A program made the translations under genes and the position numbers. The notes under the pieces were generated by a model. The model did not search any database, was not told the DNA's origin, and saw only the letters and a list, made by a program, of their open reading frames with translations. From Chitiniphilus purpureus (GTDB taxonomy: Bacteria > Pseudomonadota > Gammaproteobacteria > Burkholderiales > Chitinibacteraceae), in assembly GCF_025642115.1 (NCBI RefSeq), contig NZ_CP106753.1:698501-762500 (forward strand): 64,000 nt of DNA, in the 5' to 3' direction. Below, piece after piece: positions 1-64,000 of the stretch; within the stretch, counting starts at the first letter, position 1; each line of letters starts with the position of its first letter.

Positions 1-203
1 GGCAGCAGTTCGTCGAACGCCCGCGGATCGAGCACCGCGCCCGACAGGATGTGCGCGCCCACTTCGGCACCCTTTTCCAGCACGCATACGCTCAGCTCGC
101 GTCCCAGCGCGTCCGCCTGCTGTTTGGCGCGGATCGCGGCGGCAAGGCCGGCAGGGCCGGCGCCCACGATCAACAGGTCGTAGTTCATCACGTCGCGTTG
201 CAT
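1..203 (-). CDS. Electron transfer flavoprotein-ubiquinone oxidoreductase, N-terminal part (runs off left edge)
   Basis: Only the first 67 codons are inside the window. The translation shows a Rossmann FAD-binding motif VGAGPAGLAAA after a short leader, then CVLEKGAEVGAHILSGAV, which is characteristic of ETF-QO. The enzyme passes electrons from reduced ETF to ubiquinone at the inner membrane. It stands close to a LysR regulator and etfBA, so dehydrogenase, ETF and quinone reductase form one electron-transfer locus. Start is ATG at 203; an in-frame ATG at 188 is also possible. The family is recognised with confidence from this fragment; the Fe-S C-terminus cannot be seen. Confidence 0.88.
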   Translation of the reverse strand, partial: MQRDVMNYDLLIVGAGPAGLAAAIRAKQQADALGRELSVCVLEKGAEVGAHILSGAVLDPRAFDELL

Positions 204-318
204 GGCAATCCTTGAAAAGCGGTCAGAGAGTCAGGGCTGCATTTTAAGCCGATGCCGGGGTCCGGGCAGTGCCAGTTGCATCAAACAATCGGCAAGCGCA
301 CGCGCCGGGACGCCGCGC

Positions 319-1245
319 TCAGGGGATATAGGGCAGCGCGATCTCGTCGCTGCGTTGCACGCCCTCGGTCATGCCGCGGCACAGTGCCAGGAATTCGCGC
401 ATGCCCGGGGTCTGGTACTTCTGTTTGTGCCAGACGAAATGGAACTGCCGGCGCAGGTCCAGCTCCGGCACCTCGATCGGCGCGAGGCTGCCGCGCCGGA
501 ACGCTTCGCGCAGCGCCAGGCGCGAGATGCAGCCGATGCCCAGGCCCGATTCCACCGCGCGCTTGATCGCCTCGGTGTGTTCCAGCTCCAGTCGCACGTT
601 CAGCCGTGGCCGGTGCGGCCGGAACGCATGGTCGAAGGTCTCGCGGGTGCCCGAGCCGTGTTCGCGCAAGATCCACGGCTCGGCCAGCAGCGCTTCGACC
701 GTGGCACTGCCGCGCCGCGCGAGCGGATGCTCCGGATTGGCGAACACCACCAGCTCGTCGGCCACCCAGCGCTCCACTTCCAGCGCCGGATGGTGGCTCT
801 CGCCTTCGATCAGCCCCAGGTCCAGCGCGTAGTCGGCCACCTGCTGGATCACCGTGGCGGTGTTGTGCACGTCCAGCTTCACCCGGCTCTCCGGGTGCCG
901 CTGCATGAACTGCGAGATCAGGATGGTGGCGAGGTAGTTGCCGATGGTGAGCGTGGCGCCGATATGCAGCGCGCCGAAGCCTTCCCGTCCTTCCAGCAGC
1001 GCCTCGATCTCGCGCGCCTGGTCGATCAGCGCCGCCGCGCGCGGCAGCAGGCGCCGCCCCAGTGTATTGAGCTGCAGGGTCTTGCCGACCCGGTCGAACA
1101 ACTGGCAGTTGAACTGACGTTCGAACTCGCCCAATGCGGTGCTGGTGGCCGATTGCGACAGGTTCAGTTCGCGCGCGGCGTTGGAGACATTCTCCAGTCG
1201 GCCGACGGCGACGAAGATTTCTAGCTGCCGCAGTGTATATCGCAT
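319..1245 (-). CDS. LysR-family regulator, YeiE/CysL-like
   Basis: A 308-residue LysR protein. The N-terminal winged helix-turn-helix (about residues 1-62, with SQSATSTALGEFE as recognition region) is followed by a periplasmic-binding-like effector domain. The phrases QLFDRVGKTLQLN and EPWILREHGSGTRE match the YeiE/CysL branch, whose known members act in sulfite handling and iron or sulfur homeostasis. It is divergent from etfBA, and the shared intergenic region carries a dyad at 1265-1292, so it probably controls etfBA and itself. The effector is unknown. Sulfite or a sulfur metabolite would fit both the branch and the sulfonate genes nearby, but that is inference. Confidence 0.85.
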   Translation of the reverse strand: MRYTLRQLEIFVAVGRLENVSNAARELNLSQSATSTALGEFERQFNCQLFDRVGKTLQLNTLGRRLLPRAAALIDQAREIEALLEGREGFGALHIGATLTIGNYLATILISQFMQRHPESRVKLDVHNTATVIQQVADYALDLGLIEGESHHPALEVERWVADELVVFANPEHPLARRGSATVEALLAEPWILREHGSGTRETFDHAFRPHRPRLNVRLELEHTEAIKRAVESGLGIGCISRLALREAFRRGSLAPIEVPELDLRRQFHFVWHKQKYQTPGMREFLALCRGMTEGVQRSDEIALPYIP

Positions 1246-1264
1246 GGTGCGGGGGGTCTCATAT

Positions 1265-1292
1265 CATTAACTCAGATGAAAGCGATCTAATG
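1265..1292. promoter_or_regulatory. Candidate LysR operator between the regulator and etfB
   Basis: An interrupted dyad: CATTA at 1265-1269 and TAATG at 1288-1292. The half-sites extend to CATTAACTC and GATCTAATG, with 7 of 9 positions complementary. It ends 8 bp before the -35 box of the etfBA promoter, a usual place for a LysR activator site. This is a prediction from symmetry and position only. Confidence 0.45.
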
Positions 1293-1299
1293 AATCCAC

Positions 1300-1328
1300 T
1301 TCACAGATATTCTAGCGAGCCATATAAT
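1300..1328 (+). promoter_or_regulatory. Sigma-70 promoter of etfBA
   Basis: TTCACA at 1300-1305 (5 of 6 to the -35 consensus), a 17-bp spacer, then a perfect TATAAT at 1323-1328. It lies about 115 bp before the etfB ATG. Such a good match in a GC-rich genome is unlikely to be accidental. Confidence 0.7.
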
Positions 1329-1441
1329 TCACGGCAAACAGGAAGGCCAGACCTCCCCATCGGCACCAGCGGCGCCTCTCCGGCGCGGCTGTTCCAGGCG
1401 GCAGCGGCATTCCGGCGCAATTGAAACAGGAGGTTGCAACC

Positions 1442-2188
1442 ATGAAAGCACTGGTGGCGGTGAAGCGCGTGGTGGATCACAACGTGCATGTCCACATCAA
1501 GCCCGATGGCTCGGCCGTGGAGACGGCCGGCGTCAAGATGAGCGTGAACCCGTTCGACGAGATCGCCATCGAGGCGGCGCTGCGCCTGAAGGAGAGCGGT
1601 GCGGTCAGCGAGATCGTCGCCGTGACGCTGGGCGAGGCGGCCAGCCAGGATGTGCTGCGCCACGCACTGGCGATGGGCGTGGACCGTGCGGTGCTGGTCG
1701 AGGCGCATGGCGAGCTGCAGCCCCTGGGCGTGGCCAAGCTGTTGCAGGCGGTGGTGGCGCGCGAGGCGCCGCAACTGGTGCTGCTGGGCAAGCAGGCGAT
1801 CGACGACGACGCCGGCCAGGTCGGCCAGATGCTGGCGGCACGGCTGGGTGTGGGGCAGGGGACCTTCGCCTCGGTACTGACGGTGGAAGGCGGCGAAGTG
1901 CGCGTGGTGCGCGAAGTGGACGGCGGCACCGAGACGGTGGCGCTCAAGCTGCCGGCGGTGATCACCGCCGACCTGCGCCTGGCCGAGCCGCGCTTCGTCA
2001 AGCTGCCCAACCTGATGATGGCCAAGAAAAAGCCCATCGACACGATCGCCGCCGACAGCCTGGGGGTGGACTACGCGCCGCGCCTCAAGCAGCTCAAGCT
2101 TGCCGAGCCGCCGCAGCGTGCGCCGGGCGTCAAGGTGGGCAGCGTTGCCGAACTGGTCCAGAAACTGCGTGAAGCGAAGGTGGTGTGA
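1442..2188 (+). CDS. etfB: Electron transfer flavoprotein, beta subunit
   Basis: A 248-residue ETF-beta, the usual length. It opens with MKALVAVKRVVDHNVHVHIK and contains the AMP-binding beta-subunit pattern around AMGVDRAVLVEA and KQAIDDDAGQVGQMLA. With EtfA it forms the soluble heterodimer that accepts electrons from acyl-CoA and other flavin dehydrogenases. The ATG at 1442 is preceded by CAGGAGG at 1427-1433; a TTG at 1421 lies upstream but overlaps that ribosome site. The stop codon shares one base with the etfA start, so the pair is translationally coupled. Confidence 0.97.
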   Translation: MKALVAVKRVVDHNVHVHIKPDGSAVETAGVKMSVNPFDEIAIEAALRLKESGAVSEIVAVTLGEAASQDVLRHALAMGVDRAVLVEAHGELQPLGVAKLLQAVVAREAPQLVLLGKQAIDDDAGQVGQMLAARLGVGQGTFASVLTVEGGEVRVVREVDGGTETVALKLPAVITADLRLAEPRFVKLPNLMMAKKKPIDTIAADSLGVDYAPRLKQLKLAEPPQRAPGVKVGSVAELVQKLREAKVV

Positions 2189-3117
2189 TGAGTGTGCTGA
2201 TCCTGGCCGAACACGACGGCCGCCAACTGAAACAGGCGACGCGCCAGGCCGTGGGTGCCGCCCAGGCATGGGGTGCCCCGGTGGATCTGCTGCTGCTGGG
2301 CAGCGACACCGCCACCGTTGCCGCCGATGCCGCGACCGTGGCCGGCGTGGCGCGCGTGCTGCGGGTGGATGCGCCGCATCTGGCCCATCCGCTGGCCGAG
2401 GATGTGGCCAACGTCATCGCCAACCTCGCGCGTGATTACAAGGTGGTGCTGGCCGCCCACACCGCGTTCGCCAAGAGCGCGCTGCCGCGTGCCGCCGCGC
2501 TGCTGGACGTGGCGATGGTGGCCGACGCGGTCGCGATCACCGCGCCCAACACCTATGTACGGCCGATGTACGCCGGCAACGTGCACGCCACCGTGCAGAA
2601 CGACGAGCCGATCCAGCTGTTGACGGTGCGGGCCACCGCCTTTGCCGCTGCCGGCAGCGGCGGCGCCGCGACCGTGACCACGCTGGCCGCACCGGCCCCA
2701 AGCGAGCTGGCGCGCTGGGTGGACGAATCGCGCAGCGTGTCCGATCGGCCCGAGCTGGCCAGTGCCCGCGTGGTGATCTCGGGCGGGCGCAGCCTGGGCG
2801 AGCGTTTCGAGGCGGTGCTCGGCCCGCTGGCGCAGCAGCTTGGCGGGGCGCTCGGCGCCACCCGCGCCGCGGTCGACGCCGGCTTTGCGCCCAACGATAT
2901 CCAGGTGGGCCAGACCGGTACCGTGGTCGCGCCGGAGCTGTATATCGCCGCCGGTGTCTCCGGCGCCGCGCAGCATCTGGCTGGCATGAAGGACAGCAAG
3001 GTGATCGTTGCCATCAACCTTGATCCCGATGCCGCGATCTTCCAGGTGGCCGACTACGGCCTGGTGGCCGACCTTTTCGAGGCGGTGCCGCAACTGACCG
3101 CCGCGCTGAAAAACTGA
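2188..3117 (+). CDS. etfA: Electron transfer flavoprotein, alpha subunit
   Basis: A 309-residue ETF-alpha. The N-terminal half is the variable adenine-nucleotide-like domain. The C-terminal FAD domain is well conserved: [31 protein letters not shown] and ISGx-type [17 protein letters not shown]. The ATG at 2188 overlaps the etfB stop codon (TGATG). The partner dehydrogenase is not in the window; the quinone reductase that oxidises ETF is at the left edge. Confidence 0.97.
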
Positions 3118-3193
3118 TGCCGGGCGGTGCGCTGCGCCGCCCTTTCCCTTGTCCGCACGCCCCGGCCCGGCCGGGTTTCTTCAGGATGTTGCA

Positions 3194-3970
3194 ATGAGTG
3201 CCTTCGCTTCCGAGCGCGTTCTCTCGGTTCACCACTGGAACGATACCCTCTTCAGCTTCAAGACCACGCGCGACCCGGCGCTGCGCTTCGAGAACGGCCA
3301 GTTCGTGATGATCGGCCTGATGGTCAACGGCAAGCCGTTGATGCGCGCCTACTCGATCGCCAGCCCCAACTACGAGGAGCACCTGGAGTTCTTCAGCATC
3401 AAGGTGCAGAACGGCCCGCTGACCTCGATCCTGCAGAAGATCCAGGTCGGCGACGAGCTGCTGGTGAGCCGCAAGCCCACCGGCACGCTGGTGCTGTCGG
3501 ATCTCAAGCCCGGCCGCAATCTCTACTACTTCGCCACCGGCACTGGGCTGGCGCCGTTCATGAGCCTGATCCAGGACCCGGAAGCCTACGAGAAATTCGA
3601 GAAGATCGTGCTGTTCCACGGTGTGCGCACCGTGAGCGAATTGGCGTACGCCGATTTCATCGAGAACCAGCTGCCCAACAACGAGTTCTTCGGCGAGGAA
3701 GTGCGCAACAAGCTGATCTATTACCCCAGCGTGACGCGCGAGCCGTTCCGCAACCAGGGCCGGCTGACCGAGCTGATCGAGTCGGGCAGGCTCTTCAGCG
3801 ACATCGGTCTGCCGCCGCTGAACCCGGAGACCGACCGCGCGATGCTGTGCGGCAGCCCGGCGATGCTGGATGACACCTGCGCGCTGCTTGACGCACGCGG
3901 CTTCCAGGTCTCCAAGCGCATCGGCATGCCCGGTGACTATGTGATCGAGCGCGCCTTCGTCGAGAAATAA
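3194..3970 (+). CDS. fpr: Ferredoxin/flavodoxin-NADP+ reductase
   Basis: A 258-residue FNR-fold enzyme, the family's usual size. FAD-binding [10 protein letters not shown] (R-x-Y-S) lies near residue 50, the NADP-binding [10 protein letters not shown] near residue 115, and a C-terminal CGSPAMLDD loop follows. The ending VIERAFVEK fits bacterial class I Fpr, which uses NADPH to reduce ferredoxin or flavodoxin, or works in reverse. The ATG at 3194 was chosen because homology begins there; an upstream TTG at 3149 adds an unconserved tail. It lies 76 bp after etfA and may be co-transcribed. Confidence 0.95.
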
Positions 3971-3981
3971 GCCGCTGCGTG

Positions 3982-4035
3982 CCGTCCGGCCCCTGCCGGA
4001 CGGGCAAGCGACACCAGGCCGCCCAGGGGCGGCCT
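3982..4035. terminator. Two tandem hairpins between converging fpr and pirin genes
   Basis: CCGTCCGG (3982-3989) pairs with CCGGACGG (3996-4003). AGGCCGCCC (4016-4024) pairs with GGGCGGCCT (4027-4035). Both are strong GC stems between two convergent genes and probably act in both directions. There is no long T-run, so intrinsic termination is likely but not certain. Confidence 0.55.
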
Positions 4036-4086
4036 TGTCATTGGGGGCCGCGCCACGTGAGGCACAGGCAGCCCAAAGCGGCAGGG

Positions 4087-4969
4087 TCAGGCGTCGCGCC
4101 AGGGCAGCGGCGGCGGCATCAGCCGCGCGGCGCCGCCGTCGCCGACCGGGCCGAAGCGTGGATCGCCTTGCTCCCACTGGCGCTGCGCCTTCGCGAGAGC
4201 CGCCTTGCTGAAGCCGACGAAGTTCCACCACATCAGCACCGGCTGGGCGAACGGCCTGCCACCCAGCAGCAGTGCCCTGTCGCCCGCGCGCAGCGCCAGC
4301 TGCAGTTGTGCCCGGCCGGGGGCCAGATAGGCGAATTCGTCGGCCTTGACGATGTCGCCGTCCAGCGCGGCCTGCCCCAGCAGTGGCAGCAGTCCGTACT
4401 CGAAGCCAGGGTCGAGCGCCAGCGTGACGGTGGTGTCGGTGTCGGCGGCGATATCGAGGCCCAGCAGCGGCGAGTACAGCCTGGTGGGCGCCACATGGCC
4501 ACCATGGCTGCCGGCCAGCAGTGTCAGCTGCGCGCCGTGCTCGCGCCAACGTGGCAACACGGGATGGTGCGCGAAGTCCGGCGGGCAATCGTGGGCTTCG
4601 GGCGGCAAGGCGATCCACAGCTGCGCGGCATGCAAGGCGTCGCGTGTGGTCCGGCGTGTCCTCGGTATGCACGATGCCGCGGCCGGCGGTCATCAGGTTG
4701 ACCTCGCCCGGGCGGACGATCTGCTCGGTGCCCAGGCTGTCGCGGTGCAGCAGCTCGCCTTCGATGAGCCAGGTGAAGGTCTGCAACCCGATATGCGGGT
4801 GCGGGCCGACATGCATGCCGTGGCCCGGCGCGAAGTCGACCGGCCCGGCGTGATCGAGGAAGCACCAGGCGCCCACCATGCGCTGCCGGCGGCTGGGCAG
4901 GGCGCGGTGGACTTGCATGCCATTGCCAAGGTCGGCGCTGCGCGCCGCGATGCGGACCATCGGGGACAT
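4087..4969 (-). pseudogene. Pirin-family protein with a frameshift
   Basis: The first part, from ATG 4969, reads as a clear pirin: the cupin [15 protein letters not shown] carries the HxH metal ligands and [12 protein letters not shown] the H-x-E pair. After DTPDHTRR the frame breaks near 4633. The conserved continuation [15 protein letters not shown] and the whole C-terminal cupin are in another frame down to 4087. Removing one base (the C at 4633 on the plus strand) restores one continuous pirin of about 290 residues. The site is not a homopolymer. It may be a real inactivating insertion or an assembly error. A second, intact pirin lies 99 bp upstream. Confidence 0.8.
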
Positions 4970-5068
4970 GGGGTATTCCGGCAAGGGGTTCAGGGCGTGA
5001 GGGCCGGACCGGCAGCCGCCGGTCCGGCCCCGCGCAGGATGGGGCAGGTGCGTCGGGCATGGCCGGCT

Positions 5069-5935
5069 TCAATGGCCGATCTGCCCGAAGCGGCCGTTGT
5101 TGAAGTCGTCGATTGCCTGCACGATCTCCTCGCGCGAATTCATCACGAACGGGCCGTAGCCGAACACCGGCTCGTTCAGCGGTTCGCCGTTGAGCAGCAG
5201 CACGGTGCTGTCCTCGACCACTTCGAACTCCAGGTGGCTGCCGTCGCGCTCCAGCACCGCCAGTTCTGCGCTGCGCACCATGTGGTGCCCGCCGATGCGC
5301 AGGGTGCCACGCAGCACGAAGAGCGCGGTGGTGTGGCCGGCCGGCAACTCGAACGACACGCGCTCGCCGCCCTTCAGGCGCAGATCCCACACATTCATCG
5401 GGGTGAAGGTGCGGGCCGGCCCGGCCACATCGCCATACCGGCCGGCGATGATGCGCGCGCTGCCGCTTTCGCCGGGCAGCGCCACCTGCGGGATCTGGGC
5501 GGCGGTGATGCCCTGATAGCCCGGGGCGGCCATCTTGTCGCGCGCCGGCAGGTTGACCCAGAGCTGGATCATCTCGAAGGCGCCACCGTGTCCGGCGAAC
5601 TCGGGGCTGTGGTACTCCTCGTGGATCAGGCCGGACGCGGCGGTCATCCACTGCACATCGCCCGGGCCGATGGTGCCGCCGCCACCGGACGAATCCCGAT
5701 GCGCCACCCCGCCTTCGTAGACGATGGTCACGGTCTCGAAGCCGCGGTGCGGGTGCTGGCCGACGCCCAGCTTGCGCTCGGTGGGCGGAAAATCGGCCGG
5801 ACCGGCGTAGTCCATCAGCAGGAAGGGCGACATTTCGTCGGCGGTATCGGTGTACGAGAAGATGCTCTTGACCGGGAAGCCATCGCCTACCCAGTGACTG
5901 CCGTTGCTGCGCTTGAGAAAGGCCAGTTTTTTCAT
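5069..5935 (-). CDS. Pirin-family bicupin protein
   Basis: A 288-residue pirin. The N-terminal cupin carries the iron ligands in GQHPHRGFETVTIVYEG (HxH) and SGLIHEEY (HxE); the C-terminal cupin domain runs over about residues 160-275. Bacterial pirins include quercetin 2,3-dioxygenases and redox-sensing proteins; the substrate cannot be read from sequence. The ATG at 5935 is preceded by GGAG; an upstream extension to 5980 is not conserved. It is divergent from a LysR gene (6033), which probably regulates it in response to a redox or aromatic signal. Confidence 0.9.
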   Translation of the reverse strand: MKKLAFLKRSNGSHWVGDGFPVKSIFSYTDTADEMSPFLLMDYAGPADFPPTERKLGVGQHPHRGFETVTIVYEGGVAHRDSSGGGGTIGPGDVQWMTAASGLIHEEYHSPEFAGHGGAFEMIQLWVNLPARDKMAAPGYQGITAAQIPQVALPGESGSARIIAGRYGDVAGPARTFTPMNVWDLRLKGGERVSFELPAGHTTALFVLRGTLRIGGHHMVRSAELAVLERDGSHLEFEVVEDSTVLLLNGEPLNEPVFGYGPFVMNSREEIVQAIDDFNNGRFGQIGH

Positions 5936-6016
5936 GACTGCACTCCGTGTGTCTCCATGGCGGTACTTTAGGGCCGGCACGATTTGCGCAGTAGATGGTT
6001 AAATGGAAAAACTTTG

Positions 6017-6030
6017 TTCAATTGGTTGAA
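6017..6030. promoter_or_regulatory. Candidate LysR operator overlapping the regulator's ribosome site
   Basis: TTCAA (6017-6021), four bases, TTGAA (6026-6030): a perfect 5-bp dyad ending 2 bp before the ATG of the LysR gene and about 80 bp before the pirin start. It suits autorepression plus control of pirin. Evidence is symmetry and location only. Confidence 0.35.
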
Positions 6031-6032
6031 TA

Positions 6033-6926
6033 ATGGATCTCAACGAAGCCGCGGTATTCGTCAAGGTGGTCGAGGCCGGCAGCTTCAGCGCCGCCGCCCG
6101 CCAGCTGGGGCTGCCGACCTCCACGGTCAGCACGCGCGTCGCACGCCTGGAGAACCGGCTGGGGGTGACGCTGCTGCAACGCACCACACGGCGCCTGCAT
6201 CTGACCGAACCCGGCGCGTTGTACTACCGCCATGCGGCAGCCGGGCTGGGCTGCATGCTGGATGCGGAGGCTGCGGTGACAGCCTCCAGCACCGAACCCA
6301 GGGGGCGCCTGCGTGTGACCGGGCCGGCGGATCTGGGCGATCAGCTGATGGCCGACATCGTCAGCCGGCTGCGCCGGCAGCATCCCAAGGTGAGCGTGGA
6401 CCTGGTGCTGACCGGCCACTACGTCGACCTGGTGGCCGAGGGCGTCGATGTTGCGATCCGCACCGGGCCGCTCAAGGATTCCACGCTGATCGCCAAACAC
6501 GTCGGCATCGCATGCTGGGCCCCGTTCGCCAGCCCGGATTACCTTGCCGCTGCGCCGCCGGTGACCGCACCGCAGGCGCTGCGCCATCACCATTGCCTGC
6601 AGTTCACGCCGCTGGGCAAGGAAGCCTGGACGTTGGCGGACCCGCAAGGCAGCGTGGTCGTCCCGCTGCCCGGGGAGGTCCTGGTCGACGATGCGCGGGT
6701 GGTACACGCGCTGGCGCTGGCCGGTGAGGGGGTCGCGCTGCTGCCGGTGCATCTGTGCCGGCAGGATTGTGCGCAAGGCAGGCTGGTGCGCATCCTGCCC
6801 GAGTGGCATGCCAGGGCCGATCCCATCCATATCGTCTACCCCCGCCAGCGCTTCATGCCGCCGAAGCTGCGCGCCTTCGTCGACCTGGCGGCCGAGGCAC
6901 TGCGCCAGTGGCTGGCAGCACCGTAA
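6033..6926 (+). CDS. LysR-family transcriptional regulator beside pirin
   Basis: A 297-residue LysR protein of the CrgA/DmlR-like group: MDLNEAAVFVKVVEAGSFSA then the helix-turn-helix STVSTRVARLENRLGV, with TTRRLHLTE ending the linker. The effector domain contains GRLRVTGPADLGDQ and the tail YPRQRFMPPKLRAFVDLA, typical of the group. Such proteins usually regulate the divergent neighbour, here the pirin genes. The inducer is unknown. Start ATG at 6033; no strong ribosome site is seen. Confidence 0.88.
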   Translation: MDLNEAAVFVKVVEAGSFSAAARQLGLPTSTVSTRVARLENRLGVTLLQRTTRRLHLTEPGALYYRHAAAGLGCMLDAEAAVTASSTEPRGRLRVTGPADLGDQLMADIVSRLRRQHPKVSVDLVLTGHYVDLVAEGVDVAIRTGPLKDSTLIAKHVGIACWAPFASPDYLAAAPPVTAPQALRHHHCLQFTPLGKEAWTLADPQGSVVVPLPGEVLVDDARVVHALALAGEGVALLPVHLCRQDCAQGRLVRILPEWHARADPIHIVYPRQRFMPPKLRAFVDLAAEALRQWLAAP

Positions 6927-7002
6927 GCAGTCTGCCGTCCGCCACGGCAGCGGGTGCTGTGGGGCGACGAGGACGCGCGCCATGCGCGGCCTGATCGCCC
7001 GC

Positions 7003-7893
7003 TCAGAACAGGTAGGCTTCCCCATCCGCCGGGACCCGCGCCCGCTGCGGGTCCATGCCTTTCTCGGCGATGAAGTCGCGCAGCTCCTGGCGGGTCTGCA
7101 TGCCGTGGTTGACCGCTTCCATATGGCTGCCGATCACCACGGCCTGCGGCGCGGCGCGATAGGCGCGGTACAGGTCTTCCTTGCCCATGATGATGGCGCC
7201 ATCCAGCCCCAGGATGCGCGCATAGCCGGTGTTCAGGATGATCACGTCCGGCCGGTACTGCTTGATCGCATCTTCCACGTGGCGATGCCAGATGGTGTCG
7301 CCGGCCACGTAGACCGTCTTGTGGCCGGGGCGCTCGAAGACGATGCCGGACACTTGGCCCAGCACGCCGCCGTACAGCGCCATGGTGTTGTCGTCGCCGT
7401 GCTGGCCGCCGGTCTTGCGCAGCCGGGTGCCCTTGAACACCGTATCGCCAGCAAGGACCCGCACATCGGTGAAACCGTCCTTGCGGATGGCGCGCGCGTC
7501 GTCCTCGTTCTGCGTGAAGATCGGCAGGTGCTTGGGCAGGCTTTCCTTGGCCGCGTCGTCCCAGTGGTCCAGATGCGTATGCGTGACGATGACCGCGTCG
7601 GCCTTGATCACCTCCGCCAACGGCAGCGGCAGCTCCACCAGCGGGTTGCGCAACTGGCTGTTGTAGGTGCCCTGGAATCCGGCATAGGCGCCTTTCCTGG
7701 CCAGCATCGGGTCGACCAGGAAGGTGGTGCCGGCATATTCCACCTTGAGGGTGGCGTTGCGGATCTGCTGGACCTTCACGGTCCTGGCGGCAGGCGGTTG
7801 TGTGGTGGCCTGGGTGTCCGCGTGGGCCTGCGCAAGCAGGGTCAGGGCGCAGCCGGCGGCAAGCACACCGCGCAGGGACAAGGAAAGCGTCAT
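7003..7893 (-). CDS. Exported MBL-fold metallohydrolase (UlaG-like)
   Basis: A 296-residue protein starting MTLSLSLRGVLAAGCALTL with a signal peptide probably cut after AHA near residue 25. The metallo-beta-lactamase motif THTHLDHWDDA (HxHxDH) is near residue 100 and AGDTIWH supplies a later ligand. The fold matches UlaG-type lactonase or phosphodiesterase relatives; the secreted form suggests hydrolysis of a lactone or ester in the periplasm. Substrate not known. It is divergent from a GlxA-type regulator, which probably controls it. The start was set by the signal peptide; frames extending to 8118 overlap the neighbour. Confidence 0.87.
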   Translation of the reverse strand: MTLSLSLRGVLAAGCALTLLAQAHADTQATTQPPAARTVKVQQIRNATLKVEYAGTTFLVDPMLARKGAYAGFQGTYNSQLRNPLVELPLPLAEVIKADAVIVTHTHLDHWDDAAKESLPKHLPIFTQNEDDARAIRKDGFTDVRVLAGDTVFKGTRLRKTGGQHGDDNTMALYGGVLGQVSGIVFERPGHKTVYVAGDTIWHRHVEDAIKQYRPDVIILNTGYARILGLDGAIIMGKEDLYRAYRAAPQAVVIGSHMEAVNHGMQTRQELRDFIAEKGMDPQRARVPADGEAYLF

Positions 7894-8035
7894 GGGAAGG
7901 ACTCCGGTCGTTGATGAGGCGGTGCGGGAATGCAGTGCGCGCAGTGCAATGCTGAAGTGGCGCGTCGCCGGCAACAATTGGCCGTGACGACGTTCATCGA
8001 TAGAATCGGGCCATTCCGGCCACCAGGTGCCTTGC

Positions 8036-9004
8036 ATGTCCACTGTCCGCGTCGCCGTGCTGGTCTTCGAGGGCGTCAGCCTGTTCCATCTTTCCGTGCC
8101 GGGCATCGTGTTCGGCATGGACCCGCCGCCGCGGGGGTTGCCGCACTATGAGGTGCGGCACTGCGCGCTGGCGCCGGGCCGGGTGCGCTGCCACCTGGGC
8201 GTCGAGCTCGACATCGCCGACGGGCTCGATACGCTGCAAGGGGCCGAGATCATCATCGTCCCGGCATGGAACGAGCCGGAAAAGCGCGCGCCTGCCGCAT
8301 TGATCGAGGCGCTGCGCCAGGCGCACGCGCGCGGCGCGTTGGTCGTCGGTCTGTGCCTGGGCTCGTTCGTGCTGGGGGACGCCGGCCTGCTCGACGGCCG
8401 GCAGGCGACCACCCACTGGGCCGCGCGCGAGCTGTTCGCACGCCGCTTCCCGCAGGCGCGGTTCCGGCCGGACGTGCTGTATGTCGCCGACGGCAGTGTC
8501 GTCACCTCGGCCGGCACCGTGGCGGCCATCGACTGCTGCCTGAACCTGGTGCGCGACCGCCATGGTGCCGACGTCGCCAACCGCGTGGCGCGGCTCCTGG
8601 TGACGCCGCCGCATCGCCAGGGCGGCCAGGCACAGTACGTCGAACAGCCCGTGCCGGCGCTGCCCAGCGAGAACCGCCTGCCGGGCGTGCTGGCGTGGGC
8701 GCGCGAGAACCTGTCGCAGAGCCTGTCGCTGGATGCGCTGGCCGACGTGGCGCGGATGAGCCGGCGCACCTTCACCCGGCGTTTTCGCGAGGCCACCGGC
8801 ACCACGGTTGCCCGATGGCTGGCGGCCGAACGCGTCGCGCGGGCGCAGCAGCTGCTCGAAACCACCGCGCTGTCGGTCGAGCGGGTCGCGGCCGAGGTGG
8901 GCTTCGGCACGGCGCTGTCGCTGCGGCAGCAGTTCGCGGCGCAGCTGGGCACTTCCCCGTCGGCGTACCGGCGCACCTTCTACGAGGGATTGCGCGACCG
9001 CTAG
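8036..9004 (+). CDS. GlxA-family (DJ-1/AraC) transcriptional regulator
   Basis: A 322-residue two-domain regulator. The N-terminal DJ-1/PfpI-like domain has the nucleophile-elbow region VVGLCLGSFVLGDAGLL and the helper AATTHWAARELF type segment. The C-terminal AraC domain has two helix-turn-helices (SLDALADVARMSRRTFTRRF and SVERVAAEVGFGTALSLRQQF). Relatives activate catabolic genes. It is divergent from the exported metallohydrolase with a 142-bp shared promoter region. ATG at 8036 chosen; a GTG at 8027 is only 9 bp upstream. Confidence 0.9.
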   Translation: MSTVRVAVLVFEGVSLFHLSVPGIVFGMDPPPRGLPHYEVRHCALAPGRVRCHLGVELDIADGLDTLQGAEIIIVPAWNEPEKRAPAALIEALRQAHARGALVVGLCLGSFVLGDAGLLDGRQATTHWAARELFARRFPQARFRPDVLYVADGSVVTSAGTVAAIDCCLNLVRDRHGADVANRVARLLVTPPHRQGGQAQYVEQPVPALPSENRLPGVLAWARENLSQSLSLDALADVARMSRRTFTRRFREATGTTVARWLAAERVARAQQLLETTALSVERVAAEVGFGTALSLRQQFAAQLGTSPSAYRRTFYEGLRDR

Positions 9005-9545
9005 CGCCGAGGCAGGGTTCGGGGCACACGGTGGCTGGTGGCCAAGCGGAACAACGCCGCTGACGCCGTTATCGCTACCACTTGCTGCAACCCATGTGCC
9101 CGCGAACACGCGCGGATCGACCGGAGCAGATTGCCGTTGTAGCCGGCGGTGCTGCCCTCGCCCGGGCTGAAGCTGCGAGTGATCCTGGGAAGCCGTATCA
9201 CGCGTATGGGGCCTTGCACATCGCCGGACCGTTCCACCGGGTCCCGCAATTCGTGCAGGATCTCGCGCACCTGTGCCGTCGTCCGGTCATCGGCGGTGAG
9301 CTGTCACGCCAGCCTGCCCTGGGCCGGTTTGTGGCGGACTCGCCTTGCCCCCGTCTCCGACCGACGCTCGAACGAGGCGTTGTGCTCTTCCTGCGCCTGC
9401 ACACGCGCCGCCCCGGGAGGGTAGATGCTTGGACCTTGCCAGGATGGGGGCACAGCCCGTGGGCGGATTCGCGTCATCCACCTTGCGTTTTGGCATCGGA
9501 AGATTGTTTTGCCTAGAGTAAAGTCCTGCCACTCAGAGAGTAGTC
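9005..9545. other. 541-bp gap, no convincing gene
   Basis: Short open frames exist on both strands but none has a ribosome site, recognisable motif or coherent length. The minus-strand reading between about 9010 and 9470 looks vaguely protein-like, broken by a stop, and may be an old gene remnant. Nothing can be named. Confidence 0.4.
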
Positions 9546-9974
9546 ATGAGCGCTTCCGAAGTTCGTCGCCAACGCTTGCAAACCCTCTCCACCAACAACC
9601 CCACATCAAGCACGCCGGGCAGTTACGCACACAGCATCAGTTGGGTTAATCCGATCATGCAGCGCATGAATATCCCCCTGTCCGGCGGGCAGTACCGGAA
9701 CATGACCAACAGCATGAGCGAGATATCCCGCGGCAGCATGCTGAACTCCCAAGCCTCGGCCCGCGAGGGGCGGCATTTCTTTCGGGACATGTTCAACCCA
9801 AACCTGAACATGCGAGGCCGGGTCGGCGCGGGGATCGGTTTCGTAGCCAACACCGTGTTTGGACCGGCCTTTCACTACAACACCGACTTGAACAACTACC
9901 AGATGAACCGTGGTCAATCGCGGGAGATGCGCATGGCCATGCACCACCACGTGGCGGGTGACCTGTTCACTTGA
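9546..9974 (+). CDS. Hypothetical protein, 142 aa
   Basis: Not recognised. ATG at 9546 follows CAGAGAGTAGTC. The protein is polar, rich in Asn, Met and Ser, with no signal peptide, but has one moderately hydrophobic stretch (RVGAGIGFVANTVFGPAFHY, about residues 97-116). Base composition is clearly less GC-rich than the flanking genes and codon use is less biased, so it may be acquired. It stands alone between gene-poor stretches. It could be an effector or small secreted protein; that is speculation. Confidence 0.5.
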   Translation: MSASEVRRQRLQTLSTNNPTSSTPGSYAHSISWVNPIMQRMNIPLSGGQYRNMTNSMSEISRGSMLNSQASAREGRHFFRDMFNPNLNMRGRVGAGIGFVANTVFGPAFHYNTDLNNYQMNRGQSREMRMAMHHHVAGDLFT

Positions 9975-10346
9975 GCCCCACATCGGACCCCTACCGTCAA
10001 CGGTTGCTAGGGCATAGGTAAGGTGCAACCAGGGGCCACCTGTCAGGCGGTTCCCGATCTCAAGGAAAGCGAGGATCCGGCGTAGAAACCGACGCCGGAC
10101 CCCTTCTTCAGCATTCGCCATGCTGATGGCGGTTCATCCCATACGTGCCCTGAGGTAGCTCGGGTGTTTCGCGGCGTCCGGGCTTTCAAACCCAAGCCGG
10201 ATGAACACCGGACAAAGCCTATTGAAAATTCATACTTGGCATCGCCGGGGGGCCCGGTCGGGCGGGTATTTGGCAGGCGGTGTTCACGGGCGCGCCACCG
10301 GCGCCTATCATGTCCTTTCCCTCGACCCCAGTCCGCGGGTGATGCC
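9975..10346. other. 372-bp gap with one strong hairpin
   Basis: No gene seen. TCCGGCGT (10076-10083) pairs perfectly with ACGCCGGA (10092-10099) and is followed by a pyrimidine run; it may terminate the preceding small gene. Open frames running from here into the LysE gene lack a start signal. Confidence 0.35.
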
Positions 10347-10985
10347 ATGGTCCCACTGCACGAACTGCTGCTCTTTGCCGGTGCCGCGCTGCTGATGGTG
10401 CTCGCGCCGGGCCCCAACATGATCTACCTGGTCTCCCGCTCGGCCTGCCAGGGGCGGCGCGCCGGGGTCGTGTCGCTGGCGGGGGTGGTCACCGGGTTCC
10501 TGGTGCACATGCTGGCCGCGGCGCTCGGCCTGACGGCGCTGTTCCTGGCGGTGCCGTTTGCCTACGAGGCGCTCAAGTGGGCCGGCGCGGGCTATCTGGC
10601 GTATCTGGCGTGGCAGGCGGTGAAACCGGGCGCCGTGTCGCCGCTGGCGCTGCGCGAGCTGCCGTGGGACCCGCCGGGCAAGCTGTTCCTGATGGGGTTC
10701 CTGACCAACGTGCTCAACCCGAAGATCGCGGTCTTCTACCTGTCGATCTTCCCGCAGTTCGTCTCGCCCCGCCACGGCTCGCTCTTCGCGCAGAGCCTGC
10801 AGCTCGGGGCGACGCAGATCGTCGTCAGCTTCACGGTCAATCTGTGCATCGTGCTGTCGGCTGCGAGGTTCGCCGCATGGCTGGCACGCAGCCCCGGCTG
10901 GCTGGCGGCGCAGCGCTATGTCATGGGCTCGGTCCTGGCCGGCATGGCGGTGCAGCTGCTCAGCGAACAGCGCAAGGCCGCGTAG
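10347..10985 (+). CDS. LysE/RhtB-family amino-acid exporter
   Basis: A 212-residue membrane protein with about six hydrophobic segments. The family hallmark is in the first helix and loop: LMVLAPGPNMIYLVSRSACQG. Also seen are a second-helix GVVTGFLVHMLAAALGL and NVLNPKIAVFYLSIFPQFV. These proteins export amino acids or homoserine lactones across the inner membrane. The exact cargo is not readable. The ATG at 10347 lies just before the conserved N-terminus; the ribosome site is poor. It converges on the ABC exporter gene. Confidence 0.92.
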   Translation: MVPLHELLLFAGAALLMVLAPGPNMIYLVSRSACQGRRAGVVSLAGVVTGFLVHMLAAALGLTALFLAVPFAYEALKWAGAGYLAYLAWQAVKPGAVSPLALRELPWDPPGKLFLMGFLTNVLNPKIAVFYLSIFPQFVSPRHGSLFAQSLQLGATQIVVSFTVNLCIVLSAARFAAWLARSPGWLAAQRYVMGSVLAGMAVQLLSEQRKAA

Positions 10986-11014
10986 CGGCCATCACGGCCG
11001 GCCCAGGGCGGCGC

Positions 11015-12967
<1,953 letters not shown>

Positions 12968-13167
12968 GCGGGGTCCTTGGCGCTGCGTCCGGCAGGACAC
13001 ACGACGCAGCGCGGATCGCCGGCCGACGCGGGTGCGCAGGCCGGCCGGTTGAAAAGGCCGGTCCAGGGCGGACCGGGCGAAGGAGGGCCGCGCGGAGGGC
13101 GGCGTCTGCCGGCGGTGTCGGGCCGGGCTGCCGGCATGCGGCGCGGCGGCCCCGGCGCCGGGCGGGT

Positions 13168-14439
13168 CTAGCGTGCGGCCGGCCCTGGCGCAGGATCCGG
13201 CGGCAGCACGCGCACCGGCTCGGGAAAGCGGTCCATGCGGGCGAGCGGTGGAAAGAACCGCATCCACAGCCCGGTGACGGTCAGCGTGACCACGCCGCCC
13301 AGCACCGTGGCGCGCACCGCGCCGAGCCAGGCGGCCGCGAGGCCCGATTCGAACTCGCCCAGTTCGTTCGAAGCACCGATGAACACGGCGTTCACCGCGC
13401 TGACACGGCCGCGGATCGCGTCGGGGGTTTCGAGCTGTACCAAGAGGTGCCGCACGAACACGCTGACCATGTCGCCGGCGCCGGTCAGCGCCAGCGCGAA
13501 CACCGACAGCGCCAGGTTGGTCGACAGCCCGAACACGATGGTGGCCACGCCATACAGCGCGACGCCGCCGAACATCCAGTTGCCGGCGTGGCGCGTGATG
13601 GGCCGCACCGCCAGTAGCACCGAGGTGAACGCCGCGCCCACCGCCGGTGCGGTGCGCAACAGGCCCAGCCCTGTGGGGCCGACCGCGAGGACATCGCGCG
13701 CGAACACCGGCAGCAGCGCGGTCACGCCACCGAACAGCACGGCAAACAGATCGAGCGAGATCGCGCCCAGGACCACCGGGCGTGAACGCACGAAGCGAAA
13801 GCCTTCCAGCACGCCGGACAGCGACAGCGGCGAGCGCTGGCCGCTCTGCTGCGGCCGCACCGCCAGCATCAGCACCACCGACGTGATCAGCAGCACCGTG
13901 GCCGCGCCGTACACCACCTGCGGCCCGGCCAGGTACAGCAGGCCGCCCAGCACCGGGCCGGCGATCACCGCCGCGTGGAAGCTCGATGAGCTGAGCGCGG
14001 TGGCGCGGCCGAAGTCGGCCGCCGGCACCAGGTTCATCACGATGGCCTGGCCCGCCGGCATCGCCAGCGCCCGGGCGCAGCCGGCCAGCACCAGCACGGC
14101 GAAGATGGGCCAGACCACCGACAGGCCGCGGATGCTGAACACCCACAGCGCCACGGCCGTGGCCGCCTGCAGCGCGAAGCTCACCTGAAGCACGCGCCGC
14201 CGGTCGTAGCGGTCGGCAATCTGGCCGGCCGGCAGGATCAGCACCAGGAACGGCGCGAACTGCGCCAGCCCGACGAGGCCCAGGTCCAGCATGTCGCCGG
14301 TCAGGTCGTACACCTGCCAGCCGATGGCCACGTTCACCATCTGCATCGCCAATGCCACGATCAGCCGTGCGGCAAGATAGCGCGTGAAATCGCGGTGGCG
14401 CAGCACGGCCAGTGCCACCGGCAGCTTCAGTGTGCCCAT
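13168..14439 (-). CDS. MFS transporter, EntS-like
   Basis: A 423-residue major facilitator with about twelve hydrophobic segments. The loop-2/3 motif is GQIADRYDRRRVLQVSF. The sequence layout resembles the enterobactin exporter EntS branch (MFS_3). ATG at 14439 was taken; a TTG at 14469 would add ten residues with no support. It sits 138 bp after the sulfonate ATPase gene on the same strand. Probable drug or siderophore efflux; substrate not determined. Confidence 0.87.
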   Translation of the reverse strand: MGTLKLPVALAVLRHRDFTRYLAARLIVALAMQMVNVAIGWQVYDLTGDMLDLGLVGLAQFAPFLVLILPAGQIADRYDRRRVLQVSFALQAATAVALWVFSIRGLSVVWPIFAVLVLAGCARALAMPAGQAIVMNLVPAADFGRATALSSSSFHAAVIAGPVLGGLLYLAGPQVVYGAATVLLITSVVLMLAVRPQQSGQRSPLSLSGVLEGFRFVRSRPVVLGAISLDLFAVLFGGVTALLPVFARDVLAVGPTGLGLLRTAPAVGAAFTSVLLAVRPITRHAGNWMFGGVALYGVATIVFGLSTNLALSVFALALTGAGDMVSVFVRHLLVQLETPDAIRGRVSAVNAVFIGASNELGEFESGLAAAWLGAVRATVLGGVVTLTVTGLWMRFFPPLARMDRFPEPVRVLPPDPAPGPAAR

Positions 14440-14577
14440 GGCTGTCCCACGGCGAAGGAAGGTCGGCAAGAACGCATTGCGGCTCCAGGCGTGGTATTCG
14501 AAGGCAGGGCGGCACCCCGCCGCAGGACGGCGGGGGCGCGGGGGCGGCGTGGGGCGCGTGGCACATCGGGGCGTGGG

Positions 14578-15399
14578 CTACCAGGCGAACTGCCAGGGGC
14601 GCGACGCGTCGCCGATCAGCGCCACGTCCTGCCGCGGGTTGTCGTGCCCGCCGAATTCCGAGAGTACATCATCCTTGATCGCCGTGAAGGCGTAGCTGCC
14701 CCGTTCGCGCGGCCGTGCCAACGGCACGTCGACCACGCGCTTGATGCGACCCGGGCGCGGCTGCATCACCACCACCCGGTCGCCCAGGTACACCGCCTCC
14801 TCCACATCGTGCGTCACCAGGATGGCGGTGATGCCCTCGGCGGCCCAGATGCGCTCCAGCTCCTGCTGCAGGTGCGAGCGGGTCAGCGCATCGAGCGCGC
14901 CGAACGGTTCGTCCAGCAGCAGCACCTCGGGGCGGTTCACCAGCGCGCGCGCGATGGCCACGCGCTGGCTCATGCCGCCGGAAAGCTGGTAGGGATAGGC
15001 CTTCTCGAAACCCTTGAGGCCGACCAGTTCAATGTGTTCCTGGACGGTCTTCTGTTTCTGGCGCTCGCTGAACGCTTTGTTGTTCAACAGGCCCAGGCCC
15101 ACGTTCTGCTCCACCGTCAGCCACGGGAACAGCCGGTGCTCCTGGAACACGATGCCGCGATCCAGGCTGGTGCCAACGATGCGCTTGCCGTCGAGCAGGA
15201 TCTCGCCCCGGTATTCGTCCTCCAGCCCGATCACCAGGCGCAGCAGCGTGGACTTGCCGCAACCGGACGAGCCGACGATGGAGACGAATTCGCCCGGCCT
15301 GATGGTGAGGGAGATGTCCTCCAGCACCGACAGGGGCTGGCCCTTGACGTCGTACTGCTTGGACAGCGATTTGATTTCCAGTGTGCCGGCATGGGCCAT
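14578..15399 (-). CDS. Sulfonate ABC importer ATPase (SsuB-like)
   Basis: A 273-residue ATPase of the SsuB/TauB/NrtD branch: Walker [11 protein letters not shown]-loop [12 protein letters not shown], signature LSGGMSQRV, Walker [12 protein letters not shown] and switch [12 protein letters not shown]. It energises import of sulfonate-like compounds from the cytoplasmic face. It is the only ATPase in a cluster of four cognate permeases, so it probably serves both permease pairs. It lies 111 bp after a permease gene. Confidence 0.93.
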
Positions 15400-15510
15400 G
15401 GCGTTGCTCCTGTTGTCTTGTACTTCAGTCGAATCTTGCGCTGCCGCGTCAGCGGCACCGGGTACAGCGCCCCGTGCCGCGGGGCAGGGGATGGGTGGAA
15501 CGGGCGGGCA

Positions 15511-16323
15511 TCAGAACCGTGCCACCGAGCGGCCGCGCCAGCGCAGCAGCCGGGCCTCGACCTTGCCGGCCGACCAGTTGAGGACAAAGCCGACCAGACC
15601 GACCACGAGGACGCCAAGCAGCACCTGGTCCATCCAGAAATGCTCGCGGCCATCGACCAGCAGGTTGCCGATGCCGGCCCCCGAGGTAAGCAGGTACTCG
15701 GCGCCCAGCGTGGCGAGCCAGGCATAGATCAGTGCGAGGTAGACGCCGGTGAAGATCGACGGCGTGGCCGAGGGCAGCACCACGCGGCTGAACACCTGCC
15801 AGCGGCTGTAGGCAAACACGCGGCCAACCTCCACATGCTCGTGCACCACGCCGCGGATGCCTTCGAAGGTGTTGAGCACCACCGGGAAGAACGCCGCCAG
15901 CGACAGGAAGGCGATCTTGGCCGGGTCCCCGAGGCCGAACCACACCGAGATCAGCGGAATCCACGCCAACAGCGACACCTGCTTGATGGTGTGGAAGCTC
16001 GGGCCGATCAGCCGCTCGAACCCGCGCGACACGCCCAGCAGCGCCCCGACCACGAAGCCGGCAAGGCTGCCCAGCACGAAGCCGGCGCTCATCCGGTACA
16101 GGCTGGCACCGAGCGAATGCCACAGCTCGCCGCTGCTGCTCATGCGCCAGCCGGTGTCGAGCACCTTGGAGATCGGCACGAACAACTCCGAATCGCTCCA
16201 GCCGAAGCGGTAGGCCGCCCACCACCAGGTGAACAGCAGCACCGGAATCACCCAGCCGCGCAGCGGCTTGGGCACTCGGGCCGGGTGCAGCCAGTAGAGA
16301 AGGGAAAGGTTGGTCAGCGCCAT
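15511..16323 (-). CDS. Sulfonate ABC importer permease (type II copy 1)
   Basis: A 270-residue SsuC-like permease with about six membrane helices. The cytoplasmic EAA-type loop reads VEVGRVFAYSRWQVFSRVVLP. It is most like the permease at 19828-20601, sharing LGVSR(G/W)xERL and the LLAWIPLISVWFGL-type helix. Start ATG 16323; upstream frame extensions pass through a repeat element. It is followed by the ATPase gene and preceded by permease 16519-17382, which suggests a heterodimeric channel. Confidence 0.9.
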   Translation of the reverse strand: MALTNLSLLYWLHPARVPKPLRGWVIPVLLFTWWWAAYRFGWSDSELFVPISKVLDTGWRMSSSGELWHSLGASLYRMSAGFVLGSLAGFVVGALLGVSRGFERLIGPSFHTIKQVSLLAWIPLISVWFGLGDPAKIAFLSLAAFFPVVLNTFEGIRGVVHEHVEVGRVFAYSRWQVFSRVVLPSATPSIFTGVYLALIYAWLATLGAEYLLTSGAGIGNLLVDGREHFWMDQVLLGVLVVGLVGFVLNWSAGKVEARLLRWRGRSVARF

Positions 16324-16373
16324 GGTGGAAGTCCTTGGTCGTTTGAACGTGGAACGATGCGCGCAGCGCAGCT

Positions 16374-16467
16374 CCCTCGCGGCGGCGAGGGCGGGGGGAG
16401 GAGGGGTCGGACAGGGGAGCGTAGATACTTGGCATACCGGCGACATGGTGCACCCGGCTCTGCCGGG
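16374..16467. repeat. Dispersed intergenic repeat, copy A
   Basis: A hairpin CCCTCGC-GGCG-GCGAGGG at 16374-16391 and a second CCCGGC-TCT-GCCGGG at 16453-16467, starting 79 bp apart. The same two hairpins with the same 79-bp spacing occur at 54546-54639, and a degenerate copy near 19690-19781. It sits between two permease genes. Function unknown; may be a REP-like or non-autonomous mobile repeat that also affects mRNA processing. Confidence 0.7.
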
Positions 16468-16518
16468 GGCCTGCTGATGTTGGAAATTCCAGAGTCGTGA
16501 TCATGGGGAGCGCGACGC

Positions 16519-17382
16519 TCAGAATGCTTCGCGGCGCCAGCGCAGCAGCCGGTGTTCGATCAACGCGAGGATCTTGTCGAGCGCGAAGCCGACGCCGCCG
16601 ACCACGATCACCGCGGCCAGCACCACATCGAGCTGGTAGAGCTGGCGGCCATAGACGATGAGAAAGCCCACACCTTCGCTCGATGCCAGCAGCTCCACGC
16701 CGACCAGCGCCAGCCACGAATGGGTGAGGCCGTAGCGCACGCCGTTCCAGATCGGCGGGAAGGCGGCCGGCAACACCACGCGGCGCAGCAGCTGCCGGCG
16801 GTTGAAGCCATAGACCTTGGCCACCTCGATATAGCTGTTCGGCACGCCCTGCAGACCCTTGTAGGTGTTGAGCGTGATCGGCACGAACGCCGATTTGGCG
16901 ATCAGGATGATCTTCAGCGCCTCATCGATGCCGACCAGCATCATCAGAAGCGGCAGCCAGCCCAGCGACGGCACCTGGGCGAAGGTCTTGAACGTGGGAT
17001 ACAGATAATCCTTGGCCAGCGGCGACAGCCCCATGGCCACGCCAAGCGCGATGCCAAGCCCCGCGCCGGTGAGAAAGCCCCACAGCACGCGCTGCAGGCT
17101 GATCAGCGTGTGCGTCTGCAATTCGCCGGTATTGAAGAGATCGGCGCAGGTGGCGGCCACGGTCAGCGGCGAGGGCAGGATCTGCGCCGGGATCAGCTCG
17201 TACTGCGCGGCAAGCTGCCAGGCCAGCAGCACGGCGAGCGGTACCGGCCAGGCCAGCAGCCAGTGGCCGGCCTTCTGCCGCAGCGCGCGCCAGTTGAACG
17301 GCGGCTTCACAGGGCGGGCTGGCGGGGCCTGGGTGGGTACGTCCTCGCCCAGGGCCAGGGTGGATGCGGCGGTGGTGGACAT
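16519..17382 (-). CDS. Sulfonate ABC importer permease (type I copy 1)
   Basis: A 287-residue SsuC-like permease with a roughly 35-residue polar N-terminal tail and about six membrane helices. The EAA-type loop is IEVAKVYGFNRRQLLRRVVLP. The helix region LPLLMMLVGIDEALKI closely resembles the permease at 20612-21451, so the two are paralogues by duplication of the transporter set. It follows the binding-protein gene by 18 bp. Confidence 0.92.
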   Translation of the reverse strand: MSTTAASTLALGEDVPTQAPPARPVKPPFNWRALRQKAGHWLLAWPVPLAVLLAWQLAAQYELIPAQILPSPLTVAATCADLFNTGELQTHTLISLQRVLWGFLTGAGLGIALGVAMGLSPLAKDYLYPTFKTFAQVPSLGWLPLLMMLVGIDEALKIILIAKSAFVPITLNTYKGLQGVPNSYIEVAKVYGFNRRQLLRRVVLPAAFPPIWNGVRYGLTHSWLALVGVELLASSEGVGFLIVYGRQLYQLDVVLAAVIVVGGVGFALDKILALIEHRLLRWRREAF

Positions 17383-17400
17383 GGGGGTCTCCGGCTGAGG

Positions 17401-18483
17401 TTACAAGCGCGTGCGTTGCGGGGCCGCCGCGCCGGCAAGGCGCCTGCCGTCGGCGTCGATGGGTTGCCAGTAGCCGGCGAGTCCGGTCTGTCTGAGCGCG
17501 GCATCAAGGAAGCGGCGGTCGAACCAGGTCGGCACCGCCACGGGCTTGCGGATCAGCCTGAGCTGCAACAGCCCGTCGGCCACCTCGCGGTAGCGCGCCA
17601 CCGCGAAGTCGTCGAGCAGCGGGCTGAACTGGCTTTGCAGCGATTCGCCCGAGTAATCCTCGCGGATCACCGCTTCGGGCACGCCCATCCGTGCCCACAG
17701 CGCGTAGGCTTCATTGGCGTTTTTGTCATCGGCCACCCAGCGCGCGGCTTTCACCAGGCCGCGGACCACGCGGGTGGTCGCGTCCGGGTAGCGGCGGGCG
17801 AAGTGGTCGGTGACCAGCAGCGCGTTCTGCCGGGTGTAGCGCGGCGCATGGCCGCGCGTGGTGTAGACGATGCGCACCTTGCCCTGGTCGCGCAGCTTCA
17901 GCACCCGCTGGTCCGAGAAGCCGGCGTCGAGGTCGTTACTGCTCAGCGCCGCGTCGATGCCGGCAAGATCGAGGTTCACGATCTTCAGATCGCGCTCGGC
18001 AAGGCCATGGTCGGCTAGGATCCGATTGGCCGGCAGCTGCAGGTTGGTGCCGACGAAAAGGCCCACCTTGCGCCCCTTGAGGTCGGCCACCGTCTTCACG
18101 GGCGAGCCCGTGGGCACGGCAAGGTAGAGGTTGGTGCGCACGCCGGCCATCGCGATGATGCGGGTCTTGAGCCCGACCGAGTGCCCCACGGTGGACGGGA
18201 AGTCGCCCTGCAGCGCGAAATCGAGCTGCTTGTTGGTCAGCGCCTCGTTCACCGCCGGGCCGGCGCCCTTGAAGAAATGCCACTCGACCTTGATGCCGTC
18301 CTGCCTGAATTCGTCGTCGATCCAGCCACGGGTGTAGGCGATGCCGGCGCTGCCGGCGGTAAACGCAGTGCCGACGGTGGGCGAGGCCACGCCGATGCGG
18401 ATCACCGCGGGCTGCGCGGCAAGCGCGAGTCCGGCCATGGCGGCCGCGGCGGTGACGAGGGCAATGCGGATGCGTTGCAGCAT
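17401..18483 (-). CDS. Sulfonate-type substrate-binding protein 1
   Basis: A 360-residue periplasmic binding protein. The signal peptide MLQRIRIALVTAAAAMAGLALA is followed by a NMT1/SsuA-like domain: VIRIGVASPTVG, FKGAGPAVNEALTNKQLDFA and VADLKGRKVGLF. The C-terminal YWQPIDADGRRL end is shared with its neighbours. It is most like the binding protein 12 bp upstream (18495-19577). Ligand is inferred to be an aliphatic sulfonate or related organosulfur compound. Confidence 0.9.
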   Translation of the reverse strand: MLQRIRIALVTAAAAMAGLALAAQPAVIRIGVASPTVGTAFTAGSAGIAYTRGWIDDEFRQDGIKVEWHFFKGAGPAVNEALTNKQLDFALQGDFPSTVGHSVGLKTRIIAMAGVRTNLYLAVPTGSPVKTVADLKGRKVGLFVGTNLQLPANRILADHGLAERDLKIVNLDLAGIDAALSSNDLDAGFSDQRVLKLRDQGKVRIVYTTRGHAPRYTRQNALLVTDHFARRYPDATTRVVRGLVKAARWVADDKNANEAYALWARMGVPEAVIREDYSGESLQSQFSPLLDDFAVARYREVADGLLQLRLIRKPVAVPTWFDRRFLDAALRQTGLAGYWQPIDADGRRLAGAAAPQRTRL

Positions 18484-18494
18484 GGCGGGCTCCT

Positions 18495-19577
18495 TCAGCG
18501 GGCGGCAGTCTGGGTGGTCAATGGCTTGCCCTGGGCGTTCAGCGGCTGCCAGTAGCCGGTGAGCTTCAGGTCCTTGAGCGCGGTGTCGACGAAGCGGCGG
18601 TCGATCCAGCGCTCGACATCGATGTTGCCGCGCGCCAGCCTGAAGGCCCTGGCGCCGGCGACGGCATCCTGGTAGCGGCCGACCAGGAAAGGGTCGAACA
18701 GCGGTGACAGGCGCTCCTTCAGCGGCTGCCTGGCGTAGTCGGTCTCGAACGCCGAGACCGGGTAGCCCATCAGCGCCCAGGTCTTGAACACCTCGGCCCG
18801 GTTTTCCTCCTGCGAGGCCCAATGCGCCGCGCGCACCACGCCGCGCACCACGCGCTGTACCGCGTCCGGATGGCGGCGGGCGAAATCGTCGGTGGCCAGC
18901 AGGGCGCTCTGGCGGGTGTAGACCGGCGACCGGCCCTGGGTGCTGTAGGCAATGCGGGCGATGCCCTTGTCGACCAGCTTGAGCGATTCCACGCCGACGA
19001 AGGCCGCGTCGATGTCGCGGGTGGTGAGCGCGGCTTGCGCTGCGGCATTGTCGAAGTTGATCAGCCGCACATCGCGCTCCTTGAGGCCATGCGCGGCCAG
19101 GATGCGGTTGATCGGCAGGTGCGCATTGGTGCCACGGAACAGCGATACCCGCCTGCCCTTGAGGTCGGCCACGCCGCGGATGCTGGAGTCGGGCGGCACC
19201 AGCAGATAGACGTTGGAGCGGATCGAGATCGGCAGCACCAGCCGGGTGTTGAGTCCGGCGGCCTTGGCCATCAGCGAGGGCAGGTCACCCTGGAACACGA
19301 TGTCCAGTTGCCTGTTGGTCAGCGCCTCGTTCACCGCCGGGCCGGCGCCCTTGAAGAAGAACCACTCGATGCGGGTACCGGTGCCCTTGAACTCGGCATC
19401 GATCAGCCCCTGATGGCGGGCGAGGCCGATCGAGCCGGTGGTATAGCGCGGCGGGTTGCCCACCGACGGCGAGGCGACGCCGATGCGCACCACGGGCGGC
19501 AAGCCGTTGGCGTGCGCGATCAGCGTGGTGGCGGCGAACAGCGCCGCAGCGGTCAAACGTTGGAATAGATAGCTCAT
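18495..19577 (-). CDS. Sulfonate-type substrate-binding protein 2
   Basis: A 360-residue paralogue of the next gene: signal peptide MSYLFQRLTAAALFAATTL to AHA, then VVRIGVASPSVG, FKGAGPAVNEALTNRQLDIV and GVADLKGRRVSLF. Two adjacent binding proteins per permease pair suggests either two related ligands or an unusual heterogeneous docking. Start ATG 19577 gives the signal peptide directly. Confidence 0.9.
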   Translation of the reverse strand: MSYLFQRLTAAALFAATTLIAHANGLPPVVRIGVASPSVGNPPRYTTGSIGLARHQGLIDAEFKGTGTRIEWFFFKGAGPAVNEALTNRQLDIVFQGDLPSLMAKAAGLNTRLVLPISIRSNVYLLVPPDSSIRGVADLKGRRVSLFRGTNAHLPINRILAAHGLKERDVRLINFDNAAAQAALTTRDIDAAFVGVESLKLVDKGIARIAYSTQGRSPVYTRQSALLATDDFARRHPDAVQRVVRGVVRAAHWASQEENRAEVFKTWALMGYPVSAFETDYARQPLKERLSPLFDPFLVGRYQDAVAGARAFRLARGNIDVERWIDRRFVDTALKDLKLTGYWQPLNAQGKPLTTQTAAR

Positions 19578-19689
19578 GTTTTTTCCTCCAGGCGCGAAGC
19601 CGACGGCACAGATGCGAGTCGAGCAGGGCGAGGCGACCTCACGGCGGTGACGACTGGCGTTCTTGGCGGCGTAGGCTGCTTAGAACCCA

Positions 19690-19781
19690 GGGGCGCAGGG
19701 CGGGCGGGGGGAGTAGGGGTGAAACGGAGTGAGTGCCACCGGACGGCACTACGCTGCAGTTTCGCGCCCGGCTGGGCCGGG
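19690..19781. repeat. Dispersed intergenic repeat, degenerate copy B
   Basis: In the 250-bp gap 19578-19827 between a binding-protein and a permease gene. The second hairpin CCCGGC-TGG-GCCGGG at 19767-19781 is intact. The GCGGGGGGAG segment that follows the first hairpin of copy A lies 63 bp before it (62 bp in copies A and C), but the first hairpin itself has decayed. No gene in the gap. Confidence 0.55.
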
Positions 19782-19827
19782 GGCTTGATGTGGGTGGAGG
19801 ACGGCCGAAGTGCGTACATGGCGGCAC

Positions 19828-20601
19828 TCACCGGTCGCCACGCCAGCGCAGCGCGCGGGCTTCGAGGCGGGTGGCAAGCTGGTTGAGCAGGGCGCCGACT
19901 GTGCCGATCAGCACCATGCCGAAGACGACGAGCTCGACATTGAAGGCCGCGCGGCCGCGGATCACTGTGTCGCCCAGGCCCACCTCGCCGTAGGCCGGCA
20001 ACAGGAACTCGGCGCCGATGGTGGCGAGCCAGGCATAGACCAGGCCCAGGTTGAGGCCGGCGATGATCTGCGGCGAGGCGGCCGGCAGGATCAGCCGGGT
20101 GAAGCGCTGTGCGCCGGTGAACGCATAGACCTGCGCCACTTCCAGCTGGGCGCGGGTGATGCTGCGTACCCCGTCAAAGGTGGCGAGCGTCACCGGGTAG
20201 AACACCGAGACAGCGACGAACACAATGCGCGAGGTGTCGTTGTAGCCCAGCCAGATCGACAGCAGCGGAATCCACGCGAACAGCGAGATCTGCCGCACCG
20301 CGTGGAAGGTCGGCCCGAGCAGGCGCTCGGCCCAGCGCGATACGCCGAGCAGGCTGCCCAGCAGGATGCCGGCGGCTGCGCCTGTCACAAAGCCCGCGCC
20401 GTCGCGCCACAGGCTGGCGGCCAGCGCCTTGAGGAAGGTGCCGCCGGCCACGTAGTCCCACGCCACCGCGAGCACTTTTTCCGGCGGCACGATCAGCCGG
20501 GTATCGACCCAGCCGGCCTGGGTGACCAGTGCCCAGACGGTGAGAAAGACGGCGGGCAGCACCAGGCCGCGCCAGTCGCGGGAAGCGGGATTCAGACGCA
20601 T
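19828..20601 (-). CDS. Sulfonate ABC importer permease (type II copy 2)
   Basis: A 257-residue SsuC-like permease, about six helices, with loop LEVAQVYAFTGAQRFTRLILP. It is closest to 15511-16323. The ATG at 20601 has an excellent ribosome site (GAGGAGG) and lies 10 bp after the stop of the preceding permease, so the pair is co-translated. No ATPase gene accompanies this pair. Confidence 0.92.
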   Translation of the reverse strand: MRLNPASRDWRGLVLPAVFLTVWALVTQAGWVDTRLIVPPEKVLAVAWDYVAGGTFLKALAASLWRDGAGFVTGAAAGILLGSLLGVSRWAERLLGPTFHAVRQISLFAWIPLLSIWLGYNDTSRIVFVAVSVFYPVTLATFDGVRSITRAQLEVAQVYAFTGAQRFTRLILPAASPQIIAGLNLGLVYAWLATIGAEFLLPAYGEVGLGDTVIRGRAAFNVELVVFGMVLIGTVGALLNQLATRLEARALRWRGDR

Positions 20602-20611
20602 GGCGGCCTCC

Positions 20612-21451
20612 TCAGAACGCGCTGCGGCGCCAGCCGAGCACGCGGGATTCGATGAAACGCAACGACAGTTCCAGCGCGAGGCCGACTGCGCCGATGGCAA
20701 TCATGGCGACGACGACGAGGTCCAGCTGCAGCAACTGCCGGCCCCACACCATCAGGTAGCCGATGCCTTCGCTGGAGGCGAGCAGCTCGACGAACACCAG
20801 CGTCAGCCACGCCTGCATCACCCCCTGGCGCAATCCGGTGAACAGGCCGGGCGCGGCGGCGGGCAGCACCACCCGGGCCAGCGTCTGCGGCAGCGAGAAG
20901 CCGTACACCCGGCCGACCTCGACCCAGGCACGTGGAATGTTGGTGATGCCCTGGTAGGTGTTGACCGTCACCGGTACCACCACCGCGATGGCGATGGCCG
21001 CCACCTTCAGCGCCTCGTCGATGCCAAGGAAGATGATCAAGAGCGGGATCCAGCCCACCACCGGGAACTGCGCCACCACCGAGAAGCTGGGGTAGACATA
21101 GGCGCGCGCGCTGCGCGACAGGCCCAGCGCCGCGCCCAGCACGAGGCCCGCGCTGCCGCCGATAGCGAAGCTCCACGCCACGCGCGCAAGGCTGATGGTC
21201 AGGTGCTCGACGAGCTCGCCGCTGTCCCACAGTTCGACCAGCGACTGCCACACCAGCGCGGGCGGCGGCAGGATCTGCTCGGCCAGCCATTGCCGGTCCA
21301 CTGCGTATTGCCACAGCGCGAACAGCGTCAGCGGCAGCACGGCGCCGAGCGCCGCGAAACCGGCGTGACGCGCCAGCCGGGCGAGCCAGGGCGCGCCGGC
21401 GGGGGAGGCGGGCAGCGGCAGGCTGCCCAGGGTGGTGCTCAGACTACTCAT
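20612..21451 (-). CDS. Sulfonate ABC importer permease (type I copy 2)
   Basis: A 279-residue SsuC-like permease with polar N-terminal tail and about six helices; loop VEVGRVYGFSLPQTLARVVLP. The helix IPLLIIFLGIDEALKVAAI mirrors that of 16519-17382. The start overlaps the end of the upstream MFS gene by 8 bp, placing both in one operon. Confidence 0.92.
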   Translation of the reverse strand: MSSLSTTLGSLPLPASPAGAPWLARLARHAGFAALGAVLPLTLFALWQYAVDRQWLAEQILPPPALVWQSLVELWDSGELVEHLTISLARVAWSFAIGGSAGLVLGAALGLSRSARAYVYPSFSVVAQFPVVGWIPLLIIFLGIDEALKVAAIAIAVVVPVTVNTYQGITNIPRAWVEVGRVYGFSLPQTLARVVLPAAAPGLFTGLRQGVMQAWLTLVFVELLASSEGIGYLMVWGRQLLQLDLVVVAMIAIGAVGLALELSLRFIESRVLGWRRSAF

Positions 21452-22712
21452 CGTGGACTCCTTGCAAATCGGGCAGCGAGACCGCCGGCGCCGGGGCGCG
21501 GCGGGCCTGCCGCCACATGCGACAGCCGAACAGCAGAAACACCGGTGAGAGCAGCACGAACGCCGATTGCAGCCCGAACACCTGGCCGGACCACCCGCCC
21601 AGCACACAGCCGGCAAGTCCGCCGGCCGGGCCGGCGAAGGCGTTGATGCCGGCGACGCGGCCGCGTCCCAGCCGGGCGCTGGCGCGGGCGAAGCGCGAGA
21701 TGTTCACCGTCTGCAGCATGCCCAGGCCCAGCCCCAGCACGGCGGCCCCCAGCCACAGCCATACGGCGGTGTGGCCCAGGCCCAGCATCGCCAGCGCCGC
21801 GGCGATCAGCGCAAAGCTCGCCTGGTAGAAGCGGTACTCGCCGGTGCGCTGCAGCAGCGCGCCGAGCGTGAACAGCGCGAACACGAACAGCGAGCCTTGC
21901 AGCGTGACCAGGCTGGCGGCCGCGCCGGCCGAGAATCCGAACTGGCGCAGCGCGATCACCACGATGAAGAACCCGTAGTACTGGTTGGCGGCCTGGCTTG
22001 CGAATTCGATCAGGCTGATGCCGGCCAGCTCGCGGTCCCGCCGCAGCAGCGTGAACTGGTCCAGCACCGCCGCGACGCTGAGCACCGCCCCGGCCGCCGG
22101 GGTGTAGTGCCGCATCACCTGCGGCGCCAGCGCCGCAGTGGCGAAGAACAGCAGCCCCACCAGCGTGTAGGTGCCGACATAGTCCACCGCGCCGATCAAG
22201 CTTGCGGCCAGCGCCGGCCCCAGCAGGAAGAAGCCGATCATGTGGGTGCCGCGGAACCAGCCGGCCTTGGCCACGCCCACCTTGTCCAATTGCTGCATGA
22301 ACACCGCGTTGAGCGAGACGAAGCGGCACGGCATGCAAAAGCTCACCAGCACCGCGGTCAGCGCCAGCAGCAACGGCACCGGCAGCCACGGCGTCACCAG
22401 GTACAGCAGCCCTGCCGACACCGAGCCGAAGGCGAACAGCCTGAGCGGCCCCAACTGGTCGACCAGCACGCCGATGGGCATGCCCATCACCAGGATGCCG
22501 ATGCTCTGCGCCCCGGCGATCAGCGACAGCTCGAAGTCGCTGGCCGCCAGATGCAGCGCGTACAGCGAGGTGGCCACCTTGGCCACGCCCACCGACAGGC
22601 CGGCCAGCGACGAGAGCAGCACAAAGGCAAGCAGGAAGCGATGGCGTTCGAGAAAGGCGTGCACCGGAGCGGGTTCCTTATTTCCTGACGTTGCCGTTGG
22701 CGTCGTGCTCAT
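21444..22712 (-). CDS. MFS transporter embedded in the sulfonate operon
   Basis: A 422-residue major facilitator with about twelve helices (MPIGVLVDQLGPLRLF as loop-2/3 motif). The chosen ATG at 22712 lies 35 bp inside the end of the upstream binding-protein gene, and its end overlaps the downstream permease by 8 bp. These overlaps argue for tight co-expression and a job in the same pathway: export of the desulfonated carbon product or of sulfite, or low-affinity uptake. The direction is not readable from sequence. Confidence 0.88.
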   Translation of the reverse strand: MSTTPTATSGNKEPAPVHAFLERHRFLLAFVLLSSLAGLSVGVAKVATSLYALHLAASDFELSLIAGAQSIGILVMGMPIGVLVDQLGPLRLFAFGSVSAGLLYLVTPWLPVPLLLALTAVLVSFCMPCRFVSLNAVFMQQLDKVGVAKAGWFRGTHMIGFFLLGPALAASLIGAVDYVGTYTLVGLLFFATAALAPQVMRHYTPAAGAVLSVAAVLDQFTLLRRDRELAGISLIEFASQAANQYYGFFIVVIALRQFGFSAGAAASLVTLQGSLFVFALFTLGALLQRTGEYRFYQASFALIAAALAMLGLGHTAVWLWLGAAVLGLGLGMLQTVNISRFARASARLGRGRVAGINAFAGPAGGLAGCVLGGWSGQVFGLQSAFVLLSPVFLLFGCRMWRQARRAPAPAVSLPDLQGVHDE

Positions 22713-23745
22713 CCCAATAGCGTTCAAGCTTGAGCTCCTTGAGCGCCTGGTTCAGGTACCTGGGCTCCAGCCAGCCTTCCAGGCTCACATCGCGGCGGAT
22801 CAGCCTGAAGCGGCGTGCCTCGTCGATGGCTTTCTTCAGCGAGGCCACGTGGTACTCGTCCAGCAGCGGCGAATTGCGCTCCTTGAGCGTGTAGCCGTCC
22901 CAGGTCTTGAGGAAGTCGCCGTAGGGCGTGCTGCCACTGGCGGCCCAGTACTTGAACACCTGGTTGCGATGCTTTTCCTCGGAGGCGTAGTGCGCCGCGC
23001 GCACCAGCGCGGTGACCACCTTCTGCGTGGTGGCCGGGTAGCGCTTCTCGAAGTCCTCGGTCACCCAGAAGGTGCCTACGCTGGTGATCTTCGGATCGCG
23101 CTTGATCTCGAACAGCACCCGGGCGATGCCGCGAGCCTGCAGGTCGAACGGCGTGGTGATGTAGCCGTCGATGTCGCGCGTGGCGAGCGCCGCCTTGGCG
23201 GTCTCCGAATTCATGCTGACGATGCGGAAATCCTTCTCGGTGAAGCCGTACTTCTCCAGCACCCGGTTGAGCGTGAGCTGGCCGGCGGTGCCCTTGAACA
23301 CGCCGATGCGCTTGCCCTTGAGGTCGGCCAGACTCTTGGCCTGCGAATCGGCCGGCACCACGAAGTAGGTGTTGCCGAAGCGGCCGAGGCTCGCGACGAC
23401 CTTGTGCTTCAGGCCCGTGGAGCGGCCCACGATCAACGGCAGGTCGCCGTGGTAGGCGAAATCGACCAGGCCGCTGGCGAGCGCCTCGTTGGTGGCCGGG
23501 CCGGCGCCCGGGAAGAAATTCCAGACCACCTTGATGTTGTCGGCCTTGAGCGCCTGTTCGATGCTGCCCAGCTGATGCGCGACGGCGAGCACGGTGCCGC
23601 TGCCGATCGGGCGCCCGCCGGTGCCGGCACCGGAGAAGGCGATGCGGACCGTCGTCGGCTTGTCCTCGGCCGCGGCCGGTACCGTTAGCGCGGCAAGGGT
23701 GGCGCCCAGAAGGCACAGTCTGGTCAGGGCTTGCTTGAAATTCAT
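22678..23745 (-). CDS. Sulfonate-type substrate-binding protein 3
   Basis: A 355-residue periplasmic binding protein: signal peptide ending VPAAA near residue 26, then RIAFSGAGTGGRPIGSG, FFPGAGPATNEALASGLVDFA, HGDLPLIVGRSTGLKHK and GVFKGTAGQLTLNRVLEKYG. It is clearly a recent paralogue of 23810-24892 and more distant from proteins 1 and 2. Ligand inferred as an organosulfur anion. Confidence 0.9.
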   Translation of the reverse strand: MNFKQALTRLCLLGATLAALTVPAAAEDKPTTVRIAFSGAGTGGRPIGSGTVLAVAHQLGSIEQALKADNIKVVWNFFPGAGPATNEALASGLVDFAYHGDLPLIVGRSTGLKHKVVASLGRFGNTYFVVPADSQAKSLADLKGKRIGVFKGTAGQLTLNRVLEKYGFTEKDFRIVSMNSETAKAALATRDIDGYITTPFDLQARGIARVLFEIKRDPKITSVGTFWVTEDFEKRYPATTQKVVTALVRAAHYASEEKHRNQVFKYWAASGSTPYGDFLKTWDGYTLKERNSPLLDEYHVASLKKAIDEARRFRLIRRDVSLEGWLEPRYLNQALKELKLERYWDEHDANGNVRK

Positions 23746-23809
23746 GGCGTGTGTTGCGTCCTGTGGATGGGTGGGGAACCTGGGCTGCCCGCGGGCAGGC
23801 CGGGGCGGA

Positions 23810-24892
23810 TCATTGCGGGGCGGGCCTGCCGGGCAACGGGTTGCCGTTGGCGTCGTATTCGTCCCAGTAGTGTTCGAGCTTCAGTGTCTTGAGCGCCGTT
23901 TTGAGGTACCTGGGCTCGATCCAGCCCGCCAGGCTCACGTCGCGGCGGATCAGCTTGAAGCGGCGGGCTTCGTTGATCGATTTCTGGATGCTGGCGCGGT
24001 AGTAGTCGTCCAGCAGCGGGTTGACCCGCTCGCGTAGCGCATCGCCGGCCCAGCTCTTGAGGTAGTCGTCGTAGGCGGTGCCCGACTGGCTCCACAGCCG
24101 GAACACCTCCTTGCGGTTGCGCTCGTCCGAGTTCCAGTGCGCCACCCGCACCAGCGTGGTGACCACGCGCTGGGTGATCTGCGGGTATTGCCGCTCGAAC
24201 GCCTCGGACACCCAGAACGTGCTGGGCGCGCTGACCTTGGGGTCGTCCTTGATCTCGAACAGCACGCGGGCGACGCCACGCGCCTGCAGGTCGAACGGCG
24301 TGGTGATCACGCCATCGATATCCTTGGTGGCGAGCGCGGCGCGGGCGGTGTCGCTGTTCATGCTGATCACCTTGAAGTCCTGCTCGGTGAAGCCGTGCTT
24401 CTCCAGCACCCGGTTGAGGGTGAGCTGGCCGGCGGTGCCCTTGAACACCGCGATGCGCTTGCCCTTGAGATCGGCCAGCGTTCGGGCCGGCGAGTCGGCC
24501 GGCACCACGAAGTACACGTTGCCGAAGCGGCCGTAGCTCAAAATGATCTTGTGCTTCAGGCCGGTGGAGCGGCCCACGATCAGCGGCAGGTCGCCGTGGC
24601 CGGAGAAGTCGACCAGGCCACTGGCGAACGACTCGTTCACCCCCGGGCCGGCGCCGGGAAAGAACGTCCATTGCACCTTGATGCCGTCGGCCTTGAATTC
24701 CTGCTCCAGCGCGCCCTTCAGGTGCGCCGTGGCGTAGAAGCTGCCCCCGGTGATCGGGCGCCCGCCGGTGCCGGCGTTGGGCACGGCGAACCGGATCACC
24801 GCCGGCTTGTCCTCGGCGTACGACGGCGCGTGGGCGGCGAACAGCAGGGCGGCGGCGCCCAGCAAGGCGGCAAGGGGTCGGATCGGGCGCAT
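23810..24892 (-). CDS. Sulfonate-type substrate-binding protein 4
   Basis: A 360-residue paralogue of protein 3: signal peptide MRPIRPLAALLGAAALLFAA to SYA, then RFAVPNAGTGGRPITGG, FFPGAGPGVNESFASGLVDFS and the same HGDLPLIVGRSTGLKHK block. It is the first transporter gene after the porin, so it is the most promoter-proximal periplasmic component. Confidence 0.9.
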   Translation of the reverse strand: MRPIRPLAALLGAAALLFAAHAPSYAEDKPAVIRFAVPNAGTGGRPITGGSFYATAHLKGALEQEFKADGIKVQWTFFPGAGPGVNESFASGLVDFSGHGDLPLIVGRSTGLKHKIILSYGRFGNVYFVVPADSPARTLADLKGKRIAVFKGTAGQLTLNRVLEKHGFTEQDFKVISMNSDTARAALATKDIDGVITTPFDLQARGVARVLFEIKDDPKVSAPSTFWVSEAFERQYPQITQRVVTTLVRVAHWNSDERNRKEVFRLWSQSGTAYDDYLKSWAGDALRERVNPLLDDYYRASIQKSINEARRFKLIRRDVSLAGWIEPRYLKTALKTLKLEHYWDEYDANGNPLPGRPAPQ

Positions 24893-24918
24893 GGCGGTCT
24901 CGCGGTAGCGGTCGAGGT

Positions 24919-26343
24919 TCAGAAACCGAACTGGAACTGGGCCAGGTACTGGTTCTCGCTGTCCTTGCCGGCCTCGTCGTAGGCGGTATGGCTGACGTTG
25001 AACTGGAACTTGGTGGTCTCGGCGAAGAACACGTTGAAGCCGGCGGTGGAGACGGTGCTGCGGTCATCCGCCTGGTCCAGGTTCGGGTCCCACTGGTCCC
25101 AGCGGGCGAACAGCTGGTACGACCTGGGCCACCAGTCGTCGTACTTGGCCTGGCCGCGGAAGCTCTTCACCCACTGCTCGCCGAAGGTGTAGAACAGCGT
25201 CAGGTACTGGCCACGGCTCTTTACGGCAGGGCCGGTCAGCTGCTCGTCCGTCCCCTGCGCCAGCTCATAGGTGAAGCCGTACGGGTCGTGGTTGTAGTAG
25301 ATGTCGAAGCCGAAGCGGTCGCTCTTGCCCTGCCGTGCCACGCTGGTGGTCGTGCCCTGGGTCTGGGTGAGGTTCCTGCTGCCCTTGTAGTAGGAGGCGC
25401 CGAACTTCAGCTCGCGCAGCCAGCTGTTGTAATCCACCGGCAGCGTGACGGCGGCGCGGGCGAGCCAATCCTTGTCGCTGTTGTCGTCCGACTTGTTGGG
25501 GCCGTTGCCGTTGACCACACCGACCGCGTACTCCAGCAGCGGCGCGCGGTAGTTGAAGCCGTAGTCCACATAGGGGTCGTAGTCGCCGCGTACGATCAGC
25601 CCGATCTGGCGGGTGCCGACACCCAGGTTGTTCAGGAACTGCGCCGAATTGATCACCGGACGCAATTCCTCGCCCACCTGTGCCTCCAGGCCGAACGGGA
25701 TCTGCTGCTGCCCCAGCGTCAGGGTGAGCTTGGGCTCTTCAAGGCCGGTCACTGTCGGGAACGGGCTGTAGCGCAGGTAGGCGTCGGTGACGTTGAACTG
25801 GCTGTTGTTGTTGGCCGGCGTGTTCTTGGCGTAGGCGAACGCCAGCCGGTAGTCGAGGTTGCGGCCCTCGGCATAGTCGCGATACAGGCTGCCGCTGAAA
25901 TTGAGCGTGGCCTGCGAGACATCGAAGCTGGAGTGGCGATCGTCCGCCACTGCGCTGCTGCCGCTCCTGGTGCCCGTGTCCTGGTAGGTGGCGCGTGCCT
26001 GCACCGTGCCGCCGATGGTCAGTGCGCGGGTCGACAGCGCGGTCTTGGTCTCGCGGTTGCGCTGCTGCTCGTACTTGTAGTTCTCCAGATCCGAGCGCAG
26101 TCCGTCGATGTCTTCCTTGGTGGCAGGCTCGGCGCCGGTCTGCGCGGCGAGGATATCCCCGCCCTGGGGCGGAACGACCGCGGTCTCGGCGCGGCGCGTG
26201 GCATCGAGCTGTTGCTGCAACGCCGTCACCGCGCGCTGCAGCGCCTCGATCTGCTGCTGCAGTTCGTCGGTGGTCGGGGCGGCCTGCGCAAGGCCCACCC
26301 AGGCTGCCAGCCCGGCGCCCAGCCAGTGCTTGCTGAAAGTCAT
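24919..26343 (-). CDS. Outer-membrane porin with coiled-coil N-terminus (OprO/P-like)
   Basis: A 474-residue protein: signal peptide MTFSKHWLGAGLAAWVGLAQA, a coiled-coil segment (about residues 25-110, TDELQQQIEALQRAVTALQQ), then alternating beta-strands with aromatic girdles, ending in QYLAQFQFGF with a terminal Phe as required for outer-membrane insertion. It resembles the phosphate-selective porin family, anion-selective trimers. First gene of the uptake operon, 26 bp before binding protein 4; the start has AGGGAG upstream. It probably admits sulfonate anions. A sigma-54-type promoter lies at 26425-26440. Confidence 0.88.
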   Translation of the reverse strand: MTFSKHWLGAGLAAWVGLAQAAPTTDELQQQIEALQRAVTALQQQLDATRRAETAVVPPQGGDILAAQTGAEPATKEDIDGLRSDLENYKYEQQRNRETKTALSTRALTIGGTVQARATYQDTGTRSGSSAVADDRHSSFDVSQATLNFSGSLYRDYAEGRNLDYRLAFAYAKNTPANNNSQFNVTDAYLRYSPFPTVTGLEEPKLTLTLGQQQIPFGLEAQVGEELRPVINSAQFLNNLGVGTRQIGLIVRGDYDPYVDYGFNYRAPLLEYAVGVVNGNGPNKSDDNSDKDWLARAAVTLPVDYNSWLRELKFGASYYKGSRNLTQTQGTTTSVARQGKSDRFGFDIYYNHDPYGFTYELAQGTDEQLTGPAVKSRGQYLTLFYTFGEQWVKSFRGQAKYDDWWPRSYQLFARWDQWDPNLDQADDRSTVSTAGFNVFFAETTKFQFNVSHTAYDEAGKDSENQYLAQFQFGF

Positions 26344-26424
26344 CGTGATCTCCCTGTTCTTTTGGCGGGCCGCGCTAGCGGTCTGCGGCCCGATCGGCAT
26401 AAGACGGTTGCCCGGGCCGATATA

Positions 26425-26440
26425 AGCAGTTTGTGTGCCA
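26425..26440 (-). promoter_or_regulatory. Sigma-54 promoter of the porin/uptake operon
   Basis: On the minus strand the sequence is TGGCACACAAACTGCT: GG and GC at the invariant -24/-12 spacing and only two mismatches to TGGCACGnnnnTTGCW. It lies 82 bp before the porin ATG. The activator SfnR is encoded in this window (41629-42717). Confidence 0.65.
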
Positions 26441-26445
26441 TGTCG

Positions 26446-26459
26446 GATTTGTTAGAAAT
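26446..26459. promoter_or_regulatory. Shared motif GATTTGTTAGAAAT upstream of porin
   Basis: Almost identical (13 of 14) to 43711-43724 upstream of ssuE, in the same orientation and at a similar distance from the start codon (about 103 versus 94 bp). The core ATTT-n5-AAAT is a short dyad as in LysR/CysB-type sites. A common sulfur regulator is inferred. Confidence 0.5.
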
Positions 26460-26643
26460 TATGGGAATAAGGCGCCGGCAGCTGTTGGGCAGGCAGCAAG
26501 CCGGGCAACGTCCTGCTGCATAAACACCAGCGATGGCGCGGCGGCGGTTGGGCTGCTGGGTTTGCAGCACGCCGCCCCATGCGCTGCTGCAATCACCGCA
26601 GCCGGCACGGGCGGTGTGTCACCGCGACATGCATCGGCGCTGG

Positions 26644-26670
26644 TGGCACGCCGATGGCATGCTTTCTGCT
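26644..26670 (+). promoter_or_regulatory. Sigma-54 promoter(s) of the dehydrogenase-TauD operon
   Basis: TGGCACG-CCGA-TGGCA at 26644-26659 differs from the consensus at one position; a second, weaker site TGGCATG-CTTT-CTGCT overlaps at 26655-26670. Predicted starts near 26670-26681 lie just ahead of the ATG at 26707. Dyads of TGCTG/CAGCA upstream (26493-26519, 26554-26569) are possible activator sites. Confidence 0.6.
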
Positions 26671-26706
26671 CATGCCCGCCGCATCGACGCTGCCGGAGTG
26701 GCATGC

Positions 26707-27690
26707 ATGGCTGGGGCACAGGAGGAGACCGGCGGACCGCTGCGCAAGCTGGCAGTGGGGCCGCAGATCGGCGAGGACGCGCTGGCGCGGATCGGCGCCA
26801 TTGCGCCGGCGCTGCCGGTGGTACGCGTGACGGACGACTGGTCAGTGCTGGCCGATGTCGATGCGCTGTGGCCCGGGATCGACACCCCATCCGGCGACAC
26901 GCTGCTGCGGCTGGCGCCGCGGTTGCGCTGGCTGCAGGCGTTCGGTGCCGGGGTCGAGCGCTGGCTGACCCCGGCCTTCGTGCAGCGCGATATCGTGCTG
27001 ACCAACGCCAGCGGCATCCACGGTGTGCAGATCGCCGAGCACACGCTGTCGCTGCTGCTGGCGTTCGCACGTGGCCTGCCCGCGCTGGTGCGGGGCCAGC
27101 ACGCGCCGCTGCACCACCCGCGGCTGGGCCAGTTCGAGCTGGCCGGCCAGACACTGGCCATCATCGGCTTCGGCCGCATCGGCGAGGCACTGGCGGCACG
27201 CGCCGCCGCGCTCGGGCTCACCGTCATCGGCGTGCGCCGCCGGCATCAGGGCGCGCTGCCTGCCGGCGTCACCCGGCTGGCGGGGCTGGCGGCGTTGCCG
27301 CAGGTGCTGGCCGTTGCCGATCACGTGGTGTCGGTGCTGCCGCTGACCCCGCAGACGCGCGGCTTCTTCGATGCCGGGCGTTTCGCCCGCTTCAAGCCGG
27401 GCAGCCATTTCTACAACGTCGGGCGCGGTGCCTCGGTCGATCACGCCGCGCTCGCCCGGGCACTGGCGGACGGCCGCATCGCCGGCGCCGGGCTGGATGT
27501 GACCGATCCCGAACCATTGCCGCCCGACCATCCGCTGCGCCGCCTGCCCAACGTGCTCCTCACCGCGCATACCGCCGGCGCCAGCCCGCATTACCAGAGC
27601 CGCGCGCTCGCGATTGCGCTGGACAACCTGTCCCGCTTCCAGGCCGGACAGCCACTCGTCAACGTCGTCGACAAGCGTGCCGGCTATTGA
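26707..27690 (+). CDS. D-2-hydroxyacid dehydrogenase (NAD(P)-dependent)
   Basis: A 327-residue enzyme. NAD-binding GFGRIG is at residues 154-159, catalytic Arg240 in NVGRGASVD, Glu269 in TDPEPLP and His288 in LTAHTAGAS. It interconverts 2-keto and D-2-hydroxy acids; given the context a sulfo-hydroxyacid such as sulfolactate or a product of desulfonation is plausible but not shown. The start at 26707 was preferred because the sigma-54 promoter lies between it and the upstream in-frame starts (26533, 26659). It is followed after 37 bp by the TauD gene. Confidence 0.88.
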   Translation: MAGAQEETGGPLRKLAVGPQIGEDALARIGAIAPALPVVRVTDDWSVLADVDALWPGIDTPSGDTLLRLAPRLRWLQAFGAGVERWLTPAFVQRDIVLTNASGIHGVQIAEHTLSLLLAFARGLPALVRGQHAPLHHPRLGQFELAGQTLAIIGFGRIGEALAARAAALGLTVIGVRRRHQGALPAGVTRLAGLAALPQVLAVADHVVSVLPLTPQTRGFFDAGRFARFKPGSHFYNVGRGASVDHAALARALADGRIAGAGLDVTDPEPLPPDHPLRRLPNVLLTAHTAGASPHYQSRALAIALDNLSRFQAGQPLVNVVDKRAGY

Positions 27691-27727
27691 ACCCCCGACC
27701 ATCGCGTTGCCTTTCCAGGAGATTTGC

Positions 27728-28654
27728 ATGAGCCATCCCCTCACCACTCCGCTGTCGCTGGCGCTGCAGCAGGCCGGCCGCCAGGGCCACCTGCCGCAGA
27801 CGCTGGCCGATGTGACCATCACCCCGCTGTATGCCGCGCTTGGCGCCGAAGTGACCGGGCTGGATGCCAACCGGCCGCTGTCACCCGCGCTGGTGCGCGC
27901 GCTGAAGAAGGCGTTGGACGAGCACCACATCCTGATCTTCAAGCGCCAGCAGCTCTCCGATGCGGCCTTGCTTGCCTTCGCCACCTATTTCGGCGCGGTG
28001 TTCCGCCCGCCCGAGGACGTGCCGGTGCTGGCCTCCGCCGCGCGCGACGGCATTCCGCCGGACGTGGTGCCGGTGGCCAATGTGGCAGGCGGCTACACCG
28101 GCAACGGCGAGCTGCACCCGCATATCGACCACCAGTGGACGCCGCTGCCCTCGGCCGGCTCGCTGCTTTACGCGCTGGAAGTGCCGGCCGAGGGGGGCGA
28201 CACCAGCTGGTACAACCTGAACGCCGCCTACGAGGCACTCGATGCTGACACCAAGGCCCGGATCGACGGCCTGCAACTGATCACCTACAACCCCTTCCTG
28301 CGCGGACCCGGGCAGCAGCGCCCGCTGTACCGCACCCCCGACATCGAACCGCTGGGCCCAGGGTTCGCGCATCCGCTGGTGCGCACCCACCCCAGCTCGG
28401 GCAAGCCGGTACTGTTTTTGTCCGCGCGCGCCGAGGTGGAGCTGGTCGGCGTTGCGCCCGAAGCAGGCGCCGCACTGATCGCGCAGCTGCGCGAACACGT
28501 GACGCAGCCGCGTTTCCGCTACCAGCACAAGTGGCAGGTCGGCGACATCGTCCATTGGGACAACCAAGCCACGCTGCACGCGCGCACCGCCTTTGCCCAG
28601 AACGAGCGCCGCGTGCTCAAGCGCGTGAGCCTGGCCGGCAGTCGGCCGTTCTGA
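27728..28654 (+). CDS. TauD/TfdA-family 2-oxoglutarate-dependent dioxygenase
   Basis: A 308-residue enzyme. The iron facial triad is His132-x-Asp134 in PHIDHQW and His284 in DNQATLHART; Arg299 in VLKRVSL would bind 2-oxoglutarate. Family members hydroxylate the carbon next to sulfur in taurine, alkanesulfonates or sulfate esters, releasing sulfite or sulfate; others attack phenoxyacetates. Its place opposite the sulfonate importers supports a desulfonating role. A clear AGGAG precedes ATG 27728. The next small gene starts 1 bp after its stop. Confidence 0.9.
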   Translation: MSHPLTTPLSLALQQAGRQGHLPQTLADVTITPLYAALGAEVTGLDANRPLSPALVRALKKALDEHHILIFKRQQLSDAALLAFATYFGAVFRPPEDVPVLASAARDGIPPDVVPVANVAGGYTGNGELHPHIDHQWTPLPSAGSLLYALEVPAEGGDTSWYNLNAAYEALDADTKARIDGLQLITYNPFLRGPGQQRPLYRTPDIEPLGPGFAHPLVRTHPSSGKPVLFLSARAEVELVGVAPEAGAALIAQLREHVTQPRFRYQHKWQVGDIVHWDNQATLHARTAFAQNERRVLKRVSLAGSRPF

Positions 28655-28655
28655 G

Positions 28656-28835
28656 ATGGCGACGTGCCCCTCCCAGCGCATCGCCGCGGTCACCCTTGCG
28701 CTCACGCTGGAAGGCGAGCTGACCGATGCCGGGCGCGAACGGCTGCTGCAGGCCGCCCGCCACTGCAAGCGCCACCGATCGCTCAGCCAGCCGCCCGACA
28801 TCACCCTGCAATCGGCGTCGGCGTTGCCGCGCTGA
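28656..28835 (+). CDS. Small OsmC-like C-terminal fragment, 59 aa
   Basis: ATG 28656 follows the tauD stop by one base. The peptide contains LTLEGELTDAGRERLLQAA then CKRHRSL, the arrangement of the last helix and reactive-Cys strand of OsmC/Ohr proteins (LT.EQR.RLLE.A..CPVHRTL). The N-terminal half of OsmC is missing. It is either a deletion relic kept by translational coupling or a tiny thiol protein. GC bias of codons fits coding. Not recognised with certainty. Confidence 0.45.
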   Translation: MATCPSQRIAAVTLALTLEGELTDAGRERLLQAARHCKRHRSLSQPPDITLQSASALPR

Positions 28836-28862
28836 CCCCGCCCCCACACCAGGAGCCTTGCC

Positions 28863-29657
28863 ATGACCCAGACCACCACCCTGCTTGCCCAGGCCGTCGG
28901 TGCCGCCGCGCCGACGCAGATCCACACCGATGCCACCGGCCTCGCGGCAGGCGAGGTCCGCGTCGACGCGCCCGCTGGTGCCTATACCGCCTATCATGCC
29001 GCACCGCTTGGTGCCGGTCCGCACCCGGTGGTGCTGCTGGTGCACGAAATCTTCGGCGTGCACGAACACATCCGCGACGTGGCGCGACGGCTGGCCAAGC
29101 TGGGCTACCTTGCCATCGCACCCGAGCTGTTCGAGCGCCAGGGCAAGGTGCAGCAGCTGCCCAGCATCGACGACATCCGCGCCGTGGTGGCACGCGTGCC
29201 GGACGAACAGGTGCTGGCCGACCTGGACGCCGCGCTCGCCTGGGCCACGCAGCACGGCGGCGATGTCGATCGCGTCGCCGTCACCGGCTTTTGCTGGGGC
29301 GGCCGCATCACCTGGCTCTACGCCGCGCACCAGCCCCGGCTCAAGGCCGCGGTGGCCTGGTACGGCCGCCTCGCCGGCGACACCACCCCCAACCAGCCGC
29401 GCTTCCCCATCGACATTGCCGGTCGGCTGCTTGCGCCGGTGCTGGGTCTGTACGGCGGCGCCGACGCGGGCATCCCGCTCGATACGGTGGCAGAGGTGCA
29501 GCACGCCCTTGCCAAGGCCGGCAGCGCCTCGACCATCCACGTCTACCCCGACGCCCCGCACGCCTTCCATGCCGACTACCGCCCAAGCTACCGTGCCGAG
29601 CCGGCCGCGGATGGATGGGCGCGGCTGCAGCGCTGGTTCAAGCAGCACGGGGTTTGA
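28863..29657 (+). CDS. Dienelactone hydrolase family protein
   Basis: A 264-residue alpha/beta hydrolase. Catalytic Cys144 in TGFCWGG, Asp201 in GGADAGIP and His233 in DAPHAFH form the DLH triad; Glu62 in HEIFGV matches the residue that activates the Cys. It hydrolyses lactones or esters, classically dienelactone; the true substrate here is unknown. CAGGAG precedes ATG 28863. Last gene of the sigma-54 operon by position. Confidence 0.92.
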   Translation: MTQTTTLLAQAVGAAAPTQIHTDATGLAAGEVRVDAPAGAYTAYHAAPLGAGPHPVVLLVHEIFGVHEHIRDVARRLAKLGYLAIAPELFERQGKVQQLPSIDDIRAVVARVPDEQVLADLDAALAWATQHGGDVDRVAVTGFCWGGRITWLYAAHQPRLKAAVAWYGRLAGDTTPNQPRFPIDIAGRLLAPVLGLYGGADAGIPLDTVAEVQHALAKAGSASTIHVYPDAPHAFHADYRPSYRAEPAADGWARLQRWFKQHGV

Positions 29658-29709
29658 GCAGGGGAGGTGGCGCTGGCTTTGGCGCTGCACGCCCGCGCCC
29701 ACACGGTGA

Positions 29710-30243
29710 TCAGGGCAGGGCCAGCGCCACCAATGCTGCGGCCGACGGCCAGCGGAACACAAAGGTGGGCACCACCGAGCCATCGGGCGCATGCCACACG
29801 GAAGCCTGTTCGCTCTGTGCGCCGAGGCTCAAGTAGAAGCGCTGTGCCCGGCTGTTGGCCTGGTTGACCAGCAAATAGAGCCCCAGGCCGGGACTAGCCT
29901 GCTCGCAAAGCCAGGCTGCGCTATACAGCAGGCGCCGCCCCAGCCCATGGCCCTGGCGCGTAGCTGCTACGTGCAAGTTATCCAGATAGTGGCCCCAGGC
30001 CGGATGCTCGGCCACGTAGCAGCAGGCGAACCCGGCCACGGGGCCGTCATCTTCTGCCACCAGCACCCGCTGATTGGCCTTCGGGTTGGCAAAACGCTGC
30101 TGCCACAGCGTTTGTCGCTCCGCCGGCGCAACGTCGCGCAGATAGTCCGCAGACAACACGCTGCCGTAAGTGCTCGCCCAACTGGCTGCATGCAGCGTGG
30201 CGATCTGTTTGGCGTGGGCGGAGGTGGCGGTGGTGATGTTCAT
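29710..30243 (-). CDS. GNAT-family N-acetyltransferase
   Basis: A 177-residue GNAT domain protein. The acetyl-CoA site is seen in LDNLHVAATRQGHGLGRRLL (motif A, Q-x-x-G-x-G/A) and motif B in LYLLVNQANSRAQRFYLSLG. Acceptor amine unknown. ATG 30243 gives MNITTATS; an upstream extension to 30321 lacks support. It converges on the hydrolase gene. Confidence 0.88.
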   Translation of the reverse strand: MNITTATSAHAKQIATLHAASWASTYGSVLSADYLRDVAPAERQTLWQQRFANPKANQRVLVAEDDGPVAGFACCYVAEHPAWGHYLDNLHVAATRQGHGLGRRLLYSAAWLCEQASPGLGLYLLVNQANSRAQRFYLSLGAQSEQASVWHAPDGSVVPTFVFRWPSAAALVALALP

Positions 30244-30271
30244 AAGCTGGTGGTGGCCTTGGTGCGTCAGC

Positions 30272-30976
30272 CTACAGGCTGGCATCGCTTGGCCATGCAA
30301 GGGCATTGCGCAGAGCAACAACTATATCGCTGGAATATTGAATTGGGTGTGGTTTGAAGTGGTGCAGGATTGGGGCCTGGGGTTCCGGCAACCCAGGCGC
30401 ATCAAACGCATCTGTCACCTCGCCAGATGTGTAATCGACATGGGTATGGTGCGTACCATCGCGCGAAGCAGCACGGAGCTCAATCGTATCGATGGTCAAC
30501 CCCTGGTTGCTTATCCGCAGCGTGTGTGTAACAAAAGTGCCGGACCCAGCGCCGGAGGCGTCAAGGTAGTCCAGCTTGATGATGATCCGCTGATCTTTCG
30601 CTGCCAGCCCGGTGATGTCGACCACGCAGCAGGGATCACCTTCGGCCGTCTTGCTGGGAATGACCAACCCCGAACCTGTCGCTTCGAATTTTTGCCGGTG
30701 GCGGCCTCAACCACTGTTTTCCTAGGCCGCGGATTGGCCAGCGTGCCGCTGTTACCGATGGGCTCATTAGCGTTCAGTTCACTCGTTTGGTTTTCTAGCA
30801 ATTTCGCCCTTAGGGGCGAGGAAGCGTCGGTGGAGACCGCTTTGGATTTCCGTCCACGAGTTGGCTGACGTGGTGGCAGAGAGGATGGCCAGCAGCATGG
30901 TGCTGGCGTAACAGATCGCTTTGAGGAAATACCTTGACGTCTTGAAAGTGGTTGGGGTGAGGCAATCAATGAACAA
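30272..30976 (-). pseudogene. Broken gene for a secreted hypothetical protein
   Basis: Three reading-frame pieces line up. From 30976 an N-terminus with a signal-like stretch (AICYASTMLLAILSATTSA) stops at 30779. A middle part (LLENQTSELNANEPIGNSG) is in another frame. The C-terminal part from about 30689 to 30272 returns to the first frame (KFEATGSGLVIPSKTAEGD onward). The second shift falls at a run of five A (30689-30693 complement); one more A would join the pieces. Lower GC than the flanks. No family recognised. Sequencing error cannot be excluded. Confidence 0.4.
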
Positions 30977-31013
30977 AACTGGATGGCGACCTTGGAACCT
31001 TGCCGGTCAACCG

Positions 31014-31667
31014 TCAGCCGCCCAATGGCTTGGGCGCATTGATCGCCAGTTGCGCGGCGAAAGCACGTTGGTAGGCGGGCCTTGCTTCACCTCGGGCGAC
31101 ATAGGCGGCCAGGTTGGCAAACTCGTCCAGCAGGCCGGACGATCTCAGCCTGAGCAGCACCGACACCATCAGCAGGTCTGCCGCACTGAAGGTGCCGTCG
31201 AGCCACTCGGCATCGCCCAGCCGCGCGGCAAGCTGGCACAGCCGATCGCGCACACGGTCCCGCACCAGCGGCAGGCGCTCCTGGCTCCAGGGCCTATCCC
31301 TCTCCAGCACCGTGGCGTTGGCGAGTTCAAGGATCGGCGGCTCCACGGTGTTGAGCGCGGCAAACATCCACATGACGGCCCGCGCGCGGGCATCCCCGGC
31401 CACCGGCAACAGACCCGCATGCTGCTCGGCAATGTGGAACACGATCGCACCGGTCTCGAACAGCACGAGATCGCCTTCCTCATACGTGGGAATCTGGCCA
31501 AAAGGATGAAGCGCCAGATGCGCGGGCTCCTTCATCGCATGGAAGGACACAAGGCGAACCTGGTAGGGCACGCCCGCTTCCTCCAGCGCCCAGCGGACCC
31601 GCGTATCGCGGGCCAGGCCTTTGCCGCCATCCGGCGAGCATTCGAAGGCAGTGATGGTGATGGTCAT
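31014..31667 (-). CDS. Glutathione S-transferase family protein
   Basis: A 217-residue GST. The thioredoxin-like N-terminal domain has HPFGQIPTYEEGDLVLFETGAI (cis-Pro and the Glu-Thr/Ser glutathione contact). The all-helical C-terminal domain has GTFSAADLLMVSVL (the N-capping box with conserved Asp). Probably conjugation or detoxification. Start ATG 31667. The 182-bp gap before it (31668-31849) shows nothing else. Confidence 0.9.
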   Translation of the reverse strand: MTITITAFECSPDGGKGLARDTRVRWALEEAGVPYQVRLVSFHAMKEPAHLALHPFGQIPTYEEGDLVLFETGAIVFHIAEQHAGLLPVAGDARARAVMWMFAALNTVEPPILELANATVLERDRPWSQERLPLVRDRVRDRLCQLAARLGDAEWLDGTFSAADLLMVSVLLRLRSSGLLDEFANLAAYVARGEARPAYQRAFAAQLAINAPKPLGG

Positions 31668-31849
31668 TGTGCGGGTTCCGTTGTCAGCTAGCTTTATAGG
31701 CAATGGGCAGCCGGAGTCGCGCAGCGGCGGAGGGAAACCAAAGCATGGTCTTGCGCTATCCCGTCGACTGAAAGCGAAATCGCGCAACGGCTGGCGCTGC
31801 AGCAGGCGCAGCCGCCGGCTTGGTTTGGCGCTCGCGGTGAATGGCTCGC

Positions 31850-32206
31850 CTAGCCCGCGTCGTGTGATTGCGATTGCGGTTGCTGGGCGCCGATACGCCC
31901 ATCCAACTGCCGAATCTGCCCCAGGATGTCCACCAGCTGCCGGCCATACTCGGTCAGCGCGTATTCGGTGCGTGGCGGCAGTTCGGCGTAGGTGGTCTTG
32001 CTGATCAGGCCATACTGGCCGAGCTTGCGTAGCCGCTCGGACAGCACCTTGGTGGAGATGCCCGGGATCGCGCGTTCCAGCGCGCCGGGGCGGATGGTGC
32101 CGTCGGCCACGGCGAGCAGCACCGACACCGACCATTTGCAGCCGATCACGTCTTCCAGCTGGTTGTAGACCGACGGCGTCGGCCGCGAAATTTTTTTGCC
32201 GTTCAT
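31850..32206 (-). CDS. HxlR-family transcriptional regulator
   Basis: A 118-residue winged-helix protein: GCKWSVSVLLAVADG, RAIPGISTKVLSERLRKL and the wing TTYAELPPRTEYALTEYG are family signatures. HxlR proteins respond to aldehydes, quinones or thiol stress. It is divergent from a small thioredoxin-like gene (32329), its probable target. The family-typical Cys is in position 23 (GCKW). Confidence 0.9.
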   Translation of the reverse strand: MNGKKISRPTPSVYNQLEDVIGCKWSVSVLLAVADGTIRPGALERAIPGISTKVLSERLRKLGQYGLISKTTYAELPPRTEYALTEYGRQLVDILGQIRQLDGRIGAQQPQSQSHDAG

Positions 32207-32328
32207 GTTCCGCAACTTACCCCGAAAAGTGCCCCGGGCACCGGAAAGTGCCCGCTGTCCGCGCTGCAAGCCCGCTTCTACAGTGCGTCTGTGCCACTGC
32301 CCGGCACCAACGAACAAGGAGCATTGCA

Positions 32329-32565
32329 ATGAAGACCACGGCGATTTTCTACCATGCCGGCTGCCCCGTCTGCGTCACCGCCGAACAGGGCCTGGCCCAC
32401 GCGCTCGATCCGCAGCGGTACACATTGGAGGTGGTGCACCTGGGCGAGGACAAGGCCCGCGTGGCCGAGGCCGAGCGGGCCGGGGTGCGTTCGGTACCAG
32501 CGCTGGTGCTGGATGGCGCCGCGTTCCATATCAACTTCGGTGCGGAACTGGCGGTGTTGAAGTAG
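32329..32565 (+). CDS. Small thioredoxin/glutaredoxin-like protein
   Basis: A 78-residue thioredoxin-fold protein with redox motif C-P-V-C (AGCPVC, residues 11-15) and a cis-Pro loop RSVPALVLDG. Ribosome site AAGGAG precedes the ATG. Likely thiol-disulfide oxidoreductase controlled by the divergent HxlR regulator. Confidence 0.85.
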   Translation: MKTTAIFYHAGCPVCVTAEQGLAHALDPQRYTLEVVHLGEDKARVAEAERAGVRSVPALVLDGAAFHINFGAELAVLK

Positions 32566-32574
32566 GGCGCCGCG

Positions 32575-32607
32575 CCCGGGCCGGGCGGCTGCCGCCCCTG
32601 GCCCGGG
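32575..32607. terminator. GC hairpin between convergent genes
   Basis: CCCGGGCC (32575-32582) pairs with GGCCCGGG (32600-32607), and inside it GGGCGG pairs with CCGCCC. The stem is long and interrupted only by a two-base bulge. No T-run; probably a bidirectional terminator. Confidence 0.5.
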
Positions 32608-32627
32608 GCCGCTGCGTGTCGCGGGCG

Positions 32628-33659
32628 TCAGTCGCCGGCCACGCGCACCACCAGCTTGCCGAAGTTACGGCCCTGCAGCAGGCCGATGAAGGCTTCGGGC
32701 GCGGCTTCCAGCCCGTGCACCATGTCTTCGCGCAGCGTCAGGTCCCCAGCCTGCACCCAGGTGGTCATGTCGCGCCGGAATGCCTCGAAGCGCTCGGCGT
32801 AGTGGTCAAAGACGACGAAGCCCTGCAGGCGCACGCGCTTGGGCAGCAGCGTGGCCAGCAGCCGTGGCAGGCGGTCCGGGCCGGCGGTGGTGCGCTCGTT
32901 GTAGTGGGCAATGAAGCCGCACAGCGGGATGCGCGCGCCGCTGTTCAGCAGCGGCAGCACCGCGTCGAGCACCTCGCCGCCCACGCTCTCGAAGTAGACG
33001 TCGATGCCATCCGGGCAGGCCGCTGCCAGGTCTTCGGCCCAGTGCGGATTGTGCCGGTCCAGGCAGGCATCGAAGCCCAGCGTCTCCACCGCGTAGCGGC
33101 ACTTGTCCGGACCGCTGGCGATGCCGACGGCACGTGCGCCTTTGAGCCTGGCCAGCTGCCCGACCACCGCGCCGACCGCGCCGGTGGCCGCGCCCACCAC
33201 CACCGTCTCGCCGGGGCGGGGCTGGCCGATATCGAGCAGGCCCACATAGGCGGTGAAGCCGGGCATGCCCAGTCCGCCCAGCGCCAGCGAGGGCTGCGCC
33301 ATCTCGCCCAGTGGTGTCAGGTCGCTGCCGTCCGAGAGGGCGTAGTCCTGCCAGCCCGCATTGCCCAGCACCAGTGCGCCTTCCTGAAAGCGCGAGTGGC
33401 GCGAGGCGACGACCCGGTTGACCGTGCCGCCGACCACGGGGGCACCCAGCGGTATCGGCGGCGCATAGCCGGGACCGATCTCATCCATCAGGTTGCGCAT
33501 ATAGGGGTCGAGCGACAGGTAGAGCGTGCGCAGCAGCACCTGTCCTTCGGCCGGCGTCGGCACCGGCTGGGTATCGAGCCGGAAGTCGGCCGGTCTGGGC
33601 AGGCCCTGTGGATGGGCGGCCAGCAGGATGCGCCGGTTGACAGCGGGGGTGATGGACAT
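32628..33659 (-). CDS. NADP-dependent oxidoreductase (CurA/leukotriene B4 dehydrogenase-like)
   Basis: A 343-residue zinc-independent MDR enzyme: N-terminal VLLRTLYLSLDPYMRNLM, NADP-binding GAATGAVGAVVGQLA, and YFESVGGEVLDAVLPLL. These reduce alpha,beta-unsaturated carbonyls with NADPH (curcumin reductase, LTB4 dehydrogenase). Start ATG 33659. An MFS gene lies just upstream on the same strand, possibly the same operon. Confidence 0.92.
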   Translation of the reverse strand: MSITPAVNRRILLAAHPQGLPRPADFRLDTQPVPTPAEGQVLLRTLYLSLDPYMRNLMDEIGPGYAPPIPLGAPVVGGTVNRVVASRHSRFQEGALVLGNAGWQDYALSDGSDLTPLGEMAQPSLALGGLGMPGFTAYVGLLDIGQPRPGETVVVGAATGAVGAVVGQLARLKGARAVGIASGPDKCRYAVETLGFDACLDRHNPHWAEDLAAACPDGIDVYFESVGGEVLDAVLPLLNSGARIPLCGFIAHYNERTTAGPDRLPRLLATLLPKRVRLQGFVVFDHYAERFEAFRRDMTTWVQAGDLTLREDMVHGLEAAPEAFIGLLQGRNFGKLVVRVAGD

Positions 33660-33696
33660 CGGGTTCTCCTTTGGGGATGTGGGGGAGCGGTGGTGT

Positions 33697-34914
33697 TCAG
33701 GCCACGGCCGGGCGGGGCCCGTGGCGCCAGGCGAGCAGCGTGCCGAGCGTGAGTGTGACCACGGCAAACGCCGGGCCGCCCAGGGCGCCGATATGGTCGA
33801 CCAGCAGGCCGCCGCCGATGGCGCCGCTGGCAATGGCGATCTGGAACGCCGCCACCAGCAGGCCGCCGGCGCCTTCGGCCTGATCGGGCGCCGCGCGGGT
33901 GATCCAGGTCTGGAAGCCGACCGGGAAGGCGCCGAAGGCAAAGCCCCACAGCACCACCGCCACGGCGGTGACCACGGATGAGCCGCCGGCCAGCAGCAGG
34001 CTGGCGGCCAGCACGGCGATCAGCGTGCCGCCGGCCACGATGGCCTGCCGTTCGCTGCGCTCGGCGATCCAGCCACCGGCGAAGTTGCCGAAGAAGCCCC
34101 CGATACCATAGCCCAACAGAATCGCCGAGATGGCGGTGACCGAGAGGTGGGTGACGTTCTCCATCAGCGGGCGGATATAGGTGAAGCCGGCGAAGTGGCC
34201 CGAGATCACCAGCAGCACCGCCAGCAAGGCCATGCGCACATGCGGGCGCGTCAGCAGCGCGCCCAGTGCGCGCAGATCCGGGTTGTCGCGTGGCGGCAGC
34301 GCCGGCAATGTGAAGCATTGGGCCAGCAGCGTGACCACACTGACCACACCGGCAGCCACGAAGGCGCTGCGCCAGCCCCACAGCTCACCCATCCACGCGC
34401 CCACCGGGGCGGCGCACACGGTGGCGACCGACACGCCGGTCAGGATCACCGACATGGCCCGCGCGAAGCGCTCGGCCGGCACCAGCCGCATTGCCAGTGC
34501 TGCCGCCATCGACCAGAAGCCGCCCAGTGCGATGCCCAGCATCACCCGCGCCACCAGCAGTACCGGCAGGCTGGCGGCGAACACGGCCAGGATGTTGGAC
34601 AGCAGCAGCAGCACGGTAAGCGCCAGCATCACCCGCCTGCGATCGAAGCGGCGTGTCAGGAGCGGAATCGAGGGGGCGGCGATGGCGCCGACCAGCGCCG
34701 TGGCGGTGACGGCCTGGCCGGCTGCGCCGTCGGTGATATTGAGATCGGCAGCCATTGCGGTGAGCAGGCTGGCCGGCAGGAATTCGGCCGTGACCAAACC
34801 GAATACCCCCAGCGCCAGCGAAGCCACGGCGGGCCAGTGCGCCGCCGCGACAGGACCGGCGGCGTGGGGCGGGGCGGGGGGCGCAACGGCGGCGGGGCTG
34901 GAGGCAGAAGGCAT
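33697..34914 (-). CDS. MFS efflux transporter (YdhP/NepI-like)
   Basis: A 405-residue, about twelve-helix facilitator of the DHA1 type: LALGVFGLVTAEFLPASLL in helix 1, PLLTRRFDRRRVMLAL in loop 2/3. Related exporters move drugs, arabinose or purine nucleosides. It is divergent from a cupin-AraC regulator (34994), probably its activator. ATG 34914 chosen; the frame continues upstream without homology. Confidence 0.9.
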   Translation of the reverse strand: MPSASSPAAVAPPAPPHAAGPVAAAHWPAVASLALGVFGLVTAEFLPASLLTAMAADLNITDGAAGQAVTATALVGAIAAPSIPLLTRRFDRRRVMLALTVLLLLSNILAVFAASLPVLLVARVMLGIALGGFWSMAAALAMRLVPAERFARAMSVILTGVSVATVCAAPVGAWMGELWGWRSAFVAAGVVSVVTLLAQCFTLPALPPRDNPDLRALGALLTRPHVRMALLAVLLVISGHFAGFTYIRPLMENVTHLSVTAISAILLGYGIGGFFGNFAGGWIAERSERQAIVAGGTLIAVLAASLLLAGGSSVVTAVAVVLWGFAFGAFPVGFQTWITRAAPDQAEGAGGLLVAAFQIAIASGAIGGGLLVDHIGALGGPAFAVVTLTLGTLLAWRHGPRPAVA

Positions 34915-34993
34915 GGCGCGGCAGTCCTGGAGAGTGGAGACAGCCCGCAGCTTAGGGGTATTATTTCGGCGTTTGAATGCCGGAAAAGCCAGA

Positions 34994-36007
34994 ATGCTTG
35001 ATCTTTTGTCCAAACCTCCGCTGAAGCAGGCCGGCAACACCACCGAGGCGGGCGACATGCTCACCGAAATCCTGCTGGGCCTGCGCCTGGATGGCGTCGA
35101 GTATGGCCGCTGCATGGTGCCGGTGCCGTGGGCGATCTCGTTCCCACCACAGCGCGATGCGCGTTTCCACTTCGTTGCGCGTGGTGGCTGCTGGCTGCAG
35201 GCGCCGGGCGTGGACTGGGTACGCCTGAACCCGGGTGACGCAGTGCTGCTGCCGCGTGGCAGTGCGCACGTACTGGCCAGCTCGCCGGCGCTGCCGCCGG
35301 TGCGGATCGAGACACTGACGCGGGTGGCGGTGGCGGACAACCTCTATCTGGTGCGCGGCAACGGCATCGGCACCCCGGCAGCCGAGGGCGATGCCGGCCT
35401 TGAACCGGCGCTGGATGTGATGTTCTGCGGCAGCATGCGCTTCAACCTGGACCCGTTGCACCCGCTGGTGTCGATGATGCCGGATGTGATGCGCGCCGGA
35501 AAGCTGGCGCAGCGCGATCCCACCGTGCCGGCGCTGCTGGAGGCGATGGAGCGCGAAGTGGCACTCGACCGGATCGGCGCCTGCGGGGTGCTGGCCCGAT
35601 TGGCGGACGTGCTGGCGGCCAGCATCATCCGCGCCTGGGTGGAGTGCGGCTGCAGCGATGCCACCGGCTGGATCGCCGCGGTGCGTTGCCCGCGCATCGG
35701 CAAGGTGATCGCTGCCATCCACGCCGATCCCGGGCGCGACTGGACGGTGCCGATGCTGGCCGGGCTGATGGGCGCCTCGCGCTCCAGCTTCGCTGAGGCG
35801 TTCACCCGCATCATGGGCGAGAGCCCGGCCAGGTATGTGGCCAAGGTGAAGATGTTCCAGGCCCGTCAGTGGATCTCGCGCGACGGCATGCGCATCGCTG
35901 TCGCCGCCAGCCGGCTGGGCTACGACTCGGAAGCCTCGTTCAGCCGCGCCTTCAAGCGCATCATCGGCCACCCGCCCAGCCTGGCACGGGTGGCGCCGGC
36001 GCAATAG
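34994..36007 (+). CDS. AraC-family regulator with N-terminal cupin (RclR-like)
   Basis: A 337-residue regulator. The cupin_6 domain (about residues 1-190) contains MVPVPWAISFPPQRDARFHFVA and NPGDAVLLPRGSAHVL. The C-terminal AraC domain has MLAGLMGASRSSFAEAFTRI and VAASRLGYDSEASFSRAFKR. Regulators of this layout sense reactive chlorine or electrophiles and activate a divergent exporter or reductase, here the MFS-CurA pair. Confidence 0.9.
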   Translation: MLDLLSKPPLKQAGNTTEAGDMLTEILLGLRLDGVEYGRCMVPVPWAISFPPQRDARFHFVARGGCWLQAPGVDWVRLNPGDAVLLPRGSAHVLASSPALPPVRIETLTRVAVADNLYLVRGNGIGTPAAEGDAGLEPALDVMFCGSMRFNLDPLHPLVSMMPDVMRAGKLAQRDPTVPALLEAMEREVALDRIGACGVLARLADVLAASIIRAWVECGCSDATGWIAAVRCPRIGKVIAAIHADPGRDWTVPMLAGLMGASRSSFAEAFTRIMGESPARYVAKVKMFQARQWISRDGMRIAVAASRLGYDSEASFSRAFKRIIGHPPSLARVAPAQ

Positions 36008-36032
36008 CCGCCGCTTCAACCCTGCGGCAGGC

Positions 36033-36566
36033 TCAAACCGCCGGCTGCGGCACCGCCGCCGGGGCGAGCGCCCGGTTGGCGCGCCGGATGAAGCGCCAAT
36101 GCCCGAGCCAGAGGACGATGGCGAGCAGGCCGGCCACACTGCCGAGCAGGTTGGGCAGCAGCGACACGATCTGGGCCGCGCACCAGCCGATGCCGGACGC
36201 CATGCCGAACGAGCGGAACCCGGCCAGCGCCGGATTGTGCTGCGCCTCGTTGCGCAGCGCCTTGGCCACGTTGGCGATGATGAAGAAATCCTCGATGAAG
36301 TTGTACGGCAGCAGGAATATCAGCCAGACGCTGTCGGGCGAAGCCGGGCGGGCTGCCGGCGCAACCCGCAGCAATGTCTGCCGCAGGTCGCAGGCGTAGC
36401 GGTAGACCAGCCACAGGAAGGCCGCAATGGCAACGACGCTGCCGGCAGGGCCGAGCAGCCGGATTTCCCCGAGCAGGCCGCCCGCGCCCGGGTTCAGAAA
36501 CGGGTAGGCGAGCGCGACGGCGACAGGAATGCTCAGCAGGATCTTGAACAGGGTCAGCATGGGCAT
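36033..36566 (-). CDS. Membrane protein of unknown function, about 177 aa
   Basis: Not recognised. Three to four hydrophobic segments: LFKILLSIPVAVALAYPFL, GSVVAIAAFLWLVYRYA, and a C-terminal LLPNLLGSVAGLLAIVLW. A conserved-looking acidic loop IFLLPYNFIEDFFIIANV lies between. Start at ATG 36566 or 36560. It converges with the AraC gene. GC-rich and compositionally native. Confidence 0.6.
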   Translation of the reverse strand: MPMLTLFKILLSIPVAVALAYPFLNPGAGGLLGEIRLLGPAGSVVAIAAFLWLVYRYACDLRQTLLRVAPAARPASPDSVWLIFLLPYNFIEDFFIIANVAKALRNEAQHNPALAGFRSFGMASGIGWCAAQIVSLLPNLLGSVAGLLAIVLWLGHWRFIRRANRALAPAAVPQPAV

Positions 36567-36923
36567 GCATGGGGGATAAGGTACTGCACGAAGGCAAGCC
36601 AGCCGGGCAGGAGTTCCGCGCTGTCGGATGCTGCCGTGATAGTACGAAAGCATGGACCTGGGTGGCATCTGTATGCTGCTGCGCAGGAGGGAAAAACATG
36701 CACCATGCATATGATGAGCTGATGTGCCATGTCTTTGGGATGAACAGGAATAATGCTGGGGCTGCTTTGAAGGAAAAGGAGCCCTGTTTGCTGGCTTCTG
36801 AATCAGTTGCCGAGACTAACCCTCCGGCCAACCAGCTTGACCAAAATGGCCTTCAGGCTTTCTTCATTGCGGCAAAATCATGTCAGCGAGGCATTTTCAA
36901 CATCAGGACGCAAGAGAATTTCC
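36567..36923. other. 357-bp gap, start of the AT-richer accessory stretch
   Basis: No convincing gene. Short frames on both strands lack ribosome sites. Base composition becomes visibly poorer in GC from about 36640. Confidence 0.4.
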
Positions 36924-37427
36924 ATGTCAACACCAACGAATCGGATGAAGCTGCGGCAATTGTTTGAACGCTTGGGCGCGAAAGACCCGGATGCCTGGGC
37001 CGCGTCGCAGGTGGATGAGGGGAGCAATCAGCTTCACCGCTTCCTCTTTTTGCGGGAGGCCTGGGCGAAGGTCATTCTGGATGACAATAACGATTGGATC
37101 ACGCAGCAAATCGAGGCGGTCAAGGCCGACCCCGAGGCGCCGTTCGCCGGGACTGGTCTTGCACTTGAACGGCTGCTGGCTGTTGGTGCCCAAAACCGCG
37201 ACCTGACTGACCTGGTCCGGGGAATGCAGGCGCGACTTTTGTTCGATCTGTGCTACCTCCTGGATGATCCTTCATTCGATGAAGCTGAGCTGGCAGAGGT
37301 GGGCTGGTGTCTCGTTGAAACCGATTCGCAGTTTCGTCCAACAGGGAATACCATCGGCGGGTTGTATGAATCGGTCCTCGACACGGACCCCACTGGTCGA
37401 GAGATGCGGCCGCGCCATGCGGCTTAG
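36924..37427 (+). CDS. Hypothetical protein, 167 aa
   Basis: ATG 36924 follows CAAGAGAATTTCC. A soluble, acidic protein (RQLFERLGAKDPDAWAASQV, LFDLCYLLDDPSF, EVGWCLVETDS). No signal peptide or membrane helix. No family recognised. The size, acidity and location in an accessory stretch resemble immunity proteins or small phage-type proteins, but no toxin gene is next to it. Confidence 0.65.
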   Translation: MSTPTNRMKLRQLFERLGAKDPDAWAASQVDEGSNQLHRFLFLREAWAKVILDDNNDWITQQIEAVKADPEAPFAGTGLALERLLAVGAQNRDLTDLVRGMQARLLFDLCYLLDDPSFDEAELAEVGWCLVETDSQFRPTGNTIGGLYESVLDTDPTGREMRPRHAA

Positions 37428-37802
37428 GCCCTTCGCCCAGGGCATGTCCTGCAAGTGAGTCACCGCGAACGTCAAGTATGGGACTACACATGCTTCATGG
37501 CACTATCAGGAGCATTCAAAGCGTGAGCGAAACTTCTGCGCGTCCGCTTGGTGATGAAACCTTGGCACGATATACAACGACGGCATAAATTCGGTCCGAA
37601 TACCAATATGGATGACGTTGCAGCTGCAATGACAAGCCTTCTGCACATGGATCAAAATTCAAGGCCCTGACAAGTGTTTCCGGCTGCGCCGGTATGCGGT
37701 TCGCACCAGTGCTGCTTAGGTGATTGTTCGAATTGTTTGCTTTACGCTTATGGACTGGCGGCCGATAGCGTCCAGCCACCTAACTCAGACTTTGGAGCGT
37801 TC
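37428..37802. other. 375-bp gap with a possible gene stub
   Basis: One short frame stands out: GTG 37523 with AGGAG upstream, ending at TAA 37588, coding 21 residues (SETSARPLGDETLARYTTTA). It looks like the first codons of a lost gene. The rest of the gap shows no gene. Confidence 0.3.
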
Positions 37803-38501
37803 ATGTCGCCACGTCTTTCAGCCGCCATACGGCTACTACTGAGCCCCGGTTTCATCTTGGCCGGATTTATCGTATATGGCAGAAGCTTGGAATTCCTTTT
37901 TGAATTAATTCCCATACCACAAGGTAGCTCACTGGTTTTTGGTGCGCTCATCGTGCAAGGGTTTTTAGCTGCTGCGATAACTTCTATTCTGTTCAGCCAT
38001 CTTTTGGCAATCATCTATCGGAAGTCGGCCGTGGTGGTGGCATTGGCAATGGCTCTCCCTGTACTTGTTTTGCGTTTTCCGGAATTACCGGTTTTCAATA
38101 GCAATGCCGTTACGATTATCATTTCTTCGTATGAGATTTTTGCATATGCAGTGCTATTGATTGCGGGTACTTGGCTGTCTCAACGACACTTGGCACACTC
38201 CAATGCTGCGGTCAGGCGGGATGCACTGCCTGCCTCGCCATTGGATGCAAATTCCATCGTTGTTCGGCATGGCAGGGGGAAGGTTTTGAAAAAAATAATC
38301 AAGGGTTTTGTGATTCTGGCAGTAATTTATTTTGTAGGATTGATTTTTATTAATAAAAATGTAAACCAATACTACGAAGAATGTGTAAATGAGTATAACG
38401 GTCGAGTGGAAAAAACGAAGGACGTTCAACTTATTGCCGCAGAGCTTAATTCTTGCGTTGAGAAGAAAAAGACTTTCATTGACCGTCTAATGATCAATTA
38501 G
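37803..38501 (+). CDS. Hypothetical membrane protein, 232 aa
   Basis: ATG 37803 after TTTGGAGCGTTC. Four to five hydrophobic segments in the first 150 residues (AIRLLLSPGFILAGFIVYG, SSLVFGALIVQGFLAAAITS, IFAYAVLLIAGTWLS), one more at about 180 (GFVILAVIYFVGLIFI), then a charged tail with two Cys (YYEECVNEYN, LNSCVEKKK). Strongly AT-rich with rare codons compared with the flanks, so acquired. No family recognised. It ends 187 bp before an insertion sequence. Confidence 0.6.
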   Translation: MSPRLSAAIRLLLSPGFILAGFIVYGRSLEFLFELIPIPQGSSLVFGALIVQGFLAAAITSILFSHLLAIIYRKSAVVVALAMALPVLVLRFPELPVFNSNAVTIIISSYEIFAYAVLLIAGTWLSQRHLAHSNAAVRRDALPASPLDANSIVVRHGRGKVLKKIIKGFVILAVIYFVGLIFINKNVNQYYEECVNEYNGRVEKTKDVQLIAAELNSCVEKKKTFIDRLMIN

Positions 38502-38688
38502 CGTGAAAGCACTACGGGTGAGATCTCGATGGAGGTGGAGACAGGGTACGGAATAGGCAAGACAGGAGGGAAAGCGGTGACCTTGCTATTGTTGCGCTAC
38601 GGTGCTCCTGCCACCCATTCGGAGCATGCACGTGTCACGGGAGTAGCTTCGGTTGCTTTGTATTTAGCGGTGTTGTTGGGCGTACTGG

Positions 38689-39601
38689 CTAGGTGTCTTG
38701 TCTCGGGCCATGATTTATCTCTACGCAGTTGGCGGTTCTACCTCGCACGTTCGGTTTTGAGTACGCTTCGCACCTCGATCTCCGGGTCCCGAGCATGAAC
38801 CTCCGTCTGCATGGTCGCGCCCGAACCACCCCAGCTGTCCGCGCCGACATCCAGGCTGCGCCGGCCACCATCACCGATGCCGGGCTGGCTCGCCGTTATG
38901 GCGTCAGCAAGCCCACCATGGCCAAGTGGCGCCGGCGCACCACCGTGCATGCCCGTCATGGCGTCAGTCGTCTGCAGGAACTCGCACCACAGCCGCCTAC
39001 CGACAAGGGCAAGCCGTCCAAGGCCTACGAACCCGGCTTCGTGCATGTGGATGTGAAATACCTGCCGCAAATGCCGGATGAAACGGCACGGCGCGACCTG
39101 TTCGTCGCCATCGACCGTGCCACGCGCTGGGTGTTCGTACAGATGCGGCCGCACAAGACCGCGGCGGCAGCACAAGCGTTTCTGGCCGCCTTGAACAAGG
39201 CCGCGCCATTCCGGATTCGTCCGGTGGTGAGCGACAACGGCAGCGCGTTCACGGATCGGCGGTTCAACAAGCAAAAGCAGGCCAGCGCCGAGCATGAATT
39301 TGACCGCCTGTGCGCTGCGTTGGGCATCGAGCACCGCCTGACCCAGCCGCGCCATCCGCAAACGAACGGGATGGTGGAACGCTTCAATGGGCGGATCAGC
39401 GAGGTGCTGGCCACGCACCGCTTCAACGCTGCCGAGGATCTGGCGCAGACGCGGACCCGCTACGTCGGACTGTACAACCAGCACCTGCCTCAGTTGGCCC
39501 TGCAGCACCGCATACCGCTTCAAGCGATGAAGGACTGGCAGAAGCAGAGGCCCGAGCTATTCAAAAAACGTGTAATCAATCGAGCGGGACTGGACATCTA
39601 G
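38689..39601 (+). mobile_element. IS481-family insertion sequence with internal deletion
   Basis: Left end CTAGGTGTCTTGTCTCG (38689-38705) and right end CGGGACTGGACATCTAG (39585-39601) are inverted copies, 13 of 17 positions. Both ends carry CTAG, the known IS481 target sequence, so the outer CTAG is read as the target duplication. Length inside is about 905 bp, shorter than the usual roughly 1.05 kb, matching the gap in the transposase. Confidence 0.75.
38795..39601 (+). pseudogene. IS481-family transposase, internally deleted
   Basis: A 268-residue reading frame. The N-terminal helix-turn-helix (NLRLHGRARTTPAVRADI, LARRYGVSKPTMAKWRRR) jumps directly to ARHGVSRLQELAP. About 57 residues normally between them (the second DNA-binding domain beginning D-R-S-H-R-P-H) are missing, in frame. 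The catalytic DDE is present: Asp in HVDVKYLPQ, Asp in VVSDNGSAF, Glu in NGMVERFNGR. Probably inactive in target binding. The TAG stop lies in the right-end CTAG. Confidence 0.78.
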
Positions 39602-39721
39602 GTTTGGTATTGCAAGGCACGGTTGGGCTGAATCTGGCAGTAGTCCTGCCGCCAACTGCCATGTTTGCGCTACAGGCCGGCGTAGGCGGCCGCAACACCA
39701 CCAGCACCGCCCCACAACCCT

Positions 39722-40051
39722 TCAACGGGCAGCGGCGTGCGGGCGGCGTAGCGGGGGCGGGCGGCGCGCGGCGCCGATGCGCTCCAGCGTCTGCGTCAGC
39801 GCGCAGACCGAGCGGCGGCAGGCGATGAAGCGCACGTTCTGTTTTTCCGCCGCGTCCCGGTAGTTGCGCATCACGTTATGGCCGAGGAAATCGGTGAACA
39901 GGATGACGATGTCCATGCCTTTGATGCCGGTGGGGGTGCGCTGATGCGACGGGTTGCGGCCGGTGACGTGATGGCCGATCCGGATGCCGTATTCGGCCAG
40001 CAACTGCGGGATATTGCCGAGGGTATCGGCGCCGACGAGATAGGCTTGCAT
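39722..40051 (-). CDS. DUF2325 domain protein
   Basis: A 109-residue protein of the DUF2325 family: YLVGADTLGNIPQLLAEYGI, HHVTGRNPSHQR, DIVILFTDFLGHNVMRNYRD and VRFIACRRSVCAL. The family is small, Rossmann-like and of unknown function, often with conserved His and Cys as here. The tail after residue 95 is unconserved. The upstream region holds an AT-rich promoter-like block and an octamer tandem repeat. Confidence 0.85.
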   Translation of the reverse strand: MQAYLVGADTLGNIPQLLAEYGIRIGHHVTGRNPSHQRTPTGIKGMDIVILFTDFLGHNVMRNYRDAAEKQNVRFIACRRSVCALTQTLERIGAARRPPPLRRPHAAAR

Positions 40052-40137
40052 CGCATGCTCCTGCCGGCGATCGGCCGGGGTGGAAGGGGGGCCGCAGGCT
40101 GGCGCGGCACCATTGCCTGTTCACCATATCAAGCCGT

Positions 40138-40195
40138 TTTTATTTTAAAAAATAATATAAATTTGTTTTGTTATTTGTTTTGGAAATAAAGAAGA
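40138..40195 (-). promoter_or_regulatory. AT-rich promoter region of DUF2325 gene
   Basis: A 58-bp block of almost pure A/T in a GC-rich region, 87 bp before the DUF2325 ATG. On the minus strand it contains TATATT/TATTAT -10-like hexamers. The tandem repeat begins 6 bp further upstream. Confidence 0.4.
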
Positions 40196-40201
40196 ATTGC
40201 C

Positions 40202-40273
40202 AGCCACCCAGCCACCCAGCCACCCAGCCACCCAGCCACCCAGCCACCCAGCCACCCAGCCACCCAGCCACCC
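40202..40273. repeat. Tandem repeat: nine exact copies of AGCCACCC
   Basis: Nine perfect 8-bp units (72 bp) plus a partial tenth. The unit is not a multiple of three and lies directly upstream of a promoter-like block, the layout of a slippage-prone simple repeat that tunes transcription of the downstream gene (DUF2325 on the minus strand). The 40274-40534 remainder holds no gene I can support. Confidence 0.9.
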
Positions 40274-40534
40274 AGCTGCAGCGGTGTGGCTGTTGTCTGT
40301 CCATAGATAGGTATTGCCTGCCTAAGGGGCGGTAGCGGCGCATGGCGCGGCTGGCGGTACGGCGGATGGGGAAGGCTGCGGCGGCGGGGCTGCCGGTGCG
40401 GGTGGAGCAGTTGCGTGGTTGTGGCGTACACATGGATCGGCGCGGCCGGTGTCGCTGTGAAAGGCGCCATGGCGGCGATGGGCGCGGCGGCTGTGGCCGG
40501 CCGTGCCCCGGCACCGGGCCGGGGCGATGGGGGG

Positions 40535-41584
40535 TCAGGGGGCCGGGTTGGGATGGTTCAGATGGATGGCATCCAGTTCGGCCAGGATCTCCTCGCCCAG
40601 CTTCAGGTTCACGCTGTCCAGGTTCTCCTTCAGCTGCGCCAGGTTGGTGGCGCCGATCAGGTTGCTGGCGGTGAACGGGCGGCTGTTGACGAAGGCCAGT
40701 GCCAGTTGCGCCGGAGACAGGCCGTGCTTCTTCGCCAGCTCGACATAGGCGCGCACGGCCGCTTCGGCCTGCGGCCTGGAATAGCGCACGAAGCGGTCGA
40801 ACAGCGCCAGGCGCGAGCCGGCCGGGCGGGCGCCGTCCAGGTACTTGCCGGTGAGCACGCCGAAGGCCAGCGGCGAATAGGCAAGCAGGCCGACCTGTTC
40901 GCGATGGCTGAATTCGGACAGGCCGATCTCGAAGGTGCGGTTGAGCAGGCTGTACGGGTTCTGGATCGAGACGATGCGGGGCAGCCCCAGCGTGTCGGCG
41001 GCCTTGACGAACTGCGCCAACCCCCACGGCGTTTCGTTGGAAACGCCGATATGGCGCACCTTGCCCGCCTTCACGAAGGCGGCCAGCACCGACAAGGTCT
41101 CCTCGATGGGCACGCTGTCTTCGTCTTCGATCCACGGATAGCCCAGCCGGCCGAAGGTGTTGGTGCTGCGGTCCGGCCAGTGCAGCTGGTACAGGTCCAC
41201 GTAGTCGGTCTGCAGCCGCTTGAGACTGTCGTGCAGTGCCTGGGTCAGGTTCCTGCGGTCATGCCGGGCCTCGCCGCCGCGCAGGTAGCGGGGCTGGTGC
41301 GGCTGGCGCTGCGGGCCGGCGGCCTTGGTGGCGATCAGCACGTCGTCGCGCCGGCCTCGCGCGGCCAGCCAGCTGCCGATGTACTGCTCGGTGCGGCCCT
41401 GCGTCTCCTGGGTCGGCGGCACCGGGTACATCTCGGCGGTGTCGATCAGGTTCACCCCGCGCTCGATGGCGTAGTCGAGCTGGGCGTGTGCCTCGGCCTC
41501 GGTGTTCTGCTGGCCCCAGGTCATGGTGCCCAGCCCGATCAGGCTGACGGACAGGTCGGTACGGCCTAGCTTGCGGTATTCCAT
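40535..41584 (-). CDS. Aldo/keto reductase (Tas-like)
   Basis: A 349-residue AKR. Tetrad: Asp in NLIDTAEMYPV with Tyr four residues on, Lys in IATKAAG and His in YQLHWPDR. Long Tas-type insert TQETQGRTEQYIGSWL and C-terminal NADPH loop GATNLAQLKENL. Reduces aldehydes or ketones with NADPH. It is the last gene of the ssuE-ssuF-sfnR group (44 bp after sfnR), so a carbonyl product of desulfonation is a reasonable substrate guess. Confidence 0.92.
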   Translation of the reverse strand: MEYRKLGRTDLSVSLIGLGTMTWGQQNTEAEAHAQLDYAIERGVNLIDTAEMYPVPPTQETQGRTEQYIGSWLAARGRRDDVLIATKAAGPQRQPHQPRYLRGGEARHDRRNLTQALHDSLKRLQTDYVDLYQLHWPDRSTNTFGRLGYPWIEDEDSVPIEETLSVLAAFVKAGKVRHIGVSNETPWGLAQFVKAADTLGLPRIVSIQNPYSLLNRTFEIGLSEFSHREQVGLLAYSPLAFGVLTGKYLDGARPAGSRLALFDRFVRYSRPQAEAAVRAYVELAKKHGLSPAQLALAFVNSRPFTASNLIGATNLAQLKENLDSVNLKLGEEILAELDAIHLNHPNPAP

Positions 41585-41628
41585 GGTGGTCCTCGTGGGT
41601 TGGAGGGCCGGGCCGGGGCCCGGCGCGG

Positions 41629-42717
<1,089 letters not shown>

Positions 42718-42783
42718 GGGGAAGGCTCCGTCCGGAATGGGAAAACCCGGACGGTCAGGCCGTCCGGTCAGTGGCCTGACGGG

Positions 42784-42999
42784 TTACAACGTGGCAATCG
42801 ACACCTCGGTGGATTTGACGAAGGCGATGACTTCGCTGCCGGGCTTGAGGTTGAGCTCCTTGACCGAACGGGTGGTGATCACCGAAGTGACGATGCCGGA
42901 CGGGGTGGATACATCCACTTCGGAGAGCACCGGCCCTTCGATGATTTCCTTGATGGTGCCGCGGAACTGGTTGCGAACGTTGATGGATTTGATGCTCAT
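42784..42999 (-). CDS. ssuF: Mop/TOBE-domain molbindin, SsuF-like
   Basis: A 71-residue protein with one TOBE/Mop domain (INVRNQFRGTIKEIIEGPV, SVKELNLKPGSEVIAFVK). Pseudomonas ssuEADCBF ends in a molbindin of the same size needed for growth on sulfonates, and the position beside ssuE supports this identity. It may bind oxyanions. Strong AGGAG before ATG 42999; 21 bp after ssuE. Confidence 0.85.
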   Translation of the reverse strand: MSIKSINVRNQFRGTIKEIIEGPVLSEVDVSTPSGIVTSVITTRSVKELNLKPGSEVIAFVKSTEVSIATL

Positions 43000-43020
43000 G
43001 CTGGCGTCTCCTGGTGGGGG

Positions 43021-43617
43021 TCAGATGCTGATGCGTGCCGCGGCAACCTGCCGCGGCAGTTCTTCGGGATGCAGTTGCACGCTGCCTGGGTCGGGCAGGT
43101 GGGCGATCAGGCGGCCGACAGCGTGGTGCAGCCGGGCGTCAATGTCCTCGCCCACCTGGTAGCTGCCGTCGTCCTGCAGTGTGAAATCGCGGTCGGTGGC
43201 GTAGACGCCGCCGACGATGTGGCGGGCCTTCAAGGCGGACAGCACCGGTTGCAGCGCGTAGTCCACCGCCAGCAGGTGGCCCGGGCTGCCGCCGGTGGCC
43301 AGCGCCAGTGCCGCTTTCTGTTCCAGCGCGCGCTCGGGCAACAGGTCGAGCACCGCCTTGAGCGCGCCGCTGTAGGCGGCCTTGTAGACCGGGGTGGCGA
43401 CGATGAGGCCGTCGGCGGCGGCCAGGGCTTCGATGAAGCGGCGGATGGCGGGGCTGTCCCAACGGGCGTGGAGGAGATCGTCGCTGGGGAAGTCGGTCAG
43501 CGAGAAGGCCTGGGTGCGGGCGCCGTGGCTGGCAAGCAGCGCGCCGGCGCGCTGCAGCAGCGTGGTGGAGCGTGAGCGCTGGCTGGGGCTGCCGGCGAGC
43601 AGGACAACGGTGGACAT
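43021..43617 (-). CDS. ssuE: NADPH-dependent FMN reductase SsuE
   Basis: A 198-residue flavodoxin-fold reductase: LLAGSPSQRSRSTTLLQ (FMN phosphate loop), VATPVYKAAYSGALKAVLDLLP and GGSPGHLLAVDYALQPVL are SsuE hallmarks, including the YKAAYSG pi-helix with inserted Tyr. It supplies reduced FMN to a two-component monooxygenase (normally SsuD, MsuD or SfnG), none of which is in the window. First gene of the operon. Confidence 0.92.
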   Translation of the reverse strand: MSTVVLLAGSPSQRSRSTTLLQRAGALLASHGARTQAFSLTDFPSDDLLHARWDSPAIRRFIEALAAADGLIVATPVYKAAYSGALKAVLDLLPERALEQKAALALATGGSPGHLLAVDYALQPVLSALKARHIVGGVYATDRDFTLQDDGSYQVGEDIDARLHHAVGRLIAHLPDPGSVQLHPEELPRQVAAARISI

Positions 43618-43710
43618 GGCGAACGGGGCCCTCACTTCGGTTATTGCGGTGCACGTACAAAGTGCGTTAGGAAATATAAAACCGGATCAATATTACTTTT
43701 AATAATTTAT

Positions 43711-43724
43711 GATTTGTTAGATAT
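43711..43724. promoter_or_regulatory. Shared motif GATTTGTTAGATAT upstream of ssuE
   Basis: Matches the porin upstream motif (26446-26459) at 13 of 14 positions. It stands in the AT-rich block 43665-43730. A related GTTAGGAAATATA occurs at 43666-43678, 50 bp nearer the gene. Likely binding sites of a CysB/SsuR-like LysR regulator; that protein is not in the window. Confidence 0.5.
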
Positions 43725-44032
43725 AACGCGGCTCGATGTAGCGCCGGGCAGCACCCGCCAACGGCTGGCCAGGATTGCGCACGGGGTGGCGGTCCGAATC
43801 GGCAGTGGCAGCCGGTCTGGTCGGGCATGCAAGCGGCGTGCCCGGTCCCGCTGCAACCCGGGGCGAAGGTTGCGGACAGGATCCGGTGCGGCAGGCCTGG
43901 CGCGGCGCACACTACCTGGCGCCGCGGTCCCGGCAAAAGGCGCGTCCTGCCCCGACCACGCTGCATCGGCCTTGGCGTGGCCGCTGGCCGCATCGGTAGT
44001 GCCGCAGGTAGCGCGCGCAGCGGGGGCGGTTG
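43725..44032. other. 308-bp gap
   Basis: GC-rich spacer between the ssuE promoter and the end of the metallo-beta-lactamase gene. Open frames exist on both strands by composition only; no start signals or motifs. Nothing annotated. Confidence 0.4.
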
Positions 44033-44887
44033 CTAGTGCTGCGCGGCTTCCTCGGCCAGCCGCTCGGCAAGGCGGGCACGGCCCTGCTCGGCGTAACGGC
44101 GGCAGGCGTGCGGATCGATGAAGGCGGCGTTGCCCCGTTCCGGCTGGCGCGCCTGGCGTGCCCACAACCCGCCAGCTTCGGGGTGGGCGGCGATCAGGAT
44201 GTCGCAGGGCAGCGCGGCGATGCGCGCGATCGAGCGCTCGACATCGGCCTTGGCCTCGGGATAGGCGCGGTCGCCACTGTAGCGGAAGCGCTTGCCGCCG
44301 TAGGCGGAAAGGCTGTCGGCGTAGACCAGGCTGGCGGTGCGTCCATGCTCGGTGGCCTGCCAGGTCCAGCTGACGCCGCCGGGCGTATGGCCCGGGGTGA
44401 AATGCGCGGTGACCGCGAGCGGCCCCAGCCGGATCACCTCGCCATCCGCCACCGCACGGGTGTTGCGCACCGCGGCGAAGTCGGCCAGCCCGCCGTACTG
44501 TGGATCGTCCGGCAATGGGCGGCCGTGCCGCAGCACTGCCACACCCCATGCGCTGCTCAACACCGTGGCGCCGCTCAGCCGCTGCAACCATGCAATGCCG
44601 CCGGCGTGGTCGAAATGCGGATGCGAGTTGAGGATGTAGCGGATGTCCTCGGGCCTGAAACCCAGCTGCCGGATGCGCCGCGCGATCTGCTGCGGTGAGC
44701 GGGGGCTGCCGCCGTCGATCAGGATATGCCCGGCCGGCGAGGTGATCAGTACCGCGCTCAAGCCGCGGGGACCGACGTAATAGGTATTCCCGTACAGCGC
44801 GAATGGGGCCTGTGGCGCGTCCCAGGCAGCCTGATCGGCCCAGGCAGCGCTGCCGAGCAGGGTGGCGAGGGTAAGCAAGGCTTTCAT
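44033..44887 (-). CDS. Subclass B3-type metallo-beta-lactamase-fold hydrolase
   Basis: A 284-residue exported protein (signal MKALLTLATLLGSAAWA). All zinc ligands of subclass B3 are in place: His89-x-His91-x-Asp93-His94 (SHPHFDHAGG), His167 (TPGHTPGG) and His235 (AAHPEAGG). It also has the B3 phrase GHILIDGGSPRSPQQI. It may hydrolyse beta-lactams, or be an environmental lactonase of the same subclass; activity must be tested. Divergent from a methyltransferase operon. Confidence 0.88.
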   Translation of the reverse strand: MKALLTLATLLGSAAWADQAAWDAPQAPFALYGNTYYVGPRGLSAVLITSPAGHILIDGGSPRSPQQIARRIRQLGFRPEDIRYILNSHPHFDHAGGIAWLQRLSGATVLSSAWGVAVLRHGRPLPDDPQYGGLADFAAVRNTRAVADGEVIRLGPLAVTAHFTPGHTPGGVSWTWQATEHGRTASLVYADSLSAYGGKRFRYSGDRAYPEAKADVERSIARIAALPCDILIAAHPEAGGLWARQARQPERGNAAFIDPHACRRYAEQGRARLAERLAEEAAQH

Positions 44888-45108
44888 CGTGTTCTCCCGG
44901 TGGTGGCATGGGGCCCGCCGGTGGTGGCAGGCATCGGTGCGGCCCAGTGTAGGCGCGGCGGCGGTGCGCTCGCAGGCATGCCGCCGTCACCGCTGTCACG
45001 CCGTGGCCATGTACGAAACGGTGCAATGTGGGGGCGGCGCTGCTGGCTGCCCAGCAGCCGGTCGGCCCCGGGTGCGCGCAATGCCGCGTCCTGGGCCGAC
45101 CGCGGCCG

Positions 45109-45124
45109 TGGCATGCCTTGTGCT
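45109..45124 (+). promoter_or_regulatory. Possible sigma-54 promoter of the methyltransferase-flavoprotein operon
   Basis: TGGCATG-CCTT-GTGCT: correct GG/GC spacing with two mismatches. Predicted start near 45136, ahead of GGGAGG and ATG 45165. Weaker than the two other sites; composition makes chance matches possible. Confidence 0.35.
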
Positions 45125-45164
45125 GGCACCACAGCATCTCCATGACCCGTCTGCGGGAGGTGCG

Positions 45165-45977
45165 ATGTCCGGTCCCAGTCTGATGCTCGATACCCCGGAG
45201 CTGGCCCGCCATTACGAGGCGGTCAGCGTCGGGCGGCAGTTCCAGGCGGGTTTGCAGCTGGTGGCGGCGCTGCGCATCCGTCCCGGCGAGCGGGTGCTCG
45301 ATGTCGGTTGCGGTACCGGGTTGCTGGCCGAGCATGTGGCCGGGCTCGTCGGCCCCGCCGGCCGGGTGGTGGGCATCGACCCGCTGTCGCTGCGCATCGA
45401 GCTGGCCCGGCAGCACCGCCGCGAGCCGGGCAACCTCACCTTCGCCGTCGGCAATGCCTATGCGCTCGATGTCTTCGAGCCGGAGGCGTTCGACGTGGTG
45501 TATCTGAACGCGGTGTTGCATTGGCTTGCCGACAAGCCGCAGGCGCTGGCGCAGATCCGTCAGGTGCTGCGGCCGGGTGGGCGCATCGGCATCGCCACCG
45601 GCTCGCGCGAGCATCCCGGTGCGTTGCAGCGTGTGCGTCACGCGGTGTTGTCGCAGCCGCCGTACGACGCCTACCCCCAGGCGCGCGACGGTGCCTCGGC
45701 ACGGGTGGACGCGGCCGAACTGGGGGCGCTGTTGACCGCCGCCGGCTTTGATGCGGTGCGCATCGACGTGCGCCCTGACACCCAGGTGCATGCCGATGCC
45801 GATGCGGCGATCGCCTTTTCGCAAGCCAGTTCGTTCGGCAATTTCCTCGGCCATTTGCCCGAAGCGCTGCGCGCCGGCGCACGCGAAGCCATCCGCGTCG
45901 CGCTTGACGCGCAGCGCCAGCAAGCGGGTGTGCGTCAGCAAGGCGCCCGCCTGTACGCCATCGCCTTGCGGGCCTGA
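45165..45977 (+). CDS. Class I SAM-dependent methyltransferase
   Basis: A 270-residue enzyme: motif I VLDVGCGTGLLAEH, acidic residue GIDPLSLRIELA, post-motif LNAVLHWLADKPQAL and RPGGRIGIATG. It belongs to the UbiE/TAM-like group. The C-terminal region (AELGALLTAAGFD onward) would bind the acceptor, which is unknown. GGGAGG ribosome site. It is followed 24 bp later by a flavoprotein gene, so it may modify the same organosulfur substrate or product. Confidence 0.88.
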   Translation: MSGPSLMLDTPELARHYEAVSVGRQFQAGLQLVAALRIRPGERVLDVGCGTGLLAEHVAGLVGPAGRVVGIDPLSLRIELARQHRREPGNLTFAVGNAYALDVFEPEAFDVVYLNAVLHWLADKPQALAQIRQVLRPGGRIGIATGSREHPGALQRVRHAVLSQPPYDAYPQARDGASARVDAAELGALLTAAGFDAVRIDVRPDTQVHADADAAIAFSQASSFGNFLGHLPEALRAGAREAIRVALDAQRQQAGVRQQGARLYAIALRA

Positions 45978-46001
45978 GCCCGCTGCCACAAGGAGCCCTG
46001 C

Positions 46002-47615
46002 ATGACCGTGAATCCAACCCGCGTACAGGATGTGCGCACCCTGCAGACCGATGTGCTGGTGATCGGCGGCGGCCCCGCCGGCTGCTGGGCAGCCTGGCGG
46101 GCCACACAGGCGGGCGCCCGGGTGGTGCTGGCCGACAAGGGCTATGTCGGTACCTCCGGGGCGACGGCGCCGTCGGGCACCGGGGTGTGGTACGTGCCGC
46201 CCGAGGCCGAGGCGCGCGCGGCGGCGCTCGCCAGCCGCGAGGCACTCGGCGGCCACCTCGCCGATCGCGAGTGGGGCGAGCGCGTGCTCGACCAGACCTA
46301 CGCCAACCTCGAACAGGTGGCGCAGTGGGGCTATCCGTTCCCGGTGGATGATGCCGGCCGGCAACGCCGCACCTCGCTGCAAGGGCCCGAGTACATGAGG
46401 CTGATGCGTCGGGTGGTCAAGCAGGCCGGGGTCCGGGTGCTGGACCAGAGCCCGGCATTGCAGCTGCTGCTGGATGACGAGGGCGCGGTGGTCGGTGCCG
46501 AAGGGGTGGACCGGCAGCGCGACGAAACCTGGCGCGTGCATGCGGGTGCGGTGGTGCTGGCCACCGGCGGCTGCGCGTTTCTTTCCAATGCGCTGGGCTG
46601 CAATGTGCTGACCGGCGACGGCTACCTGATGGCGGCCGAGAGCGGGGCCGAGTTCTCCGGCATGGAGTTCTCCAATGCCTACGGGCTGTCGCCGGCGTTC
46701 TCGTCGGTGACCAAGTCGGCGTTCTACCGTTGGGCCACCTTCCGCGATGAGGATGGCCGCGTGATCGAGGGTGCCGGTGCCAAGCACGGCCGCAGCGTGA
46801 TCGCCCGCCATCTGGAAGCGGGAACGCAGGTCTACGCGCTGCTCGACTTGGCCAGCGAGGACGAGCGCCGCCACGCCCGCGGTGCCCAGCCCAATTTCTT
46901 CCTGCCATTCGACCGGGTCGGCATCGACCCCTTCACCCAGCTGTTCCCGATCACGTTGCGGCTGGAAGGCACGGTACGCGGCACCGGCGGGCTACGGCTG
47001 GTGGACCACGGCTGCGCCACTACGGTGCGTGGGCTGTATGCCGCAGGCGATGCGGCCACGCGCGAGCTGATCTGCGGCGGTTTCACCGGTGGCGGCAGCC
47101 ACAATGCCGCCTGGGCCACCTCGTCCGGCTGCTGGGCCGGGGAGGCCGCGGCGCGTTTCGCACTCCACCGGGGCGCGCGCGCCCACGGCCGCCCCGCCGC
47201 CGTCGCCACGCAATGGGGCGGACGTGTGCTGGATGCGCGCGCACTGGTGCGGGCGGTGCAGGCCGAGGTGCACCCCTATTCGAAGAACCTGTTCCGCAGC
47301 GCCGAGGGCCTGGCCGCCTCGCTGGCGCGGCTCGACGGCTACTGGCAGGCCGTGCGGCACAGTGCGCCGGCGCAAGCCGCCGCCGAGCGGATACGCGAAC
47401 GCGAGGCCGCAGCCATGCTGGCCACCGCGCGCTGGATGTACCGCAGTGCATTGGCACGCACCGAGACGCGCGGGATGCACAAGCGGCTCGACCATGCCGG
47501 CGAGGACCCGGCGCAACGGCACTACCTGTACAGCGGCGGGCTCGACCAGGTGTGGACGCGCAGCCACCGTGCGCCCTGGCATGGCACCCCGGGGCGCGAG
47601 GTGCTGGCGGCATGA
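46002..47615 (+). CDS. FAD-dependent oxidoreductase, AprA/fumarate-reductase-like (copy 1)
   Basis: A 537-residue flavoprotein of the succinate dehydrogenase/fumarate reductase/AprA superfamily. N-terminal dinucleotide motif LVIGGGPAGCWAAWRATQAG, capping domain in the middle, C-terminal FAD contacts TTVRGLYAAGDAATRELICGG and SGCWAGEAAARFAL, then a helical tail. It ends overlapping a ferredoxin gene by 4 bp (ATGA). The pairing with a two-cluster ferredoxin resembles AprAB of dissimilatory sulfur metabolism, but the sequence is divergent and the substrate unknown. Confidence 0.85.
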   Translation: MTVNPTRVQDVRTLQTDVLVIGGGPAGCWAAWRATQAGARVVLADKGYVGTSGATAPSGTGVWYVPPEAEARAAALASREALGGHLADREWGERVLDQTYANLEQVAQWGYPFPVDDAGRQRRTSLQGPEYMRLMRRVVKQAGVRVLDQSPALQLLLDDEGAVVGAEGVDRQRDETWRVHAGAVVLATGGCAFLSNALGCNVLTGDGYLMAAESGAEFSGMEFSNAYGLSPAFSSVTKSAFYRWATFRDEDGRVIEGAGAKHGRSVIARHLEAGTQVYALLDLASEDERRHARGAQPNFFLPFDRVGIDPFTQLFPITLRLEGTVRGTGGLRLVDHGCATTVRGLYAAGDAATRELICGGFTGGGSHNAAWATSSGCWAGEAAARFALHRGARAHGRPAAVATQWGGRVLDARALVRAVQAEVHPYSKNLFRSAEGLAASLARLDGYWQAVRHSAPAQAAAERIREREAAAMLATARWMYRSALARTETRGMHKRLDHAGEDPAQRHYLYSGGLDQVWTRSHRAPWHGTPGREVLAA

Positions 47616-47929
47616 TCGAACTCATCAGCGCCGAGCGCTGCATCAACTGCGACCTGTGCGTGCAGATCTGCCCCACCAACGTGTTCGATGTGGTGTCGGG
47701 CGACAACCCGGTGATCGCCCGCCAGCACGACTGCCAGACCTGCTTCATGTGCGAAGCCTATTGCCCGGTCGACGCGCTCTACGTGGCACCCTTCGCCGAG
47801 CGCACGGTGCCGGTGGTGCCGGCACAGCTGGAGGAGACGGCCCTGCTGGGCAGCTATCGCCGTGCCCTCGGCTGGAGCCCGGGCGGCCAGGCCGAGCCGG
47901 ACCAGAGCTTCCGGCTGCTGCGCGGCTAG
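47612..47929 (+). CDS. 2x[4Fe-4S] ferredoxin partner (copy 1)
   Basis: A 105-residue protein with two cluster motifs: Cys10, 13, 16, 20 (CINCDLCVQICP) and Cys41, 44, 47, 51 (CQTCFMCEAYCP), followed by a 50-residue tail. Likely takes electrons from the flavoprotein encoded immediately upstream. The stop TAG lies in a CTAG palindrome that also ends the opposing DUF971 gene. Confidence 0.92.
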   Translation: MIELISAERCINCDLCVQICPTNVFDVVSGDNPVIARQHDCQTCFMCEAYCPVDALYVAPFAERTVPVVPAQLEETALLGSYRRALGWSPGGQAEPDQSFRLLRG

Positions 47930-48243
47930 CCGCCGCTCCGGAGCGGTCCGTTTGCTGCCGTGGCCTCCTGCGTGGCGGCCAGCTGTTGCAGATAGGGCCA
48001 CGGATAGATGCCGCGCTCGTGGCCATCGGCAAAGCGCAGCTGCACCGCGTAGTGCCCCAGCGGCGCGAGTCCGGCCAGCGCGGTTGCGACGGGGACCGGC
48101 ACGGCCTGGCCGCGCAGCGCGGCAGCATGGCAATCGGCGCAGCGGCAGGCCGCACGCAGTGCCTGGGCGGAGAGCGTGGCGCTGCCATCCGGCCAGACCA
48201 GCGTCAGCGCCTGTGGAGTCAGGCGAATTTCGAGCGGCGTCAT
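47926..48243 (-). CDS. DUF971 protein
   Basis: A 105-residue DUF971 (GBBH-like N-terminal) domain: LTLVWPDGSATLSAQALRAACRCADC and HYAVQLRFADGHERGIYPWPYLQQL. The C-x-C-x-x-C cluster (RCADCH) may bind metal, and similar domains occur in gamma-butyrobetaine hydroxylases and beside Fe-S assembly genes. Last gene of the minus operon; its ATG overlaps the HEAT-protein stop. Perhaps it helps load clusters into the ferredoxin (inference). Confidence 0.85.
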   Translation of the reverse strand: MTPLEIRLTPQALTLVWPDGSATLSAQALRAACRCADCHAAALRGQAVPVPVATALAGLAPLGHYAVQLRFADGHERGIYPWPYLQQLAATQEATAANGPLRSGG

Positions 48244-49220
48244 GCCGTGGCCAGTCGGCTGATGGCCAGGCGCGCCGCCTTGCGTACCTCCGGATCGGGG
48301 TCGGCGGCGGCCACGTCAAGCGCGGCCTGGGCCGCGGGGTCGCCGATCTCGCCCAGTGCGATGGCAGCTTCCTTGCGCAGGTTGCCGACCGGGTGGGCGA
48401 GGCTGGCGATCAGCGCCGGCAGCGCGGCGGCGTCGCCGATCAGGCCGAGCGCGCGGGCCGCCTTGATCCGCACCTGCCAGATATCGTGTTCCAGCGTGCC
48501 GATCAGCGTCGGCGCCGCGCCGGCCAGCCGCAGCTTGCCCAGCGTGGCGGCGGCTTCCTCGCGCACCGGCCACTGCGGGTCGGCCAGTGCCGCCAGCAGC
48601 GCCGGCAGCACGATATCGCTGCCGGCATAGCCCAGTGCGCCGGTGGCGGCACGCCGGACTTCGGCATCCGGGTCGTGCCGGGCCAGCCTGGCCAGCTCGG
48701 GCAGCGCGTCGGCCAGCTTGAGCCAGCCAAGCACGCCCACCGCTTCGCGCCGCACGGCGGCATCGGCGTGCGGCAGCGCCGCCAGTGCCGCATCGCCCGC
48801 CTGCGGCACCCGCAGTTCGCGCAGCGCCCGCAATGCGGCGGCGCGGGCGAAGGCATCCGGGTGCCGCGCCCAGGGCAGCAGCGCGGGGCCGGCCTCGCGC
48901 GCCTTCAGCTCGGACAGGGTCTGCGCCGCCGCCTCGCGCACCGCCGCCTCAGGGTCGAGCAGGCGCGCGGCCAGTTGTCCGGCCAGCGTGACGGCGGCGT
49001 CCGGTTCGTCCCAGCCGGCCACAAGGCGTGCGGCTTCGGCACGCACGGTGCCATCCGGGTCGTCCAGCGCGGCCAGCAGTGCCGGCAGGTGGTCCGGGTC
49101 GCCGTGGTCGGCCAGTTCGATCAGCGCGATGCGGCGGGTGGCGGCGTCGGTGTCGCTCAGCCGGGGCGTCAGCGCCAGGTAGTCGGGGTCGCCGCTCAGT
49201 GCGGCCAGGGTGTCGGTCAT
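48240..49220 (-). CDS. HEAT-repeat protein
   Basis: A 326-residue all-helical solenoid of about nine to ten HEAT/PBS-lyase repeats of roughly 31 residues (for example PDAEVRRAATGALGYAGSD, PQWPVREEAAATLGKLRLAG, PVGNLRKEAAIALGEIGDP). No catalytic motif. Such solenoids act as scaffolds or in cofactor attachment. It is translationally coupled to DUF971 downstream and lies 10 bp after the ATPase gene, an unusual companion of an ABC importer. Confidence 0.9.
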   Translation of the reverse strand: MTDTLAALSGDPDYLALTPRLSDTDAATRRIALIELADHGDPDHLPALLAALDDPDGTVRAEAARLVAGWDEPDAAVTLAGQLAARLLDPEAAVREAAAQTLSELKAREAGPALLPWARHPDAFARAAALRALRELRVPQAGDAALAALPHADAAVRREAVGVLGWLKLADALPELARLARHDPDAEVRRAATGALGYAGSDIVLPALLAALADPQWPVREEAAATLGKLRLAGAAPTLIGTLEHDIWQVRIKAARALGLIGDAAALPALIASLAHPVGNLRKEAAIALGEIGDPAAQAALDVAAADPDPEVRKAARLAISRLATA

Positions 49221-49230
49221 GGGCGTTCCG

Positions 49231-50088
49231 TCAGATGGCGAATTGCAGGGCATGCACGTCGGGCGCGCCCAGCGGCGTCAGCCGCGGCAGCGGCTGGGCC
49301 GGTGCGTCGTGGTGCAGCAGCGCGAGGCAATGGCGCTTGAGCGCAATGAAGTCGGCGCTGGTCGAGAGCGCGGCATCGCGCGGGCGGGCGAATGGCAGCC
49401 GCAGATCCTCGACGATGCGGCCCGGGCGTGGGCCCATCACCAGGATGCGATCGGCCAGGAACAACGCTTCGTCGATATCGTGGGTGACGAACACCACGGT
49501 GGTGCCAAAGCGTGCCCATACGTCGAGCAGCAGTTGCTGCATCTTCAGCCGGGTAAGCGCATCGAGCGCGCCGAACGGTTCGTCCATCAGCAGTACGCGC
49601 GGCTGGCCGATCAGCACGCGGGCGATTTCCACCCGCTGCTGCATGCCGCCGGAGAGCTGCGACGGATAGCGCTGCTCGAAACCGGCGAGCCCCACCAGCG
49701 CCAGCAGTTCCTGCGCGGCGGCATGGCGTTCGGCGCGTTTGAGTCCGCGCATCTTGAGGCCAAAGGCCACGTTGTCGATCACCCGCCGCCACGGGAACAG
49801 CGTGTGGTGCTGGAATACCAGGCCGCGCTCGGGCGAGGGCCCGGTGACGCTGGCCCCATCGACGTGCAGCGCGCCAGAGGCGGGCGCCAGGTGGCCGGCC
49901 AGCGCGCCGAGCAGCGTCGATTTGCCGCAACCCGATGGCCCGAGCAGGCAGACGAACTCGCCCGGTGTGATGTCGAGCGTGACGTCCTCGACCGCGGTGA
50001 AGGCATCCTTGCCGTGGCCGACGCGGATGGCCACCTGGTCAAGCGCGATGCGGCCAGCGGTGGTGGCAAGCGGAAGCGGCGCGTTCAT
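49231..50088 (-). CDS. ABC importer ATPase (SsuB/TauB-like), second system
   Basis: A 285-residue ATPase: Walker A GPSGCGKST, Q-loop FQHHTLFPWRRV, signature LSGGMQQRV, Walker [12 protein letters not shown], switch THDIDEALFLAD. About 25 extra residues follow the usual end (PLPRLTPLGAPDVHALQFAI). The ATG at 50088 overlaps the permease stop by 4 bp. Confidence 0.93.
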   Translation of the reverse strand: MNAPLPLATTAGRIALDQVAIRVGHGKDAFTAVEDVTLDITPGEFVCLLGPSGCGKSTLLGALAGHLAPASGALHVDGASVTGPSPERGLVFQHHTLFPWRRVIDNVAFGLKMRGLKRAERHAAAQELLALVGLAGFEQRYPSQLSGGMQQRVEIARVLIGQPRVLLMDEPFGALDALTRLKMQQLLLDVWARFGTTVVFVTHDIDEALFLADRILVMGPRPGRIVEDLRLPFARPRDAALSTSADFIALKRHCLALLHHDAPAQPLPRLTPLGAPDVHALQFAI

Positions 50089-50870
50089 CGCGTCGCGCCC
50101 TGCCAGGGCATGGCCAGCCGGCCGAGCGCGCGGATCAGCGCGCTGCTGCCCATGCCCAACACACCGATCAGCAGCATGCCGACCACGATGTTGGCGTAGT
50201 TCTGCAAGGTGTAGCTCTCCCAGGTGTAGTAGCCGATACCGAACTGCCCCGAGATCATCTCGGCGGTGACGAGGCAGAACCAGCAGGTGCCCATGCCGAT
50301 GGCAAGGCCGGTGACGATGGCGGGTGCGGCGCCGGGCACGACCACTTCGGCGAACACGCGCCAGCGCCGTGCGCCCAGGCTGCGCGCCGAGGCGATGAGG
50401 CGCGCATCGACACCTTCCACGCCGTGGATGGTGGCGAGCAGGATGGGAAACAGCGCGCCGACGAAGGTGATGAACATCATCGACGCCTCGGATGACGGAA
50501 ACAGCAGTACCGACAGCGGAATCCACGCTACCGCCGGGATCGGCCGCAGCACCTCCAGCGGCGGCAGCAGCGTGCCGCGCGCCCAGCCGAAGCGGCCGAT
50601 GGCAAGGCCGAGCGCGATGCCGGCAATCGCCGCGGCGGCGAAGCCCGCGAACACCCGGTAGAGGCTGTGCCCCAGGTGGAACAGCAGCTTGGGCGATTGC
50701 ACCAGCGCCTGCCCGGCCTCCCACACTTCGCGCGGCGACGGTGCGTTGGCGAAGGTGACGAGGCCCAGGTGCGGCTTGTAGGTGGCCAACAGGTGCCACA
50801 GCAGCACGCTGGCGAGCAGCGATGCGGCGGGCAGCACCCCGGCAGCCGGGTTGAGATGAAGTGCGCGCAT
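50085..50870 (-). CDS. ABC importer permease (SsuC/TauC-like), second system
   Basis: A 261-residue permease, about six helices; EAA-type loop ARLIASARSLGARRWRVFAEVVVPGA. It also has GTCWFCLVTAEMISGQFGIGYYTW, typical of nitrate/taurine-type permeases. Unlike the first region, a single permease gene matches the single ATPase, so this is a complete homodimeric importer. Confidence 0.92.
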   Translation of the reverse strand: MRALHLNPAAGVLPAASLLASVLLWHLLATYKPHLGLVTFANAPSPREVWEAGQALVQSPKLLFHLGHSLYRVFAGFAAAAIAGIALGLAIGRFGWARGTLLPPLEVLRPIPAVAWIPLSVLLFPSSEASMMFITFVGALFPILLATIHGVEGVDARLIASARSLGARRWRVFAEVVVPGAAPAIVTGLAIGMGTCWFCLVTAEMISGQFGIGYYTWESYTLQNYANIVVGMLLIGVLGMGSSALIRALGRLAMPWQGATR

Positions 50871-50880
50871 CGCCCCGGCC

Positions 50881-52293
50881 TCAGTGGCTGGCCAGCTTGG
50901 CGGCGGGTTGGATGCTGGCGTAGTCCACTACCTTGGCGTGGTTGGCCTTGGCCCAGGTCGCGGCGGCATCCTTGAGCAGGAAGGCGGCGAGCTGGCCCTT
51001 GCCGTCCTGGGCGAACCAGGCCTGGCGCGCCAAGAGCTTGATGCCGCTGCCGTAGTCCTGCGCGTAGATCACGCGGATGCGCTTGCCGCCGGCCTCGATG
51101 CGGCGGGCGTCGGCCACGGCCGCTTCCAGCGTGGCGTAGTGGCGCACCTTGGGCTCGCCCTCGACCCACACCTGACCCAGCCGGCGGAAATCGGTGATCG
51201 GCTTGCCGGTGAGCACGTCCTTGGCGTTGAGCGGCAGCTTGCTGTAGTCCTTGAGCTGCGCTTCGTAGTCGAGCCCGGCCTGCTTGAAGGCGGCGCGGAT
51301 GTAGCGATCATCGACAAAGCTCGCCACGTCGAGATCGGCATCGGTGCGCTTGAGGTAACGCAGCGTCTCGATCGAGGTCTTCAGCGCCTGACGGTACTCG
51401 GGTTTCCAGCTGAAATCACGCGTCTGCAGGCCGAGTGGGCCGTGGAACAGGTAGGCGACCTCGGCCTCGATGCCAGTGGTCTTCTCGATCAGGTCGCTGT
51501 ATTTCTCGGGCTCGGCGGCGAACAGCCGGTCGGCCTCGATCGCGGCGCGCAGGAAGGCGGTCACGACTTCCGGATATTTCCTGGCGAATTCGGCGTTGAC
51601 CAGCGAGCCGTGGAAGGTCGGGGTCTTCGCCTGCGAGCCGTCGAAGATCTTGCGAGCAAAGCCGCGGTACGGGAACAGCTCGGCGAACGGCACAAAATCG
51701 GCATGCGCGTCGATCTTGTTCGCCTGCAGCGCGGGCCCGGCCACCTCGGGCGCCTGGGTGATGATGGTGACGTCCTTCTCCGGATCGATACCATTGGCCT
51801 TCAGCGCGCGCAGCAGCATGCCGTGCGAAGTGGAGGCGAACGGCACCGAGATGGCCTTGCCGCGCAGCTCGGTGATGGACTGGATCGGTGACGCCTTGGG
51901 CACGACGATGCCGTTGCCGCTGCCCTGCGTGCTGCCCGACAGCACGGTGATGAAGAGGCTCTTCTTGCCGGCCTTGTCGAAGGCGGCACCATTCAGCGAG
52001 CCGGGGAAATCGGCCATCGAGCCGATGTCGAGCTTGTCGGCGACCATCTCGTTGGTGAGCGGCGCGCCGGAGGTGAAGTTCTTCCACTGGATGTCGTACT
52101 GCGCATCCTTGTACTTGCCGTCGCGCGGCAGGTATTTCTCCAGGAGCTTCAGCTCGCGGATCAGCACGCCGCCGGTAGCGCAATTGATGGTGGTGTCCTG
52201 CGTGCCGATGGCGATACGGATCGTTTCAGCGTGCGCGAGGCCAGCGGTGAAGAGGGCAAGCGCGAGCGCGCCGAGTTGGTGGGTGAGTTTCAT
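50881..52293 (-). CDS. Large substrate-binding protein, second system
   Basis: A 470-residue periplasmic binding protein: signal MKLTHQLGALALALFTAGLAHA, then IRIAIGTQDTTINCATGG, EMVADKLDIGSMADFPG and STSHGMLLRALKANG. It is about 110 residues longer than the four binding proteins of the first region. The added C-terminal part (from about residue 360, KPITDFRRLGQVWVEGE) forms a separate module also found in some sulfonate/nitrate-type relatives. Ligand unknown. Confidence 0.88.
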   Translation of the reverse strand: MKLTHQLGALALALFTAGLAHAETIRIAIGTQDTTINCATGGVLIRELKLLEKYLPRDGKYKDAQYDIQWKNFTSGAPLTNEMVADKLDIGSMADFPGSLNGAAFDKAGKKSLFITVLSGSTQGSGNGIVVPKASPIQSITELRGKAISVPFASTSHGMLLRALKANGIDPEKDVTIITQAPEVAGPALQANKIDAHADFVPFAELFPYRGFARKIFDGSQAKTPTFHGSLVNAEFARKYPEVVTAFLRAAIEADRLFAAEPEKYSDLIEKTTGIEAEVAYLFHGPLGLQTRDFSWKPEYRQALKTSIETLRYLKRTDADLDVASFVDDRYIRAAFKQAGLDYEAQLKDYSKLPLNAKDVLTGKPITDFRRLGQVWVEGEPKVRHYATLEAAVADARRIEAGGKRIRVIYAQDYGSGIKLLARQAWFAQDGKGQLAAFLLKDAAATWAKANHAKVVDYASIQPAAKLASH

Positions 52294-52340
52294 TCAGGTC
52301 TCCAGTGGTTTTTGTATGGGTGAAGCAGCGGCAGCTAAGA

Positions 52341-52449
52341 GCGGTTAACAAAGCCCAGCGAAGCGGTCCTGGCGCGAAGCGCGAAGCGTAGACAGTACAA
52401 GTCGTACGGCAAGCGAGCGCGACACAGCCAGGAGGGCTTTGTTAGCCGC
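52341..52449. repeat. 109-bp imperfect palindrome between ferredoxin and binding-protein genes
   Basis: Outer arms GCGGTTAACAAAGCCC (52341-52356) and GGGCTTTGTTAGCCGC (52434-52449) pair at 15 of 16 positions; TCCTGGC (52367-52373) pairs with GCCAGGA (52427-52433) inside. The whole element would fold as a long hairpin. It fills the gap within an operon, so it may be a MITE-like insertion or an mRNA-processing or attenuating structure. Confidence 0.75.
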
Positions 52450-52450
52450 G

Positions 52451-52699
52451 CTAACGCAGCAAATAGGGGATGTCGACTTGCACCGCCCCGGTCGGGCAAT
52501 CCTTCTCGCACGGCATGCAGTACCAGCATTCGTCGAAGGCCATGTAGGCCTTGCCGCGGGTGAGGTCGATGGCCAGCACATCGAGCGGGCAGACGTCGAC
52601 GCATACGGTGCAGCCCTTGTCGGCAATGCACTTTTCATCGTCGATGCGCACCGGCACGCTGCTGCGCTGCTGGGCGAGGGAAAAGGTGGGAAAGCTCAT
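52451..52699 (-). CDS. 2x[4Fe-4S] ferredoxin, AprB-like (copy 2)
   Basis: An 82-residue protein. Cluster I ligands are Cys24, 30, 33, 37 with a five-residue first gap (CIADKGCTVCVDVCP), cluster II Cys58, 61, 64, 68 (CWYCMPCEKDCP). The widened first gap and the W-Y/E-C pattern recall AprB of APS reductase. Its ATG overlaps the flavoprotein stop by 4 bp. Confidence 0.9.
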   Translation of the reverse strand: MSFPTFSLAQQRSSVPVRIDDEKCIADKGCTVCVDVCPLDVLAIDLTRGKAYMAFDECWYCMPCEKDCPTGAVQVDIPYLLR

Positions 52700-54426
52700 G
52701 CCGGTACGGCCTCCTTGTTGATTCGCAGTTGTTGGTAGGCGGCGTGTTCGTCCCGGTCCATCGCGATCACGTAGGGCGCCAGCGGCCGCTTGAAGCACGC
52801 CATCTCGCCAGCGGCGTTCTTGTGGAGCTGCACGTGGACGCGCCATTCGGCGTCGTTGCGCTCCGGGTAGTCGACGCGGGCGTGGTAGAGCCCCCAGCGG
52901 CTTTCGGTGCGGTAGAGCGAGGCGCGCGCGGCCATCTCGGCGCAATCGCGGATCGCGTGCACTTCCATCGCCCGCATCAGCTCGTGCGGATTGCGCGCGT
53001 GCAGCAGCTCAAGGTCATCGCGGATCGCCTCGAAGCGCTCCAGCCCGAGCTGCATCTTGCGGGTGACCTTGGGCGGTTGCAGGTAGTCGTTCACCATGCG
53101 GCGCAGCTTGTATTCCACCTGGGCCGGCGGCAGGCCGGCTTCGCGCAGCAAGGGCGCCCACACCCGCTGGCGCTCGGCGTCGATCTGGCTTGCAGCCACA
53201 ACGGCATGGCTGTGCGCCTGCGCATGGCGCGCCGCCGACTCGCCGGCGAAGCGGCCGTAGACGAAGGCGCCCAGCATGTAGTTGTGCGGCACGCACGCCA
53301 TGTCGCCGGCGGAGTAGAGGCCAGGCACGGTGGTGGCCGCGTGCTCGTCCACCCACACGCCGGAGGCCGAATGGCCGCTGCACAGGCCGATCTCGGAGAT
53401 GTGCATCTCGACCATGCGCTCGCGGTAGTCGGTGCCGCGCCCGGCATGGAAGCGGCCCCGGCTGGGGCGCTCGTTGGTGTGCAGGATGGTTTCGATGGTG
53501 CTGATGGTTTCCTCGGCCAGATGATCGAGCTTGAGGAACACCGGGCCATTGCCGCCGGAGAGCTCGTTGTGGAACTCCTGCATCATCTGGCCGGACCAGT
53601 AGTCGCACTCGATGAAGCGCTCGCCGCGGCTGTTGGTGGTGTAGCCGCCGAACGGACCGGTGACATAGGCGCAGGCCGGGCCGTTGTAGTCCTTGATCAG
53701 CGGGTTGATCTGGAAGCATTCGATGCCTGACAACTCCGCCCCGGCGTGGTAGGCCATGCTGTAGCCATCGCCGGCATTGGTCGGGTTCTCGTAGGTGCCG
53801 AACAGGTAGCCCGAGGCCGGCAAACCCAGCCTTCCGGCCGCACCGCACGCCAGCACCACCGATTTGGCACGCACCACGTGGAAGTCGCCGGTGCGGCAGT
53901 CGAAGGCGAAGGTGCCGGCGATGCGGCCGTCCTCGCCGACGATCAGCCGGGTGGCCACCAGGCGGTTGGTGATCTCGACCCGGTGTTTCTTCAGCTGCCG
54001 GTACAGCACCTTCTTGATGTCATGGCCTTCGGGCATGGGCAGCACGTAAGTACCCAGGTGGTGCACCTTGCGCATTGCATAGTCGCCGGTCTCATCCTTC
54101 TCGAACTTCACGCCCCAGCGGTCGAGCTCTTCGATCATGGCGTAGCTGTGCTCTGCGTAGGCGAGGATGGTCTTCTGGTTGACGATGCCGTCGTTGGCGG
54201 CGGTGATCTCGCGTACGTACTGCTCGGGCGTGGCAAAGCCCGGCACCACGGCGTTGTTGAGCCCATCCATGCCCATGGAGATGGCACCGCTGCGCTTCAC
54301 ATGCGCCTTTTCCAACAGCAGCACCTTGAGATCGGGCCCGGCCTGCTTGGCCTTGACCGCGGCCATCGGCCCGGCGGTGCCGCCGCCGATGACAAGGACA
54401 TCAACCTCGCGTTCGAGGGTGTTCAT
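52696..54426 (-). CDS. AprA-like FAD oxidoreductase (copy 2)
   Basis: A 576-residue flavoprotein. Dinucleotide motif VLVIGGGTAGPMAAVKAKQ, then EKAHVKRSGAISMGMDGLNN, which is close to the corresponding AprA segment, DYAMRKVHHLGTYVLPMPEG, the FAD contacts TTVPGLYSAGDMACVPHNYM and a C-terminal helical domain with RTESRWGLYHARVDYPERND. It is the nearest to APS reductase alpha in the window. With the ferredoxin it should make a soluble redox enzyme for a sulfur oxyanion or C-S compound; the substrate is not known. First gene of a seven-gene operon that includes an importer. Confidence 0.86.
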   Translation of the reverse strand: MNTLEREVDVLVIGGGTAGPMAAVKAKQAGPDLKVLLLEKAHVKRSGAISMGMDGLNNAVVPGFATPEQYVREITAANDGIVNQKTILAYAEHSYAMIEELDRWGVKFEKDETGDYAMRKVHHLGTYVLPMPEGHDIKKVLYRQLKKHRVEITNRLVATRLIVGEDGRIAGTFAFDCRTGDFHVVRAKSVVLACGAAGRLGLPASGYLFGTYENPTNAGDGYSMAYHAGAELSGIECFQINPLIKDYNGPACAYVTGPFGGYTTNSRGERFIECDYWSGQMMQEFHNELSGGNGPVFLKLDHLAEETISTIETILHTNERPSRGRFHAGRGTDYRERMVEMHISEIGLCSGHSASGVWVDEHAATTVPGLYSAGDMACVPHNYMLGAFVYGRFAGESAARHAQAHSHAVVAASQIDAERQRVWAPLLREAGLPPAQVEYKLRRMVNDYLQPPKVTRKMQLGLERFEAIRDDLELLHARNPHELMRAMEVHAIRDCAEMAARASLYRTESRWGLYHARVDYPERNDAEWRVHVQLHKNAAGEMACFKRPLAPYVIAMDRDEHAAYQQLRINKEAVPA

Positions 54427-54545
54427 GGTTTGCTTCCTTGAATAAAACGGGTTTCGCCCCGCCGACCGAAGCGGCGGGCTGGATGGGTGCCTGCCCGGCA
54501 CAAAAAAACATGTCCGCCCGGCCAGCCCACGAGCGCAGCGAGGCC

Positions 54546-54639
54546 CCCTCGCGGCGGCGAGGGCGAGGGGAGGCGGGGTGGAACAAGAGGGTTGCGTTGG
54601 GCGGCATGCCACTTTCCGGACGCGCCCGGCTTTGCCGGG
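54546..54639. repeat. Dispersed intergenic repeat, copy C
   Basis: CCCTCGC-GGCG-GCGAGGG at 54546-54563 and CCCGGC-TTT-GCCGGG at 54625-54639, 79 bp apart as in copy A (16374-16467). It fills most of the 252-bp gap between the GntR gene and the flavoprotein operon. Possible transcription terminator or processing site after the regulator gene. Confidence 0.7.
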
Positions 54640-54678
54640 AGCTTGCAGAAAGTGGATGCCCTGGGTCGATAAAACGTG

Positions 54679-55410
54679 TCATCGCGCAACCCGCAGCCGG
54701 AACTGGAAGCTGTCGGAGCGGCAATACAGGTATTCGAAATCGATCGGCGTGCTGTCACGGTCGTGCGTCAGCCGTTCTATCTTCAGCAGTGGCGCACCCA
54801 CCGGCAGGCCGAGCAGGGCCGCGGTATCGCCATCTGCCAGCTGCGCATCGATGGCAAGGTCGGCGTGGCCCAGCGCGATGCCGTAGTCGTTCTCCAGGAT
54901 CACGAACACATCGCGGGTGGCGAGATCCTCGCGTGCCAGGCGCTCGCCAAGATGCGGCGCCACATAGGTCACATCGAGCGACACCGGCTCGCGATTGAGC
55001 AGGCGCACCCGGCGCAGTTCGGTGACCGGGGCGCCGGTGGGCAGCCGCAGCCGTTCGGCGACCGCAGCGCCCGCCGGCAACGTGCGGATGCCGAGCAGCC
55101 GGTTGCAGATCTCGTGACCATGTTCGCGCATCGCCTCGGCAAAGCCCTGCAGTCGGGCCAGTTGCTGGAATGGCTTGGGTCTGGAGACGAAGGCGCCCTT
55201 GCCCGGCACCTTGAACAGCACACCTTCCTTTTCCAGCTCGCCCAGCGCCTGCCGCACGGTGATGCGGCTGACGCTGTATTGCGCCATCAGCGCGCTTTCG
55301 GAGGGCAGCTGTTCATGCGGTGCATAGGCACCGACATGGATGCAGGTGCGCAACTCGTCGCGGATGCGGCTGTAGAGCGGCTGGCTGGTGTGGTGCAGGG
55401 TGTCGGGCAT
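54679..55410 (-). CDS. GntR-family regulator, HutC/UTRA type
   Basis: A 243-residue repressor. The winged helix (about residues 10-75: LPSESALMAQYSVSRITVRQALGELEKEGVL) precedes a UTRA ligand domain (VTELRRVRLLNREPVSLDV, HADLAIDAQLADGDTAALLG). It stands just upstream of the AprA-like operon on the same strand and probably controls it. A perfect palindrome ATGAC-AG-GTCAT lies 17 bp upstream of its start. Confidence 0.92.
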   Translation of the reverse strand: MPDTLHHTSQPLYSRIRDELRTCIHVGAYAPHEQLPSESALMAQYSVSRITVRQALGELEKEGVLFKVPGKGAFVSRPKPFQQLARLQGFAEAMREHGHEICNRLLGIRTLPAGAAVAERLRLPTGAPVTELRRVRLLNREPVSLDVTYVAPHLGERLAREDLATRDVFVILENDYGIALGHADLAIDAQLADGDTAALLGLPVGAPLLKIERLTHDRDSTPIDFEYLYCRSDSFQFRLRVAR

Positions 55411-55426
55411 GGCGCGGCAACTCGTT

Positions 55427-55438
55427 ATGACAGGTCAT
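55427..55438. promoter_or_regulatory. Candidate GntR operator
   Basis: ATGACAGGTCAT is a perfect 5-bp dyad with two central bases, 16 bp before the ATG of the GntR gene. The form agrees with known GntR-type operators (nGTnxACn class is different for FadR; HutC sites vary). Autoregulation is inferred. Confidence 0.5.
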
Positions 55439-55746
55439 GAATTGCAAGCACCGTGCCACGGGCCGGATTGCCCGCGCTGATCAGATCAAGTCATTGAATC
55501 CATTTGGATAACGGGATGGCGGGGCGGGGTGCGGCGCTGGACGCCGTGTGTTTGGAAATCAACATTGCGCTGCGCAGGATGTTGAAATCCCAACAGCGGA
55601 GGAAGGCCGGCAAGGCGCGACGCTGCGCCGGGAATCGGTGGATGGGGCGTTGGCGCAAGGCGCGCGCGGGCTGCAGCGGTGGCGGTGATGATGCGGGGAG
55701 GGGAATGGGCTCGGCGGGAGGGCGGGGCGGCAAAGCGCCCACAATG
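55439..55746. other. 308-bp gap
   Basis: GC-rich DNA with only composition-driven open frames. No ribosome sites or motifs supporting a gene. Confidence 0.4.
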
Positions 55747-55783
55747 CAAAAGAGCCAGACCAACTGGACGTTGGTCTGGCTCT
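55747..55783 (-). terminator. Rho-independent terminator of the ispB-tRNA-Pro transcript
   Basis: AGAGCCAGACCAAC (55751-55764) pairs perfectly with GTTGGTCTGGCTCT (55770-55783) around a five-base loop. On the minus strand the stem is followed by TTTT (55750-55747). It begins 8 bp after the tRNA 3' end. Confidence 0.9.
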
Positions 55784-55790
55784 CGGATTC

Positions 55791-55867
55791 TGGTCGGGGT
55801 GAGAGGATTCGAACCTCCGGCCTCTACGTCCCGAACGTAGCGCTCTACCAGGCTAAGCTACACCCCG
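55791..55867 (-). tRNA. tRNA-Pro (anticodon CGG)
   Basis: 77 nt on the minus strand including an encoded CCA. Acceptor CGGGGTG pairs with CACCCCG. The D-arm contains AGCxxAG...GGT. The anticodon arm CTACG-TTCGGGA-CGTAG gives CGG, and the T-arm contains GGTTCGAATCC. It lies 43 bp after ispB and just before a strong terminator. Confidence 0.97.
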
Positions 55868-55910
55868 ACTTGCAAAGAGGCGCAATTATGCGTGTGGCAC
55901 TGAAAGGATG

Positions 55911-56879
55911 TCAACTGCTCCGGTTCACGGCCAGTTCGGCCAGCTGCAGCAGTGCCTCGGTGGCCGGATTGTCCGGCAGGTCGGCCAGCAGTGCCTTGGC
56001 ACTGGCGGCTTCGCGCTCTGCCACCGCCAGCGCGTAGTCCAGCGCGCCGCAGCCTTGCACCGCGTCAAGCACCGCGGCGAAATCCTCGCCCCGGGCGTGC
56101 TGCAGTGCTTCGCGCACCACCCGGGCCTGATCGGCGCTGCCGTGTTGCATGGTGTGGATCAGCGGCAGCGTCGGTTTGCCCTCGGCCAGGTCGTCACCCA
56201 GGTTCTTGCCGATTTCGTCCTGTCTGCCGCTGTAGTCGAGCACATCGTCGACGATCTGGAAGGCGGTGCCCAGGTGCATGCCGTAGCGGGCGAGCCGGTC
56301 TTCCAGGTCCGCCGGGGCTTCGCTCAGGATGGCGCCCAGGCGCGATGCGGCTTCGAACAGCTTGGCGGTCTTGTAGCGGATCACGTGCAGGTAGCCCGCC
56401 TCGTCGATCTGTACATTGCCGATGTTCATCAACTGCAGCACCTCGCCCTCGGCGATGATGTTGGTGGCGTCCGCCAGCACTTCCATCACCCGCATCGAAC
56501 CGCAGCTGACCATCAGCTGGAAGGCGCGGGTGTAGAGGAAGTCGCCGACCAGCACGCTTGCTGCATTGCCGAACAGCGCATTGGCGGTGGCACGGCCGCG
56601 GCGCAGGCCGGATTCGTCGACCACGTCGTCGTGCAGCAGGGTGGAGGTATGGATGAATTCGACCACGGCGGCCAAGCGGTGATGCAACTCGCCCCGGTAG
56701 CCCAGTGCCTGCGCCACCAGCAGCACGATCATCGGCCGCAACCGCTTGCCCCCGGAGGTGACGATGTATTCCGCGACCTGGCGTACCAGCACCACATCCG
56801 AGTAGAGGCGATCGCGGATCAGGGCGTCCACGGCCGCCATATCCTTGCCGATGACCGACTTGACGAATTCCGTCGCCAC
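55911..56879 (-). CDS. ispB: Octaprenyl diphosphate synthase
   Basis: A 322-residue trans-prenyltransferase. First aspartate-rich motif LLHDDVVDESGLRRG (DDxxD), second FQIVDDVLDYSG (DDxxD), and GGKRLRPMIVLLVAQALG. It makes the octaprenyl side chain of ubiquinone. I chose GTG at 56879 (VATEFVKSVIGKD) because GGGAG lies upstream and the IspB N-terminus begins here; no ATG fits. Divergent from rplU, the classical ispB/rplU arrangement. Confidence 0.95.
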   Translation of the reverse strand: MATEFVKSVIGKDMAAVDALIRDRLYSDVVLVRQVAEYIVTSGGKRLRPMIVLLVAQALGYRGELHHRLAAVVEFIHTSTLLHDDVVDESGLRRGRATANALFGNAASVLVGDFLYTRAFQLMVSCGSMRVMEVLADATNIIAEGEVLQLMNIGNVQIDEAGYLHVIRYKTAKLFEAASRLGAILSEAPADLEDRLARYGMHLGTAFQIVDDVLDYSGRQDEIGKNLGDDLAEGKPTLPLIHTMQHGSADQARVVREALQHARGEDFAAVLDAVQGCGALDYALAVAEREAASAKALLADLPDNPATEALLQLAELAVNRSS

Positions 56880-57207
56880 GCGCGCTCCCGTCCCAGATTT
56901 GAGGTCGAACCAAACCGGCAATACTAGCATGCCGCCGCACAATCGCGCAGCGCGTCCAGCCGCCCGCGCGACAGGCCGGGAGCAGGTTGTGCGGCCGGTG
57001 GCGGGCGCTGCCGGACTCATCCCGCCGCGCCTTGCGCGGTGCCCCGGGGCGGGCGGGGCGCCGCCGCACACGTTGGTCGCGTTGCGCGCGCGTACGGTAT
57101 CGCCGGTGCCGTCGGCGAGCGCGGCAGGGCCGCTTCATTGCCCTTCAGCCCGTGTTGCGCCGCTTGCCAGGATCGCTGCGCCGGGCTTTGTGGGCGGCGC
57201 TAAGTGT

Positions 57208-57236
57208 TTGACGTAAAAGCAGGTCGGGCGTATAGT
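57208..57236 (+). promoter_or_regulatory. Sigma-70 promoter of rplU-rpmA
   Basis: TTGACG (57208-57213), 17-bp spacer, TATAGT (57231-57236). Predicted start near 57242 leaves a leader of about 64 nt with two GC inverted repeats (CCCCATCGG/CCGGTGGGG and GCGCGC pairs) before the rplU ribosome site, possibly an L21 leader. The rest of the 56880-57305 gap shows no gene. Confidence 0.75.
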
Positions 57237-57305
57237 CGCGCGTTCCCCATCGGGCCGGTGGGGCGCGCGCATGGGGCGCGCATCCAAATTTTCTTGGAGC
57301 TCGTT

Positions 57306-57617
57306 ATGTATGCAGTCGTAAAAACCGGTGGCAAGCAGTACAAGGTTGCCGTCGGCGAAAAATTGAAAATAGAACAGATTGCTGCAGACATCGACAGCCA
57401 GATCGTACTGAATGAAGTATTGATGGTGGCGGACGGTGACGCAGTGAAGATCGGTGCACCGCTGGTGGCCGGGGCTGCCATCAAGGCGACGGTGATCTCG
57501 CAGGGTCGGCACGACAAGGTCCGCATCTTCAAGATGCGTCGCCGCAAGCACTACCAGAAGCGTCAAGGCCATCGCCAGAACTACACCGAAATCCGCGTCG
57601 ACGCGATCGAAGCGTAA
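57306..57617 (+). CDS. rplU: 50S ribosomal protein L21
   Basis: 103 residues: [20 protein letters not shown], then the conserved [22 protein letters not shown] end that binds 23S rRNA. Usual length. TTGGAG precedes ATG 57306. Operon with rpmA 17 bp on. Confidence 0.99.
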
Positions 57618-57634
57618 TCAGGAGCTGACATACC

Positions 57635-57907
57635 ATGGCACACAAAAAAGCTGGCGGTAGTTCCCGTAACGGCCGCGACTCCCAGGCCAAGCGCCTTGGC
57701 ATCAAAGTGTATGGCGGCGAGCTGATTCCGGCAGGCTCGATCATCGTGCGTCAGCGCGGCACCGAATTCCATCCGGGCGACAATGTCGGCATGGGCAAGG
57801 ATCACACGCTGTTCGCGCTGGTCGACGGCTATGTGCAATACGCGGTCAAGGGCGCAGCCAAGCGCCGCACCGTGACCGTGCTGCCGTACACCGGCGAAGA
57901 AGCTTAA
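57635..57907 (+). CDS. rpmA: 50S ribosomal protein L27
   Basis: 90 residues: [40 protein letters not shown] and [14 protein letters not shown]. The N-terminus reaches the peptidyl-transferase centre; here it starts directly with AHKK and needs no proteolytic trimming. AGGAG precedes the ATG. A strong terminator follows. Confidence 0.99.
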
Positions 57908-57932
57908 ATCTAAGCTGCTCTTCCGGTTCGCG

Positions 57933-57960
57933 AAGCCCTATCCTGCGATAGGGCTTTTTT
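57933..57960 (+). terminator. Rho-independent terminator after rpmA
   Basis: AAGCCCTATC (57933-57942), loop CTGC, GATAGGGCTT (57947-57956), then TTTT. Separates the ribosomal genes from obg. Confidence 0.93.
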
Positions 57961-58061
57961 CATTGCAGGGTGCCGCACCACCACGGTACGGCACGCGTAT
58001 CATCGCGGCATCGCCCGGCGCCATCGGCGTGAGGGCTGCGGATCACCAGTGGGCCTGGCCT

Positions 58062-59213
58062 ATGAAATTCATCGACGAAGCAAGAATCGAAGTGATCGCC
58101 GGCAAGGGCGGCAAGGGCTCGGCCAGCATGCGCCGCGAGAAGTTCGTACCGCGCGGCGGCCCGGACGGCGGCGACGGCGGCAAGGGCGGCTCGGTCTGGG
58201 CGCTGGCCGACCAGAACATCAACACCCTGGTGGACTATCGCTTTGTCAGGAAATACAAGGCGAAGGACGGCGAATCCGGCCGCGGCGCCGATTGCTACGG
58301 CGCGGCCGGTGACGACATCGAGCTGCGCTTTCCGGTGGGCACGCTGATCACCGACGCCGAGACCGGCGAAGTGGTGGCCGACCTGACCCGTGACGGCGAG
58401 CGCATCTGCCTTGCCAAGGGTGGCAAGGGCGGCTGGGGCAACATCCATTTCAAGAGCTCGGTCAACCGCGCGCCGCGCCAGACCACGCCGGGCGAGGAAG
58501 GTGAACGCCGCGAGCTGGCGCTCGAACTCAAGGTGCTGGCCGACGTGGGCCTGCTGGGCATGCCCAATGCCGGTAAATCCACGTTCATCGCTGCGGTCTC
58601 GGCCGCGCGTCCCAAGGTGGCGGACTACCCGTTCACCACGCTGCACCCCAATCTGGGCGTGGTGCGCATCGACGACAACCGCAGCTTCGTGGTCGCGGAC
58701 ATCCCCGGCCTGATCGAAGGCGCCGCCGACGGTGCCGGCCTTGGCCATCGCTTTCTCAAGCATCTGCAGCGCACCGGCCTGTTGCTGCATATCGTCGACC
58801 TTGCGCCGTTCGATCCGGATGTCGATCCGGTGGCCGAGGCGCGCGCCATCGTCGAGGAATTGCGCAAGTACGACGAAGCGCTCTACCGCAAGCCGCGCTG
58901 GCTGGTGCTGAACAAGCTTGACATGGTGTCGGACGACGAGCGCGAGGCACGTATCGCCGCCTTCCTCGACGCGATGGCCGTATCCGAGCGCCAGCCCGAT
59001 CCGCTGGCGGTGTTCGATCCGCACTTCATGCGGGTGTTCACCATCTCCGGTCTGACCGGCGAAGGCTGCCGTGAGTTGACCTACGCCATCATGGATTACC
59101 TGGAGGCTGCGCGGGCACTGGAACGCGAGGCGGTCGCGCTGCAGCCGCCGTTGCCGCAACTGGATGAAGACGAAGCCGACGCGCTCGATGCCTTCGATCC
59201 GGACGAGAATTGA
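58062..59213 (+). CDS. obg: GTPase Obg/CgtA
   Basis: 383 residues. The glycine-rich Obg fold covers about 1-158 ([34 protein letters not shown]). The G domain follows: G1 GMPNAGKST, switch [13 protein letters not shown]3 [10 protein letters not shown]4 NKLD, G5 region ISGLTGEG. The acidic tail ([17 protein letters not shown]) is usual in proteobacterial Obg. Roles in 50S assembly and stringent response. ATG 58062 begins the conserved [11 protein letters not shown]. Confidence 0.98.
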
Positions 59214-59290
59214 TGGCGCCGCTCTGCCTGCGTGCCGGTCTGCGGGCGCTGCCCGCCCGGCAGACCTGGACCGGTGCCTGATTCCCTTCC

Positions 59291-60541
59291 ATGCAAGCTG
59301 ATTCGCTTTCCGACTTCTTCCAACCCGGCTTCGACCCACGCGATCTTGGCGGGCTCGCCGGCCTGCTGCGCGCCAAGCCCTACCTGGATGCGCTGATCAC
59401 GCTGTTCCGGGGCGGGGAGGACGAGGTGCTGGTGCGTCTCCTGATGCTGCGCGAGATCGGCGCGCGAGCCGATGCGCCGCGCTGGAGCCCGCAGGAGCTG
59501 GACGCGCGCTTTGCCTATATCAATCCGGTCAAGCGTGAGACGGTGCTCAAGCGCCTGCGCGACAACGGCCTCTTGGTGTGGGATAGCGATGCGGCACTGT
59601 ATGCGCTGTCCGAACCCGGGCGCGTCGCGCTGGCGGCGCTGGCGACCCTGACCCAGTTCGCCGACGGCGAGGCCGAGCTTGGGTATCTGACCGCGCAGGT
59701 GGCTGCCGGCCAGGCGGTCGGCAATATCGCGCCCGAAGCCTTGCAGCACCTGCTGGCCCGGCTCAACGAACTGCATGCCGATTTCGATGAGGCGCTGGAG
59801 TCGCAGTCTGAATTCCAGATCCGCAGCGCGCGCGCCAAGCTCGAAAGCGTGTGGCGCTGGGTGGAGAAAGGCACCGAGGTGATGCGGCAGGTGCTGGCGG
59901 ACGACAGTACCGACGGCGCGGTACACCAAGTGGCGCAGGCCATCGCGCTGGCGCAGGGGCGCATGCTGCGCATGACCGGCGTGTTCCAGCGCCGGCTGGC
60001 CGAGCTGGCCGCCCAGCGGGTGCATCTCGGGCAGTCCGGCCTCACCTCGACCAACGTGGCCGATTGGCTGCGCGATCAGAGCCAGGAGGCACTGGCCGCG
60101 CTGGGGCGCGACCTGCTGAGCTTCGCGCCGCAACCGGATTTCGTGGTATCGGACATCCTGCTCGATGTGGCCGAGTTCGAGCTGATCGAACGCGAGCGGG
60201 TCGATGACACCGCCTCCGCACTGCCCACCTCCGAACTTGCGGCATCCGTCTCGGCCGTCGAGGCCGAGCGCCTGCTGCTGGCCGAAGAACTCTATGCCCT
60301 GCTCAAGGGCATCGACACGGCCGCGCCGCTGGCCGACGCCGTGCTGGCCGACAGCTACCCGGAAACCGCGTACCGGTTGTCGTTGCTGTCGCTGCTGGGT
60401 GATGCCGAAGCGGCGCTGGAGCAGAGTGTGGTCGCCGACCTTGTCAAGCTGCCGCTTGCCTTCGTCACCGAGGAGGCGGTCGACGAGCTTGACCACCCGG
60501 ATGTTGCCACGCTGACACGTGGCCGCCTTGAGCGTATTTAG
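59291..60541 (+). CDS. Kleisin-like subunit of an SMC complex (MukF/JetA-like), tentative
   Basis: A 416-residue protein. The N-terminal part looks like a winged helix (SPQELDARFAYINPVKRETVLKRLRDNGLLVWD). A long helical middle follows (about 130-260, ALQHLLARLNELHADFDEAL, RAKLESVWRWVEKG), then a helical C-terminus. The order winged-helix plus helical bundle, the next small winged-helix-like gene and a following SMC-type ATPase match the kleisin-KITE-SMC layout of MukFEB, MksFEB and Wadjet JetABC. Identity rests on architecture, not strong motifs. ATG 59291; follows obg by 77 bp. Confidence 0.55.
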   Translation: MQADSLSDFFQPGFDPRDLGGLAGLLRAKPYLDALITLFRGGEDEVLVRLLMLREIGARADAPRWSPQELDARFAYINPVKRETVLKRLRDNGLLVWDSDAALYALSEPGRVALAALATLTQFADGEAELGYLTAQVAAGQAVGNIAPEALQHLLARLNELHADFDEALESQSEFQIRSARAKLESVWRWVEKGTEVMRQVLADDSTDGAVHQVAQAIALAQGRMLRMTGVFQRRLAELAAQRVHLGQSGLTSTNVADWLRDQSQEALAALGRDLLSFAPQPDFVVSDILLDVAEFELIERERVDDTASALPTSELAASVSAVEAERLLLAEELYALLKGIDTAAPLADAVLADSYPETAYRLSLLSLLGDAEAALEQSVVADLVKLPLAFVTEEAVDELDHPDVATLTRGRLERI

Positions 60542-60549
60542 GGAACACG

Positions 60550-61245
60550 ATGGATCAAGCCCTCAACATCCTTGTGGCGCGCCTGCTGGCGCACCGCTTC
60601 ATCCCCCGCCGCGACCCGCTTGCGCGCCGCGCGCTGATCGACGAGTCGTTCCGCGAGCACCTGGAGCATCGTCTTGCCGAGTGCGGGTTGCAACTGCTGG
60701 AGAACCCCTACGCCGAGTACATCGCCATTGGCCTCAAGCCCGAGATGGAAGACTGGGTGTTCGGCGAGGGCGAAAACTGGCTGTCCAACAACATGGGCCT
60801 GCCGCGCGATGCGATCGCGCTGCTGGTCGTGATCTGGGCACTGATCATCCTGCCCAAACGCGAACGGCAGATCGCCCGTGCCGCCAGCGCCGGCGACACG
60901 CAGTCGGACATGTTCGGCGAGCAAAAGCCCATCGCCCACGGCGAGGAGATGGCACCCGGTGTACCGGAGGACGCGATCTACGCCGACTTCGGCAAGAAGC
61001 TGGGTGGCAAGACACGCTTTTCAGCCAACCTGGGGCAGCTTGCCAAGCTCGGTTTCGTCGTGCGCCGCAACAAGCTGATCTTCGAAGGGCCGCTTCTGGA
61101 CCTGATGATCGACTACGCCAGGCTCGCACCGCGCATCATCGAGGGCGCGCTGGGCGAAGTGCTCAAGCTGTCGGGCACCCGGATCGCCGCCGCGCCCGAG
61201 GCGGATGGCGAAGAAGCCGACGAGGCGGTCGAGCTGGGCGACTGA
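60550..61245 (+). CDS. MukE/JetB-like (KITE) subunit, tentative
   Basis: A 231-residue protein, 8 bp after the preceding gene. FREHLEHRLAECGLQLLEN, AIALLVVIWALIILPKRERQ and the winged-helix-like GKKLGGKTRFSANLGQLAKLGFVVRRNKLIFEG are followed by an acidic tail (EADGEEADEAVELGD). The layout fits KITE subunits that bridge kleisin and SMC. No direct signature is known to me; assigned by size, fold impression and context. Confidence 0.5.
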   Translation: MDQALNILVARLLAHRFIPRRDPLARRALIDESFREHLEHRLAECGLQLLENPYAEYIAIGLKPEMEDWVFGEGENWLSNNMGLPRDAIALLVVIWALIILPKRERQIARAASAGDTQSDMFGEQKPIAHGEEMAPGVPEDAIYADFGKKLGGKTRFSANLGQLAKLGFVVRRNKLIFEGPLLDLMIDYARLAPRIIEGALGEVLKLSGTRIAAAPEADGEEADEAVELGD

Positions 61246-61370
61246 ACCGGGCACCCCATGCCCCCGCATCCGGCGGTGGCATGCCGATCCGGCGATCGCG
61301 ACACGATGCAGTTGATTAGACAGAGCCTGTGGCGCAACACGCGGTGCGGCAGGCAAGGCAAGGAAGGCTG

Positions 61371-64000
61371 ATGTTCCAGATCCGCGAACTCGAAATGATC
61401 CACTGGGATTTCTGGCGCGCCGTACGTGTGCCGCTCGATGCCCAGATCGTCACCATCGTCGGCCCCAACGGCTCGGGCAAGACTACCTTGCTCGACGCGC
61501 TGCGCACGCTGCTGGCGCTCAAGTGCTCGGGCCGGCGCGACTACAAGCGCTACGTGCGCAACAACCGCGAGAACTACGCCTGGCTGCGCGGCGTGGCCAG
61601 CAACCCGCGTCGCAGCGGTGGCGGGTTGTTTCCCTATCTGTTCTTCCCGCTGACCTGCGACGAGGTGACGCTGTTCTGCCGCATCAAGAAGCAGGGCGGC
61701 GACTGGGTGCGGCAGTACGCCATCGCCGAGGGCAACGTGACGCTGACCGCCGAGACCGAAGCGCAGCTTGCCTGGATCGGTGTGAACGAATACAGGCGCC
61801 GGCTGGAGCAGGCCGGGCTGACGCCCGCCATTGCCGAGGTGCTGGCACTGGAGCAGGGCGATACCGACAAGCTGTGTGAATACAGTCCCAAGGCGTTGCT
61901 CGATCTGGTGTTCCAGGTGTTCGGCGACAAGGAAGTGCTCGATCACTATGCCGAGACCAAACTGCGGCTGAAGGAGGCCGAGGGCGAGCTTGGCAAGATG
62001 GAGCAGCAGCTGGCCGCGCTCGGGGTCGACGTGGAGCGGCTCAAGCTGCGCGCCAACAACCACCTGGAATGGCGCGCATTGCAGGATGACGTCGAACAGC
62101 TGGAAGCCCAGGTGGTGCCGGCGCTGCGCTATGTCGAACAGTGGGAAAGCCTGCGCGGCTACATCAACCAGTTCAAGGGCAGCCGGCGCGCGCTCAAGCA
62201 AAAGCAGGACGAGCTCGATGCCATCGATGTCGAATACCGGCAGGCCGAGACCGTGCAGCGCGAGGCGTTGACGCACGAGGACGCGGCGCGGCGAGAGTAC
62301 GATGCGGCGTTCAAGGCCTTCCAGGATGCGCGCGATGTGGCGCGCGACAGCGAAAAGACGCTGAAGGAGGCCGAGCGCCTGCGCCAGCTTGCCGAGCTGG
62401 AGCACGGTGCGGACGCGGTTGCGCTCAACGACCGGCTTGCCCGGCACAAGGAGGCGGCTGCCGAGCTCAAGCAGGCCATCCGCATGGCCAAGGAGGAGCG
62501 CCAGCGCCTTGCCGAAGCCCAGTTCGCGTTGCAACAGGGCCGCCCGCCGCATCCCGATTTCGTTGCCCGCATGCGTGCCGCGCTGGATGAAGCCGGCATC
62601 GCCCACCAGTTGCTGACCGAGATCGTCGAAGTGCGCGACAACAGCTGGCAGGATGCGGTGGAGGCACTGCTGGCGCCGTATCGCCACATCATCCTGCTCG
62701 AACGCAGCGCCGACCGGCAGCGTGCCTGGGAGATCGGCCAGGAACTGAAATACCGTCACTTCATCGTGCCCGAGCGCGAGCCGGTGGCGCGGGCTAACGC
62801 CAATTCGATCCTCGAGATCGTCGACTTCAAGGCCGATGCGCCGGCCTGGCTTGCGGGGTTGCTCAACCGCACCCAGCGCGCCCGCTCGGTGGCCGATGGC
62901 CAAAAGCTCGATGGCGATTGGATCACCCGCGACGGCTTTCACAAGGAACGCCGCGGTGCCCGCGACATCTCGGCCAAGCCGGGCGACTATGCGTTCGGCG
63001 AGGCAGCGCGCCATTCGCGGCTGGCCGAGGTGAGCCGGCGGCTGCGCGAGCTGAACGAGCAGTTGCTCGCCGATGAGTCGCGGCTGGGCGACCTGGAGCG
63101 CGATATCTCGATGCTGACCCAGTCGCTGATGGGCATGCAGGCGGTGGTGCAGCTCGCCGCGCGGCAAGATGAGTTCGCCGCGGTGGCCGAACGCTGGCCG
63201 GATGAGGAACGACGCGCCCAGGAGGCCGGCGCCGCGCTCGCCGCCGCCCATGCCGCCTGGGAGCAGATGCGCAACACCCGCGAAGAAGGCCGGATCGCCT
63301 TCGAAAGGCTCAAGGACGGTCGCGCCCGGCTCGATGCCCAGGTCGGCATGCTGCTGGATCAGTCGGCGCGCCAGCGTGAAGAGCAGTCGCGCCTGATCCG
63401 CGCCCTGCGCGAAGCCAAAGGTGCGTTGCCGGGAGCGCTGAGCGCTGCGGCCGAGCTGCGTGCACTCAAGGAGCGCTACGGCGGTTCGCGCGAAGTGCTG
63501 CATATGATCGAGCACGAACGCAGCCGGCTTGGCGCCGGCGACTGGGAGACCGACGCCACTGTGGTCGCGCGGCGCGACAAGCTTGCCGCCGACTATGCCG
63601 CGCTCGAACGTGATACCCGGCTGCATCGCAGCGAGGTCATGCGTACCGGGCTGCTGGCCGACGAGGCCCGCGCCGCGTACATCAACAAGCTCAAGGCCAC
63701 GGTGCGCGCCTATGGCCGCAACGTGAAGCGGCTGGGCGAGCTTGCCGGCATCGAGGTCGAGCTTGAGCTGCCGCAACTGGACAACGACGACCTGACGCTG
63801 GCGCAGGCAGGCCTGTCCGCCCGCTTCAATTTCGACCAGAAGGGCATGATGGGCCTGAACGATGGCGAAGCCTCGGGCGGCCAACAGGTGATGAAATCGC
63901 TGATCCTGCTGATCGGCCTGATGATGGATGAATCGAATCCGACCGGCTTCGTGTTCATCGACGAGCCGTTCGCCCACCTCGATATCTTCAACATCGATCG
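61371..64000 (+). CDS. SMC-type ATPase (MukB/JetC-like), C-terminus beyond window
   Basis: At least 876 residues, open to the right edge. Walker A GPNGSGKTT at residues 31-39, then a long coiled coil. A hinge-like section around 400-520 (NSWQDAVEALLAPYRHIILLE, then ITRDGFHKERRGARDI, recalling the hinge-adjacent part of JetC/MukB-like ATPases) leads to a second coiled coil. The atypical signature NDGEASGGQQVMKSL comes next, with Walker B GFVFIDEPFAHLD at the very end. AAGGAAGG precedes ATG 61371. With the two genes before it this is a chromosome- or plasmid-handling SMC complex. Confidence 0.8.
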   Translation, partial: MFQIRELEMIHWDFWRAVRVPLDAQIVTIVGPNGSGKTTLLDALRTLLALKCSGRRDYKRYVRNNRENYAWLRGVASNPRRSGGGLFPYLFFPLTCDEVTLFCRIKKQGGDWVRQYAIAEGNVTLTAETEAQLAWIGVNEYRRRLEQAGLTPAIAEVLALEQGDTDKLCEYSPKALLDLVFQVFGDKEVLDHYAETKLRLKEAEGELGKMEQQLAALGVDVERLKLRANNHLEWRALQDDVEQLEAQVVPALRYVEQWESLRGYINQFKGSRRALKQKQDELDAIDVEYRQAETVQREALTHEDAARREYDAAFKAFQDARDVARDSEKTLKEAERLRQLAELEHGADAVALNDRLARHKEAAAELKQAIRMAKEERQRLAEAQFALQQGRPPHPDFVARMRAALDEAGIAHQLLTEIVEVRDNSWQDAVEALLAPYRHIILLERSADRQRAWEIGQELKYRHFIVPEREPVARANANSILEIVDFKADAPAWLAGLLNRTQRARSVADGQKLDGDWITRDGFHKERRGARDISAKPGDYAFGEAARHSRLAEVSRRLRELNEQLLADESRLGDLERDISMLTQSLMGMQAVVQLAARQDEFAAVAERWPDEERRAQEAGAALAAAHAAWEQMRNTREEGRIAFERLKDGRARLDAQVGMLLDQSARQREEQSRLIRALREAKGALPGALSAAAELRALKERYGGSREVLHMIEHERSRLGAGDWETDATVVARRDKLAADYAALERDTRLHRSEVMRTGLLADEARAAYINKLKATVRAYGRNVKRLGELAGIEVELELPQLDNDDLTLAQAGLSARFNFDQKGMMGLNDGEASGGQQVMKSLILLIGLMMDESNPTGFVFIDEPFAHLDIFNID

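Follow-up and report, generated by a model that had tools for sequence, protein, structure and literature searches.

A conserved flavoprotein–ferredoxin operon with a TauA/SsuA-like importer in Chitiniphilus purpureus, a candidate sulfur-scavenging module, and a separate convergent operon

We analysed a stretch of 64,000 nt from Chitiniphilus purpureus (the window; all coordinates are window positions) in which two convergent operons each encode a flavoprotein and a ferredoxin. We propose, with about even confidence, that these are two separate sulfur-scavenging modules and that the minus-strand operon would let sulfur-starved cells free sulfite reductively, with electrons from ferredoxin, from a sulfonate-like compound that they import. 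The flavoprotein of this operon, A2, resembles the APS reductase of sulfate reducers, yet its sequence indicates that it is not an APS reductase.

Results

Gene content of the two operons

The first-pass annotation, which covered 45165–54426, described two convergent operons with a flavoprotein, a ferredoxin and 4-bp overlaps in each. This layout was borne out: A1 and B1 share 47612–47615, A2 and B2 share 52696–52699, and the last genes of the two operons also share 4 bp (47926–47929). The plus operon opens with a methyltransferase, as had been claimed, followed by A1 and the ferredoxin B1. The binding protein, permease, ATPase, HEAT and DUF971 genes ascribed to the minus operon were all located, and its order is GntR regulator, A2, B2, TauA/SsuA-like importer, HEAT and DUF971 (Table 1). 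The GntR/UTRA gene lies outside the interval annotated earlier and had been missed; the minus operon begins with it, and this position is conserved. The sole Rfam match in 40000–58000 was a tRNA at 55794–55867, and scans for sigma-70 promoters and terminators gave no excess over shuffled sequences.

Table 1. Features of the two operons and their neighbours in the window.
Feature	Position	Strand	Evidence
Sigma-54-dependent activator, 362 aa, neighbour	41629..42717	-	28 sigma-54 activator models, none over cut-off among the 25 listed
SsuE-type NADPH-dependent FMN reductase (sulfonate monooxygenase partner), neighbour	43021..43635	-	TIGR03567 220.5 bits, cut-off 164
Candidate sigma-54 site 5' of methyltransferase	45109..45124	+	2 mismatches
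Class I SAM methyltransferase, first of plus operon	45165..45977	+	Methyltransf_31 80.9 bits; 5' of A1-B1 in loci L166, L168, L169
Flavoprotein A1, 537 aa, fumarate reductase/aspartate oxidase superfamily	46002..47615	+	no curated family reached
Ferredoxin B1, 105 aa, 2x[4Fe-4S]	47612..47929	+	eight Cys; Gln at B2's Trp position
DUF971 (GBBH-like_N) protein	47926..48243	-	CRCADC motif; 67 bits
HEAT-repeat protein	48240..49253 (start 49253 or 49220)	-	HEAT_2 244.8 bits
ABC ATPase, taurine/sulfonate/nitrate type	49231..50088	-	NCBIfam taurine ATP-binding subunit 272 bits, cut-off 357
ABC permease	50085..50870	-	BPD_transp_1 73 bits
Periplasmic binding protein, 470 aa, TauA/SsuA-type fold + C-terminal NosL-like module	50881..52293	-	
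Ferredoxin B2, 82 aa, 2x[4Fe-4S]	52451..52699	-	eight Cys; AprB-type Trp
Flavoprotein A2, 576 aa, AprA/PAPS-reductase-type FAD subunit	52696..54426	-	NCBIfam PRK08275
GntR-family regulator with UTRA domain	54679..55410	-	Pfam GntR 71.8, UTRA 127.8 bits
Sigma-54 (-24/-12) site TGGCACGGTGCTTGCA	55443..55458	-	exact consensus; 32 bp 5' of GntR start codon

Conservation of the minus operon

The best 80 of 589 yielded 68 homologous loci with enough flanking sequence. The A2-B2-HEAT core was present in all 68, the importer in 59 and DUF971 in 45, and all seven genes claimed for the operon co-occurred in 43. The operon is widely conserved and not strain-specific. Relatives of the module occur in several bacterial phyla, and the gene set, labelled fumarate reductase, was found in Pseudomonas, Burkholderiales, Herbaspirillum, rhizobia, Acinetobacter, methylotrophs, Cyanobacteria and Actinobacteria.

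A2 and B2 compared with APS and PAPS reductases

A2 is a clear member of NCBIfam PRK08275 (NF006131; 1077.7 bits over residues 1–573, cut-off 587). The family name of PRK08275 and PRK13800, "fumarate reductase/succinate dehydrogenase flavoprotein subunit", is a label; the only paper that matched either model name concerned fungal nutrient signalling. A2 fell below the succinate dehydrogenase/fumarate reductase model TIGR01812 (175.3 bits, cut-off 567.3). A2 thus belongs to a named family, and no characterised substrate, unrelated to sulfur or otherwise, was found for it.

The top PDB match of A2 was 8a8o_A, the alpha subunit of the FAD/[4Fe-4S] PAPS reductase of Methanothermococcus thermolithotrophicus (E 5.4e-62, residues 8–547), and AprA was second. 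AprAB converts APS to AMP and sulfite, and the earlier annotation had considered both flavoproteins AprA-like and had suggested chemistry of this kind. For A2 the likeness to AprA stands; the chemistry on APS is not supported. At the positions of the APS-site residues Arg265 and Trp234 of AprA (A. fulgidus numbering), A2 has Leu243 and Tyr212 in 38/38 aligned rows, whereas Arg and Trp are found in 12/12 AprA rows. Asn74 and His398 of AprA are kept as Asn57 and His352 in 38/38 A2 rows, as they are in 12/12 AprA rows. The active-site comparison therefore agrees with AprA at Asn and His and departs from it at Arg and Trp. Because both of the latter are replaced in every row, A2 is probably another enzyme. 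A2 also missed the AprA model TIGR02061 (182.6 bits, cut-off 641.75), and it formed its own clade in a quick tree that gave long-branch warnings and whose NadB row from the own genome was a wrong fragment of 122 aa.

B1 and B2 each contain exactly eight cysteines. In B2 the first Cys of the second motif is followed by the AprB-type Trp, which was found in 99/99 relatives at 40% identity or more, while B1 has Gln at this position, as do 19/19 of its relatives. AprB and 8a8o_C appear among the PDB matches of B2, which falls below the AprB model TIGR02060 (38.3 bits, cut-off 135.65) and has 82 residues, against 150 and 166 in the solved AprB chains. A2/B2 thus share with AprAB the FAD subunit, the 2x[4Fe-4S] subunit, the Trp, Asn74 and His398, and differ in the missed curated cut-offs, the separate clade and the two replaced residues.

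The Methanothermococcus enzyme retains Arg at the AprA 265 position in the alignment, where A2 has Leu, and its PAPS-specific loop (Lys120, Arg121, Ser122) is hard to align with A2. According to excerpts of its description, its beta subunit is small, of the 2x[4Fe-4S] type, and contains a Trp that is proposed to relay electrons; these excerpts name no importer, HEAT or DUF971 protein, all of which are present in the A2 operon (PMC10322725).

Importer and binding protein

In a fold look-up that covered mainly residues 21–349 of the binding protein, TauA and SsuA ranked first, and Thi5 and pyrimidine-binding chains are also in the list. A NosL structure does not appear there, which is uninformative given this coverage. 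The protein scored below the curated cut-offs of TIGR01728 (122.9 bits against 163.5) and TIGR01729 (90.7 against 304.25). The extra C-terminal module noticed earlier is real, since residues ~350–464 are confidently predicted and lie past residues 21–349, the stretch that aligns with known binding proteins. The cut-out C-terminal piece gave a weak match to NosL (PF05573; 15.1 bits, cut-off 24) and the whole protein gave none. Among four relatives tested, L118 (27.8) and L145 (29.2) exceeded this cut-off, while L082 (14.7) and L074 (16.5) did not. The minus operon thus shares with TauABC and SsuABC the binding-protein fold and the group of ABC genes, and differs in the added NosL-like module and the scores below the SsuA and TauA cut-offs.

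HEAT and DUF971 proteins

The HEAT protein matches the C-terminal part (residues 655–896) of PRK13800, a model that combines A2 and HEAT in a single protein, and one actinobacterial relative has such a fusion. The DUF971 protein carries a CxCxxC motif that is found in 56/58 relatives. In two cyanobacterial loci, Mrp/NBP35 (Mrp with FeS_assembly_P) is near the HEAT gene. On this basis the earlier suggestion that both proteins help assembly gains support, and they are likely Fe-S helpers of A2-B2. The CxCxxC motif of DUF971 resembles that of HCF101 in the HCF101/Mrp architecture (FSCA-ParA-DUF971; excerpt of PMC7980591), and the idea of a HEAT adaptor in Fe-S delivery is shared with Met18/MMS19 (excerpt of PMC10728100). 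Both are analogies only.

Regulation

The GntR gene is located 5' of A2 in 64/68 loci. The site upstream of it is the only sigma-54 site without mismatch in the window; sites with up to two mismatches were not in excess over the whole window (14 found, 16.9 expected). Upstream of GntR, a site with at most one mismatch was found in 20 of 69 relatives and was absent in 49, compared with 13 of 4000 random 200-bp windows. An earlier, broader count, superseded by this figure, used 360-bp regions and included duplicate loci; at no more than one mismatch it gave 29/100 upstream of GntR, 3/137 upstream of A2, 2/106 upstream of SBP and none upstream of B2, HEAT, PERM or ATP.

Upstream of the methyltransferase, the candidate site in the window is by itself not above chance, and a site with one mismatch is located at -53 to -55 in 3/3 relatives with the same gene order. 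No site with up to two mismatches was found upstream of A1 in 15 loci outside the family. The neighbouring activator matched 28 sigma-54 activator models, none of them over its cut-off among the 25 of 28 listed; in NCBIfam these were general sigma-54 activators. In size and setting it resembles SfnR. In L166, a sigma-54 activator is linked to SsuE and to methyltransferase-A1-B1.

Sulfur genes and electron donors near the minus operon

Sulfur genes were near 28/91 loci and 0/40 controls, with markers chosen post hoc (TauD, SsuD, SsuE, NtaA, SfnB-like, Sbp, CysT/W, CysE and YeiH), and 63/91 loci had none of these markers. SsuD, TauD and NtaA adjoin 4, 7 and 2 of the 91 loci, respectively. Together with the TauA/SsuA matches and the SsuE and sigma-54 activator genes adjacent in the window, these counts agree with the link to an imported organosulfur compound that was suggested before. 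Electron donors (FdxA, FNR or a GltD-FNR fusion) were near 21/91 loci and 0/40 controls, suggesting that electrons flow into A2-B2. In a Methylobacterium locus, the importer is followed by FdxA and a ferredoxin-NADP reductase, and TauE/SafE and a putative sulfate exporter come after a Leptolyngbya locus.

The own genome encodes a CysI-like sulfite reductase and a protein that, from Pfam, we take to be CysH-like; no aprA match was found in it at E <=1e-100. That A2-B2 stands in for a missing CysH was rejected, given the CysH-like protein.

The plus operon

A1 did not turn out to be closest to AprA or PAPS reductase. All its NCBIfam scores were far under the cut-offs (TfrA 106 bits, cut-off 718; NadB 103; PRK08275 82; APS reductase alpha 59), and it formed a separate clade in the quick tree with long-branch warnings. 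Its best PDB match was fumarate reductase (E 3.3e-12), nearly tied with PAPS reductase (1.7e-11), and its AlphaFold model was poor (mean pLDDT 64.8). From family models and the tree, A1 appears nearer to FrdA/NadB than to AprA, and the claim that both flavoproteins are AprA-like is thus not supported for A1.

The two operons are separate modules, since a relative of A1 was found in only 1/68 A2 loci. At E <=1e-60, A1 was present in 9/300 genomes of the order, its own included, and elsewhere the plus-type module has its own importers. A single unit made of both operons was rejected on these two counts, and a duplicated A1/A2 pair was rejected because A2 is AprA-like and A1 groups apart.

Discussion

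In the reading that we favour, the TauA/SsuA-type importer would take in a sulfonate-like organosulfur anion. Low-potential electrons would pass from NADPH through FNR and ferredoxin to the clusters and Trp of B2 and then to the FAD of A2. The cytoplasmic A2-B2, built on an APS/PAPS reductase scaffold, would reduce the substrate, most likely through an attack of N5 on the sulfur, and sulfite would be freed for CysI. HEAT and DUF971 would supply A2-B2 with its [4Fe-4S] clusters or shield them. GntR might sense a ligand, and the sigma-54 promoter would switch the minus operon on when sulfur is scarce. Methyltransferase-A1-B1, which lies in the same local sigma-54/SsuE setting, would likewise pair a flavoprotein with a ferredoxin and would probably handle a different sulfur compound brought in from outside. 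Reductive sulfite release has a precedent: excerpts of PMC11423573 describe isethionate reductase IsrBHDK, which acts on a sulfonate imported by SsuCAB and releases sulfite for assimilation independently of oxygen. IsrBHDK itself is unrelated to A2-B2: it is nitrogenase-like and includes a radical SAM protein.

A2-B2 might instead reduce or dehydrogenate the carbon skeleton, as do fumarate reductase, urocanate reductase and aspartate oxidase in the same superfamily, with a separate enzyme such as SsuD or TauD freeing the sulfur. The loss of the APS-site Arg and Trp, the SsuD, TauD and NtaA neighbours and the position of A1 near FrdA/NadB fit this idea. It is nevertheless unlikely, as APS/PAPS reductases are the closest solved proteins to A2, the active-site Asn and His are kept, and most loci, by the marker test, lack an adjacent SsuD, TauD or NtaA. 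A sulfur-free substrate, such as a pyrimidine, an aromatic or a metal-bound compound, would make the sulfur neighbourhood incidental. The NMT1/THI5-type fold binds pyrimidines too, the NosL-like module hints at a metal, and the majority of loci carry no sulfur marker; given the TauA/SsuA top matches, the marker excess over controls and the adjacent SsuE, we regard such a substrate as quite improbable.

Still harder to accept is the earlier proposal of sulfite disposal, in which an oxidative A2-B2 would remove sulfite left by desulfonation. Dissimilatory APS reductases are reversible (excerpt of PMC10322725), and some loci contain sulfite or sulfate exporter genes. The adjoining FdxA and FNR point to electron supply, the absence of Arg265 and Trp234 makes AMP-dependent chemistry unlikely, and most loci include an importer in the operon. 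A back-up APS/PAPS reductase for sulfate assimilation, like that of Methanothermococcus, the best solved relative of A2, is very improbable because the Arg kept in the archaeal enzyme is Leu in all rows, the genome has a CysH-like protein and sulfate needs no TauA/SsuA-type importer.

Returning to reductive sulfite release, SsuD and TauD are oxygen-dependent. A broader version of the proposal, which we put forward tentatively and with less confidence than an even chance, is that the APS-reductase scaffold was re-tooled (Tyr-Glu-Asn and Leu at the APS-site residues) into A2-B2, a reductase that would use flavin and need no oxygen to release sulfur from sulfonate-like compounds, and with which aerobes from three or more phyla would replace or complement SsuD/TauD. 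A dedicated module, formed by a HEAT adaptor together with DUF971 or Mrp, might provide its Fe-S clusters, much as the eukaryotic MMS19/NBP35-HCF101 route would with a single client, and A1-B1 might be a second, convergent invention on a FrdA/NadB scaffold.

No description of either gene set was found in the literature searched (open-licence PubMed Central), and the gene-set words were unmatched in passages of three papers on sulfur starvation (PMC13352529, PMC10256816, PMC12581299). The minus operon is still uncharacterised. What the analysis shows is its gene content, its conservation, its homologies, the promoter motif and the sulfur genes nearby; its substrate, the direction in which electrons flow, sulfite as the product, the part played by HEAT and DUF971 in Fe-S supply and the induction when sulfur is short are what we infer. 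If the proposal is true, the "fumarate reductase" labels would hide a route, so far missing and independent of oxygen, by which organic sulfur becomes cysteine, and a widespread mis-annotation would be corrected. The change of substrate on the APS-reductase scaffold could then be followed, and HEAT-guided Fe-S delivery would gain a small model system in bacteria. It would also be a possible explanation for the use, by soil and plant bacteria, of sulfur pools that lie out of reach of the known monooxygenases.

Gene content and conservation of the minus operon

All genes named in the first-pass annotation were found at its coordinates with the overlaps it gave, and its observation of two flavoprotein-ferredoxin pairs in convergent operons was right. 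Its boundary omitted a GntR/UTRA regulator and the plus-operon neighbours, SsuE and a sigma-54 activator. The window covers 698501-762500 of one contig of 4,186,520 bases, and further features are listed in the table. The beta-lactamase-like gene had no match at the corresponding place in L166, a relative's locus. At three other places the genome contains partial, diverged copies (72-79%) of the ~130-bp element.

Additional features of the window
Feature	Position	Strand	Remark
Open frame	38729-39601	+	integrase/transposase-like features (reading of translation)
Tandem repeat CCAGCCAC	40200-40276		perfect 8-bp unit, 9.6 copies; a short way downstream of aldo-keto reductase
Sigma-54 activator	41629-42717		362 residues; plus-operon neighbour
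SsuE-type FMN reductase			220.5 against curated cut-off of 164; plus-operon neighbour
Subclass B3 metallo-beta-lactamase-like gene	44033-44887	-	330.8 bits, cut-off 240; between SsuE and the methyltransferase gene (MT)
Element of ~130 bp	52330-52460		between B2 and binding protein; ends appear inverted by eye
GntR/UTRA regulator	54679-55410	-	conserved first gene of minus operon
Sigma-54 site TGGCACGGTGCTTGCA	55443-55458	-	shortly before GntR; sole exact match within the window

The minus operon is real and widespread. At least 589 relatives of its flavoprotein A2 were confirmed in GTDB contigs. From the best 80, 68 loci extended 1.5 kb or more upstream and 7 kb or more downstream of A2 (12 were dropped) and were scored by tblastn thresholds. 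Since this set comprises the nearest relatives, the conservation figures are biased upward. A2, the ferredoxin B2 and the HEAT protein were intact in all 68; of the other genes, GntR was present in 64, the complete ABC trio in 59 and DUF971 in 45. Co-occurrence of the seven minus-operon genes, proposed earlier as a check, was upheld in 43 of the 68 loci, and 42 had GntR too, while only one contained a relative of A1, the plus-operon flavoprotein. Gene order differs in Methylobacterium and Mesorhizobium (DUF971-A2-B2-HEAT). The nearest named relatives among the best 80 are from Chitinolyticbacter, Jeongeupia, Andreprevotia and Silvimonas. A2 was detected in 21 of 398 genomes drawn from the phylum (E <= 1e-60), in 13 of 61 genomes (its own and relatives) at >=67% identity, and on plasmid records of rhizobia, Methylobacterium, Methylocystis, Acidithiobacillus, Acinetobacter, Nostoc, Leptolyngbya and Tsukamurella. 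As far as searched, neither gene set is described in the open-licence PubMed Central literature.

Relation of A2-B2 to APS and PAPS reductases

Judged by sequence, A2-B2 is an APS/PAPS-reductase-type pair, but not an APS reductase. The best solved relative of A2 is the alpha subunit of the FAD/[4Fe-4S] PAPS reductase of Methanothermococcus (8a8o), which matches residues 8-547 at E 5.4e-62; AprA comes second. A2 belongs firmly to NCBIfam PRK08275 (1077.7 bits, cut-off 587), a family named after fumarate reductase, and falls below the NCBIfam cut-offs for AprA (182.6 vs 641.75) and succinate dehydrogenase (175.3 vs 567.3). A quick tree, built from 80 rows, placed 37 A2, 12 AprA and 23 A1 sequences each in a clade of their own (SH-aLRT 99, 100 and 94); deeper joins drew long-branch warnings, the NadB row of the own genome was a bad fragment, and 8a8o was absent. 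The AprA label suits A2 and not A1, and is misleading as to substrate.

The suggested comparison of AprA active-site residues went against an AprA-like pocket. When 38 A2 rows were aligned with 12 AprA rows, Asn74 and His398 (A. fulgidus AprA numbering; 74, 234 and 265 counted on the alignment) were retained in 38/38 A2, but Trp234 was replaced by Tyr and Arg265 by Leu in all of them; the number 398 and the roles of the four residues are taken as background. The pocket residues therefore do not vary among the Pseudomonadota, Cyanobacteria and single actinobacterium sampled, yet they differ from those of AprA. The archaeal PAPS reductase, unlike A2, retains Arg at position 265. B2 has eight cysteines, and a Trp follows the first Cys of its second motif in 99/99 relatives, as in AprB.

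The MT-A1-B1 operon

A1 was in no curated family (best 106 bits, cut-off 718). Its PDB matches were nearly tied between fumarate reductase (3.3e-12) and PAPS reductase (1.7e-11), and thus its placement rests on family models and the tree. The best 119 relatives share 62 to 84% identity, and the named ones are mostly cyanobacterial or proteobacterial. In B1, Gln occupies the Trp position of B2 (19/19).

A1-B1 is a second, independent module, linked to sulfur by its neighbourhood, since plasmid relatives have their own importers and L166 encodes MT-A1-B1 with SsuE, a sigma-54 activator and an aldo-keto reductase. Among 59 plasmid records matching A1, seven were examined, and a ferredoxin follows A1 in all seven. 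ABC importer genes are directly beside A1 in five (Azospirillum, with a binding protein annotated NrtA/SsuA/CpmA, Haematobacter, Shinella, Paracoccus and Paenibacillus), while Rhizobium and Agrobacterium have a lone PhnD/SsuA-type binding protein next to ABC genes of the peptide type. The Rhizobium A1 also has two SfnB-family genes nearby, as well as a methionine importer. On the Paenibacillus plasmid (locus L191, 6989-11959), the A1-B1 pair occurs twice in tandem with one importer.

Sigma-54 sites

A sigma-54 site with at most one mismatch was present within 200 bp upstream of GntR in 20 of 69 relatives (10 exact) and absent in 49, compared with 13 of 4000 random 200-bp windows from the same loci on one strand (4 exact). 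In the window's family most of these sites fall between -48 and -58; in a Thiobacillus-like group the usual range is -67 to -84. Upstream of other genes they were rare or absent (A2 1/79, SBP 1/67, B2 0/79, PERM 0/66, ATP 0/69, HEAT 0/79). All three relatives with MT-A1-B1 have a one-mismatch site at -53 to -55 upstream of MT, and the window has a two-mismatch version. In Pseudomonas putida, the sigma-54 regulator SfnR is described as required for sulfone use (PMC13352529, PMC10256816).

HEAT and DUF971 proteins

In Tsukamurella, A2 and HEAT are fused in a single 893-residue protein, a direct link between HEAT and the flavoprotein, and the window's HEAT protein scores 82 bits against the C-terminal region of the fusion model PRK13800. 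The DUF971 protein has CRCADC, and CxCxxC occurs in 56/58 relatives. The Fe-S carrier HCF101 has a DUF971 domain characterised by this motif too; the authors of PMC7980591 call its function "elusive". A Mrp/NBP35 protein (FeS_assembly_P and ParA, without DUF971) follows HEAT in two cyanobacterial loci, and eukaryotic Fe-S delivery is described as guided by HEAT proteins (PMC10728100). From these observations, a role in Fe-S delivery can fairly be suggested, in agreement with the assembly helpers first proposed.

Sulfur neighbourhood and proposed function

Nine sulfur markers (TauD, SsuD, NtaA, SfnB-like, Sbp, SsuE, YeiH, CysT/W and CysE) were compared between 91 loci, each 17 kb or longer, and 40 controls, stretches of 20 kb taken from 12 of the carrier genomes. 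They occurred in 28/91 loci (none in 63) vs 0/40 controls, and electron-donor markers (FdxA, FNR, GltD-FNR fusion) in 21/91 vs 0/40; the contrast is indicative only, because markers were chosen after clustering the same loci, several queries came from these loci and match themselves, and 8 of 11 Sbp matches are from Caballeronia or near kin. YeiH was in five loci by clustering and two under a stricter test.

The Methylobacterium cluster ends with FdxA and FNR, and thus electron flow into A2-B2 is favoured. A GltD-like and FNR-like fusion of ~1180 residues lies near A2-B2-HEAT in locus L073 (16839-20423) and 10 more loci, several from sulfur-oxidiser genomes; it is possibly the electron donor of A2-B2. 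Amidase genes recur near A2 in Cyanobacteria and Proteobacteria and may hint at an amide-bearing substrate; clustering grouped 10 of them as family 21, spread over six loci (L144, L148, L154, L048, L060, L086) and paired in some.

The genome encodes CysD-like and CysH-like proteins and a CysI-like sulfite reductase, with no aprA match at E <= 1e-100, and therefore sulfite could be used at once. For the archaeal PAPS reductase, FAD-N5 attack on sulfur is the proposed mechanism (PMC10322725), and A2-B2 might act likewise. Isethionate reductase with SsuCAB is a precedent for such logic (PMC11423573), although the enzymes are unrelated. The earlier organosulfur proposal is supported by context. 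Most likely, A2-B2 acts when the cell is starved of sulfur, releasing sulfite by reduction of a sulfonate-like compound that has been imported.
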